Source: Muricea muricata
Taxonomy: Eukaryota > Cnidaria > Anthozoa > Malacalcyonacea > Plexauridae
Length of the DNA stretch: 64,000 nt
NCBI GenBank assembly: GCA_963855995.1
Contig: OY979728.1
Span: forward strand, 6,745,330-6,809,329
Direction of reading: 5' to 3'
Part shown: piece after piece, positions 1-64,000 of the stretch
How the letters are laid out: each line of letters opens with the position of its first letter
Numbering within the stretch: position 1 is the first letter of the stretch
The notes under the pieces: generated by a model
What the model was told of the DNA's origin: nothing
The model's input: the letters and a program-made list of their open reading frames with translations, nothing else
Database searches by the model: none
Position numbers and translations under genes: made by a program

Positions 1-3000
1 CGAACTAAAAACTGCCGTCTTAGATCGATCACGGCCACGTTTTAGAGCTTAAAATGGTGTTTGCAGTGCTGAATTGAACGAGTTAAGTGCAATGATGTAC
101 TGCAATCACGGACCTAAAAGAGACCTTCTAAATGGAAATTGCACAACTTAGAAAGTCGGGAATCATGTTTTCGGCGCTAAAACCATCGAGATGAGCGAAA
201 TAACAAGTTGAAATGAGAAACCTATAACTTGCTTGAAAACTGAAAAGAAACGGTCTTAGAACCATCAAAATCACGTTTTAAGCGTTCTAGAAGCGATTTG
301 AGCGAAAAACATGCTCTAATCACAAACTAAAAACTGCCGTCTTAGATCGATCACGGCGACCTTTTAGAGCTTAAAATGATGTTTTCAGTGCTAAAGTGAA
401 CGAGTTAAGCGCAATGATTTACTTCAATCACGGACCTAAAAGAGACCTTCTAAATGGAAATTGCACAACTTAGGAAGTCGGGAATCATGTTTTCGGCGCT
501 CAAACCATCGAGATGAGCGAAATAACATGTTGAAATGAGAAACCTATAACTTGCTTGAACACTGAAAAGAAACGATCTTAGAAGCATCAAAATCCCGTTT
601 TAAGCGTTCTAGAAGCGATTTGAGCCTAACATGCTCTAATCACAAACTAAAAACTGCCGTCTTAGATCGATCACGGCGACGTTTTAGAGCTTAAAATGGT
701 GTTTTCAGTGCCAAAGTGAACGAGTTAAGCGCAATGATGTACTGCAATCACGGACCTAAAAGAGACCTTCTAAATGGAAATTGACAACTTAGCAAGTCGG
801 GAATCATGTTTTCGGCTCTCAAACCATTGAGATGAGCGAAATAACATGTTGAAATGAGAAACTATAACTTGCTTGTAAACTGAAAAGAAACGATCTTAGA
901 ACAATGAAAATCCCGTTTTAAGCGTTCTAGAAGCGATTTGAGCGAAAAACATGCTCTAATCACAAACTAAAAACTGCCGTCTTAGATCGATCACGGCGAC
1001 CTTTTAGAGCTTAAAATGATGTTTTCAGTGCTAAAGTGAACGAGTTAAGCGCAATGATTTACTTCAATCACGGACCTAAAAGAGACCTTCTAAATGGAAA
1101 TTGCACAACTTAGCAAGTCGGGAATCATGTTTTCGGCGCTCAAACCATCGAGATGAGCGAAATAACATGTTGAAATGAGAAACCTATAACTTGCTTGAAC
1201 ACTGAAAAGAAACGATCTTAGAAGCATCAAAATCCCGTTTTAAGCGTTCTAGAAGCGATTTGAGCCTAACATGCTCTAATCACAAACTAAAAACTGCCGT
1301 CTTAGATCGATCACGGCGACGTTTTAGAGCTTAAAATGGTGTTTTCAGTGCCAAAGTGAACGAGTTAAGCGCAATGATGTACTGCAATCACGGACCTAAA
1401 AGAGACCTTCTAAATGGAAATTGACAACTTAGCAAGTCGGGAATCATGTTTTCGGCTCCCAAACCATTGAGATGAGCGAAATAACATGTTGAAATGAGAA
1501 ACTATAACTTGCTTGTAAACTGAAAAGAAACGATCTTAGAACAATGAAAATCCCGTTTTAAGCGTTCTAGAAGCGATTTGAGCGAAAAACATGCTCTAAT
1601 CACAAACTAAAAACTGTCGTCTTAGATCGATCACGGCGACCTTTTAGAGCTTAAAATGATGTTTTCAGTGCTAAAGTGAACGAGTTAAGCGCAATGATTT
1701 ACTTCAATCACGGACCTAAAAGAGACTTTCTAAATGGAAATTGCACAACTTAGCAAGTCGGGAATCATGTTTTCGGCTCTCAAACCATTGAGATGAGCGA
1801 AATAACATGTTGAAATGAGAAACCTATAACTTGCTTGAACACTGAAAAGAAACGATCATAGAAGCATCAAAATCCCGTTTTAAGCGTTCTAGAAGCGATT
1901 TGAGCCTAACATGCTCTAATCACAAACTAAAAACTGCCGTCTTAGATCGATCACGGCGACGTTTTAGAGCTTAAAATGGTGTTTTCAGTGCCAAAGTGAA
2001 CGAGTTAAGCGCAATGATGTACTGCAATCACGGACCTAAAAGAGACCTTCTAAATGGAAATTGACAACTTAGCAAGTCGGGAATCATGTTTTCGGCTCTC
2101 AAACCATTGAGATGAGCGAAATAACATGTTGAAATGAGAAACTATAACTTGCTTGTAAACTGAAAAGAAACGATCTTAGAACAATGAAAATCCCGTTTTA
2201 AGCGTTCTAGAAGCGATTTGAGCGAAAAACATGCTCTAATCACAAACTAAAAACTGCCGTCTTAGATCGATCACGGCGACCTTTTAGAGCTTAAAATGAT
2301 GTTTTCAGTGCTAAAGTGAACGAGTTAAGCGCAATGATTTACTTCAATCACGGACCTAAAAGAGACTTTCTAAATGGAAATTGCACAACTTAGCAAGTCG
2401 GGAATCATGTTTTCGGCGCTCAAACCATCGAGATGAGCGAAATAACATGTTGAAATGAGAAACCTATAACTTGCTTGAACACTGAAAAGAAACGATCTTA
2501 GAAGCATCAAAATCCCGTTTTAAGCGTTCTAGAAGCGATTTGAGCCTAACATGCTCTAATCACAAACTAAAAACTGCCGTCTTAGATCGATCACGGCGAC
2601 GTTTTAGAGCTTAAAATGTTGTTTTCAGTGCCAAAGTGAACGAGTTAAGCGCAATGATGTACTGCAATCACGGACCTAAAAGAGACCTTCTAAATGGAAA
2701 TTGACAACTTAGGAAGTTGGGAATCATGTTTTCGGCTCTCAAACCATTGAGATGAGCGAAATAACATGTTGAAATGAGAAACTATAACTTGCTTGTAAAC
2801 TGAAAAGAAACGATTTTAGAACAATGAAAATCCCCTTTTAAGCGTTCTAGAAGCGATTTGAGCCTAAAAACATGCTCAAATCACCAACTAAAAATTGCCG
2901 TCTTAAATCGATAAGGACGACGTTTTAGAGCTTAAAATGGTGTTTTCAGTGCTAAAGTGAACGAGTTGAGCGCAATGACGTACTGCAATCGCGGACCTAA

Positions 3001-6000
3001 AAGAGACCTTCTAAATGGAAATTGCACAACTTAGAAAGTCGGGAATCATGTTTTCGGCGCTAAAACCATCGAGATGAGCGAAATAACATGTTGAAATGAG
3101 AAACCTATAACTTGCTTGTAAACTGAAAAGAAACGATCTTAGATCCATCAAAATCACGTTTTAAGTGTTCTAGAAGCGATTTGAGCGAAAAACATGCTCT
3201 AATCACAAACTAAAAACTGCCGTCTTAGATCGATCACGGCGACCTTTTAGAGCTTAAAATGATGTTTTCAGTGCTAAAGTGAACGAGTTAAGCGCAATGA
3301 TTTACTTCAATCACGGACCTAAAAGAGACTTTCTAAATGGAAATTGCACAACTTAGCAAGTCGGGAATCATGTTTTCGGCTCTCAAACCATTGAGATGAG
3401 CGAAATAACATGTTGAAATGAGAAACCTATAACTTGCTTGAACACTGAAAAGAAACGATCTTAGAAGCATCAAAATCCCGTTTTAAGCGTTCTAGAAGCG
3501 ATTTGAGCCTAACATGCTCTAATCACAAACTAAAAACTGCCGTCTTAGATCGATCACGGCGACGTTTTAGAGCTTAAAATGGTGTTTTCAGTGCCAAAGT
3601 GAACGAGTTAAGCGCAATGATGTACTGCAATCACGGACCTAAAAGAGACCTTCTAAATGGAAATTGACAACTTAGCAAGTCGGGAATCATGTTTTCGGCT
3701 CTCAAACCATTGAGATGAGCGAAATAACATGTTGAAATGAGAAACTATAACTTGCTTGTAAACTGAAAAGAAACGATCTTAGAACAATGAAAATCCCGTT
3801 TTAAGCGTTCTAGAAGCGATTTGAGCGAAAAACATGCTCTAATCACAAACTAAAAACTGCCGTCTTAGATCGATCACGGCGACCTTTTAGAGCTTGAAAT
3901 GATGTTTTCAGTGCTAAAGTGAACGAGTTAAGCGCAATGATTTACTTCAATCACGGACCTAAAAGAGACTTTCTAAATGGAAATTGCACAACTTAGCAAG
4001 TCGGGAATCATGTTTTCGGCGCTCAAACCATCGAGATGAGCGAAATAACATGTTGAAATGAGAAACCTATAACTTGCTTGAACACTGAAAAGAAACGATC
4101 TTAGAAGCATCAAAATCCCGTTTTAAGCGTTCTAGAAGCGATTTGAGCCTAACATGCTCTAATCACAAACTAAAAACTGCCGTCTTAGATCGATCACGGC
4201 GACGTTTTAGAGCTTAAAATGGTGTTTTCAGTGCCAAAGTGAACGAGTTAAGCGCAATGATGTACTGCAATCACGGACCTAAAAGAGACCTTCTAAATGG
4301 AAATTGACAACTTAGGAAGTTGGGAATCATGTTTTCGGCTCTCAAACCATTGAGATGAGCGAAATAACATGTTGAAATGAGAAACTATAACTTGCTTGTA
4401 AACTGAAAAGAAACGATCTTAGAACAATGAAAATCCCCTTTTAAGCGTTCTAGAAGCGATTTGAGCCTAAAAACATGCTCAAATCACCAACTAAAAATTG
4501 CCGTCTTAAATCGATAAGGACGACGTTTTAGAGCTTAAAATGGTGTTTTCAGTGCTAAAGTGAACGAGTTGAGCGCAATGACGTACTGCAATCGCGGACC
4601 TAAAAGAGACCTTCTAAATGGAAATTGCACAACTTAGAAAGTCGGGAATCATGTTTTCGGCGCTAAAACCATCGAGATGAGCGAAATAACATGTTGAAAT
4701 GAGAAACCTATAACTTGCTTGTAAACTGAAAAGAAACGATCTTAGATCCATCAAAATCACGTTTTAAGTGTTCTAGAAGCGATTTGAGCGAAAAACATGC
4801 TCTAATCACAAACTAAAAACTGCCGTCTTAGATCGATCACGGCGACCTTTTAGAGCTTAAAATGATGTTTTCAGTGCTAAAGTGAACGAGTTAAGCGCAA
4901 TGATTTACTTCAATCACGGACCTAAAAGAGACTTTCTAAATGGAAATTGCACAACTTAGCAAGTCGGGAATCATGTTTTCGGCTCTCAAACCATTGAGAT
5001 GAGCGAAATAACATGTTGAAATGAGAAACCTATAACTTGCTTGAACACTGAAAAGAAACGATCTTAGAAGCATCAAAATCCCGTTTTAAGCGTTCTAGAA
5101 GCGATTTGAGCCTAACATGCTCTAATCACAAACTAAAAACTGCCGTCTTAGATCGATCACGGCGACGTTTTAGAGCTTAAAATGGTGTTTTCAGTGCCAA
5201 AGTGAACGAGTTAAGCGCAATGATGTACTGCAATCACGGACCTAAAAGAGACCTTCTAAATGGAAATTGACAACTTAGCAAGTCGGGAATCATGTTTTCG
5301 GCTCTCAAACCATTGAGATGAGCGAAATAACATGTTGAAATGAGAAACTATAACTTGCTTGTAAACTGAAAAGAAACGATCTTAGAACAATGAAAATCCC
5401 GTTTTAAGCGTTCTAGAAGCGATTTGAGCGAAAAACATGCTCTAATCACAAACTAAAAACTGCCGTCTTAGATCGATCACGGCGACCTTTTAGAGCTTGA
5501 AATGATGTTTTCAGTGCTAAAGTGAACGAGTTAAGCGCAATGATTTACTTCAATCACGGACCTAAAAGAGACTTTCTAAATGGAAACTGCACAACTTAGC
5601 AAGTCGGGAATCATGTTTTCGGCTCTCAAACCATTGAGATGAGCGAAATAACATGTTGAAATGAGAAACTATAACTTGCTTGTAAACTGAAAAGAAACGA
5701 TCTTAGAACAATGAAAATCCCCTTTTAAGCGTTCTAGAAGCGATTTGAGCCTAAAAACATGCTCAAATCACCAACTAAAAATTGCCGTCTTAAATCGATA
5801 AGGACGACGTTTTAGAGCTTAAAATGGTGTTTTCAGTGCTAAAGTGAACGAGTTGAGCGCAATGACGTACTGCAATCGCGGACCTAAAAGAGACCTTCTA
5901 AATGGAAATTGCACAACTTAGAAAGTCGGGAATCATGTTTTCGGCGCTAAAACCATCGAGATGAGCGAAATAACATGTTGAAATGAGAAACCTATAACTT

Positions 6001-8640
6001 GCTTGTAAACTGAAAAGAAACGATCTTAGATCCATCAAAATCACGTTTTAAGTGTTCTAGAAGCGATTTGAGCGAAAAACATGCTCTAATCACAAACTAA
6101 AAACTGCCGTCTTAGATCGATCACGGCGACCTTTTAGAGCTTAAAATGATGTTTTCAGTGCTAAAGTGAACGAGTTAAGCGCAATGATTTACTTCAATCA
6201 CGGACCTAAAAGAGACTTTCTAAATGGAAATTGCACAACTTAGCAAGTCGGGAATCATGTTTTCGGCTCTCAAACCATTGAGATGAGCGAAATAACATGT
6301 TGAAATGAGAAACCTATAACTTGCTTGAACACTGAAAAGAAACGATCTTAGAAGCATCAAAATCCCGTTTTAAGCGTTCTAGAAGCGATTTGAGCCTAAC
6401 ATGCTCTAATCACAAACTAAAAACTGCCGTCTTAGATCGATCACGGCGACGTTTTAGAGCTTAAAATGGTGTTTTCAGTGCCAAAGTGAACGAGTTAAGC
6501 GCAATGATGTACTGCAATCACGGACCTAAAAGAGACCTTCTAAATGGAAATTGACAACTTAGCAAGTCGGGAATCATGTTTTCGGCTCTCAAACCATTGA
6601 GATGAGCGAAATAACATGTTGAAATGAGAAACTATAACTTGCTTGTAAACTGAAAAGAAACGATCTTAGAACAATGAAAATCCCGTTTTAAGCGTTCTAG
6701 AAGCGATTTGAGCGAAAAACATGCTCTAATCACAAACTAAAAACTGCCGTCTTAGATCGATCACGGCGACCTTTTAGAGCTTGAAATGATGTTTTCAGTG
6801 CTAAAGTGAACGAGTTAAGCGCAATGATTTACTTCAATCACGGACCTAAAAGAGACTTTCTAAATGGAAATTGCACAACTTAGCAAGTCGGGAATCATGT
6901 TTTCGGCTCTCAAACCATTGAGATGAGCGAAATAACATGTTGAAATGAGAAACTATAACTTGCTTGTAAACTGAAAAGAAACGATCTTAGAACAATGAAA
7001 ATCCCGTTTTAAGCGTTCTAGAAGCGATTTGAGCGAAAAACATGCTCTAATCACAAACTAAAAACTGCCGTCTTAGATCGATCACGGCGACCTTTTAGAG
7101 CTTGAAATGATGTTTTCAGTGCTAAAGTGAACGAGTTAAGCGCAATGATTTACTTCAATCACGGACCTAAAAGAGACTTTCTAAATGGAAATTGCACAAC
7201 TTAGCAAGTCGGGAATCATGTTTTCGGCGCTCAAACCATCGAGATGAGCGAAATAACATGTTGAAATGAGAAACCTATAACTTGCTTGAACACTGAAAAG
7301 AAACGATCTTAGAAGCATCAAAATCCCGTTTTAAGCGTTCTAGAAGCGATTTGAGCCTAACATGCTCCAATCACAAACTAAAAACTGCCGTCTTAGATCG
7401 ATCACGGCGACGTTTTAGAGCTTAAAATGGTGTTTTCAGTGCCAAAGTGAACGAGTTAAGCGCAATGATGTACTGCAATCACGGACCTAAAAGAGACCTT
7501 CTAAATGGAAATTGACAACTTAGGAAGTTGGGAATCACGTTTTCGGCTCTCAAACCATTGAGATGAGCGAAATAACATGTTGAAATGAGAAACTATAACT
7601 TGCTTGTAAACTGAAAAGAAACGATCTTAGAACAATGAAAATCCCCCTTTTAAGCGTTCTAGAAGCGATTTGAGCCTAAAAACATGCTCAAATCACAAAC
7701 TAAAAATTGCCGTCTTAAATCGATAAGGACGACGTTTTAGAGCTTAAAATGGTGTTTTCAGTGCTAAAGTGAACGAGTTGAGCGCAATGACGTACTGCAA
7801 TCGCGGACCTAAAAGAGACCTTCTAAATGGAAATTGCACAACTTAGAAAGTCGGGAATCATGTTTTCGGCACTAAAACCATCGAGATGAGCGAAATAACA
7901 TGTTGAAATGAGAAACCTATAACTTGCTTGAAAACTGAAAAGAAACGATCTTAGATCCATCAAAATCACGTTTTAAGCGTTCTAGAAGCGATTTGAGCGA
8001 AAAACATGCTCTAATCACAAACTAAAAACTGCCGTCTTAGATCGATCACGGCGACCTTTTAGAGCTTAAAATGATGTTTTCAGTGCTAAAGTGAACGAGT
8101 TAAGCGCAATGATTTACTTCAATCACGGACCTAAAAGAGACTTTCTAAATGGAAATTGCACAACTTAGCAAGTCGGGAATCATGTTTTCGGCGCTCAAAC
8201 CATCGAGATGAGCGAAATAACATGTTGAAATGAGAAACCTATAACTTGCTTGAACACTGAAAAGAAACGATCTTAGAAGCATCAAAATCCCGTTTTAAGC
8301 GTTCTAGAAGCGATTTGAGCCTAACATGCTCTAATCACAAACTAAAAACTGCCGTCTTAGATCGATCACGGCGACGTTTTAGAGCTTAAAATGGTGTTTT
8401 CAGTGCCAAAGTGAACGAGTTAAGCGCAATGATGTACTGCAATCACGGACCTAAAAGAGACCTTCTAAATGGAAATTGACAACTTAGGAAGTTGGGAATC
8501 ATGTTTTCGGCTCTCAAACCATTGAGATGAGCGAAATAACATGTTGAAATGAGAAACTATAACTTGCTTGTAAACTGAAAAGAAACGATCTTAGAACAAT
8601 GAAAATCCCGTTTTAAGCGTTCTAGAAGCGATTTGAGCCT
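1..8640 (+). repeat. Long-range satellite duplication, copy A (register 14.79 kb)
   Basis: Copy A shares private variants with 14790-23430 at a constant offset. GCTGAATTGAAC in the first monomer recurs 14,789 bp later. A CTGTCG variant sits at 1614 and 16403. GATCATA sits at 1854 and 16643. ATGTTG sits at 2616 and 17405. Further along the offset is 14,787: GGAATCACGT at 7531 and 22318, GCACTA at 7869 and 22656. After about 8640 the monomer types of the two copies no longer correspond. This is an unusually long higher-order register on top of the 320-bp unit. Confidence 0.85.
2881..7690 (+). repeat. 5-monomer and 4-monomer higher-order repeats (about 1.6 and 1.28 kb)
   Basis: The diagnostic monomer with AAATCGATAAGGACGACG and GAGTTGAGCGCAATGACG starts at 2881, 4483, 5768 and 7692. 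The first step is 1602 bp, five monomers. The next is 1285 bp, four monomers, which looks like the loss of one monomer by unequal exchange. Between diagnostic monomers, two variant types (GCCTAAC-ended and GCGAAAAAC-ended) alternate, giving a 640-bp dimer period that is clearest at 323-2880. Confidence 0.8.
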
Positions 8641-8654
8641 AAAAACATGCTCAA

Positions 8655-11600
8655 ATCACCAACTAAAAATTGCCGTCTTAAATCGATAAGGACGACGTTT
8701 TAGAGCTTAAAATGGTGTTTTCAGTGCTAAAGTGAACGAGTTGAGGGCAATGACGTACTGCAATCGCGGACCTAAAAGAGACCTTCTAAATGGAAATTGC
8801 ACAACTTAGAAAGTCGGGAATCATGTTTTCGGCGCTAAAACCATCGAAATGAGCGAAATAACATGTTGAAATGAGAAACCTATAACTTGCTTGTAAACTG
8901 AAAAGAAACGATCTTAGAAGCAATCAAAATCGCGTTTTAAGCGTTCTAGAAGCGATTTAAGCGTAAAAAAATGCTCTAATTACAAACTAAAAACTGCCGT
9001 CTTAGATCGATCACGACGACATTTTAGAGCTTAAAATGATGTTTTCAGTGCTAAAGTGAACGAGTTAAGCGCAATGATATACTGCAATCACGGATTTAAA
9101 AGAGACATTCTAAATGGAAATTGAAAACTTGGCAAGTCGGGAATCATGTTTTCGGCGCTCAAACCATCGTGATGAGCGAAATAACATGTTGAAATGAGAA
9201 ACCTATAACTTGCTTGTAAACTGAAAAAAAACGATCTTAGAACCATTCAAAATCGCGTTTTAAGCGTTCTAGAAGCGATTTGAGCGTAAAAACATGCTCA
9301 AATCACAAACTAAAAATTGCCGTCTTAAATCGATAAGGACGACGTTTTAGAGCTTAAAATGGTGTTTTCAGTGCTAAAGTGAACGAGTTGAGCGCAATGA
9401 CGTACTGCAATCGCGGACCTAAAAGAGACCTTCTAAATGGAAATTGCACAACTTAGAAAGTCGGGAATCATGTTTTCGGCGCTAAAACCATCGAAATGAG
9501 CGAAATAACATGTTGAAATGAGAAACCTATAACTTGCTTGTAAACTGAAAAGAAACGATCTTAGAACCATTCAAAATCGCGTTTTAAGCGTTCTAGAAGC
9601 GATTTGAGCGTAAAAAAATGCTCTAATTACAAACTAAAAACTGCCGTCTTAGATCGATCACGACGACATTTTAGAGCTTAAAATGATGTTTTCAGTGCTA
9701 AAGTGAACGAGTTAAGCGCAATGATATACTGCAATCACGGATTTAAAAGAGACATTCTAAATGGAAATTGAAAACTTGGCAAGTCGGGAATCATGTTTTC
9801 GGCGCTCAAACCATCGTGATGAGCGAAATAACATGTTGAAATGAGAAACCTATAACTTGCTTGTAAACTGAAAAGAAACGATCTTAGAACCATTCAAAAT
9901 CGCGTTTTAAGCGTTCTAGAAGCGATTTGAGCGTAAAAACATGCTCAAATCACAAACTAAAAATTGCCGTCTTAAATCGATAAGGACGACGTTTTAGAGC
10001 TTAAAATGGTGTTTTCAGTGCTAAAGTGAACGAGTTAAGCGCAATGATGTACTGCAATCACGGACCGAAAAGAGACCTTCTAAATGGAAATTGACAACTT
10101 AGCAAGTCGGGAATCATGTTTTCGGCTCTCAAACCATTGAGATGAGCGAAATAACATGTTGAAATGAGAAACTATAACTTGCTTGTAAACTGAAAAGAAA
10201 CGATCTTAGAACAATGAAAATCCCGTTTTAAGCGTTCTAGAAGCGATTTGAGCGTAAAAACATGCTCAAATCACCAACTAAAAATTGCCGTCTTAAATCG
10301 ATAAGGACGACGTTTTAGAGCTTAAAATGGTGTTTTCAGTGCTAAAGTGAACGAGTTGAGGGCAATGACGTACTGCAATCGCGGACCTAAAAGAGACCTT
10401 CTAAATGGAAATTGCACAACTTAGAAAGTCGGGAATCATGTTTTCGGCGCTAAAACCATCGAAATGAGCGAAATAACATGTTGAAATGAGAAACCTATAA
10501 CTTGCTTGTAAACTGAAAAGAAACGATCTTAGAAGCAATCAAAATCGCGTTTTAAGCGTTCTAGAAGCGATTTAAGCGTAAAAAAATGCTCTAATTACAA
10601 ACTAAAAACTGCCGTCTTAGATCGATCACGACGACATTTTAGAGCTTAAAATGATGTTTTCAGTGCTAAAGTGAACGAGTTAAGCGCAATGATATACTGC
10701 AATCACGGATTTAAAAGAGACATTCTAAATGGAAATTGAAAACTTGGCAAGTCGGGAATCATGTTTTCGGCGCTCAAACCATCGTGATGAGCGAAATAAC
10801 ATGTTGAAATGAGAAACCTATAACTTGCTTGTAAACTGAAAAAAAACGATCTTAGAACCATTCAAAATCGCGTTTTAAGCGTTCTAGAAGCGATTTGAGC
10901 GTAAAAACATGCTCAAATCACAAACTAAAAATTGCCGTCTTAAATCGATAAGGACGACGTTTTAGAGCTTAAAATGGTGTTTTCAGTGCTAAAGTGAACG
11001 AGTTAAGCGCAATGATGTACTGCAATCACGGACCGAAAAGAGACCTTCTAAATGGAAATTGACAACTTAGCAAGTCGGGAATCATGTTTTCGGCTCTCAA
11101 ACCATCGAGATGAGCGAAATAACATGTTGAAATGAGAAACCTATAACTTGCTTGAAAACTGAAAAGAAACGATCTTAGATCCATCAAAATCACGTTTTAA
11201 GCGTTCTAGAAGCGATTTGAGCGAAAAACATGCTCTAATCACAAACTAAAAACTGCCGTCTTAGATCGATCACGGCGACCTTTTAGAGCTTAAAATGATG
11301 TTTTCAGTGCTAAAGTGAACGAGTTAAGCGCAATGATTTACTTCAATCACGGACCTAAAAGAGACTTTCTAAATGGAAATTGCACAACTTAGCAAGTCGG
11401 GAATCATGTTTTCGGCGCTCAAACCATCGAGATGAGCGAAATAACATGTTGAAATGAGAAACCTATAACTTGCTTGAACACTGAAAAGAAACGATCTTAG
11501 AAGCATCAAAATCCCGTTTTAAGCGTTCTAGAAGCGATTTGAGCCTAACATGCTCTAATCACAAACTAAAAACTGCCGTCTTAGATCGATCACGGCGACG

Positions 11601-14340
11601 TTTTAGAGCTTAAAATGGTGTTTTCAGTGCCAAAGTGAACGAGTTAAGCGCAATGATGTACTGCAATCACGGACCTAAAAGAGACCTTCTAAATGGAAAT
11701 TGACAACTTAGGAAGTTGGGAATCATGTTTTCGGCTCTCAAACCATTGAGATGAGCGAAATAACATGTTGAAATGAGAAACTATAACTTGCTTGTAAACT
11801 GAAAAGAAACGATCTTAGAACAATGAAAATCCCGTTTTAAGCGTTCTAGAAGCGATTTGAGCCTAAAAACATGCTCAAATCACCAACTAAAAATTGCCGT
11901 CTTAAATCGATAAGGACGACGTTTTAGAGCTTAAAATGGTGTTTTCAGTGCTAAAGTGAACGAGTTGAGGGCAATGACGTACTGCAATCGCGGACCTAAA
12001 AGAGACCTTCTAAATGGAAATTGCACAACTTAGAAAGTCGGGAATCATGTTTTCGGCGCTAAAACCATCGAAATGAGCGAAATAACATGTTGAAATGAGA
12101 AACCTATAACTTGCTTGTAAACTGAAAAGAAACGATCTTAGAAGCAATCAAAATCGCGTTTTAAGCGTTCTAGAAGCGATTTAAGCGTAAAAAAATGCTC
12201 TAATTACAAACTAAAAACTGCCGTCTTAGATCGATCACGACGACATTTTAGAGCTTAAAATGATGTTTTCAGTGCTAAAGTGAACGAGTTAAGCGCAATG
12301 ATATACTGCAATCACGGATTTAAAAGAGACATTCTAAATGGAAATTGAAAACTTGGCAAGTCGGGAATCATGTTTTCGGCGCTCAAACCATCGTGATGAG
12401 CGAAATAACATGTTGAAATGAGAAACCTATAACTTGCTTGTAAACTGAAAAAAAACGATCTTAGAACCATTCAAAATCGCGTTTTAAGCGTTCTAGAAGC
12501 GATTTGAGCGTAAAAACATGCTCAAATCACAAACTAAAAATTGCCGTCTTAAATCGATAAGGACGACGTTTTAGAGCTTAAAATGGTGTTTTCAGTGCTA
12601 AAGTGAACGAGTTGAGCGCAATGACGTACTGCAATCGCGGACCTAAAAGAGACCTTCTAAATGGAAATTGCACAACTTAGAAAGTCGGGAATCATGTTTT
12701 CGGCGCTAAAACCATCGAAATGAGCGAAATAACATGTTGAAATGAGAAACCTATAACTTGCTTGTAAACTGAAAAGAAACGATCTTAGAACCATTCAAAA
12801 TCGCGTTTTAAGCGTTCTAGAAGCGATTTGAGCGTAAAAAAATGCTCTAATTACAAACTAAAAACTGCCGTCTTAGATCGATCACGACGACATTTTAGAG
12901 CTTAAAATGATGTTTTCAGTGCTAAAGTGAACGAGTTAAGCGCAATGATATACTGCAATCACGGATTTAAAAGAGACATTCTAAATGGAAATTGAAAACT
13001 TGGCAAGTCGGGAATCATGTTTTCGGCGCTCAAACCATCGTGATGAGCGAAATAACATGTTGAAATGAGAAACCTATAACTTGCTTGTAAACTGAAAAGA
13101 AACGATCTTAGAACCATTCAAAATCGCGTTTTAAGCGTTCTAGAAGCGATTTGAGCGTAAAAACATGCTCAAATCACAAACTAAAAATTGCCGTCTTAAA
13201 TCGATAAGGACGACGTTTTAGAGCTTAAAATGGTGTTTTCAGTGCTAAAGTGAACGAGTTAAGCGCAATGATGTACTGCAATCACGGACCGAAAAGAGAC
13301 CTTCTAAATGGAAATTGACAACTTAGCAAGTCGGGAATCATGTTTTCGGCTCTCAAACCATTGAGATGAGCGAAATAACATGTTGAAATGAGAAACTATA
13401 ACTTGCTTGTAAACTGAAAAGAAACGATCTTAGAACAATGAAAATCCCGTTTTAAGCGTTCTAGAAGCGATTTGAGCGTAAAAACATGCTCAAATCACCA
13501 ACTAAAAATTGCCGTCTTAAATCGATAAGGACGACGTTTTAGAGCTTAAAATGGTGTTTTCAGTGCTAAAGTGAACGAGTTGAGGGCAATGACGTACTGC
13601 AATCGCGGACCTAAAAGAGACCTTCTAAATGGAAATTGCACAACTTAGAAAGTCGGGAATCATGTTTTCGGCGCTAAAACCATCGAAATGAGCGAAATAA
13701 CATGTTGAAATGAGAAACCTATAACTTGCTTGTAAACTGAAAAGAAACGATCTTAGAAGCAATCAAAATCGCGTTTTAAGCGTTCTAGAAGCGATTTAAG
13801 CGTAAAAAAATGCTCTAATTACAAACTAAAAACTGCCGTCTTAGATCGATCACGACGACATTTTAGAGCTTAAAATGATGTTTTCAGTGCTAAAGTGAAC
13901 GAGTTAAGCGCAATGATATACTGCAATCACGGATTTAAAAGAGACATTCTAAATGGAAATTGAAAACTTGGCAAGTCGGGAATCATGTTTTCGGCGCTCA
14001 AACCATCGTGATGAGCGAAATAACATGTTGAAATGAGAAACCTATAACTTGCTTGTAAACTGAAAAAAAACGATCTTAGAACCATTCAAAATCGCGTTTT
14101 AAGCGTTCTAGAAGCGATTTGAGCGTAAAAACATGCTCAAATCACAAACTAAAAATTGCCGTCTTAAATCGATAAGGACGACGTTTTAGAGCTTAAAATG
14201 GTGTTTTCAGTGCTAAAGTGAACGAGTTAAGCGCAATGATGTACTGCAATCACGGACCGAAAAGAGACCTTCTAAATGGAAATTGACAACTTAGCAAGTC
14301 GGGAATCATGTTTTCGGCTCTCAAACCATCGAGATGAGCG
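8655..14340 (+). repeat. 10-monomer higher-order repeat (about 3,225 bp)
   Basis: The marker monomer TCACCAACTAAAAATTG followed by GAGTTGAGGGCAATG occurs at 8655, 10271, 11880 and 13495, steps of 1616, 1609 and 1615 bp. Alternate units match best: the monomer order after 8655 is repeated after 11880, so the true period is about 3,225 bp (10 monomers). A distinctive member carries CACGACGACATTTTAGAGC, ATATACTGC, GGATTTAAAAGAGACATTC and CATCGTGATGAG. The second unit is incomplete near 14340, where other monomer types resume. Confidence 0.75.
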
Positions 14341-14789
14341 AAATAACATGTTGAAATGAGAAACCTATAACTTGCTTGTAAACTGAAAAGAAACGATCTT
14401 AGAACCATCAAAATCCCGTTTTAAGCGTTCTAGAAGCGATTTGAGCCTAAAAACATGCTCTAATTACAAACTAAAAACTTCCGTCTTAGATCGATCACGG
14501 CCACGTTTTAGAGCTTAAAATGGTGTTTTCAGTGCCAAAGTGAACGAGTTAAGCGCAATGATGTACTGTAATCACGGACCGAAAAGAGACTTTCTAAATA
14601 GAAATTGCACAACTTAGCAAGTCGGGAATCATGTTTTCGGCGCTCAAACCATCGACATGAGCGAAATAACATGTTGAAATGAGAAACCTATAACTTGCTT
14701 GTAAACTGAAAAGAAACGATCTTTGAACCATCAAAATCGCGTTTTAAGCGTTCTAGAAGCGATTTGAGTGTAAAAACATGCGCTAATCA

Positions 14790-17700
14790 CGAACTAAAAA
14801 CTGCCGTCTTAGATCGATCACGGCCACGTTTTAGAGCTTAAAATGGTGTTTGCAGTGCTGAATTGAACGAGTTAAGTGCAATGATGTACTGCAATCACGG
14901 ACCTAAAAGAGACCTTCTAAATGGAAATTGCACAACTTAGAAAGTCGGGAATCATGTTTTCGGCGCTAAAACCATCGAGATGAGCGAAATAACAAGTTGA
15001 AATGAGAAACCTATAACTTGCTTGAAAACTGAAAAGAAACGGTCTTAGAACCATCAAAATCACGTTTTAAGCGTTCTAGAAGCGATTTGAGCGAAAAACA
15101 TGCTCTAATCACAAACTAAAAACTGCCGTCTTAGATCGATCACGGCGACCTTTTAGAGCTTAAAATGATGTTTTCAGTGCTAAAGTGAACGAGTTAAGCG
15201 CAATGATTTACTTCAATCACGGACCTAAAAGAGACCTTCTAAATGGAAATTGCACAACTTAGGAAGTCGGGAATCATGTTTTCGGCGCTCAAACCATCGA
15301 GATGAGCGAAATAACATGTTGAAATGAGAAACCTATAACTTGCTTGAACACTGAAAAGAAACGATCTTAGAAGCATCAAAATCCCGTTTTAAGCGTTCTA
15401 GAAGCGATTTGAGCCGAACATGCTCTAATCACAAACTAAAAACTGCCGTCTTAGATCGATCACGGCGACGTTTTAGAGCTTAAAATGGTGTTTTCAGTGC
15501 CAAAGTGAACGAGTTAAGCGCAATGATGTACTGCAATCACGGACCTAAAAGAGACCTTCTAAATGGAAATTGACAACTTAGCAAGTCGGGAATCATGTTT
15601 TCGGCTCTCAAACCATTGAGATGAGCGAAATAACATGTTGAAATGAGAAACTATAACTTGCTTGTAAACTGAAAAGAAACGATCTTAGAACAATGAAAAT
15701 CCCGTTTTAAGCGTTCTAGAAGCGATTTGAGCGAAAAACATGCTCTAATCACAAACTAAAAACTGCCGTCTTAGATCGATCACGGCGACCTTTTAGAGCT
15801 TAAAATGATGTTTTCAGTGCTAAAGTGAACGAGTTAAGCGCAATGATTTACTTCAATCACGGACCTAAAAGAGACCTTCTAAATGGAAATTGCACAACTT
15901 AGCAAGTCGGGAATCATGTTTTCGGCGCTCAAACCATCGAGATGAGCGAAATAACATGTTGAAATGAGAAACCTATAACTTGCTTGAACACTGAAAAGAA
16001 ACGATCTTAGAAGCATCAAAATCCCGTTTTAAGCGTTCGAGAAGCGATTTGAGCCTAACATGCTCTAATCACAAACTAAAAACTGCCGTCTTAGATCGAT
16101 CACGGCGACGTTTTAGAGCTTAAAATGGTGTTTTCAGTGCCAAAGTGAACGAGTTAAGCGCAATGATGTACTGCAATCACGGACCTAAAAGAGACCTTCT
16201 AAATGGAAATTGACAACTTAGCAAGTCGGGAATCATGTTTTCGGCTCCCAAACCATTGAGATGAGCGAAATAACATGTTGAAATGAGAAACTATAACTTG
16301 CTTGTAAACTGAAAAGAAACGATCTTAGAACAATGAAAATCCCGTTTTAAGCGTTCTAGAAGCGATTTGAGCGAAAAACATGCTCTAATCACAAACTAAA
16401 AACTGTCGTCTTAGATCGATCACGGCGACCTTTTAGAGCTTAAAATGATGTTTTCAGTGCTAAAGTGAACGAGTTAAGCGCAAAGATTTACTTCAATCAC
16501 GGACCTAAAAGAGACTTTCTAAATGGAAATTGCACAACTTAGCAAGTCGGGAATCATGTTTTCGGCTCTCAAACCATTGAGATGAGCGAAATAACATGTT
16601 GAAATGAGAAACCTATAACTTGCTTGAACACTGAAAAGAAACGATCATAGAAGCATCAAAATCCCGTTTTAAGCGTTCTAGAAGCGATTTGAGCCTAACA
16701 TGCTCTAATCACAAACTAAAAACTGCCGTCTTAGATCGATCACGGCGACGTTTTAGAGCTTAAAATGGTGTTTTCAGTGCCAAAGTGAACGAGTTAAGCG
16801 CAATGATGTACTGCAATCACGGACCTAAAAGAGACCTTCTAAATGGAAATTGACAACTTAGCAAGTCGGGAATCATGTTTTCGGCTCTCAAACCATTGAG
16901 ATGAGCGAAATAACATGTTGAAATGAGAAACTATAACTTGCTTGTAAACTGAAAAGAAACGATCTTAGAACAATGAAAATCCCGTTTTAAGCGTTCTAGA
17001 AGCGATTTGAGCGAAAAACATGCTCTAATCACAAACTAAAAACTGCCGTCTTAGATCGATCACGGCGACCTTTTAGAGCTTAAAATGATGTTTTCAGTGC
17101 TAAAGTGAACGAGTTAAGCGCAATGATTTACTTCAATCACGGACCTAAAAGAGACTTTCTAAATGGAAATTGCACAACTTAGCAAGTCGGGAATCATGTT
17201 TTCGGCGCTCAAACCATCGAGATGAGCGAAATAACATGTTGAAATGAGAAACCTATAACTTGCTTGAACACTGAAAAGAAACGATCTTAGAAGCATCAAA
17301 ATCCCGTTTTAAGCGTTCTAGAAGCGATTTGAGCCTAACATGCTCTAATCACAAACTAAAAACTGCCGTCTTAGATCGATCACGGCGACGTTTTAGAGCT
17401 TAAAATGTTGTTTTCAGTGCCAAAGTGAACGAGTTAAGCGCAATGATGTACTGCAATCACGGACCTAAAAGAGACCTTCTAAATGGAAATTGACAACTTA
17501 GGAAGTTGGGAATCATGTTTTCGGCTCTCAAACCATTGAGATGAGCGAAATAACATGTTGAAATGAGAAACTATAACTTGCTTGTAAACTGAAAAGAAAC
17601 GATTTTAGAACAATGAAAATCCCCTTTTAAGCGTTCTAGAAGCGATTTGAGCCTAAAAACATGCTCAAATCACCAACTAAAAATTGCCGTCTTAAATCGA

Positions 17701-20700
17701 TAAGGACGACGTTTTAGAGCTTAAAATGGTGTTTTCAGTGCTAAAGTGAACGAGTTGAGCGCAATGACGTACTGCAATCGCGGACCTAAAAGAGACCTTC
17801 TAAATGGAAATTGCACAACTTAGAAAGTCGGGAATCATGTTTTCGGCGCTAAAACCATCGAGATGAGCGAAATAACATGTTGAAATGAGAAACCTATAAC
17901 TTGCTTGTAAACTGAAAAGAAACGATCTTAGATCCATCAAAATCACGTTTTAAGTGTTCTAGAAGCGATTTGAGCGAAAAACATGCTCTAATCACAAACT
18001 AAAAACTGCCGTCTTAGATCGATCACGGCGACCTTTTAGAGCTTAAAATGATGTTTTCAGTGCTAAAGTGAACGAGTTAAGCGCAATGATTTACTTCAAT
18101 CACGGACCTAAAAGAGACTTTCTAAATGGAAATTGCACAACTTAGCAAGTCGGGAATCATGTTTTCGGCTCTCAAACCATTGAGATGAGCGAAATAACAT
18201 GTTGAAATGAGAAACCTATAACTTGCTTGAACACTGAAAAGAAACGATCTTAGAAGCATCAAAATCCCGTTTTAAGCGTTCTAGAAGCGATTTGAGCCTA
18301 ACATGCTCTAATCACAAACTAAAAACTGCCGTCTTAGATCGATCACGGCGACGTTTTAGAGCTTAAAATGGTGTTTTCAGTGCCAAAGTGAACGAGTTAA
18401 GCGCAATGATGTACTGCAATCACGGACCTAAAAGAGACCTTCTAAATGGAAATTGACAACTTAGCAAGTCGGGAATCATGTTTTCGGCTCTCAAACCATT
18501 GAGATGAGCGAAATAACATGTTGAAATGAGAAACTATAACTTGCTTGTAAACTGAAAAGAAACGATCTTAGAACAATGAAAATCCCGTTTTAAGCGTTCT
18601 AGAAGCGATTTGAGCGAAAAACATGCTCTAATCACAAACTAAAAACTGCCGTCTTAGATCGATCACGGCGACCTTTTAGAGCTTGAAATGATGTTTTCAG
18701 TGCTAAAGTGAACGAGTTAAGCGCAATGATTTACTTCAATCACGGACCTAAAAGAGACTTTCTAAATGGAAATTGCACAACTTAGCAAGTCGGGAATCAT
18801 GTTTTCGGCGCTCAAACCATCGAGATGAGCGAAATAACATGTTGAAATGAGAAACCTATAACTTGCTTGAACACTGAAAAGAAACGATCTTAGAAGCATC
18901 AAAATCCCGTTTTAAGCGTTCTAGAAGCGATTTGAGCCTAACATGCTCTAATCACAAACTAAAAACTGCCGTCTTAGATCGATCACGGCGACGTTTTAGA
19001 GCTTAAAATGGTGTTTTCAGTGCCAAAGTGAACGAGTTAAGCGCAATGATGTACTGCAATCACGGACCTAAAAGAGACCTTCTAAATGGAAATTGACAAC
19101 TTAGGAAGTTGGGAATCATGTTTTCGGCTCTCAAACCATTGAGATGAGCGAAATAACATGTTGAAATGAGAAACTATAACTTGCTTGTAAACTGAAAAGA
19201 AACGATCTTAGAACAATGAAAATCCCCTTTTAAGCGTTCTAGAAGCGATTTGAGCCTAAAAACATGCTCAAATCACCAACTAAAAATTGCCGTCTTAAAT
19301 CGATAAGGACGACGTTTTAGAGCTTAAAATGGTGTTTTCAGTGCTAAAGTGAACGAGTTGAGCGCAATGACGTACTGCAATCGCGGACCTAAAAGAGACC
19401 TTCTAAATGGAAATTGCACAACTTAGAAAGTCGGGAATCATGTTTTCGGCGCTAAAACGATCGAGATGAGCGAAATAACATGTTGAAATGAGAAACCTAT
19501 AACTTGCTTGTAAACTGAAAAGAAACGATCTTAGATCCATCAAAATCACGTTTTAAGTGTTCTAGAAGCGATTTGAGCGAAAAACATGCTCTAATCACAA
19601 ACTAAAAACTGCCGTCTTAGATCGATCACGGCGACCTTTTAGAGCTTAAAATGATGTTTTCAGTGCTAAAGTGAACGAGTTAAGCGCAATGATTTACTTC
19701 AATCACGGACCTAAAAGAGACTTTCTAAATGGAAATTGCACAACTTAGCAAGTCGGGAATCATGTTTTCGGCTCTCAAACCATTGAGATGAGCGAAATAA
19801 CATGTTGAAATGAGAAACCTATAACTTGCTTGAACACTGAAAAGAAACGATCTTAGAAGCATCAAAATCCCGTTTTAAGCGTTCTAGAAGCGATTTGAGC
19901 CTAACATGCTCTAATCACAAACTAAAAACTGCCGTCTTAGATCGATCACGGCGACGTTTTAGAGCTTAAAATGGTGTTTTCAGTGCCAAAGTGAACGAGT
20001 TAAGCGCAATGATGTACTGCAATCACGGACCTAAAAGAGACCTTCTAAATGGAAATTGACAACTTAGCAAGTCGGGAATCATGTTTTCGGCTCTCAAACC
20101 ATTGAGATGAGCGAAATAACATGTTGAAATGAGAAACTATAACTTGCTTGTAAACTGAAAAGAAACGATCTTAGAACAATGAAAATCCCGTTTTAAGCGT
20201 TCTAGAAGCGATTTGAGCGAAAAACATGCTCTAATCACAAACTAAAAACTGCCGTCTTAGATCGATCACGGCGACCTTTTAGAGCTTAAAATGGTGTTTT
20301 CAGTGCCAAAGTGAACGAGTTAAGCGCAATGATGTACTGCAATCACGGACCTAAAAGAGACCTTCTAAATGGAAATTGACAACTTAGCAAGTCGGGAATC
20401 ATGTTTTCGGCTCTCAAACCATTGAGATGAGCGAAATAACATGTTGAAATGAGAAACTATAACTTGCTTGTAAACTGAAAAGAAACGATCTTAGAACAAT
20501 GAAAATCCCGTTTTAAGCGTTCTAGAAGCGATTTGAGCGAAAAACATGCTCTAATCACAAACTAAAAACTGCCGTCTTAGATCGATCACGGCGACCTTTT
20601 AGAGCTTGAAATGATGTTTTCAGTGCTAAAGTGAACGAGTTAAGCGCAATGATTTACTTCAATCACGGACCTAAAAGAGACTTTCTAAATGGAAATTGCA

Positions 20701-23430
20701 CAACTTAGCAAGTCGGGAATCATGTTTTCGGCGCTCAAACCATCGAGATGAGCGAAATAACATGTTGAAATGAGAAACCTATAACTTGCTTGTAAACTGA
20801 AAAGAAACGATCTTAGATCCATCAAAATCACGTTTTAAGTGTTCTAGAAGCGATTTGAGCGAAAAACATGCTCTAATCACAAACTAAAAACTGCCGTCTT
20901 AGATCGATCACGGCGACCTTTTAGAGCTTAAAATGATGTTTTCAGTGCTAAAGTGAACGAGTTAAGCGCAATGATTTACTTCAATCACGGACCTAAAAGA
21001 GACTTTCTAAATGGAAATTGCACAACTTAGCAAGTCGGGAATCATGTTTTCGGCTCTCAAACCATTGAGATGAGCGAAATAACATGTTGAAATGAGAAAC
21101 CTATAACTTGCTTGAACACTGAAAAGAAATGATCTTAGAAGCATCAAAATCCCGTTTTAAGCGTTCTAGAAGCGATTTGAGCCTAACATGCTCTAATCAC
21201 AAACTAAAAACTGCCGTCTTAGATCGATCACGGCGACGTTTTAGAGCTTAAAATGGTGTTTTCAGTGCCAAAGTGAACGAGTTAAGCGCAATGATGTACT
21301 GCAATCACGGACCTAAAAGAGACCTTCTAAATGGAAATTGACAACTTAGCAAGTCGGGAATCATGTTTTCGGCTCTCAAACCATTGAGATGAGCGAAATA
21401 ACATGTTGAAATGAGAAACTATAACTTGCTTGTAAACTGAAAAGAAACGATCTTAGAACAATGAAAATCCCGTTTTAAGCGTTCTAGAAGCGATTTGAGC
21501 GAAAAACATGCTCTAATCACAAACTAAAAACTGCCGTCTTAGATCGATCACGGCGACCTTTTAGAGCTTGAAATGATGTTTTCAGTGCTAAAGTGAACGA
21601 GTTAAGCGCAATGATTTACTTCAATCACGGACCTAAAAGAGACTTTCTAAATGGAAATTGCACAACTTAGCAAGTCGGGAATCATGTTTTCGGCTCTCAA
21701 ACCATTGAGATGAGCGAAATAACATGTTGAAATGAGAAACTATAACTTGCTTGTAAACTGAAAAGAAACGATCTTAGAACAATGAAAATCCCGTTTTAAG
21801 CGTTCTAGAAGCGATTTGAGCGAAAAACATGCTCTAATCACAAACTAAAAACTGCCGTCTTAGATCGATCACGGCGACCTTTTAGAGCTTGAAATGATGT
21901 TTTCAGTGCTAAAGTGAACGAGTTAAGCGCAATGATTTACTTCAATCACGGACCTAAAAGAGACTTTCTAAATGGAAATTGCACAACTTAGCAAGTCGGG
22001 AATCATGTTTTCGGCGCTCAAACCATCGAGATGAGCGAAATAACATGTTGAAATGAGAAACCTATAACTTGCTTGAACACTGAAAAGAAACGATCTTAGA
22101 AGCATCAAAATCCCGTTTTAAGCGTTCTAGAAGCGATTTGAGCCTAACATGCTCTAATCACAAACTAAAAACTGCCGTCTTAGATCGATCACGGCGACGT
22201 TTTAGAGCTTAAAATGGTGTTTTCAGTGCCAAAGTGAACGAGTTAAGCGCAATGATGTACTGCAATCACGGACCTAAAAGAGACCTTCTAAATGGAAATT
22301 GACAACTTAGGAAGTTGGGAATCACGTTTTCGGCTCTCAAACCATTGAGATGAGCGAAATAACATGTTGAAATGAGAAACTATAACTTGCTTGTAAACTG
22401 AAAAGAAACGATCTTAGAACAATGAAAATCCCCCTTTTAAGCGTTCTAGAAGCGATTTGAGCCTAAAAACATGCTCAAATCACAAACTAAAAATTGCCGT
22501 CTTAAATCGATAAGGACGACGTTTTAGAGCTTAAAATGGTGTTTTCAGTGCTAAAGTGAACGAGTTGAGCGCAATGACGTACTGCAATCGCGGACCTAAA
22601 AGAGACCTTCTAAATGGAAATTGCACAACTTAGAAAGTCGGGAATCATGTTTTCGGCACTAAAACCATCGAGATGAGCGAAATAACATGTTGAAATGAGA
22701 AACCTATAACTTGCTTGAAAACTGAAAAGAAACGATCTTAGATCCATCAAAATCACGTTTTAAGCGTTCTAGAAGCGATTTGAGCGAAAAACATGCTCTA
22801 ATCACAAACTAAAAACTGCCGTCTTAGATCGATCACGGCGACCTTTTAGAGCTTAAAATGATGTTTTCAGTGCTAAAGTGAACGAGTTAAGCGCAATGAT
22901 TTACTTCAATCACGGACCTAAAAGAGACTTTCTAAATGGAAATTGCACAACTTAGCAAGTCGGGAATCATGTTTTCGGCGCTCAAACCATCGAGATGAGC
23001 GAAATAACATGTTGAAATGAGAAACCTATAACTTGCTTGAACACTGAAAAGAAACGATCTTAGAAGCATCAAAATCCCGTTTTAAGCGTTCTAGAAGCGA
23101 TTTGAGCCTAACATGCTCTAATCACAAACTAAAAACTGCCGTCTTAGATCGATCACGGCGACGTTTTAGAGCTTAAAATGGTGTTTTCAGTGCCAAAGTG
23201 AACGAGTTAAGCGCAATGATGTACTGCAATCACGGACCTAAAAGAGACCTTCTAAATGGAAATTGACAACTTAGGAAGTTGGGAATCATGTTTTCGGCTC
23301 TCAAACCATTGAGATGAGCGAAATAACATGTTGAAATGAGAAACTATAACTTGCTTGTAAACTGAAAAGAAACGATCTTAGAACAATGAAAATCCCCTTT
23401 TAAGCGTTTTAGAAGCGATTTGAGCGTAAA
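14790..23430 (+). repeat. Long-range satellite duplication, copy B (register 14.79 kb)
   Basis: This is the partner of 1-8640. It begins at the same private monomer (GGCCACG, TTTGCAGTGCTGAATTG). Between about 20240 and 20880 it carries chimeric monomers: one starts as the GGCGACC type and continues as the GTGCCAAAG type. The equivalent part of copy A, about 5450-6090, instead jumps early to the TCACCAACTAAAAATTG monomer. The copies therefore keep length register yet differ in variant order, as expected from local conversion or exchange after duplication. Confidence 0.8.
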
Positions 23431-24825
23431 AACATGCTCAAATCACAAACTAAAAATTGCCGTCTTAAATCGATAAGGACGACGTTTTAGAGCTTAAAAT
23501 GGTGTTTTCAGTGCTAAAGTGAACGAGTTGAGCGCAATGACGTACTGCAATCGCGGACCTAAAAGAGACCTTCTAAATGGAAATTGCACAACTTAGAAAG
23601 TCGGGAATCATGTTTTCGGCGCTAAAACCATCGAAATGAGCGAAATAACATGTTGAAATGAGAAACCTATAACTTGCTTGTAAACTGAAAAGAAACGATC
23701 TTAGAACCATTCAAAATCGCGTTTTAAGCGTTCTAGAAGCGATTTGAGCGTAAAAAAATGCTCTAATTACAAACTAAAAACTGCCGTCTTAGATCGACCA
23801 CGACGACATTTTAGAGCTTAAAATGATGTTTTCAGTGCTAAAGTGAACGAGTTAAGCGCAATGATATACTGCAATCACGGATTTAAAAGAGACATTCTAA
23901 ATGGAAATTGAAAACTTGGCAAGTCGGGAATCATGTTTTCGGCGCTCAAACTATCGTGATGAGCGAAATAACATGTTGAAATGAGAAACCTATAACTTGC
24001 TTGTAAACTGAAAAGAAACGATCTTAGAACCATTCAAAATCGCGTTTTAAGCGTTCTAGAAGCGATTTGAGCGTAAAAACATGCTCAAATCACAAACTAA
24101 AAATTGCCGTCTTAAATCGATAAGGACGACGTTTTAGAGCTTAAAATGGTGTTTTCAGTGCTGAAGTGAACGAGTTAAGCGCAATGATGTACTGCAATCA
24201 CGGACCAAAAAGAGACCTTCTAAATGGAAATTGACAACTTAGCAAGTCGGGAATCATGTTTTCGGCTCTCAAACCATCGAGATGAGCGAAATAACATGTT
24301 GAAATGAGAAACCTATAACTTGCTTGTAAACTGAAAAGAAACGATCTTAGAACCATTCAAAATGGCGTTTTAAGCGTTCTAGAAGCGATTTGAGCGTAAA
24401 AAAATGCTCTAATTACAAACTAAAAACTGCCGTCTTAGATCGATCACGGCGACGTTTTAGAGCTTAAAATGGTGTTTTCAGTGCTAAAGTGAACGAGTTA
24501 AGCGCAATGATGTACTGCAATCACGGACCTAAAAGAGACCTTCTAAATGGAAATTGACAACTTAGCAAGTCGGGAATAATTTTTTCGGCTCTCAAATCAT
24601 CGAGATGAGCGAAATAACATGTTGAAATGAGAAACCTATAACTTGCTTGTAAACTGAAAAGAAACGATCTTAGAACCATCAAAATCTCGTTTTAGGCGTT
24701 CTAGAAACGATTTGAGCGTAAAAACATGCTCAAATCACCAACTAAAAATTGCCGTCTTAAATGCATAAGGACGACGTTTTAGAGCTTATTATTATTATTA
24801 TTAAAACTATATATATTCACGCTTA

Positions 24826-24855
24826 CCCCTTCAGCAATAGCTGATTTCCAAGGGG
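24826..24855 (-). other. Stem-loop in the LINE 3' UTR
   Basis: CCCCTT at 24826-24831 pairs with AAGGGG at 24850-24855, and CAGC pairs with GCTG inside, giving a small hairpin about 40 bp from the TAA tail. Non-LTR reverse transcriptases commonly recognise such 3' structures (family knowledge). The position here makes that role likely. Confidence 0.55.
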
Positions 24856-24914
24856 GGCGTGACAATAAAAAGAAAACTATATACATAAATACAAATAAAG
24901 ACAGTAAAACTCAA

Positions 24915-24948
24915 AACACGTTCTAGAGCAAAGTGAAATATTCTATTT
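24915..24948 (+). repeat. Left terminal inverted repeat of the 9-kb transposon
   Basis: Thirty-four bases are identical to the reverse complement of 33892-33925. The similarity fades after ATTCTATTT. Preceded by the TCAA duplication. Confidence 0.85.
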
Positions 24949-25149
24949 AGTAAAATTCCTGCATTATTTTATCATTTTCTCGAATAATGGCAACACAATT
25001 GCAAAATTATTTTCTTTAAAGATAAAATGGAAATTTTAAATGGTTTTTCGCCACAAAAAAAACGTTGTTGCAAAAATGGAGTTTTTTCTGTTTAATAGGC
25101 GACGTCAATAACAACCATAAAATAACAATATTTTTATAATATGATATTC

Positions 25150-26095
25150 AAAATATTTTGGCACTGCAAATGCAGCACCAAAATTATGGAAATGATATGA
25201 CATTCATTATTATCTAAAATATTTACGCACTGCAAATGCAGCGCCAACATTATGAATAATTATGATATACATGGGTTAATATCTATTACATTTTGGCTCT
25301 GCAAATGCAGCGACAAAAATTTTGAAAATGATATAACTTTCATCAGTATCTAAAATATTTTGGCTCTGCAAATGCAGCGACAAAAATTATGAAAATGATA
25401 TAACTTTCATCAGTATCTAAAATATTTTGGCTCTGCAAATGCAGCGACAAAATTATGAAAATGATATAACTTTCGTCAGTATCTAAAATATTTTGGCTCT
25501 GCAAATGCAGCGACAAAATTATGAAAATGATATAACTTTCATCAGTATCTTAAATATTTTGGCACTGCAAATGCAGCGCCAACATTATGAATGTATATGA
25601 TATACATGAGTTAATATCTAGAACATTTTGGCTCTGCAAATGCAGCGACAAAATTATGAAAATGATATAACTTTCATCAGTATCTTAAATATTTTGGCAC
25701 TGCAAATGCAGCGCCAACATTATGAATGTATATGATATACATGAGTTAATATCTAGAACATTTTGGCTCTGCAAATGCAGCGACAAAATTATGAAAATGA
25801 TATAACTTTCATCAGCATCTAAAATATTTTGGCACTGCAAATGCAGCGCCAACATTACAAATATGATATACATGGATTAATATCAAGAACATTTTGGCAC
25901 TGCAAATGCAGCAACAAAAATTACGAAAATGATATAACTTTCATTGTTATCTAAAATATTTGGCACTGCAAATGCAGCGCCAACATTATGAAAATGATAT
26001 AACAAGCTTTAATATCTAGAATATTTTGGCTATCAAAATGATATAACATTAATTAATAACTAAAATATTTGGGCACTCAAATGTAGCGCCAATAC
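25150..26095 (+). repeat. Left subterminal minisatellite (about 67-bp unit, 14 copies)
   Basis: The core GGC[AT]CTGCAAATGCAGCG[AC]C recurs near 25160, 25227, 25300, 25364, 25430, 25495, 25560, 25629, 25697, 25766, 25833, 25898 and 25964, with a degenerate copy near 26065. The spacing is 64-73 bp. The spacers are AT-rich (AAAATGATATAACTTTCATC and variants), and two spacer types are interleaved. The core is an imperfect palindrome, CTGCA-AA-TGCAG. Arrays like this next to transposon ends often bind the transposase; that role is inferred here. Short minus-strand reading frames across the array are by-products of the repeat. Confidence 0.9.
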
Positions 26096-29000
26096 CCAGA
26101 TATATAAACACTCCCACTGCGTAAATCAAGCACAAACTCAGGTCCTGAAAACTGTGTGATAAGTTGAATTTTATATCGACTGTGAATGATTGGACTGTCC
26201 GGCATTTTATCTCCCATTTTTTGGAAGGACGATTCCATCCATGCTTTGGCGATATAAGTTTTTGTCTTCGTCTTTTCTTTATCAGGGCTTCTCGTTGTTT
26301 GGAAACCATTCTTGTGCATTGACACGAGTTTTGCCATTAAACTTTGTGAAATAGCGTGTATTGCCATCCAAGAAGCTCTACAGACTGAATACCCTCTCAC
26401 TAGGTAGGTTGTGCCATCCCTATTAAACGCAGTAGAAATAGTAATATATAATGGTTTTTCTGGCAAACAAGGTGTTTAGGATAATATGGGGCTGCAGACA
26501 CACTGTCTATTTTCAAAAACACTCAGCAAATCTTACAGGTGCTATACGGAATCGATTTACGGGGCTAATAATATGGAATTTTCAGCGTGCATAGTCCAGT
26601 AAATCGCTTTAATATGATAAAGGCTTTAAAGTATGCAATTTATACATTCGCAAGCCTGTAAACTAGCATAAAATTAAGTCTGTATACTAACGCATTATTA
26701 GACGATTAGTTGTCATTTTAACGAATTGACAGATCCATTGTTAGGTGCTGAGGTAATAAGAGGCTATAATTTTGCCAATTCGTTATATCTTCTTGCCCTA
26801 GCAAACCTTCGATGACAAGTTTGAAATCTCTCATATTAAATGCAAACTACTCTCAGTTACGTTCCTGACGATTTTTGTTAAAAAAAACTGTAAGAATTTG
26901 CCCTTAACAGACGCTCCGGACACTAACTATACAAAATGTGAAACGGGAAACACGTGGATTTTGTTAAGTCGCAAAATACCTGTCATTTGAATGATCTGTT
27001 AAATAATCTAATAGCCACTGACTCTTTCCCATGGAAGATAACTGCTGAAATGAATTCCTTGCTAATACCATGTTAGGGAAGTCCATTGCACTTGTGCATT
27101 CCTTTGGGCAGCATTGTAGTGTACGTATACTAAAATTGATTCATTTAGAACAATTACCGGGTTATTTGTATTCTACTATGAAATTAATTATATACTGAAT
27201 ATTCATGGTAGAAAGAAATGTTAACGATATTTGGTCAGTTAAACGATGACGAACGGCAATATCTATACTATAGCAAAGGCGTTCTAAGCATTAGTAGCAT
27301 TCACCCGCTTGAAGTATTTTCACCCGAACCGACTATATTTTTATGAATCTAAATAGCTGCGTGACATGGCCTTTCGCATTGCAGATTGATTTTTGTACGG
27401 CAAAATAACATGCACTCTGTGTGTACTCTACGGTGACCGACAAGGGCAAATCGAGTAAGCGTGTATCAAAACACAAATTTATTAACGCGAACACGGATTT
27501 ATTAGCGCGATCACGAATTTATTAGAGCGAACACAAATTTGTTAGGAAACACAAATTTATTAGCGCAAACACAAATTTATTAGCGACAGTAATTAATGTC
27601 GGTTTCACAAAGTACCAGGGAAAATACATAATATATCACTATGGGGGCATTTTCTCGAGGCGATAACACGTGTGCTGCATTGTGAGTATCAGAGCAGGAA
27701 TTTCATGGATCACAATGTTTTGACATTGTTGTAGCTCACGTGTTGAACAAAATTTCAAGGTCTGCTCTCAAAGCTGGCAGGCAATTGTGATTACTATTGA
27801 TAATAAATTAAATGTCCGTTATCAGCCACTTCTCGCTCCGCAAGCAACGAAACGTTCGGGTCTAGCCTTGCGCGTTTCGATCTCTTTCCCCGTACAAATA
27901 AGAAGCTCTTTCCTTTTCTTTCGCTGTTTTGAACTTCCTCAAACGTTTTGAGACGACATACTTGTGGGCGGCTTTGACTTAGTATTACGACTTGGAATTT
28001 GGTTGACGCAAGGTTCTAGTGACTGATAATGGACCTTGATTATCAATGGTATACTGCCTGCCCAGTGCCCACGTTGAGAACAGAAGTTGAAATTTTGTTC
28101 AACACGTAAGCTATAGCAATGACACTACATAGTGATCCGTGAATAACTCCTACTCTGATACTCACAATGCATAGGCATAGCCCAGTGAGCACTTTTGTTT
28201 GCGTTAATAAATTTGTGTTCGCACTGATGAATTCGTTTTTTGATATATGCTTACAGGTTTTGAATACTGAACAAGTTGTTGAGCCTGAATGCAGCCCACA
28301 ATCCGGTATAACAGTGCTGAACAATATTGTTGACAAAATAGAACAACATGGGTAGCACAACATTGTTTAATCCTCAACTCCTAATTTTTTTTTGCCGTGT
28401 AGCTTAAACCGGGATGTAATCGCTCGCTGAATTTTATTGCGATTTTAGTCTTCAGCCGAGTTGAAATTTTAGCTCGACAAACCGGACGGAAACTCAGCCC
28501 GGGCTGTAAACAATCCATGTACTCGGTGCCGCAATTTGACCCAACCAGACGTAGCTACAGACAATTATGACTTATGACTTATGTGAACGTTTTGTGCGAT
28601 GCTTCTAAGACGTTTTAGTAACATTTCTAACAATTTGATAAACGCTTTAGTGACATTTTTATAATGATCTTTTCTGACATCCTAACCGCTCTATTATGAA
28701 CGTTTAAAGATCTGAAAAATCTGTGAACGAAATGCTAATTCGTTTTAACGATAACAAACGGATAACCAACGATATTTGAAAATGTTTTATCAGAAAATCA
28801 TTAACTTTTGTTTCCTTATGGAAGTTCACAATATAAGCCTATTCAATAAATACCTTCATCGATTGATTTCAACTTCTCTGCTTTTCCTTGATGAGTTTTG
28901 TTCAGACTGACATTTACTGCTTCTACAAGTTAATAACCGACGTTGAAAACGATACATTAATTGATCCTTGTATTGTGAAACTGAGGGCACTCCATTTCAA

Positions 29001-30309
29001 AGTACACAAATGTGCGGTTCGTTTTCAAGACCCCATATACACTTATGGTATATAGAGCTGGATCAGGTTTAAATACTTAAACGCATGAACTTTTATTAAT
29101 TGGTTATACGATTAATGTCCTATATGATTCGTATTCGATGAATCAGGTCATAACAAACAAGTAATTTGTTGTGTTTCGCATTTCTGTACCATGAATTCAA
29201 TAGTTCAATGTTAAAAAAGAAATTTGGATTATCAATGTAATTTGCAACGTAAGTTGACTAATAACAAAGCTATGTAAGTAAAACACCCAATCTACTTTAT
29301 GTATGACCGTATTGGTTTTGTATTTTGTCTGAACGCAAAATTTCTGATAATGTCACTCTTTTGATATCCAATCGATCTGCGGCAACATGCACAGAGCAAG
29401 TTAATAAGTTTACAGCTTGATTCTGGCGTCTATCATCCTCATAGATCGTGTGTGCGCTGGTAGGCGATTTTCAGTCATTCTGTGGCCCACAGAAATGTTT
29501 CGTGATATTTGGTCTTCTTCTCGATCAACATGTGTGTTACGCGTTCATGTAAAAATGCACAAATTTTTGCTCCCCGTTGGACTAGCATCCTTTCATGAAT
29601 GTGCCTTGCTTTGCAATGTTTTTGTTTGTTTAAATTTAGGTAAAAAAATGTACCTTTCAAGGGACAACAGTCTTCGCGAGTTTTCCCCGAGTTCGACGAT
29701 TTAGGTGCTTGTTCCACATGTGAATCATTTTGTGACTCTAAAAGATGTTGTATAAACTAGGAATAAGAATGCACTACAAAAAATTTCAGAATTGTCAAAA
29801 TCCTACTTATCAGTTTTTATACTTTGATCGCGACTCTCAAACTACACATATACAGAAGCATCTACTCAGTTTGTGAATGCATAATATTTCTCTTAATTGT
29901 AGTTATTTAGTTCCATTTAAGCAACTTGAATAAAAGTGGATACACATGCATGTATTGTAAAATGAAATTAGGTTAATGTTCGCGATCAGTTATGTATTGG
30001 GCAACACAGGTCATCATTCTATGAACGTTGTATGTTCTTACCTTCTGCATCGCATTCATCACTTGAGTAAACAATTGGGGTGAAACCAAAGTCGTCATCA
30101 AAGACCGTTGAATCTAATTCAGCTTCTTCGTATGTCGTAACACTTGATTCAAGGACTTCACTGCAGCTCTCGACGTCAATATCTACCTCTAACAGGTCAC
30201 TCGTGGCCAGTGAACTTTTACTGCTAGGACTTGTGAACGGCGTTAACGAAAGTTGGCTGGCTTGTTCATCCATGTCTGGTTCCAGCAGATCACTCGTGTT
30301 TAAGTCCAT
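26077..30309 (-). CDS. Four-exon transposon protein, 3'-truncated (acidic N-terminus, Cys motif, conserved VCR..W segment)
   Basis: Four minus-strand exons join in phase with GT/AG borders: 30042-30309 (start ATG at 30309), 29654-29737, 28854-28922 and 26077-26459. Exon 1 encodes an acidic Ser/Asp-rich region with an internal repeat (TSDLLEPDMD and TSDLLEVDID) and ends at a strong GTAAGA donor. Exon 2 ends in a Cys pair (EDCCPLK). Exon 4 carries GYSVCRASWMAIHAISQS, then a basic linker and WMESSFQKMGDKMPDS. From memory, this order (Cys-rich start, VC..W..H.IS, then GD.MPDS) occurs in transposon-associated proteins where a catalytic region follows. Here the frame stops at 26077, inside the subterminal array, so the C-terminal part is missing. 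All junction phases agree, but exon 3 is short and is the least certain. The function is probably transposition-related. Confidence 0.55.
27476..28243. repeat. Foldback element (768 bp) in intron 3 of the 9-kb transposon gene, TA-flanked
   Basis: The left arm (27476 to about 27830) and right arm (about 28013-28243) are diverged inverted copies. They share GCATTGTGAGTATCAGAG, CGTGTTGAACAAAATTTCAA and ATTGATAAT in matching inverted order, around a loop of about 180 bp. The ends read TA-TCAAAA and TTTTGA-TA, so a TA duplication (27474-27475, 28244-28245) is likely, as for Tc1/mariner-type MITEs. The left arm has amplified a short unit (ACACAAATTTATTAGCGC) to about six copies, against about two on the right. 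Confidence 0.65.
28352..28853. other. Intronic sequence without recognised feature
   Basis: AT-rich sequence between the foldback element and exon 3 of the minus-strand gene. No open frame with support and no repeat were seen. Just before it, 28257-28351 on the plus strand has exon-like borders, described under findings. Confidence 0.4.
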
Positions 30310-31288
30310 ACTGGACTTAAAGCACGCTTGATGGATTGCAAGATATAAAATACATCTAATTTAGCCAACAGTTGCCAGAGTTTTTGCTTTCTACCAAGGT
30401 GCTGTGTTGCACTCAGTTTGCCACAATTATATCAATCATCATCGTGTTTGTTATTTCTTTTCTGCGGGAAGTTGTCAAACATCCCGGGGTGTGCTTTCGT
30501 TAAAAATAGGAACAAATTATCCATTTTTTCGGCGTGAAAGATAACGGGAGGGTACTTCTTGTTCACCTTACAATGAAATTTAATTATTCTTTAACTTTCC
30601 TTAACAAAATTTTAGCGACACATTTGGGCAAAACTAAAAGCCCTTTTAAATTTCCCAAACTCGCAATTTTGTAGGCTGAATATGTGGAGTATGCTATGAA
30701 CAAACCTGCCAAAACACAAAATGTATAAAGGACATTACATAGTACGTGGCGCGAACATATGAATATTGTATTTTCTATTATTTAATCAAAACAATATTTG
30801 ACTTACTCACTGCGCTCGTTCCTAAAATATTGATTTCAACACGATATTCTTTTCATATATGGTCAGAAGTCGGAACTAGAACACACATAAATCCCGCGGA
30901 AATACGCACAAGTTTTTTGTGTGTTACATATTTTTTCACTAGTAAAAATATGGAAAATACAAGTTTTTTTAGTTTTCAGTAAAACACTCATAACCATATA
31001 ATAAGAGCAGATATTTACCGCCTGGTGGGGAGATTATTGTTGACAAATATTTTCTTGGCCGGCAAGACCTACATCGTCAACACGGTAGATAGTGTTGACA
31101 TGTGCCAGAGCACATTACATGCCGCCACACCTCAAATCCGTTAGATAGCCTTGCCACCTCTTTTGTTTTTGCAAAATAAAATTCGGATAGTTGCTTCTCT
31201 CTGCTCATTCCGTGCGAGCGAGTACTCGGGGTACGTTCAACTTAGTTGCCTTATAGCTGGCAAGAAAAGATAGCTAACTGCAAACGCA
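30310..31288. promoter_or_regulatory. Divergent intergenic region of the 9-kb transposon (putative two-way promoter)
   Basis: This stretch separates the ATG of the minus-strand gene (30309) from the ATG of the plus-strand exon (31289). It is AT-rich with no supported reading frame. The layout implies promoters for both genes lie here, but no TATA box or initiator can be assigned confidently. Confidence 0.4.
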
Positions 31289-31477
31289 ATGCCATCAAAA
31301 AGAACTAGTACTCCGAAAAAGAATGTTGAGCGACACGACCGCGCAAAATGGTGGTTCGTACAGAGTGACGAAGGTATTTTTATTGAAAAGAGCACAGGTT
31401 GTGCAAAGAGCAATGACTAAGAACTCTCTGCCGTTAACGACATTAGCGCAAGTAAAACAAAAAGCGAATCATTAAAG
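31289..31477 (+). pseudogene. First exon of a plus-strand transposon gene, broken by an in-frame TAA
   Basis: An ATG at 31289 opens a 63-codon frame that ends at a strong splice donor (AAG|GTAAGA, after 31477). The encoded start is basic (MPSKRTSTPKKNVERHD) and then contains KWWFVQSDEGIFIEKSTG. Codon 44 (31418-31420) is TAA; the same frame stays open on both sides of it, up to the donor. This looks like one nonsense mutation in a once-coding exon. The product is not recognised. If real, the gene runs divergently from the minus-strand gene and towards the right subterminal array. Confidence 0.45.
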
Positions 31478-32895
31478 GTAAGAAAAATTGACATGTTGCA
31501 TCGTTTTTATTGCATTTGTAATGGGAAGTAATTATGCTGTTATTATCGTTAAATCTTACACTTATTGTCATGGATTCTCACAAAAATTACTCATTTTCCT
31601 GACATGATTTTGAGACTTCCAACAAGCACCCGTAGTCTGAGATAACTATACACACGTTACCTTTTTTTATCTACCATGCCTTAGTACGAGCTTTGTGTTT
31701 ATGCAGCAAGGAAGGCATATAAAATTTAAAGGAGATTTGCATGAATGTACTTTATGATCAGACTTCGTTTTCATTGTTCTTTATACTATTACGTAACTTC
31801 CTTCTTATCGTTTTTAATGTAAAATGTGTTTTTATGTCGACATTTTGATATTAGTTCGTTCCATTTATTTAGCAAGCTGGCACTGTTTGCATTTATAATG
31901 CACAGTTTTTCGGTAACGCACAGGTTACAGCGCTTTGCCCTGTTGTTATAGGCTTTCGCTCGGGCGATCGTTGACCACTCAATATTGTAATCTTTGTTGT
32001 TGCTCTTTAAATACTGAGTATATAATTAGTGCGCTGCCTTGCTCGCTTGCTTCATACTCCCTCGTTACGGCATGCAAATGGCATGGATTGCAATATTATT
32101 GTGCATAAATTAACAGTAATACTTATCTTTACAGAACTAGACAGCAGACAATGTAAGCCATTTTTTAAAGCTAGTCAGGGGAACAATCTCAGAAACAACG
32201 TGATGGAAGCAAGATTCATTTTATTTCCTGTGACCAACCCCGTGGATCTCATGGTCAGACAAATGGATATGATTGGAAACGTGTTGCAACAATTGGAGTT
32301 GGTGTGGGAAATATTCTATTATCACAACTCAGAAGCAATTCTAAAAAGGTATTCTAAAAGTAGAACAATATTTTTTTGGAGGAATTTAGGTTTGAATACA
32401 GTAAGATATGCATGAAATGTGAACAGGAAATCTTAACCCTGGGGAAGTGTGCATTACAACACGTTTATCACAAAGCAGAGACGTAGCTAGCAATGGTTCT
32501 CTACTTTATAGAGCGATGTCTTCCTACCTGCACAACGTGGCCATTTGTAGTCACTAAGACATCAAAATGTATAAAAACGACAAGCTTACTTTCCTGTCCT
32601 GAGGATGCAATAGCAAAAGAAAAAGACACTGGTATTTCTTATGGTCAACAAAAGCCCATCAAACTATACGAGAGTCTCTCAAGGCAGATGCTTCATCCTA
32701 TGTCATTGTCTCATTGACGCTTGCAGTGGCGTGGGATCTTGTGGAGTGGCATGTCAAATGACAAGAAGAAAATGTATTATCATTGAAAAATCTGAAGTCA
32801 AAGCGAGGTTAATTACCCAAAGATTGAAACAATGACTGCACTAATAACAGTAGCCGATCGAAGTAGAGTCATAGAAACATTTAGTTTTCATACGT
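31478..32895 (+). other. Remnants of the plus-strand transposon gene (introns and possible exons)
   Basis: No complete gene can be assembled. One segment, 32175-32357, has an open frame without ATG whose translation looks protein-like (DWKRVATIGVGVGNILLSQL). It follows an acceptor-like TAGTCAG and ends near AAAAAG|GTATTC. An overlapping frame (32029-32415) starts at a GTG or similar codon and is equally open, so the true frame is uncertain. A further frame near 32660-32740 reads SLKADASSYVIVSLTLAVAW but is bounded by stops. This is probably decayed coding sequence. Confidence 0.3.
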
Positions 32896-33490
32896 TCAAA
32901 TGTAGAGCCAAAGTTGTCGCTGCAAATGCAGTGCCAAAGTTGTCGCTGCAAATGCAGAGCCAAAGTTGTCGCTGCAAATGCAGAGCCAAAGTTGTCGCTG
33001 CAAATGCAGAGCCAAAGTTGTCTCTGGAAATGCAGTGCCAAAGTTGTCGCTGCAAATGCAGAGCCAAAGTTGTCGCTGCAAATGCAAAGCCAAAGTTGTC
33101 GCAGCAAATGCAGAGCCAACTGAAGTTGTCGCTGCAAATGCAGAGCCAAAGTTGTCGCTGCAAATGCAGAGCCAAAGTTGTCGCTGCAAATGCAGAGCCA
33201 AAGTTGTCGCTGCAAATGCAGAGCCAAAGTTGTCGCTGCAAATGCAGAGCCAAAGTTGTCGCTGCAAATGCAGAGCCAAAGTTGTCGCTGCAAATGCAGA
33301 GCCAAAGTTGTCGCTGCAAATGCAGAGCCAAAGTTGTCGCTGCAAATGCAGGGCCAAAGTTGGCGCTGCAAATGCAGAGCCAAAGTTGTCGCTGCAAATG
33401 CAGAGGCAAAGTTGTCGCTGCAAATGCAGAGCCAAAGTTGTCGCTGCAAATGCAGAGCCAAAGTTGTCACTGCAAGTGCAGTGCTAAAGT
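32896..33490 (+). repeat. Right subterminal minisatellite (26-bp unit, ~23 copies)
   Basis: The unit GTCGCTGCAAATGCAGAGCC plus AAAGTT (26 bp) is repeated nearly perfectly; one copy near 33120 has a small insertion (CTGAAG). Read on the minus strand the core is GGCTCTGCATTTGCAGCGAC, matching the left-end array in inverted orientation except for the central two bases. Because 26 is not a multiple of 3, frames repeat every 78 bp and all six stay open. The long overlapping frames here (for example 32832-33647 plus and 32841-33470 minus) are therefore repeat artefacts and not listed as genes. Confidence 0.93.
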
Positions 33491-33891
33491 TGCCGTTGAA
33501 AACGCAATGTACTTTACGAAGCTAGGGGGAAAATATAGCACCGTTTTAGCAACTATTTTTTACGTGTTGCAAGAAATGAATGTAGCATGTAATATTGGTA
33601 ATGACAAAATTACACTTTCTGGACAAATATCACTGTATTTACAATAATTGACTTTGACATTTTTTCTCGTTCCTGATTCATTCTATATTTTGTAAAAACT
33701 GAGTTATTTGTCAATGGTTCAATTTGGCTTGTCATGTATATTTGTGGACAATTATTTCAAAATATTTACATTTCTTCCATGACATCTTATAGCGTTGCCA
33801 GAATGCAATAAAATTCTAATTATTGGCAAGTAATTAACAAAATTTTCTGCAAAAACTAGGGAAAATTGTACCATTTTGCCAGAAATTTGGA
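33491..33891. other. AT-rich right subterminal region, no gene seen
   Basis: Sequence between the minisatellite and the right terminal repeat. The inner part near 33780-33890 is only loosely similar to the inverted left end beyond the 34-bp terminal repeat. No gene or structured motif is supported. Confidence 0.5.
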
Positions 33892-33925
33892 AAATAGAAT
33901 ATTTCACTTTGCTCTAGAACGTGTT
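33892..33925 (-). repeat. Right terminal inverted repeat of the 9-kb transposon
   Basis: Reverse complement of 24915-24948. Followed by TCAA and then the LINE sequence that ends at its stop codon (33938-33940). Confidence 0.85.
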
Positions 33926-33937
33926 TCAAGTACGATG

Positions 33938-34262
33938 TTAGGATAGACTAATATCAGAAATTAAAGAATTAAAGGTATTTATCGATATTGAATCTCTAAC
34001 TTCCGATAGTAAATTATTCCAAAGTTTTGCACCACTATAACTAATACTTTTTCTCATATATTCAGTTTTAGGCTTTGTCAGATAAAACCCATAATCTGAA
34101 TTACGTAAATTGTAATCATGTTGAGGAGCATTTGGATTTCGAAATGATTCGATTAGAACAGCTGGTGCTTGCCCGTGAATTATTCTAAACATGAGTCTGG
34201 CTTTCATAACAAGTCTACGTTGCTTCAACGTTTTCCATTGAAGATCATTTAAGGCTGCTTTC
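33938..34262 (-). pseudogene. LINE reverse transcriptase C-terminus (5'-truncated fragment)
   Basis: The minus-strand frame runs from the LINE-satellite junction (34262) to a TAA stop at 33938-33940, about 107 codons. It contains LNDLQWKTLKQRRLVMKARL, MFRIIHGQAP, HDYNLRNSDYGFYL, KTEYMRKSISYSGAKLWNNL and a closing F..L segment. This is the typical C-terminal tail after the palm and thumb of non-LTR reverse transcriptases (W..L..RR, then YNLR, then SYSGAKLWN.L). The polymerase and endonuclease parts are missing because of 5' truncation at insertion, so it is not functional. The frame is intact within the fragment, suggesting a fairly young insertion. There is no ATG; the fragment starts inside the original ORF. 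Confidence 0.85.
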
Positions 34263-37200
34263 GAGCTTAAAATGGTGTTTTCAGTGCTAAAGTGAACGAG
34301 TTGAGCGCAATGATGTACTGCAATTCACGGACCTAAAAGAGACCTTCTAAATGGAAATTGCAGAACTTAGCAAGTCGGGAATCATGTTTTCGGCGCTCAA
34401 ACCATCGAGATGAGCGAAATAACATGTTGAAATGAGAAACCTATAACTTGCTTGTAAACTGAAAAGAAACGGTCTTAGAACCATCAAATTCCCGTTTTAA
34501 GCGTTCTAGAAGCGATTTGAGCGTAAAAACATGCTCAATTCACCAACTAAAAATTGCCGTCTTAAATCGATAAGGACGACGTTTGAGAGCTTAAAATGGT
34601 GTTTTCAGTGCTGAAGTGAACGAGTTGAGCGCAATGATGTACTGCAATCACGGACCTAAAAGAGACTTTCTAAATAGAAATTGCACAACTTAGCAAGTCG
34701 GGAATCATGTTTTCAACGCTCAAACCATCGACATGAGCGAAATAACATGTTGAAATGAGAAACCTATAACTTGCTTGTAAACTGAAAAGAAGCGATTTTT
34801 GAACCATCAAAATCGCGTTTTAAGCGTTCTAGAAGCGATTTGAGTGTAAAAACATGCGCTAGTCACGAACTAAAAACTGCCGTCTTAGATCGATCACGGC
34901 CACGTTTTAGAGCTTCTAAATGGAAATTGCAGAACTTAGCAAGTCGGGAATCATGTTTTCGGCGCTCAAACCATCGAGATGAGCGAAATAACATGTTGAA
35001 ATGAGAAACCTATAACTTGCTTGAACACTGAAAAGAAACGATCTTACAAGCATCAAAATCCCGTTTTAAGCGTTCTAGAAGCGATTTGAGCCTAATATGC
35101 TCTAATCACAAACTAAAAACTGCCGTCTTAGATCGATCACGGCGACGTTTTAGAGCTTAAAATGGTGTTTTCAGTGCCAAAGTGAACGAGTTAAGCGCAA
35201 TGATGTACTGCAATCACGGACCTAAAAGAGACCTTCTAAATGGAAATTGACAACTTAGCAAGTCGGGAATCATGTTTTCGGCTCTCAAACCATTGAGATG
35301 AGCGAAATAACATGTTGAAATGAGAAACTATAACTTGCTTGTAAACTGAAAAGAAACGATCTTAGAACAATGAAAATCCCGTTTTAAGCGTTCTAGAAGC
35401 GATTTGAGCGTAAAAACATGCTCAAATCACCAACTAAAAATTGCCGTCTTAAATCGATAAGGACGACGTTTTAGAGCTTAAAATGATGTTTTCAGTGCTA
35501 AAGTGAACGAGTTGAGCGCAATGACGTACTGCAATCGCGGAACTAAAAGAGACCTTCTAAATGGAAATTGCACAACTTAGAAAGTCGGGAATCATGTTTT
35601 CGGCGCTAAAACCATCGAAATGAGCGAAATAACATGTTGAAATGAGAAACCTATAACTTGCTTGTAAACTGAAAAGAAACGATCTTAGAACCATTCAAAA
35701 TCGCGTTTTAAGCGTTCTAGAAGCGATTTGAGCGTAAAAAAATGCTCTAATTACAAACTAAAAACTGCCGTCTTAGATCGATCACGACGACATTTTAGAG
35801 CTTAAAATGATGTTTTCAGTGCTAAAGTGAACGAGTTAAGCGCAATGATATACTGCAATCACGGATTTAAAAGAGACATTCTAAATGGAAATTGAAAACT
35901 TGGCAAGTCGGGAATCATGTTTTCGGCGCTCAAACCATCGTGATGAGCGAAATAACATGTTGAAATGAGAAACCTATAACTTGCTTGTAAACTGAAAAGA
36001 AACGATCTTAGAACCATCAAAATCCCGTTTTAAGCGTTCTAGAAGCGATTTGAGCCTAAAAACATGCTCTAATTACAAACTAAAAACTTCCGTCTTAGAT
36101 CGATCACGGCCACGTTTTAGAGCTTAAAATGGTGTTTTCAGTGCTAAAGTGAACGAGTTAAGCGCAATGATGTACTGCAATCACGGACCGAAAAGAGACT
36201 TTCTAAATAGAAATTGCAGAACTTAGCAAGTCGGGAATCATGTTTTCGGCGCTCAAACCATCGACATGAGCGAAATAACATGTTGAAATGAGAAACCTAT
36301 AACTTGATTGTAAACTGAAAAGAAACGATCTTTGAACCATCAAAATCGCGTTTTAAGCGTTCTAGAAGCGATTTGAGTGTAAAAACATGCGCTAATCACG
36401 AACTAAAAACTGCCGTCTTAGATCGATCACGGCCACGTTTTAGAGCTTAAAATGGTGTTTGCAGTGCTGAAGTGAACGAGTTAAGCGCAATGATATACTG
36501 CAATCACGGACCTAAAAGAGACTTTCTAAATGGAAATTGCAGAACTTAGCAAGTCGGGAATCATGTTTTCGGCTCTCAAACCATCGAGACGAGTGAAATA
36601 ACATGTTGAAATGAGAAACCTATAACTTGCTTGAACACTGAAAAGAAACGATCTTAGAACCATCAAAATCCTGTTTTAAGCGTTCTAGAAGTGATTTGAG
36701 CCTAACATGCTCTAATCACAAACTAAAAACTGCCGTCTTAGATCGATCACGGCGACGTTTTAGACCTTAAAATGGTGTTTTCAGTGCCAAAGTGAACGAG
36801 TTAAGCGCAATGATGTACTGCAATCACGGACCTAAAAGAGACCTTCTAAATGGAAATTGACAACTTAGCAAGTCGGGAATCATGTTTTCGGCTCTCAAAC
36901 CATTGAGATGAGCGAAATAACATGTTGAAATGAGAAACTATAACTTGCTTGTAAACTGAAAAGAAACGATCTTAGAACAATGAAAATCCCGTTTTAAGCG
37001 TTCTAGAAGCGATTTGAGCGTAAAAACATGCTCAAATCACCAACTAAAAATTGCCGTCTTAAATCGATAAGGACGACGTTTTAGAGCTTAAAATGGTGTT
37101 TTCAGTGCTAAAGTGAACGAGTTGAGCGCAATGACGTACTGCAATCGCGGACCTAAAAGAGACCTTCTAAATGGAAATTGCACAACTTAGAAAGTCGGGA

Positions 37201-40200
37201 ATCATGTTTTCGGCGCTAAAACCATCGAGATGAGCGAAATAACATGTTGAAATGAGAAACCTATAACTTGCTTGAAAACTGAAAAGAAACGATCTTAGAA
37301 CAATGAAAATCCCCTTTTAAGCGTTCTAGAAGCGATTTGAGCGTAAAAACATGCTCAAATCACAAACTAAAAATTGCCGTCTTAAATCGATAAGGACGAC
37401 GTTTTAGAGCTTAAAATGGTGTTTTCAGTGTTAAAGTGAACGAGTTGAGCGCAATGACATACTGCAATCGCGGACCTAAAAGAGACCTTCTAAATGGAAA
37501 TTGCACAACTTAGAAATTCGGGAATCATGTTTTCGGCGCTAAAACCATCGAAATGAGCGAAATAACATGTTGAAATGAGAAACCTATAACTTGCTTGTAA
37601 ACTGAAAAGAAACGATCTTAGAACCATTCAAAATCGCGTTTTAAGCGTTCTAGAAGCGATTTGAGCGTAAAAAAATGCTCTAATTACAAACTAAAAACTG
37701 CCGTCTTAGATCGACCACGACGACATTTTAGAGCTTAAAATGATGTTTTCAGTGCTAAAGTGAACGAGTTAAGCGCAATGATATACTGCAATCACGGATT
37801 TAAAAGAGACATTCTAAATGGAAATTGAAAACTTGGCAAGTCGGGAATCATGTTTTCGGCGCTCAAACCATCGTGATGAGCGAAATAACATGTTGAAATG
37901 AGAAACCTATAACTTGCTTGTAAACTGAAAAGAAACGATCTTAGAACCATTCAAAATCGCGTTTTAAGCGTTCTAGAAGCGATTTGAGCGTAAAAACATG
38001 CTCAAATCACAAACTAAAAATTGCCGTCTTAAATCGATAAGGACGACGTTTTAGAGCTTAAAATGGTGTTTTCAGTGCTAAAGTGAACGAGTTAAGCGCA
38101 ATGATGTACTGCAATCACGGACCGAAAAGAGACCTTCTAAATGGAAATTGACAACTTAGCAAGTCGGGAATCATGTTTTCGGCTCTCAAACCATCGAGAT
38201 GAGCGAAATAACATGTTGAAATGAGAAACCTATAACTTGCTTGTAAACTGAAAAGAAACGATCTTAGAACCATCAAAATCCCGTTTTAAGCGTTCTAGAA
38301 GCGATTTGAGCCTAAAAACATGCTCTAATTACAAACTAAAAACTTCCGTCTTAGATCGATCACGGCCACGTTTTAGAGCTTAAAATGGTGTTTTCAGTGC
38401 TAAAGTGAACGAGTTAAGCGCAATGATGTACTGCAATCACGGACCGAAAAGAGACTTTCTAAATAGAAATTGCAGAACTTAGCAAGTCGGGAATCATGTT
38501 TTCGGCGCTCAAACCATCGACATGAGCGAAATAACATGTTGAAATGAGAAACCTATAACTTGATTGTAAACTGAAAAGAAACGATCTTTGAACCATCAAA
38601 ATCGCGTTTTAAGCGTTCTAGAAGCGATTTGAGTGTAAAAACATGCGCTAATCACGAACTAAAAACTGCCGTCTTAGATCGATCACGGCCACGTTTTAGA
38701 GCTTAAAATGGTGTTTGCAGTGCTGAAGTGAACGAGTTAAGCGCAATGATGTACTGCAATCACGGACCTAAAAGAGACTTTCTAAATGGAAATTGCAGAA
38801 CTTAGCAAGTCGGGAATCATGTTTTCGGCTCTCAAACCATCGAGACGAGCGAAATAACATGTTGAAATGAGAAACCTATAACTTGCTTGAACACTGAAAA
38901 GAAACGATCTTAGAACCATCAAAATCCTGTTTTAAGCGTTCTAGAAGCGATTTGAGCCTAACATGCTCTAATCACAAACTAAAAACTGCCGTCTTAGATC
39001 GATCACGGCGACGTTTTAGACCTTAAAATGGTGTTTTCAGTGCCAAAGTGAACGAGTTAAGCGCAATGATGTACTGCAATCACGGACCTAAAAGAGACCT
39101 TCTAAATGGAAATTGACAACTTAGCAAGTCGGGAATCATGTTTTCGGCTCTCAAACCATTGAAATGAGCGAAATAACATGTTGAAATGAGAAACTATAAC
39201 TTGCTTGTAAACTGAAAAGAAACGATCTTAGAACAATGAAAATCCCGTTTTAAGCGTTCTAGAAGCGATTTGAGCGTAAAAACATGCTCAAATCACCAAC
39301 TAAAAATTGCCGTCTTAAATCGATAAGGACGACGTTTTAGAGCTTAAAATGGTGTTTTCAGTGCTAAAGTGAACGAGTTGAGCGCAATGACGTACTGCAA
39401 TCGCGGACCTAAAAGAGACCTTCTAAATGGAAATTGCACAACTTAGAAAGTCGGGAATCATGTTTTCGGCGCTAAAACCATCGAGATGAGCGAAATAACA
39501 TGTTGAAATGAGAAACCTATAACTTGCTTGAAAACTGAAAAGAAACGATCTTAGAACAATGAAAATCCCCTTTTAAGCGTTCTAGAAGCGATTTGAGCGT
39601 AAAAACATGCTCAAATCACAAACTAAAAATTGCCGTCTTAAATCGATAAGGACGACGTTTTAGAGCTTAAAATGGTGTTTTCAGTGTTAAAGTGAACGAA
39701 ATGAGCGCAATGACATACTGCAATCGCGGACCTAAAAGAGACCTTCTAAATGGAAATTGCACAACTTAGAAATTCGGGAATCATGTTTTCGGCGCTAAAA
39801 CCATCGAAATGAGCGAAATAACATGTTAAAATGAGAAACCTATAACTTGCTTGTAAACTGAAAAGAAACGATGTTAGAACCATTCAAAATCGCGTTTTAA
39901 GCGTTCTAGAAGCGATTTGAGCGTAAAAAAATGCTCTAATTACAAACTAAAAACTGCCGTCTTAGATCGACCACGACGACATTTTAGAGCTTAAAATGAT
40001 GTTTTCAGTGCTAAAGTGAACGAGTTAAGCGCAATGATATAGTGCAATCACGGATTTAAAAGAGACATTCTAAATGGAAATTGAAAACTTGGCAAGTCGG
40101 GAATCATGTTTTCGGCGCTCAAACCATCGTGATGAGCGAAATAACATGTTGAAATGAGAAACCTATAACTTGCTTGTAAACTGAAAAGAAACGATCTTAG

Positions 40201-40639
40201 AACCATTCAAAATCGCGTTTTAAGCGTTCTAGAAGCGATTTGAGCGTAAAAACATGCTCAAATCACAAACTAAAAATTGCCGTCTTAAATCGATAAGGAC
40301 GACGTTTTAGAGCTTAAAATGGTGTTTTCAGTGTTAAAGTGAACGAGTTAAGCGCAATGATGTACTGCAATCACGGACCGAAAAGAGACCTTCTAAATGG
40401 AAATTGACAACTTAGCAAGTCGGGAATCATGTTTTCGGCTCTCAAACCATCGAGATGAGCGAAATAACATGTTGAAATGAGAAACCTATAACTTGCTTGT
40501 AAACTGAAAAGAAACGATCTTAGAACCATCAAAATCCCGTTTTAAGCGTTCTAGAAGCGATTTGAGCCTAAAAACATGCTCTAATTACAAACTAAAAACT
40601 TCCGTCTTAGATCGATCACGGCCACGTTTTAGAGCTTAA
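34263..40639 (+). repeat. Satellite array, block 2 (~20 monomers)
   Basis: Same 320-bp unit and orientation as block 1, resuming with GAGCTTAAAATGG after the LINE. From about 36100 a 7-monomer higher-order repeat is visible: the marker AACTTCCGTCTTAG occurs with its CTTCCGTC at 36088, 38343 and 40599, spacing 2255-2256 bp. Variants shared by successive units include TTTAGACCTTAAAATGG, CTTGATTGTAAACT and GAGTGTAAAAACATGCGC. The block ends at the TAA target duplication (40637-40639) of the CACTA-type element. Confidence 0.97.
34867..35108 (+). repeat. Shortened satellite monomer (about 242 bp)
   Basis: At 34911-34920 the sequence goes from TTTTAGAGCTT straight to CTAAATGGAAATTG, missing about 79 bp that normally lie between them. 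The donor positions share short similarity (AGAGCTT at the break, AGACCTT before the resumption), suggesting a microhomology deletion. Confidence 0.8.
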
Positions 40640-40653
40640 CACAGGATGAAATC
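40640..40653 (+). repeat. Left terminal inverted repeat of the CACTA-type element
   Basis: CACAGGATGAAATC matches the inverted right end with one difference (T/C at position 8). Preceded by the TAA duplication. Confidence 0.88.
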
Positions 40654-40699
40654 AGTATCTATCAACACCGTTAAATGTGGCGTAAAGTGATGTTATTGG

Positions 40700-41260
40700 T
40701 GGCTTTAATCACATTTAATCACTCTGATTAAATTTTGTAAATGTATCTAATGTCTCCTTTAATCATTCGAATTAAACCGTTTTCTGGAGGCTTTAAATAA
40801 ACAAATTTAAGCTTGATCATAGGCGATTAAAGACGAAGAATTAAAGGCGAAATAAAGTTTGGCTAAAAAAGCAAAGGTTTCTTAGTTAGTCTTTATATGC
40901 TACGAGAAAAGGATTCTAAATGCATCTTTACGCTCTTGACTCACATTTACAGTGACTGATTTCATTATTTATTTGTCCAATTTAATCACATTTAATGTTT
41001 TTAAAAGTATGAAAAAGGTATCTTTAATCAGGCCTTTACCTCATCTTTATGTTTGTCGTTTTCTATCTTTAATCACATTTAATGTAATAGGAAAAGAAGT
41101 GAAATATACTTTAGCGGGTGTTTAAATTACCTTGATTTTGCAAATTAGTTATCTTACTCACATGTTAATATGATCTGAAAAGGGTCAAAAAGTTGTCTTT
41201 AATCCTCTCTTTACCTCATCTTTATGATTATGCCTTTCAATCTTTAATCATATTTAATAT
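40700..41260 (+). repeat. Left subterminal TTTAATC motif cluster
   Basis: CTTTAATC or TTTAATCACATTTAATC-like motifs recur near 40703, 40713, 40755, 40981, 41013, 41067, 41198 and 41239. A similar cluster lies at the right end. Repeated subterminal motifs are where CACTA proteins bind in plants (TnpA for En/Spm); the same role here is inferred. Confidence 0.6.
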
Positions 41261-42097
41261 TAAAGAAAGAAGTGCCTTTACGTCTGTTGTAAATCCCATT
41301 GATTCTGTTAATAGTTACCAATAATGAAAGCTATATATAATCTTATCATGAATTCTATGCTCATAAAATTGCTTCAAATATTTCATCTAGAGAATCCAAT
41401 AAATTAGGTAAAGTACAATTAAAATAGCAGTACAACTCATTGCAACACACAAACCATAAAAACAAAGTTATTTCTCACGCTTCATTAATCAATATATTTT
41501 ACTATATAATTATATTGAATACACCATACATATAATTAATAACTAAATTACTCTAAATTACAAGTGCGACCATAAATTTTATAGATAATCTAGTAAAACA
41601 ACGCTTCGTATTTTGCCGGCAGAATTAAGTAAAATTCACGGGCTATAAAATTTCATGCCATGCAACACAACATAAATTCATTCCCTTTTTGCCAAATTAG
41701 TTTTTAAAACGAATTATATAGGGGCGAAACTAGACAATTGCCAAGATCCCGGCCCGCTTGTGGTATAAAATTAATAGTCTGTGACGTTGAGTGTTTATAT
41801 GATCCCGCTTCCATTCCCCTAAACAAGTACCCGTGCAGCACGAGTTTCTGACATCTCGGTTAAGAGGGATAGAAATTGACCACGTAAACACTTCATGTCG
41901 CCTGGCTGGGACTTTATCGCTATTTTACACGAAAACCATATTAAAGGGACTATAAGTGTAACAGACTCGACTCTATTGGGCCTAAATTTCTTTTGGATGT
42001 CTAAATATGTTTTAGATTGTTACGTTCACTTGCTTAATCTTTGTTCTGGCTAAAACATTTATGCCCGTGATGCGTTTATGTAAATATATATAATTAT
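41261..42097. other. AT-rich region between left subterminal repeats and accessory gene, no gene seen
   Basis: About 840 bp of AT-rich sequence downstream of the accessory gene stop codon. Probably its 3' UTR and terminal region. No open frame or repeat was recognised. Confidence 0.5.
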
Positions 42098-45000
42098 CTA
42101 AAAAGAGTCATTGAATGAAGAGTCAGCATTGTCACTGGAAGAAACTCCGGATCCGTCGACAGCTTGAACTGCATTATCTTCCTCAGGCTCAGCGACAGCT
42201 GCTGCCCAGTCAGGGCAATTTATCGGTTTTCGTCGTGTGGAAGGTTCTCCTGTCTCGCGAGGAACAACTCTTCTTTTAATTAACTCAGACAGTGAGTCAT
42301 GATGCAGCCTGTCAAGCTTCCTTTTTGCTTTTCGAAGCGATCGACTCTCCCAGGGCAGTTTTCGCACACTGTATTTAATAATTTTATGAGGTGGCTCATC
42401 GTCGGCTTCGCTTTCTTCCGAAGACATATACTCAGGTTTCAGAATCTCCAAAACCTTTGCCATTTTGCCAGCATCCCACGAGATTTTTTCCAGCTGCTTG
42501 AGCCTACGTGCCAGCTTCTATAACACAATATTTGTAAGGTTGTCGTAAGAAACGCAATAGCAATAGACATGCAAAAAATAATTATGGCACAAAGCTCGGG
42601 GTTTCAGCTTAACGGTATGCCTATACGTGTAATTTATAATATCTACAAAATGCCGGTCTGCACGTATGTTATGACATACAGTTGCCTATAAATGATATTT
42701 TTTATTGCTGAACATGCATCATGAGCTGAGAATGGAATATGAACATAAAGGCATGTCATGCGTCCTGTTATTGACCTGCATATTTCTGCAATGCTTTTGT
42801 CGCCGGGAAAAAAGCTGAAATTAATACGCCGCTAGCTATATAACGATAGCCACTCGCTAGCAGTGAAATGGTTTTTGGATTATGTACAGTATGTAAATGT
42901 ATATTTATACTTAATTCTTCCCCGGCCATACATCAGAATTAATGTTATGGAAACCCAGCGCTATGTACAGGAAGTTGAATCTGAGTGCATGCTTGATTAC
43001 AGGCAAATGCTGATATTTGTGTTGTGCATGCCTTAAAACCGAACACGATGAAAGTATTAGCAATTTAGTTGTTTTTCATTCAGTAAAAATAATGAAATAC
43101 AAACCTCGTCTTTTCTGTTCCGTCGTCTGCAGTTTTTTACATGCTCCCCTTGCGTGCCTTTCGTACTCCTGGCATGGGAAGCCCTTGAAGATCTAAAGTA
43201 CGTCTTGAACGCTTCTAAAAATTAACAAGAAAATGCTTTGTAAGTTAAGATCTACAGTATAAAGCATAAAGGCTTAGCATTGATCCTTTTAAGAACCGGA
43301 ATAGTTAAAATATTCAATTGCGGATTGGCAAAAATATTGCGGGATCAGCATTTCAAATAGCGCACACATTGGTCATTGCATTGTCCAGATCAGTTACAAT
43401 CAAACTATAACTTTTTTGTAAGAGTTTTCGTAACTGTCTTACTTGTCTATATATATATTCAATCTTATTTGATACTAAAATAACACAACCCCGACATCAT
43501 TCTGCATACATAGCATAACGACTTTTCGAAAATCAAAAGTAGTTAAAATATTACACATAAATTACCAGACGTGAATTTAAATCACAACATACACACATGC
43601 AAGTGTATAGTTTTACTTATTTTACATTCTTATATGTCATGAAATAAGCAATCTCATTGACACTCAAACACCGCCACACAATATATCTCACAAGGAAGGG
43701 AGCTACATAAATTCTACCAAGTTAAATTTAAGGATTTTTTCATGAATTGGCGTGCTCAATAACTCGATTGAGCTCGCCAACTCATGAAAAACGCTTCCGT
43801 AATATACAATTTACACAAAAAAAGTGAAAAATATTCTCCCGCTCATTGGCCGTGCTCAATCGTGTTTTTGAGCACGCGTTTCAACCAACGAAAAAGCTTG
43901 GTTTATAACATGTATATTATAATGTTATTTTAAATGAATGTTTTTTAATGTTATTTTATTTTAATAGACAAAATTTCGTTACAAAATTTTAAATTTTTAA
44001 CCATGTGCGCAGCCCACTATGGGATGTTTGCACAGTTCTTGTTCATGCCTGTCATCGCCATCGCCATGGGGTATCCGGATCCAATGTGTTGAATTTTTGG
44101 CAGTTCATTTGTGTGGGTAGCAAAAGAAAACAACTTACAGAGATTAGCTAATAAATATATGTATGCGCGCAGTTCTGTGTCTTATGTTCTTTCAGCTACA
44201 ATTATATTCATATTTGTAGAAATTATTCAACTGATGCTAAATGTTTGGCGCTATTTTCTGCATCATGCCACGAGGTTAAAAAACTCCCTTAACATCCCCG
44301 CACAATGGGGGATTTTGACATAGGCTGAAATAAATTTTAGCATCTTTCTAAAATACCTTTGATTAGAACGGACGACCATGGGCATTTCTCCGTTCCCCCA
44401 TATTCATGAGCCAGTTCTTCAGAAACTTTGCGGCACAACATGTTGTTATGCTGCGAGTCGATACTAAAACAAATAGAGCACCGATATATTAGATATATGT
44501 ACGCAAACTACAAACGTGTGCTTCTGTAGATCTATACAACACTTCAGAATTGTCTTGCTATATTTCAAATACCCTACCCTGTAAACAAAGCTTATTTTCC
44601 TTCCTGTTCAGAGAGTAGAAATATCCTTATGTATATCCTTAAATATTACCTTTCCTCAAACTTGAATGACAAATTACTATCATGTGCTTTCAACGTTTTC
44701 AATTTACGACGAACATCGTTCTGTAAAAATACCAAACATTGCAAATAGCATCTTGTGTCTATGTTATAGACCAAAGTGGGTTAAAGACTGAAATAAGTAA
44801 AATAAATAAGTATACTCTGATACACATATTTTAAAATCAGTTCCAGACTTAGCCTTAGGCTCGTTTTGGATGTCGTTCACTTCAAACAATTAACTAGGCA
44901 AGTCACCTCGTTCATATAATCAGCCTAAAATAAGAAGACACTTCTTTTTATGATAAAATAATTGATGTTAATAGCAAGATCTCGTTAACCGTTTCCTGGG

Positions 45001-45399
45001 GTAGTTTCAACTGGAATTACATCAGTCTGACTCATGATCCATGACGACATGTACCCATGTTGGTTCTGAATCATGTCTGTAGTTCCACCGCCATTCATGC
45101 GACATTTCAATATGAACACAGCTGCAGTATTGCGAAAATGTTACAGTATAAGATTTTAGAAATTAATGAAAACTTACCCTACATAACTTCGGAACACGAG
45201 TAGACCTGGCTGGTCCTGTTTGACGGACTCGGTTCCTTCCAGGAGGCAGATTCTCGATGTTGTCAACCTTCTTCTTGATTTCCTCTAAGGACGACTTTGT
45301 CTGGTCGACAGTATTTTTCATTTGTTCTCGTAAAAGTCTATTTTCGTTTACCACGTTTTGCAACAAAAGCACATATTGGTCTGACAAAGAAACGGCCAT
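42098..45399 (-). CDS. Five-exon transposon accessory protein (309 codons, coiled coil, basic and acidic segments)
   Basis: Minus-strand exons 45178-45399, 44650-44720, 44357-44463, 43105-43214 and 42098-42517 all have AG acceptors and GT donors, and every junction phase agrees. The ATG at 45399 starts a heptad-rich N-terminus (residues about 5-50, YVLLLQNVVNENRLLREQMK). Middle exons give a helical segment (NDVRRKLKTLKAHDSNLSFK), then CPWSSV and a basic patch ending in KNCRRRNRKDE (about 160-170). The last exon has YMSSEESE (about 200), KLPWES (about 223) and a basic stretch, then an acidic Ser/Asp tail. Proteins with this SSEES...LPW layout are, to my memory, common next to animal CACTA-type transposons and have no defined function. 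A DNA-binding or TnpA-like helper role is an inference. It diverges from the kinase gene. Confidence 0.75.
43741..43786. repeat. Short palindrome in accessory gene intron 3
   Basis: CATGAATTGGCGTGCTCAAT and its inverse copy ATTGAGCTCGCCAACTCATG (18 of 20 pairs) flank a 6-base loop. A second smaller inverted pair (CGTGCTCAA and TTGAGCACG) lies near 43850-43880. Possibly a degenerate foldback insertion. Confidence 0.55.
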
Positions 45400-45982
45400 G
45401 ACGATCTGATTTTACTGTGTCTTTTGAAACTAAACTAACTCAAACGTGAACCTTGAACGAATTGGACGGTTGAGCTGTCATGCAGATATACAAAATTAGG
45501 CGGGAATGAGCAAAATGCCTCTCATTGGACGCGAACAAGACAGCACCACAGGGATGCTGATTCACATGCTAAAAGCAAGAAACAGTCCAACACATATGGC
45601 CATAACAATTTCTCGGTGAAGCAACAATCTACGTTATCATTGACCAAACTAAAATTTCTTGTGAAGTTATTCATAACAAAATACACCATATTCGCGTCAA
45701 ATGTTACATTCAATTACCATGTATCAAGATCAATGAAACAGACGATTGTTTGCACATTATTAATAATTATTGAATAATTATTTGGTGATTGGAGGGGGGT
45801 TGATAATATAGCAATCAGTGAAGCAATATCCGGAAAAGCGCGGGCGCGCGAATTTTGGTTCAACTTATTGTTTACACTCTGACAATCGACATCATTCTGG
45901 TTCAGCGAGGGACGGAGCGAGCACGATTTAAAGCATCTTTTCTGACTATCTGGTGGTATGAGCTTACGTACAGTCGGTTGAA
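45400..45982. promoter_or_regulatory. Divergent intergenic region between accessory and kinase genes
   Basis: 583 bp separate the two start codons (45399 on minus, 45983 on plus). No other supported coding frame lies here. A two-way promoter is implied by the layout. A GC-rich patch (GCGCGGGCGCGCG near 45840) precedes the kinase gene in otherwise AT-rich DNA and may be part of it. Confidence 0.45.
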
Positions 45983-48900
45983 ATGGCGCATTTTAACTCG
46001 ACATTCCACACAGCGAGTGGCGCACTTGCTACAGTTGGGATACGTCACGATCTGGGAGAAATCTCAGTACCACCAGTGACTCAGAAAGAGCAGACATCTG
46101 CGAAGCAACGTCGCTTTTCTCGGCCCAACACAATCGAGGAAATTCGACGCAAAAGACGCAAAAGGAATATGAAGGAACGGGAGAAATACAAAACAATGTC
46201 AAGAAAAGAAAAAAAATGTAAACAAGAACGAAAAATACATGAAGCATTTACCCAACAAGAAGATAAGATAAAAAAGCTTGTCGTACGAGTACACAAAGAA
46301 AGAAAACGTGCTGTTGATTTTTGGCGTCTGTGGGACAAGGAAAAGATGCTGCGTAGTGCAAGTACCATGTGAGTAATGTTACAAATACGTTAAAATGTCT
46401 AACTGAAAATTATTATACCATTTACTTCACAATTATATGCAATGACCTATTGCAGTTTAAATCTGCCTCTCACCCAGAAAACTTCAGTTGACATTCTAGG
46501 AAGGGTTGTTATGAAAAATGTAATTATCAGGGGAAGGGGTACAATCAAAACCCTTTGAGAGGCTGGAAAGAATAGGAACATTTCATAGGGGGTAGAAAGA
46601 ATGGGGAAATTCCTATTTGTCAACACCAATCCCTTTTTAATACCAAATAAACCCACAAATTATGTCTTCAATACATGAAATCATTTCTCATTTTGCTGGT
46701 AGCGGCTACCATTGTACCCAACCCAATTTTTTTATAAGTAACAGACAAGGAATTATTCAGAAACTGAAGCATTTGAATATTTGGTGGTTCACCAGCTTTT
46801 AAAAGTGAAAAAGGGTGCTGTTGAACAATACCAGGTCACAGTGGTGTAGCCAGCCTGACAATTTAGTCTTGCCATGCAAATTTCAAAGTATTATCATTAT
46901 TCATTTCTTTAGATATTGATTGTTTTCATAATCATTGAATATAAAAATATTTGCACAGCAGGACTAAATCGTCAGGCTGGTTACGCTACTGCCAGGTCAG
47001 TAATTGATATTGCTGCTATCACTGGTATTGATTACCAAGTATCCTGCATTGCAATTACTAAAAATTCAAAAGGGGGTGGAGATTACATCATAGAATTTTG
47101 TCCATGTACACTCATTTTTAAAAAAGCCCTGTAGGAAATTTCCTAGGGGGAGAAGATTATACTGAGGATTAGTTTATTGTGCAACTTGCCTTTGGGGGTG
47201 TACACACAAAGGATTACTCCACAAGGGAGATGGGATTAAAATTGCAATAGCCCAATGTGCATTTAGTCCTGTTTAGAGCATGAAGAAATTTGCCAAATCC
47301 CTAGAGAAATTCCTGTCGTAACATTTCTTCATGTCAGCAAAAATATGTTTCAGACCATGGCATGATTGCTTGTCCTAATGATTTATTACAAGAGATAGCT
47401 ATTCAAAGGTATCAGTGCTAACCATTGGATTAATACAAACTGGTGTCATAAAGCTCATCAGTGTCTGATTCTAGTAATCAGCTCAGCACAATTTTAAAAA
47501 CAAAAAATTGTTAATTAGTAATAATTGATAAATCTTTAGAATGTCTTATATAATTTATGTTTAGCATGTAACAAATTGTGACAAAATGTCTCATCAATAC
47601 AAACCTGTGTGCCCATGTGCTGTCAGAAGACTGCAAATCCTATTTCAGAGACCTAAATTTTAATCATTTCCTTGTGAATGCCCATATTAAAGACCTGGTC
47701 CTACTTGAGTTGTCCCTTTGGCACTTAAAAATTCAATAAAATGTATGTTCCAGCTGCTTGGTCATAAGCATGAAAAATGTCTTCAGAGATGTTGTTTAGA
47801 TCATTTTATATAGTAATAGTGTTTACATCATACCAGTCAAGTGGTTAGCTAAGTGGCCACCAGGTGAATCAGAGGTAAAAATGCTTTGTTTGAATAATTT
47901 TAGAAGCGTACATCAGATTGAAAAGGAAAATATTGAAGATATTAATGAAGACATTGATGATTTGATTGGTGAAGGTAAATTTGGAACATGTATGAAAAAA
48001 GTGTATAGAGGCCATGTTGTTGCTGTGAAGTACTATAAAGAGAATTCCTTAGCATCAGATGTGGAGAAAGAAGCAATGATGATAAATACATTTGATCATC
48101 CAGGTGAATACTTAACATTGTCTCAGTCTCAATTCCAAAAAGAAGATGTATACTATGTTCATATTAACAACCAATCATCTTTCTTTTTATACATGCTAAT
48201 GCCCTGGTGCTGCCTTGTGTAATTTGTTGCACTAGTTTCTAGCTTGTTCGTGCAAACAATAGTTCAAGGCCATCGGAAGCATATTGATATTGGGGGGCTG
48301 GCAACAGTAGAAACCAGAATTATTATAAATCTGAATTAGGTTCACACTTTTCTAGTCTGGGTGTTTTGCTCTGCCTTAGAAAGATTGAAATTATTGGGAG
48401 GGGGGCTCAAGCTCAAGCCTCCCCCCCCCCTCCCCCCAGCCCCCCACTTTTGATGGACTATTGGGACTGTTAGGCCAGGCAACTTTGCTTAGCAAGAGAA
48501 ATTAATACTTATAAACATAAGTACTGTAAAGTAAAGTTAATAACAGTACAGTGATGGATCTAGAGCGTTAATTGGGGGGGGGGGTGCATATTCATATTAT
48601 TCAGGTTCTGACCGATTAATTTCTTTTGAAATAAGGTTGATTTCAAAAGAAATTGGTCGGGCAGAACCTGAATATATGAATATGCACCCTCTCAAATAAT
48701 GCTCAAGATCCACCTCTGTAACAGTATAAGTACTGTACAGTACATTATTGAAATGCTAAATTTTAATGCTTCTTGATGGAGCCAGTGACTACACTCCATC
48801 CTATTTTTTCCTTTTGATTTGAAGCATGCTAAACAATGAACAATCAGTTAAGTACACACAGGGCCAGATATAGCATTAGGTCAAGAAATTAAACACTGAG

Positions 48901-49607
48901 AAGTAAAATCAAAATCATGTGGCATTAAGTAAAATAATCTGGTGTTTGAAAGGGTCATATAGTAAAGTTGAGTATCTCAGGGTACTGTACATTCTGTACA
49001 TGTACAGTGGGTTAAAATCTGTTTTACCAAAAGATTTTGTGTTTTAGGTTTACCATTTGTTTTTGGTATGAATGTGCAAAATAAGCCCTACATCCTTGTT
49101 ACTGAATTTTATGGAATTGATGGCCAATGTGTGACGTTAGCAAATGCTCTCAAGGGTAGGTTGACACTGAATGTATTACAATGGGCAAGCATATTGGGAA
49201 AAATATCTGAAGCTCTTTCTCATATCCACAGTAAAGGGTATATCCATGGTGATATAAAAAGTGACAATATTGTGATCAGAAGTGCATGTGGTTCATACAT
49301 GCCCATAATAATAGATTTTGGCAAAGCAAAAAAGTCTGGTGAGGCAAAAAAGTATAAACTGACTGAGAAAGAAAAAGAGAAATACAGTAGAAAATACAAA
49401 CACATTGCACCAGAAGTTGTGTGGGGAAGGCATCCCAAATCTGCAGCCAGTGATATATATTCCTTCGGCCAGGTTATTTCACTTGTATGTTTTTATCACA
49501 AATCACTTGAACTGCAGAGCATAGCGAAACAATGCATATATGGCACACCGGAAAAGCGCCCAAGTATAGTTGAAATAATTTCACAACTGCTCAAAATTAC
49601 ATCATAG
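45983..49607 (+). CDS. Coiled-coil protein kinase carried by the transposon (three exons, 381 codons)
   Basis: Exons 45983-46368, 47904-48103 and 49048-49607 have GT/AG borders and matching phases (AT|A, then G|GT). The N-terminal exon is strongly basic and helical (residues about 45-125, RRKRRKRNMKEREKYKTMSR) and could be a coiled coil with a nuclear signal. The kinase domain covers about 148-381. It has the glycine loop GEGKFG (151-156), the ATP-binding Lys in VAVK (171), a helix-C Glu (about 185), catalytic loop YIHGDIKSDN with Asp264, DFG (285-287), APE (316-318), DIYSFG (331) and KRPS (about 366). All core catalytic residues are present, but HRD is HGD. This looks most like the tyrosine-kinase-like/RLK branch, a Ser/Thr or dual-specificity guess. 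The substrate is unknown. Two hAT MITEs lie in its introns. Confidence 0.85.
46839..46991. mobile_element. hAT-type MITE (153 bp) in kinase intron 1
   Basis: The ends CAGTGGTGTAGCCAGCCTGA and, inverted, CAGTAGCGTAACCAGCCTGA fold back on each other. The flanks are the 8-bp duplication CCAGGTCA (46831-46838 and 46992-46999). CAG ends with an 8-bp duplication are typical of non-autonomous hAT elements. Confidence 0.88.
48549..48718. mobile_element. hAT-type MITE (170 bp) in kinase intron 2
   Basis: Nearly full-length foldback: CAGTGATGGATCTAGAGC at the left and, inverted, CAGAGGTGGATCTTGAGC at the right, with inner arms sharing GTGCATATTCATAT and AATTTCTTTTGAAAT. It is flanked by the 8-bp duplication TAACAGTA (48541-48548 and 48719-48726). 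Unrelated in sequence to the other hAT MITE. Confidence 0.88.
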
Positions 49608-50085
49608 TCATTACCGATGCCAATAAAGCAAACTTGCACTGTACAGTTACTGAATGTAACTAGAATACTATCCCTGAAAACACATCAAAAGTTGTATGTT
49701 GTTTTATTGTATCTAAGGTTGTTGTACAATTCAATGCTATAATTCTTTTTTATCATCAATATTTATTTCCTGAAACTGTCCTTGAGATTTTACAACTTGA
49801 ACAAAACTTGCGTGCACATGCATTTGATGCTATTTTTAAGGCAACCTATTTTGTAGTTTTTAGCTGTGCATATTTTACAGTGCATTTCTAAAGGTCATAA
49901 TAATTAATGGAAAATATGTGCAAGGAATATGTAAACGTAGTACATGTGGTTTTGATTTCTGTTTTGCATTTTGGGTCCGGTGGGGTTGGTAATAGGCAAT
50001 GGGGACAATATACGGTACAGAATACAAAATACAAAATTAATAACCGTATTACAGGACTGGTGTACAATGTGTGTGCATACAGCTA

Positions 50086-50302
50086 AGGTTGACTTCGGCA
50101 ATAGTCAAATGTGCAATATGAGCATTCAAAGAATGGTGGGGAAAATGTAGTTTTAAAGAAGATCAACACATCAGCAACTTTGCAGGATTACAACTATAAT
50201 ATTTTAGCATTATGTAAATATAAATTGAATGTAAAACTGTGATTATTTCCATCATTCTTTTTTTGCTCATATTGTACATTTGACTATTGTCAATGTCAAC
50301 CT
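50086..50302. mobile_element. TA-flanked MITE (217 bp) between kinase and transposase genes
   Basis: Inverted arms of about 50 bp share AGGTTGAC, CAATAGTCAAATGT and CAATATGAGCA. They lie at 50086-50135 and about 50250-50302 and are bounded by TA on both sides (50084-50085, 50303-50304), as in Tc1/mariner-derived MITEs. Short open frames across it are incidental. Confidence 0.75.
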
Positions 50303-50583
50303 TAATTCAATTAGCTGTATTTCTGATCATATTTGTGCTAGCATTTTTCAGCTCTTTCCCCAACTGTCAAAAGAGATTTCGAGATGTTTTAAAAGCATCT
50401 TTATAAAAACAACGTGCAGAAGTATAGCAACGCAGCGATGCAGAAATATCTATTTCAATAACCGATATTCAAAATATTAGCTCATTTCCGTATCACTGCA
50501 TCATCAAATTTCTATACAGTTTTGAAACGACGATTCTTGATACATTCCAAAACCTCTCGTAGTTTTCAATTTTTTTAATAGTA

Positions 50584-50732
50584 AAATAGATTTCGAAACA
50601 AACGTAAGCGATAAAAGTTTTATTGAAGAACGTTTCGAAGCCATCATGGCCTCATTATCAAGTTCAAATAACAAATATAGATAATTTTTACAATAAGACT
50701 TTTATCGCTTACGTTTGTTTCGAAATCTATTT
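50584..50732. repeat. Perfect 35-bp inverted repeat near the convergent gene ends
   Basis: The arm at 50584-50618 (AAATAGATTTCGAAACAAAC...) is an exact inverse copy of 50698-50732, around a 79-base loop. It lies about 90 bp past the transposase stop codon, so both the transposase and any kinase readthrough transcript would form a long hairpin. It may be a MITE, though no target duplication was found, or a terminator or boundary element. Confidence 0.8.
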
Positions 50733-50821
50733 CAAAAAGTTTGTTGATAAAGATTAGTAAAATAGTTTGTAAATATTATAAAGTGATTTACTGTAAATTA
50801 GTCTATAAAATACTACACGTA

Positions 50822-53800
50822 CTACGACACAAAGCGTCTTGTCAATGGACTAATTATGTACCTGGTTTCATTATTGTGTGATGTTACTGCAAACCCACAT
50901 TTTGCAGAAATTCTTTGAATTGGCAGGTATCGAGATGGACCTCCAGGATACACAGCCACCTTGCTTGCAACAACTAGTGGACTTAGACCATAGAACGCGG
51001 TGTCTGTTGTGGCTTTGAACCAAGTTACACAGGCGAACACATGCTGACTGAACTGTTGATCTGACTTAATCGAGTGGGAAAAGTAGAAGTCGACTAACCC
51101 AAAGACTTCCTGCATGAGATCTTCTGAAATTCCCCCATCCGATCTAGCCCACGCTGCTAGTATGCCTGTAGACCTCTTGCTTCTGTATTCCAACGTGGAG
51201 CCAAACTGTTGGTTAAAAATTTTTATACTACCAAATTTGTGTACTGTTGTGCTAAGATTTTCCAGTCGAATATCTCTGTCACTAAACATGACATTGTACA
51301 CATTCTTTAGGATTTGCAGATCATCACGATCAAGGCAACTTTCTTTGTAGTGTGATGGGAGTAAGACAGCAGACAAGTTTTCCCAATTTAAAGTGTTTAA
51401 AGGGAAGCTTGCAGGCATTTGATAAAATTCTATTAGTTCAGATAAGTTGTTGACATCCATGAGCATGCTACCATCTTCAGACATGTTACTCATGACACAG
51501 CTAGTTAGCGATGATAGAGTATCACCAAAATACGGTTGCAACTCTTGATTCAGAGGCATGTTATCCATACACCGCAATGTCGTAACCTTTCGCATGATCT
51601 GCAGTTCAATAGATCTGTTGTTTGTCTGTATACTGCCTAAGATGCCGTTATAACGTTCAAAACTAAAACACCAAAATGTATGTATTGGTCCATAGTCAAG
51701 AATTATTTCTTTAAGATGACAATGAAGATGCATGTTGGGAGTGCATGCTGCTTTTCCATACAGTTGTTCAAATTTCGTACAAAATTTGAGAAGGCAGTTG
51801 TCTGCCTTTAATATATCCGTACTTGAAAGCACAGGTTTGCACAGGTACTTGCAAGCTAATACAAATGTTTGCCAGCACTGAAGTTGTTGGTCATTCAATA
51901 CTCCTTTAAGGGCAAACAAGGAGTAAATCAGCGTCCAGTTCTTCCATTGTTCTGCAGTGTATGATCCGTAGTTAGAAGATATTTGTTTGGGAAGTCGTCC
52001 AATGTCAGCAGGGACTTCCATGTTTTCAATCCGAGTTTCAATTGTTTTCAACTGTGTTGCATTAAGATGACCTTCGGAAACCCAAATTTTAAATTGATAC
52101 TTAGCCGTACCAAGGAATAAGTTGTGCATTGGGTCAATGGAGCAGAATCGTATTATGTCAAAATATTCAAGATCCAACAATGCGCTGTAGTAATTGATCC
52201 CATACTGCTTAGATAGCTTTTCCTGCTCCGACCGAGTCTTGCATTTTAAAATTCTTTTGGCCTTCTGTCTGTGGCCTGCATTTGTTCGTTTTAACCACGA
52301 ATCACGATCAAACCCCGAGTAGTCTTGCTTTTCTCCAAATGAACCTGGAAATCGTTTAAGGCAACGAGAGCATCCCAACTGAGCACTATGTCCTTTAAAA
52401 CCACAAAGCTTTCGAGATGCGGGGATGTCTGATGATGTGCACAACAATGCTGCTCTGAAGACCAATGGTATTGTGCTTAGACTTGATTGAAGTCTAACCC
52501 CTTTCCATAATGCTTTTAGTTCATCAACGGCTGGTTTAAGGAACTCGTTCAAGTGTTTAGGTTCATGACCCATTGCAGGAATTATTCCAACAACAATAAC
52601 ATTTTCCCACTTGAATCTTTCTGAACGGGGCAAATTTAACAAAACAAGGTACAACACACCAACAGAATAATCTTTTCGATGCTTCATTGGTTGGAAAAAA
52701 TCAAAGTTGAGCATCATCCCATAATTCCGTGGAGCATTTAGAAAGTCTTCATCGTTGTACTTAAGGAAATCTTTCCATAGCTGGCCACTGTATATGTCTG
52801 TGAGCAAATCACTTTCCACCGTTTGAGAGCGCCATTTCTCACATTTTTCAGGTACCCCTTTCCTTTGAACAAGTTTTTCTATTGAGTTTATGATGCTATT
52901 GTAGCAATAGTAAAAAATAGGATAGTACTTGACAGTGTTGTTGTTTAATGTCACCTTTTTCACCAACTGTGCATCACACGCATGGACTTTCCCTCGCTTA
53001 TAAAATTTGTTGGTGCATCTTTTAACAATGTGACGGCCGTTTACCTCTTTAACACATTCGCTGTATTCGTAGCATTTAGTGCACGTTGGACAAACTACAT
53101 ACTTTGCAAAACTGTCCCGATTCACTGCAAGGAATTGTCGTATCATATATAAGGATGTGGGAATTGTTACAATTAACTCTGCCAACAACTCAGTTGGAGC
53201 ATGGGCGTTGATTGCTTTCAGGAATTGAACTAGAAATTGTAATAACCAGGACAATCCATTGTCACTTAAGTGACACACGCTTTGCCAAATCAGTAAGAAG
53301 TACAGGAGCCACTGGATAATAGAATTGACAATGTGGAGTTTTCTCTGCTTTGCTACAGGTTCTGGAAGTGGAGGGGTCGAAAAAACATCTTGCTCAAACA
53401 GATCTTCTGGAATATCATTCCAGACTTCATCCTCTGAGTCAGGGGGGTCATCACTGGTAGTGGTATCAGATTCTCTGCTGCTTACATCAATATTGTCTTG
53501 AGTTTGCTCACATTCCTCCTATGATTATAGAAACAATATATTGTACTGTATGTCAATTTTAGTTACAAAATTTGTGAAACTATTCATCTCTTAGAAATTT
53601 TTCAATATGCTACTTCTGTTTTGGAAACCAAATTTGCCCATTACAATGGTATACAATCATCTGTATTGACAACCCTGCCAGCACTAATAATTTGGTTAAT
53701 TTTTACAATAAAACACAAATCTTTTGTTGTAAAAACTATCTTGTGTCTATCTGTGAATTACGAATATGAGCAATACATGTATTGTGTACACAGTGCAAAG

Positions 53801-56601
53801 TGAAAAAATGGCCTTCATGCTTCATATACCATGTTAGTAATCCACAGATAGGGTACTTGCTCTGGGAAGGGGAGGACCAAAAGGTTTGAAATTCATTGTA
53901 ATACATGCATGGGCATTGCAAATATATATGTGATATAGCACATGCGCTATATCATATTGATAATTCACAGCTACAAATTACCAATAGACTAAGCATACAT
54001 CAGAGTAGAAGGTGTTGTGCTCAAATGGGGAAACAGTATGCGGTAATAGCGAAATTATCTTGTTTTGGAGTTTTTATAATGCATACAAAAGTCATGTTGT
54101 TACAGTAATAAATTCTGAAAATATAACAGTTTAAGCTTTAAGAAAATACAATCACAATTATACAATGGCATAGTTAGGGTTATACATATGAGTGAATGAC
54201 TGGGTAAATAGTACTGCTCTGAAGCAAAAATATGGCAAAGGTATACTGCTTGTATATTTTCACCACAGTTCATAAAATATAGCTAATTAAACACCCAGCA
54301 AAGTGATTAGCCTAATTCATGTAAAGCTTTATAGACTGACACATGTGTAGTCAATATGAATTTCTAATGTTAAGGATTTGTTGGGGAATTTTTTTGGTTG
54401 TAGAACCCATGATTTTGTAAATTGTATAGTTCACAGTCTAGAAAAATATCAGTGAGACTAGTTTCAATATCAGTGTCAAATGCATAATTATGTAAGATGT
54501 TTGATCTGTTTAGAAAATGTGGCACGTGCAATTAAAAAATTTCATGTGAAACACTGCATCATCTCAGGCATCATTGTGAACAAGGTGTATTAGCATAAAA
54601 ATGTTAACCAAACAATTTTTGAAATACATGGCATGTAACTACTGATACTACTGTAAATTTCATCTGCACCTGAATGTCAGTTGACATGTGGTGAAGACAT
54701 AGAATACTTGACTCCATGGCTATCAGGTATGCGATAATTAATTGTGCAATATTCTTAAAATAATTTTAAAAAACACCAGAAACAGTATGAAATTATTCTT
54801 TGTTTTCTTAAAGATCATATAACCTACAGCATTAAGCAAGGCTACTTAAACATTGAATCACATGATTAAGATAGATCAATTTGCCTGTTTCAAACTTAAC
54901 TGCCATCTTAGCTAATCATGCTAGGTATTTTTGCTTAATATTTTTGTGTGGTGTCCACTGGCAATTTGAACCTGCACAAGTGGGAGAACCTTCAGCAAAA
55001 ATGACCAGTACGAAACTGTGAATTGTTTTACAAATAAAAACCAGACAACCTAAAAAGTTTTGACCCCCCCCCTTCAAATTCCTGAGTTCTAAATTACCCC
55101 CTACCTGTCAAACAGCCATAATTCAATTCATTTTTTGTTTTAATTTAAAAAATTTTGATTTGTAAGTAAATCTCTCTGTACATCTAACCACATTATATGG
55201 GGGAAGTATGGATCTTTTCTGGAATAATCAGCCCATATTAATCCTATGTTGTCATCATTACCTTCTGGCATTTCACAACTTTCCTAGTTTATATTTCTAT
55301 TTTTAAAAACAGTCAGGTAGTCTATCTACAAAGTGCAATTGAATGCAATTTTGGTTAGCTTTTAAGATGAAATTCACAAGATCACATTTGCTATTATATT
55401 TTCCTAAAATTTATTAGTTGCTTACTTTCAACATTCGCAATTAATTCTTTTGCTGGACAACTCGAGTATTAATACATAAATCTAATTTGCTCACTAGAGT
55501 GCAATTTTGGCATATCTCTCACTCAAAATTATGCAATTCGGATGAAATTCTCCTTTTGCCTGATTTGTTTCAAACTAGGTACAGAAGTCACACAGTCAGT
55601 GTCACACTGGATGCAGTGCACTTAATCTGAAAAACTACAAGTGATTCTTTTTGAAAATGTGTCAAAATTTAATGAGCTGCCAGAATGGGTGTATTTTGAC
55701 AAATTTCTCAAGAATTACAATTAATTTAACATTAATGACATGACATTCTCATGTGATTAGTTATATATCATATCGTAAAAAAGTACTGACATTCACTTGG
55801 CTAATCATATTTACAGCATTTTTTGCAGCAATTTTCTCAGGTACATAGTGCAGGTCTGTGCATATGACCCCATGTCCTAGAAGATTTGTTTTGTGTTGTA
55901 TAATGCACAAGTCATTTGAACCCACCAACCCCCAACCTCACGGTATACATGGGGCATTCAGTTTGTATATGCCTGAAATTTAAATTTCTCACACAAACAA
56001 AGTGAATTCCCTGCCCTCCCCCCCCCCCCCCCCCGAGGTAGGGTGGTGGTCAAGGGGTTCGAATGACTTGTCCATATAATCCTTCTGCTAACCATCACAT
56101 CTCAGTAGAACTTGATAAACACAGTAATTTATGTGTATTATTAAAGGCAACTACTGCAGGCTATATAAAACAAATTGACTTGAATAGTCGTGGATTTTTA
56201 CAGTTGTGGAATTTACCTGATATGTGTTCTCTGAAGCACAGCATTCGTCACTGACAGGGAAAACTTCCTCCACTGGGTTTTCACGAGCTGAATATAATAT
56301 ATAATATTAAATAATTAGCCCATGAATACAGCATTTTAAAACTATTTTGTTAAAGAATATTACCATAGTAATGTTACAATAGTAAAAGTCATAACATTCA
56401 GTCACCTTCGGTAACGTTGATCAATGTAGATTGTCTAGATTCGTCGCTACTAGAATCACTATCTGATAACACGACACGTCGCCGGACAAGTTGTCTTGTT
56501 GTTCGGGATGGTAAAGCCAAATGTCGCCTGTATGTCGTTTCTGATACCAGTTCGTTGCAGTGAGGGCAAAAAACGTAACCGCTATTCTCTGAACAATCCA
56601 T
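50822..56601 (-). CDS. Tnp2-family (CACTA/EnSpm, CMC) transposase, three exons, 987 codons
   Basis: Minus-strand exons 56406-56601, 56217-56287 and 50822-53518 join in phase (G|CT, then CAG|GAG), with introns of 118 and about 2,698 bp. Exon 1 from ATG at 56601 has a zinc-finger-like FCPHCNELVSETTYRRHL (Cys12, Cys15, His27). Exon 2 and the start of exon 3 are acidic. Then come a hydrophobic helical stretch (LLYFLLIWQSVCHLSDNGLS), a Cys cluster (about 232-270, CPTCTKC...C...C) and the catalytic region. Candidate DDE residues are Asp362 in LNFDFFQP, Asp453 in CTSSDIPASRK and Glu710 in FSFERYNG. The conserved IDPMHNLFLG lies at about 550. No internal stop or frameshift was seen, so the enzyme could be active. 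It would bind the CACAG ends and cut and paste the element in the nucleus. Confidence 0.92.
55067..55076 (+). repeat. Short poly-C tract in transposase intron
   Basis: A run of about ten C within the large transposase intron 53519-56216. The rest of that intron is AT-rich with no recognised repeat apart from another, longer C run near 56016-56034. Confidence 0.5.
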
Positions 56602-56774
56602 TTCCTAAGTTCTTTGATTCACGAAAAAAGATAAAACCACGAAAACAAATCTTCGTATTTCACACCCAGCCTTTAAAATAATACAGGCAAAACAGGAAGC
56701 GACGACCGAAATTATATTTACTTAATCTATCCACGATTACCCCTCCATATCCATCTAAACGATTCCCCAAATAT
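56602..56774 (-). promoter_or_regulatory. Transposase upstream region
   Basis: Sequence between the transposase ATG and the right subterminal motif cluster. As in other CACTA elements the promoter must lie here or within the subterminal repeats, so binding of the element's own proteins there could autoregulate it. No specific core motif is assigned. Confidence 0.35.
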
Positions 56775-57180
56775 TGAAATGGCATATAATAATCTTTAAT
56801 GCGCATACTACAAATTTAATTAAAGAATAAGAAAGTTTGCCATACCTTTACTTATCTTTAATTTATAACAAGGTTTAAATAAAGTCAATCGGAACTTTAA
56901 TCGCCTTTAATCTTTCATAAAAAGTGATTTAAAGTTTCCTATTCTTTTAACAACATATAAACTCAAGAAAATAGACGAAGTAAAGATATGTTCTCTTTAA
57001 TCACCTTTAAAACATGTATGTAAAATGAGAGATAAAGTTTCGTACGGCTTTACAAATATTTAAATTTCCCTGGAAAGATGAATAAAGATATTTCATGATT
57101 AAAGACACCTTTCAAACGTGGGTAAATGTAGATAAAGTACGGATCCCCCTTTAATAGCTTTAAACGGCGCATATCACATT
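56775..57180. repeat. Right subterminal TTTAATC motif cluster
   Basis: Motifs related to the left cluster (CTTTAATGC, CTTTAATCGCCTTTAATC, TCTTTAATCACCTTTAA, GATTAAAGACACCTTT, CCTTTAATAGCTTTAAA) are found on both strands between the transposase start and the right terminus. Likely protein-binding sites for transposition and probably part of the transposase promoter region. Confidence 0.55.
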
Positions 57181-57232
57181 TATAGGTAACTTTCATACAT
57201 TTACACAATGCGTAAATGTGAGAAAAAGTGTG

Positions 57233-57246
57233 GATTTCGTCCTGTG
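57233..57246 (-). repeat. Right terminal inverted repeat of the CACTA-type element
   Basis: GATTTCGTCCTGTG on the plus strand, the inverse of the left end with one mismatch. Followed by TAA and uninterrupted satellite. Confidence 0.88.
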
Positions 57247-60200
57247 TAAAATGGTGTTTTCAGTGCTAAAGTGAACGAGTTAAGCGCAATGATGTACTGC
57301 AATCACGGACCGAAAAGAGACTTTCTAAATAGAAATTGCAGAACTTAGCAAGTCGGGAATCATGTTTTCGGCGCTCAAGCCATCGACATGAGCGAGATAA
57401 CATGTTGAAATGAGAAACCTATAACTTGATTGTAAACTGAAAAGAAACGATCTTTGAACCATCAAAATCGCGTTTTAAGCGTTCTAGAAGCGATTTGAGT
57501 GTAAAAACATGCGCTAATCACGAACTAAAAACTGCCGTCTTAGATCGATCACGGCCACGTTTTAGAGCTTAAAATGGTGTTTGCAGTGCTGAAGTGAACG
57601 AGTTAAGCGCAATGATGTACTGCAATCACGGACCTAAAAGAGACTTTCTAAATGGAAATTGCAGAACTTAGCAAGTCGGGAATCATGTTTTCGGCTCTCA
57701 AACCATCGAGACGAGCGAAATAACATGTTGAAATGAGAAACCTATAACTTGCTTGAACACTGAAAAGAAACGATTTTAGAACCATCAAAATCCTGTTTTA
57801 AGCGTTCTAGAAGCGATTTGAGCCTAACATGCTCTAATCACAAACTAAAAACTGCCGTCTTAGATCGATCACGGCGACGTTTTAGACCTTAAAATGGTGT
57901 TTTCAGTGCCAAAGTGAACGAGTTAAGCGCAATGATGTACTGCAATCACGGACCTAAAAGAGACCTTCTAAATGGAAATTGACAACTTAGCAAGTCGGGA
58001 ATCATGTTTTCGGCTCTCAAACCATTGAGATGAGCGAAATAACATGTTGAAATGAGAACTATAACTTGCTTGTAAACTGAAAAGAAACGATCTTAGAACA
58101 ATGAAAATCCCGTTTTAAGCGTTCTAGAAGCGATTTGAGCGTAAAAACATGCTCAAATCACCAACTAAAAATTGCCGTCTTAAATCGATAAGGACGACGT
58201 TTTAGAGCTTAAAATGGTGTTTTCAGTGCTAAAGTGAACGAGTTGAGCGCAATGACGTACTGCAATCGCGGACCTAAAAGAGACCTTCTAAATGGAAATT
58301 GCACAACTTAGAAAGTCGGGAATCATGTTTTCGGCGCTAAAACCATCGAGATGAGCGAAATAACATGTTGAAATGAGAAACCTATAACTTGCTTGTAAAC
58401 TGAAAAGAAACGATCTTAGAACCATTCAAAATCGCGTTTTAAGCGTTCTAGAAGCGATTTGAGCGTAAAAACATGCTCAAATCACAAACTAAAAATTGCC
58501 GTCTTAAATCGATAAGGACGACGTTTTAGAGCTTAAAATGGTGTTTTCAGTGCTAAAGTGAACGAGTTAAGCGCAATGATGTACTGCAATCACGGACCGA
58601 AAAGAGACCTTCTAAATGGAAATTTACAACTTAGCAAGTCGGGAATCATGTTTTCGGCTCTCAAACCATCGAGATGAGCGAAATAACATGTTGAAATGAG
58701 AAACCTATAACTTGCTTGTAAACTGAAAAGAAACGATCTTAGAACCATCAAAATCCCGTTTTAAGCGTTCTAGAAGCGATTTGAGCGTAAAAACATGCTC
58801 AAATCACAAACTAAAAATTGCCGTCTTAAATCGATAAGGACGACGTTTTAGAGCTCAAAATGGTGTTTTCAGTGCTAAAGTGAACGAGTTGAGCGCAATG
58901 ATGTACTGCAATCACGGACCTAAAAGAGATCTTCTAAATGGAAATTGCAGAACTTAGCAAGTCGGGAATCATGTTTTCGGCGCTCAAACCATCGAAACGA
59001 GCGAAATATCATGTTGAAATGAGAAACCTATAACTTGCTTGAACACTGAAAAGAAACGATCTTAGAACCATCAAAATCCCGTTTTAAGCGTTCTAGAAGC
59101 GATTTGAGCCTAACATGCTCTAATCACAAACTAAAAACTGCCGTCTTAGATCGATCACGGCGACGTTTTAGAGCTTAAAATGGTGTTTTCAGTGCCAAAG
59201 TGAACGAGTTAAGCGCAATGATGTACTGCAATCACGGACCTAAAAGAGACCTTCTAAATGGAAATTGCACAACTTAGAAAGTCGGGAATCATGTTTTCGG
59301 CGCTAAAACCATCGAGATGAGCGAAATAACAAGTTGAAATGAGAAACCTATAACTTGCTTGAAAACTGAAAAGAAACGATCTTAGAACCATCAAAATCAC
59401 GTTTTAAGCGTTCTAGAAGCGATTTGAGCGAAAAACATGCTCTAATCACAAACTAAAAACTGCCGTCTTAGATCGATCACGGCGACCTTTTAGAGCTTAA
59501 AATGATGTTTTCAGTGCTAAAGTGAACGAGTTAAGCGCAATGATTTACTTCAATCACGGACCTAAAAGAGGCCTTCTAAATGGAAATTGCACAACTTAGC
59601 AAGTCGGGAATCATGTTTTCGGCGCTCAAACCATCGAGATGAGCGAAATAACATGTTGAAATGAGAAACCTATAACTTGCTTGAACACTGAAAAGAAACG
59701 ATCTTAGAAGCATCAAAATCCCGTTTTAAGCGTTCTAGAAGCGATTTGAGCCTAACATGCTCTAATCACAAACTAAAAACTGCCGTCTTAGATCGATCAC
59801 GGCGACGTTTTAGAGCTTAAAATGGTGTTTTCAGTGCCAAAGTGAACGAGTTAAGCGCAATGATGTACTGCAATCACGGACCTAAAAGAGACCTTCTAAA
59901 TGGAAATTGACAACTTAGCAAGTCGGGAATCATGTTTTCGGCTCTCAAACCATTGAGTTGAGCGAAATAACATGTTGAAATGAGAAACTATAACTTGCTT
60001 GTAAACTGAAAAGAAACGATCTTAGAACAATGAAAATCCCGTTTTAAGCGTTCTAGAAGCGATTTGAGCGTAAAAACATGCTCAAATCACTAACTAAAAA
60101 TTGCCGTCTTAAATCGATAAGGACGACGTTTTAGAGCTTAAAATGGTGTTTTCAGTGCTAAAGTGAACGAGTTGAGCGCAATGACGTACTGCAATCGCGG

Positions 60201-63200
60201 ACCTAAAAGAGACCTTCTAAATGGAAATTGCACAACTTAGCAAGTCGGGAATCATGTTTTCGGCGCTCAAACCATCGAGATGAGCGAAATAACATGTTGA
60301 AATGAGAAACCTATAACTTGCTTGAACACTGAAAAGAAACGATCTTAGAACCATTCAAAATCGCGTTTTAAGCGTTCTAGAAGCGATTTGAGCGTAAAAA
60401 AATGCTCTAATTACAAACTAAAAACTGCCGTCTTAGATCGATCACGACGACATTTTAGAGCTTAAAATGATGTTTTCAGTGCTAAAGTGAACGAGTTAAG
60501 CGCAATGATATACTGCAATCACGGATTTAAAAGAGACATTCTAAATGGAAATTGAAAACTTGGCAAGTCGGGAATCATGTTTTCGGCGCTCAAACCATCG
60601 TGATGAGCGAAATAACATGTTGAAATGAGAAACCTATAACTTGCTTGTAAACTGAAAAGAAACGATCTTAGAACCATTCAAAATCGCGTTTTAAGCGTTC
60701 TAGAAGCGATTTGAGCGTAAAAACATGCTCAAATCACAAACTAAAAATTGCCGTCTTAAATCGATAAGGACGACGTTTTAGAGCTTAAAATGGTGTTTTC
60801 AGTGCTAAAGTGAACGAGTTAAGCGCAATGATGTACTGCAATCACGGACCGAAAAGAAACCTTCTAAATGGAAATTGACAACTTAGCAAGTCGGGAATCA
60901 TGTTTTGGGCTCTCAAACCATCGAGATGAGCGAAATAACATGTTGAAATGAGAAACCTATAACTTGCTAGAAAACTGAAAAGAAACGATCTTAGAACCAT
61001 CAAAATCCCGTTTTAAGCGTTCTAGAAGCGATTTGAGCCTAAAAACATGCTCTAATTACAAACTAAAAACTTCCGTCTTAGATCGATCACGGCCACGTTT
61101 TAGAGCTTAAAATGGTGTTTTCAGTGCTAAAGTGAACGAGTTAAGCGCAATGATGTACTGCAATCACGGACCGAAAAGAGACTTTCTAAATAGAAATTGC
61201 ACAACTTAGCAAGTCGGGAATCATGTTTTCGGCGCTCAAACCATCGACATGAGCGAAATAACATGTTGAAATGAGAAACCTATAACTTGCTTGTAAACTG
61301 AAAAGAAACGATCTTTGAACCATCAAAATCGCGTTTTAAGCGTTCTAGAAGCGATTTGAGTGTAAAAACATGCGCTAATCACGAACTAAAAACTGCCGTC
61401 TTAGATCGATCACGGCCACGTTTTAGAGCTTAAAATGGTGTTTTCAGTGCTAAAGTGAACGAGTTAAGCGCAATGATGTACTGCAATCACGGACCGAAAA
61501 GAGACTTTCTAAATAGAAATTGCACAACTTAGCAAGTCGGGAATCATGTTTTCGGCGCTCAAACCATCGACATGAGCGAAATAACATGTTGAAATGAGAA
61601 ACCTATAACTTGCTTGTAAACTGAAAAGAAACGATCTTTGAACCATCAAAATCGCGTTTTAAGCGTTCTAGAAGCGATTTGAGTGTAAAAACATGCGCTA
61701 ATCACGAACTAAAAACTGCCGTCTTAGATCGATCACGGCCACGTTTTAGAGCTTAAAATGGTGTTTGCAGTGCTGAAGTGAACGAGTTAAGCGCAATGAT
61801 GTACTGCAATCACGGACCTAAAAGAGACCTTCTAAATGGAAATTGCAGAACTTAGCAAGTCGGGAATCATGTTTTCGGCTCTCAAACCATTGAGATGAGC
61901 GAAATAACATGTTGAAATGAGAAACCTATAACTTGCTTGAAAACTGAAAAGAAACGATCTTAGAACCATCAAAATCACGTTTTAAGCGTTCTAGAAGCGA
62001 TTTGAGCGAAAAACATGCTCTAATCACAAACTAAAAACTGTCGTCTTAGATCGATCACGGCGACCTTTTAGAGCTTAAAATGATGTTTTCAGTGCTAAAG
62101 TGAACGAGTTAAGCGCAATGATTTACTTCAATCACGGACCTAAAAGAGACCTTCTAAATGGAAATTGCACAACTTAGCAAGTCGGGAATCATGTTTTCGG
62201 CGCTCAAACCATCGAGATGAGCGAAATAACATGTTGAAATGAGAAACCTATAACTTGCTTGAACACTGAAAAGAAACGATCTTAGAAGCATCAAAATCCC
62301 GTTTTAAGCGTTCTAGAAGCGATTTGAGCCTAACATGCTCTAATCACAAACTAAAAACTTCCGTCTTAGATCGATCACGGCGACGTTTTAGAGCTTAAAA
62401 TGGTGTTTTCAGTGCCAAAGTGAACGAGTTAAGCGCAATGATGTACTGCAATCACGGACCTAAAAGAGACCTTCTAAATGGAAATTGACAACTTAGAAAG
62501 TTGGGAATCATGTTTTCGGCTCTCAAACCATTGAGATGAGCGAAATAACATGTTGAAATGAGAAACTATAACTTGCTTGTAAACTGAAAAGAAACGATCT
62601 TAGAACAATGAAAATCCCCTTTTAAGCGTTCTAGAAGCGATTTGAGCGTAAAAACATGCTCAAATCACAAACTAAAAATTGCCGTCTTAAATCGATAAGG
62701 ACGACGTTTTAGAGCTTAAAATGGTGTTTTCAGTGCTAAAGTGAACGAGTTGAGCGCAATGACGTACTGCAATCGCGGACCTAAAAGAGACCTTCTAAAT
62801 GGAAATTGCACAACTTAGAAAGTCGGGAATCATGTTTTCGGCGCTAAAACCATCGAAATGAGCGAAATAACATGTTGAAATGAGAAACCTATAACTTGCT
62901 TGTAAACTGAAAAGAAACGATCTTAGAACCATTCAAAATCGCGTTTTAAGCGTTCTAGAAGCGATTTGAGCGTAAAAAAATGCTCTAATTACAAACTAAA
63001 AACTGCCGTCTTAGATCGACCACGACGACATTTTAGAGCTTAAAATGATGTTTTCAGTGCTAAAGTGAACGAGTTAAGCGCAATGATATACTGCAATCAC
63101 GGATTTAAAAGAGACATTCTAAATGGAAATTGAAAACTTGGCAAGTCGGGAATCATGTTTTCGGCGCTCAAACCATCGTGATGAGCGAAATAACATGTTG

Positions 63201-64000
63201 AAATGAGAAACCTATAACTTGCTTGTAAACTGAAAAGAAACGATCTTAGAACCATTCAAAATCGCGTTTTAAGCGTTCTAGAAGCGATTTGAGCGTAAAA
63301 AAATGCTCTAATTACAAACTAAAAACTGCCGTCTTAGATCGACCACGACGACATTTTAGAGCTTAAAATGATGTTTTCAGTGCTAAAGTGAACGAGTTAA
63401 GCGCAATGATATACTGCAATCACGGATTTAAAAGAGACATTCTAAATGGAAATTGAAAACTTGGCAAGTCGGGAATCATGTTTTCGGCGCTCAAACCATC
63501 GTGATGAGCGAAATAACATGTTGAAATGAGAAACCTATAACTTGCTTGTAAACTGAAAAGAAACGATCTTAGAACCATTCAAAATCGCGTTTTAAGCGTT
63601 CTAGAAGCGATTTGAGCGTAAAAACATGCTCAAATCACAAACTAAAAATTGCCGTCTTAAATCGATAAGGACGACGTTTTAGAGCTGAAAATGGTGTTTT
63701 CAGTGCTGAAGTGAACGAGTTAAGCGCAATGATGTACTGCAATCACGGACCAAAAAGAGACCTTCTAAATGGAAATTGACAACTTAGCAAGTCGGGAATC
63801 ATGTTTTCGGCTCTCAAACCATCGAGATGAGTGAAATAACATGTTGAAATGAGAAACCTATAACTTGCTTGTAAACTGAAAAGAAACGATCTTAGAACCA
63901 TTCAAAATCGCGTTTTAAGCGTTCTAGAAGCGATTTGAGCGTAAAAAAATGCTCTAATTACAAACTAAAAACTGCCGTCTTAGATCAATCACGGCGACGT
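57247..64000 (+). repeat. Satellite array, block 3 (~21 monomers, runs off the window)
   Basis: Same monomer and orientation. The first monomers (CCGAAAAGAGACTTTC, AAATAGAAATTGCAG, CTTGATTGTAAACT, then TTTGCAGTGCTGAAG) are those expected after the last block 2 monomer, so the array simply continues across the 16.6-kb insertion. Local tandem duplications of single variants occur, for example two successive GAGTGTAAAAACATGCGC monomers at about 61100-61740 and two successive CACGACGACATTTTAG monomers near 63000-63640. Confidence 0.97.

Follow-up and report, generated by a model that had tools for sequence, protein, structure and literature searches.

The window, a 64,000-nucleotide stretch of the genome of the octocoral Muricea muricata, contains a protein kinase gene that lies within a transposable element and has long been co-inherited with that element's transposase. 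The contig that carries COX1 has a match to MutS, a mark of octocorals, so that the sequence by itself already points to a probable octocoral. Its coding sequence is conserved whereas its introns cannot be aligned between diverged copies. We consider it probable that the kinase gene belongs integrally to a lineage of large Tnp2 elements, is selected there, and is a member of a transposon-borne family common to other large repeated elements of this genome. Relatives of the kinase recur in the genome next to several different genes of transposase type, and the gene therefore resembles an instrument that mobile DNA has long retained more than a stray captured host gene.

The element and its kinase gene

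The Tnp2 (EnSpm/CACTA-like) element occupies window positions 40640..57246 (16,607 bp) and has 14-bp inverted ends (CACAGGAYGAAATC) and a TAA duplication (Table 1). It has inserted into a satellite of approximately 320 bp, and joining its flanks with a single TAA recreates the empty site as a satellite unit: the 117-bp joined flank is 100% identical to three units and 87–98% identical to most others. The clean TAA duplication described in an earlier note on this DNA is thus borne out. Besides a target-site duplication in the 2–3 bp range, the element has the Tnp2-type transposase and the subterminal short-motif repeats of EnSpm/CACTA transposons. The transposase frame matches Transposase_21 (PF02992) at 61.3 bits against a cut-off of 28.6, and DUF4218 below its cut-off (E 0.0025). 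Fourteen of 16 TTTAATC motifs, counted on both strands, fall within 700 bp of one or the other element end, the motif having been chosen from the same sequence after the counts were seen.

The 453-Mb assembly has 22 occurrences of the terminal motif and none of its reversed control, and four pairs of ends bracket near-identical kinase copies (two in C2 and one each in C10 and C13). Window-family ends start with CACAGGAYGAAATC, K56 ends with CACAGGGCGAAATC and one K56b end with CACAAGGC; CAC is kept in the window-family and K56 ends, and the bases that follow depart from CACTA. No target-site duplication is present in the one K56 copy for which the two ends were read.

The kinase gene sits between the transposase and the candidate accessory exons, where the earlier note had placed it. 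Three exons with GT..AG borders join in phase and are predicted to encode 381 amino acids without a stop; other acceptor and donor choices stay open too, and the borders in Table 1 are those kept in diverged copies. As far as can be read from the DNA, this agrees with the note's description of an intact, three-exon kinase inside a CACTA-type transposon. Exon 1 is basic (28% Lys+Arg). The kinase domain matches Pfam Pkinase (E 3.9e-25) and carries all the motifs that had been listed, namely the glycine loop, VAVK, DFG and APE motifs, together with the catalytic Asp and DIYSFG (the DxxSFG motif). Profile match and catalytic motifs are those of a eukaryotic protein kinase, with the arginine of the HRD motif absent: the position reads HGD in the window kinase and HGD, HCD or HND across the family. 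Residues H66, D68, K70, N73 and D89-F90-G91 are invariant across ten aligned exon-3 proteins, and catalytic residues are lost in some copies (HCN plus a stop in K58b, DSG in L008 and HNN in L042). The suggestion that MITEs have entered the introns holds for intron 1, where the repeat is MITE-like and found in many other places; intron 2 contains an inverted repeat.

Table 1. Features of the element, in window positions.
Feature	Position	Strand	Remark
Target-site duplication TAA, left copy	40637..40639	.	joined flanks restore satellite units (100% identity)
Left terminal inverted repeat CACAGGATGAAATC	40640..40653	+	
Left subterminal region, clustered TTTAATC (8 forward and 2 reverse within 700 bp)	40640..41340	.	
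ACC1 accessory exon candidate, 139-aa open frame	42101..42517	-	no Pfam match over cut-off
ACC2 putative accessory exon, borders approximate	43107..43221	-	
ACC3 putative accessory first exon, starts MAVSLSDQ, donor approximate	45179..45399	-	
Kinase exon 1, N-terminal, Lys/Arg-rich	45983..46368	+	
MITE-like inverted repeat, kinase intron 1	46839..46991	.	found in many other places
Kinase exon 2, glycine loop, VAVK lysine	47904..48103 (alternative acceptor 47907)	+	
Inverted repeat, kinase intron 2	48598..48674	.	
Kinase exon 3, HGDIKSDN catalytic loop, DFG, APE, DIYSFG; stop 49605-49607	49048..49607	+	
Tnp2 transposase core exon, 898-aa open frame	50822..53518	-	PF02992 E 9.5e-17
Putative small internal transposase exon	56217..56287	-	splice sites by eye; open frame
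Putative first transposase exon (MDCSENSGYVFCPHCN...)	56406..56601	-	matched in 6/10 diverged loci
Right subterminal region, TTTAATC 3 forward, 1 reverse	56547..57246	.	
Right terminal inverted repeat CACAGGACGAAATC (reverse strand)	57233..57246	-	
Target-site duplication TAA, right copy	57247..57249	.	

Co-inheritance with the transposase and selection

The assembly contains 15 copies of exon 3 at 96–100% identity, and ten further kinase matches at 54–58% identity, all ten of them near Tnp2 in the convergent layout of the window element. Homologues are therefore multi-copy and accompanied by Tnp2, and not the single-copy host genes that the earlier note had named as the contrary outcome. The note had also asked whether homologues are flanked by Tnp2 genes and CACAG ends: Tnp2 is near all ten of these diverged matches, and the search for CACAG ends succeeded in the window family and the K56 subfamily but not in K58 and K54. 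Exons 1–3, with a MAHF or MAHS start, are present in nine of the ten diverged loci (20 kb read), K58a having exon 3 only. ACC3 is 46–64% identical in nine of the ten loci and has a weak, below-cut-off match to Csm1_N (E 0.0018); ACC1 is 50–54% identical in K58b, K58c and K56a-d, and was looked for and not found in K58a and K54a-c.

Between K56c and K54a the exons are 72–80% identical, whereas the introns align at the level of shuffled DNA. Exon-3 differences by codon position number 35/14/75, and dN/dS is 0.11 in the kinase domain (dS 1.14), 0.29 in exon 1 (dS 0.90) and 0.08 in the transposase core, where dS is near saturation (2.3). Synonymous sites are saturated in eight of ten kinase-domain pairs; the unsaturated pairs give dN/dS of 0.11 and 0.19 for the kinase domain and 0.21–0.46 for exon 1. 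These values, well below 1, bear out the earlier hint of selection on the protein. Within families N/S is 0.35–0.58, the window-family counts covering exons 2–3 of fetched copies, with L010 and the window copy itself (L002) left out. Frequent stops, which would have spoken against selection, are present in part: a TAG interrupts 8 of the 15 near-identical exon-3 copies, all within two array-like places. The kinase thus occupies the same place in diverged elements and is under purifying selection, as is expected of a core or accessory transposon gene.

Kinase relatives beside other transposase-type genes

More diverged kinase relatives adjoin other Tnp2 lineages and an unrelated repeated ORF, which we call T2. 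Within 20 kb of Tnp2 or T2 lie 41 of 67 element-type kinase matches (random placement: mean 1.5, maximum 7) and 0 of 44 host-like kinases; the two groups were divided by hand by strength and kind of match, at roughly E 1e-9, and two weaker matches placed in the element group (C1:83286832 and C1:53607886) both lie away from any transposase. Where a gene gave more than one piece, the further pieces were dropped by hand, and so were repeated Tnp2 pieces (leaving 76 Tnp2 positions from 55+57 rows), as were small pieces of T2 (28 of 37 rows kept). Copies of the same family are not independent events in these counts, which describe one assembly of one species. A further 22 of the 67 matches have no Tnp2 or T2 within 20 kb and lie outside the two array-like elements. 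Conversely, no kinase was detected within 20 kb of 39 of the 76 Tnp2 positions and 6 of the 28 T2 positions, so the kinase gene is not obligatory. With the Tnp2 protein search alone, to which the later count adds PF02992 and T2 matches, the kinase rows within 20 kb are 11/15, 10/10, 1/12, 7/31 and 0/10 in falling identity bands. At Tnp2C the kinase stands head to head with the transposase at 14–19 kb in three of three cases (from coordinates; two kinases fetched).

T2 has no Pfam match over the cut-off (SAP, E 0.16), and a comparison of the T2 and Tnp2 profiles, which are shallow (2 and 4 sequences), gave a probability of 0.1. The ends of T2 elements were looked for and not found. From copy number and linkage only, we infer that T2 is a transposase.

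Tnp2-linked kinases do not form one clade (AU p 1.3e-7, a test chosen after the first kinase tree was seen). Together with the occurrence of the family beside T2, this indicates that the kinase is not tied to one transposase. In the first tree, in which the L036 branch was overlong, two Tnp2B kinases stood next to the host rows (81/94), which still formed one group (99/99). For a second tree the L036 stretch was shortened and the L031 stretch lengthened, columns were filtered more strictly and host row L049 was omitted. This tree separates the element kinases from five sampled host kinases (97/98); L041, a near-copy of L040, was left out. A viral scan with the kinase alignment found 15 stretches that fit the pattern, none of which was confirmed, and a prokaryote scan with exon 3 gave four confirmed matches (25–45%) that we take for ordinary bacterial kinases.

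Possible roles and known systems

Host genomes are rich in kinase domains, and large elements are able to acquire pieces of their host's DNA, which makes passive carriage of a host kinase gene or fragment, as in Pack-type elements, conceivable. We nevertheless reject this option, which the earlier note had raised, as largely refuted and very unlikely, because kinase and transposase have remained together over a long divergence, with the kinase conserved across diverged subfamilies, and because the kinase occurs in several element contexts. No close host donor is apparent, host-kinase-like matches being only 26–37% identical (E 4e-5 or worse), and the tree separates element kinases from the sampled host kinases. 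Nor is the gene confined to one or a few element families. Of 31 exon-1 match rows, 27 lie at known element or kinase loci, and the other four, at two places (C13:3478119-3478501 and C1:42916268-42917672), were left unassigned. That kinase genes are common would also allow for a host gene merely near transposons, but this reading is refuted by the position of the kinase inside inverted ends with an empty site, by its multiplication with the element and by the finding that none of the 44 host-like kinases is close to Tnp2 or T2. That the protein is a pseudokinase or a scaffold, retained because it binds and not because it catalyses, is improbable: the replacement of the HRD arginine by G, C or N and the loss of the catalytic Asp or DFG in a few copies would suit it, but the window copy and most others keep the catalytic Asp, Asn, DFG and VAVK-type lysine. 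An addiction or drive module, in which the kinase would be all or part of a poison–antidote pair favouring inheritance of the element, finds a parallel in fungal SPOK proteins, whose kinase domain is needed for resistance (PMC6660238). It is very unlikely, since no nuclease or toxin had a Pfam match in the four frames scanned (kinase, ACC1, ACC3 and Tnp2 core) and the SPOK kinase is described as nearer to the eukaryotic-like kinases than to the protein kinases (PMC6660238).

The kinase of this Tnp2 lineage would be catalytically active. Its basic N terminus may hold it at DNA, chromatin or a protein complex of the element, where it could phosphorylate nuclear proteins of the host or the element, modified in favour of transposition, so that the element moves or stays expressed. 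Such a role would correspond to the other option of the earlier note, a kinase that regulates transposition or the host's response. To a host factor (of silencing, repair or the cell cycle) as the target we give slightly less than an even chance, and we rank it above the element's own proteins because the same kinase family accompanies unrelated large ORFs. Phosphorylation of Tnp2 or the ACC candidate, a putative accessory DNA-binding protein, which would time or assemble the transposition complex, is rather unlikely. It fits with the joint presence of kinase and Tnp2 over four subfamilies, with ACC exons in most, and with the dependence of CACTA elements on a second protein besides the transposase, one that binds the subterminal repeats (PMC2613891), but not with the association with T2 or with the scattering of Tnp2-linked kinases in the tree. 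More tentatively than for the host target itself, we propose that a kinase family with a basic N terminus exists in octocoral genomes as a dedicated transposon family, a module kept and exchanged by large DNA transposons with unrelated transposases, which would phosphorylate host nuclear proteins against silencing or for permissive repair or cell-cycle states, and so act as a kinase-based counter-defence.

If transposons encode kinases, tests of how phosphorylation controls transposition and host defence can start from the element, and a part of the orphan kinases that have expanded in coral genomes may belong to transposons. A kinase family that recurs with unrelated large ORFs would be an instrument common to large DNA transposons, of a kind with viral counter-defence genes.

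The Arabidopsis VANDAL elements likewise have an accessory gene, VANC, with a presumed role against silencing by the host, but its product is a DNA-binding protein and not a kinase. The open-licence literature, at listing level, yielded no account of a CACTA element that encodes a conserved protein kinase. With the EnSpm/CACTA elements Spm/En and soybean Tgmt* (20.5 kb), the window element shares the Tnp2 transposase, short inverted ends starting with CAC, a duplication of 3 bp, subterminal repeats, large size and a second gene, likewise putative (PMC2613891); it differs in ends that read CACAG, not CACTA, and in its conserved, predicted spliced kinase gene. It also resembles certain En/Spm families in the red alga Chondrus crispus, which have grown to 16–20 kb and 4–5 ORFs, in being an oversized EnSpm element with extra ORFs (PMC6431247); the main text of that review does not contain the word kinase. 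The SPOK drivers of Podospora are selfish genes with an N-terminal coiled coil and a C-terminal kinase domain, a likeness by description only (PMC6660238), and differ in having a nuclease domain and in being fungal spore killers. In KolobokP, DNA transposons with a DDD/E transposase and a His-Me endonuclease, a eukaryotic lineage has likewise gained an extra enzyme and kept it (PMC9587614). There both the transposase superfamily and the enzyme are different, and the nuclease acts on DNA, whereas the kinase would act on proteins.

A kinase gene inside a Tnp2 transposon

Much of the window is filled by a satellite of about 320 bp, broken by an element of 16,607 bp that has TAA on both sides. The element ends read CACAGGATGAAATC and, on the opposite strand, CACAGGACGAAATC. 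A 117-bp string made by joining 60 bp of left and 57 bp of right flank is 100% identical to three satellite units in the window and 87–98% identical to most of the others. Because the joined flanks restore satellite units, both the insertion and the 3-bp duplication are well established, as the earlier note had proposed for these termini. The motif TTTAATC, chosen from the same sequence, has 14 of its 16 element occurrences within 700 bp of one or the other end, on both strands. The transposon is of Tnp2/EnSpm type, and its ends are CACAG instead of CACTA.

The three-exon kinase that had been described between transposase and accessory gene is upheld, with the joined exons matching the kinase domain profile at E 3.9e-25. 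The exon 1 product is basic (28% Lys+Arg), and the catalytic loop reads HGDIKSDN, a non-RD form. The best relatives in the PDB are Lck-type tyrosine kinases at E 4.7e-13, with E values of 0.001 or below for 972 chains, so solved structures give the kinase no close placement. The inverted repeat in intron 1 belongs to a MITE-like family: among 40 scored of 1896 first-look candidates, 24 other places match at 84–88% and 16 places within the window family (kinase copies close to that of the window) at 99–100%, indicating that the repeat entered before this family spread.

Features of the window element, its copies and related loci
Feature	Location	Strand	Description
Window element	window 40640-57246		Satellite interrupted
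Tnp2 transposase		minus	898-aa core exon and putative upstream exons; PF02992 E 9.5e-17
Kinase gene	window 45983-46368, 47904-48103, 49048-49607	plus	Between transposase and accessory candidate; three exons joining to 381 aa
Accessory gene candidate ACC1-3		minus	Three exons; open frames, matches in diverged loci
Intron-1 inverted repeat	window 46839-46991		MITE-like
Second satellite break	window 24788-34259
ORF at right end of second break	window 33938-34324	minus	By eye resembles a retroelement end
Short tandem repeat in second break	window ~32840-33650
Array-like stretch	C1:49692739-49759781		5 kinase copies, ~11.5-kb spacing, bounded by opposite window-type ends
Array-like stretch	C1:50072571-50116675		3 kinase copies, ~11.5-kb spacing, bounded by opposite window-type ends
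Likely deletion derivative	C1:45191851-45199907		8 kb; both window-type ends; matches to kinase exon 1 and intron-1 repeat; no exon 3 or Tnp2 match in assembly searches
Exon-1-like matches	C13:3478119-3478501; C1:42916268-42917672		34-77% by piece; no exon-3 or Tnp2 match in assembly search lists; could be element fragments or of another nature
ORFs between Tnp2 and kinase	L032:4121-6341		By eye resemble a nested Harbinger-type transposon
T2 ORF	L035:6959-9205		749 aa

Copies in the assembly

Searching the 453-Mb assembly (74 contigs; window at G000:C13:6745330-6809329) with kinase exon 3 gave 78 rows, 15 at 96–100% identity, 10 at 54–58% and the others at 43% or below. Seven of the 15 closest copies lack a stop and eight carry one TAG each in exon 3, all at two places on contig C1. 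These two array-like stretches, about 313 kb apart and in mutually opposite orientation, resemble elements in which an internal unit has been amplified. In the assembly, 22 exact matches to the terminal motif stand against none for a reversed control, and four opposite-orientation end pairs, 16.3–16.7 kb apart, enclose copies on C2 (two), C10 and C13. Over 3,558 bp the copy on C10 matches the window at 99.94%, so movement was recent. Kinase exon 1 gave 31 rows, 27 of them assigned to known element or kinase loci. C1, with 124 Mb of the 453 Mb, accounts for 54 of the 78 exon-3 rows, 39 of the 55 Tnp2 rows and 33 of the 37 rows for T2, a repeated ORF unrelated to Tnp2, all above its share of bases.

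Contig C74 (19,292 bp) has the best COX1 match in the assembly and a MutS_V match; a mitochondrial MutS is not known outside octocorals, which makes an octocoral the most probable host. Judged by eye, the code that best suits a 400-base stretch of its COX1 has AGA/AGG as Arg and ATA as Ile. Size and gene content lead us to infer that C74 is the mitochondrial genome.

Co-inheritance and constraint

Whether Tnp2 accompanies homologues of the kinase had been put forward as a check, and it does so at all ten loci of the 54–58% subfamilies (K58, K56 and K54; 20 kb examined at each), convergent with kinase exon 3 as in the window. Exons 1 and 2 are also present in nine, K58a being the exception, and gene order agrees except in K58b, where the exon-1/accessory part is inverted. 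By matched piece, identity to the window is 42–72% for Tnp2 (longest pieces 59–66%), 53–57% for kinase exon 3 and 33–53% for exon 1. ACC1 is 50–54% identical where present, with no match in the 20 kb of K58a or K54a–c. The left ends of K56 elements read CACAGGGCGAAATC, as does the right end of K56c; the K56b right end is CACAAGGCGAAATC, and this copy has no target duplication. Ends of K58 and K54 elements were looked for and not found.

Between K56c and K54a, exons 1, 2 and 3 are 72, 80 and 78% identical, whereas intron 1, intron 2 and the kinase–transposase interval align at 44–49%, against 44–47% for shuffled sequence (five shuffles each). Their exon-3 differences fall 35/14/75 at codon positions 1/2/3. 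Nei–Gojobori dN/dS for this pair is 0.11 in the kinase domain (dS 1.14), 0.29 in exon 1 (dS 0.90) and 0.08 in the transposase core (dS 2.3, near saturation). dS is infinite in eight of ten kinase-domain pairs; the other finite pair, window and K54a, gives 0.19 (dS 1.97), so dN/dS between lineages is well under 1 where it can be calculated. Exon 1 gives 0.21–0.46 over six pairs. Constraint between lineages is thus about equally tight on the kinase domain and the transposase, and looser on exon 1. N/S within families (kinase 0.35–0.58 in four, transposase 0.22–0.62 in three) fits copies decaying after insertion. Catalytic residues are lost in K58b (HCN, stop) and in kinase loci L008 (DSG) and L042 (HNN), which speaks against a fully intact kinase family. 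The kinase is an integral, selected gene of the element and mobile with it.

Partner genes and possible role

Kinases of 33–43% identity occur in other gene contexts of the assembly. Locus L033 has the window-type layout (Tnp2 34–54% by piece); at L031 and L032 Tnp2 lies upstream on the kinase strand (Tnp2B); and the kinases at C1:89837162, C1:57812757 and C1:29058872 each have a Tnp2 match 14–19 kb off, head to head (Tnp2C). At L034 and L035 the kinase adjoins T2, in the order T2, basic small exon, kinase. T2 contains FHGDTPARQYECGQQKGGNYYCAICG and a weak SAP-like stretch, has no Pfam match above cut-off and is perhaps an undescribed transposase; of 37 rows in the assembly, 28 positions were kept, 22 within 20 kb of an element-type kinase. 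The L035 block recurs at two places on C1 at 98–99%. The basic exons of L034 and L035 are 53% identical (E 4e-10) and no match to window exon 1 was reported, so the comparison gives no support for homology of this exon across element types. A repeated zinc-finger gene lies 3–6 kb from the kinases at C1:21951920 and C1:42496935.

Among 67 element-type kinase matches, 41 have Tnp2 (29) or T2 (12) within 20 kb. Placing matches at random on these contigs 1000 times gave 1.5 on average and never more than 7, and none of 44 host-like matches has such a neighbour. Four others sit within the two array-like elements and 22, including both zinc-finger cases, have no Tnp2 or T2 partner; conversely, no kinase match lies near 39 of the 76 positions for Tnp2. 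In an unrooted tree of 15 element and 5 host kinases drawn from these 67 and 44 matches (one genome, small host set), the two groups separate as a split with support 97/98, and T2 and Tnp2C kinases cluster together (98/100). A single clade of Tnp2-linked kinases was rejected (AU p 1.3e-7, a test picked after the first tree). Read plainly, this grouping and rejection mean that the kinase has had at least one change of partner.

We consider it probable that this integral, selected kinase acts on nuclear proteins in favour of transposition. It would be an active enzyme, nuclear and tethered through its basic N terminus, and may have host-side targets in silencing, repair or the cell cycle. Phosphorylation of one transposase also stands, but a host-facing role seems more likely because the kinase family accompanies unrelated large ORFs. 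More tentatively, and with the odds somewhat against it, large DNA transposons with unrelated transposases may keep and exchange the kinase module as a counter-defence aimed at host nuclear proteins. By analogy with SPOK a drive role is possible, although the frames scanned (kinase, ACC1, ACC3 and Tnp2 core) hold no toxin partner. Searches of the open-licence literature listed no description of a CACTA-type element with its own conserved kinase; Repbase and subscription papers lay outside the search, so a prior entry is possible. Set against described elements, a kinase is new among the accessory genes of Tnp2/EnSpm-type transposons.
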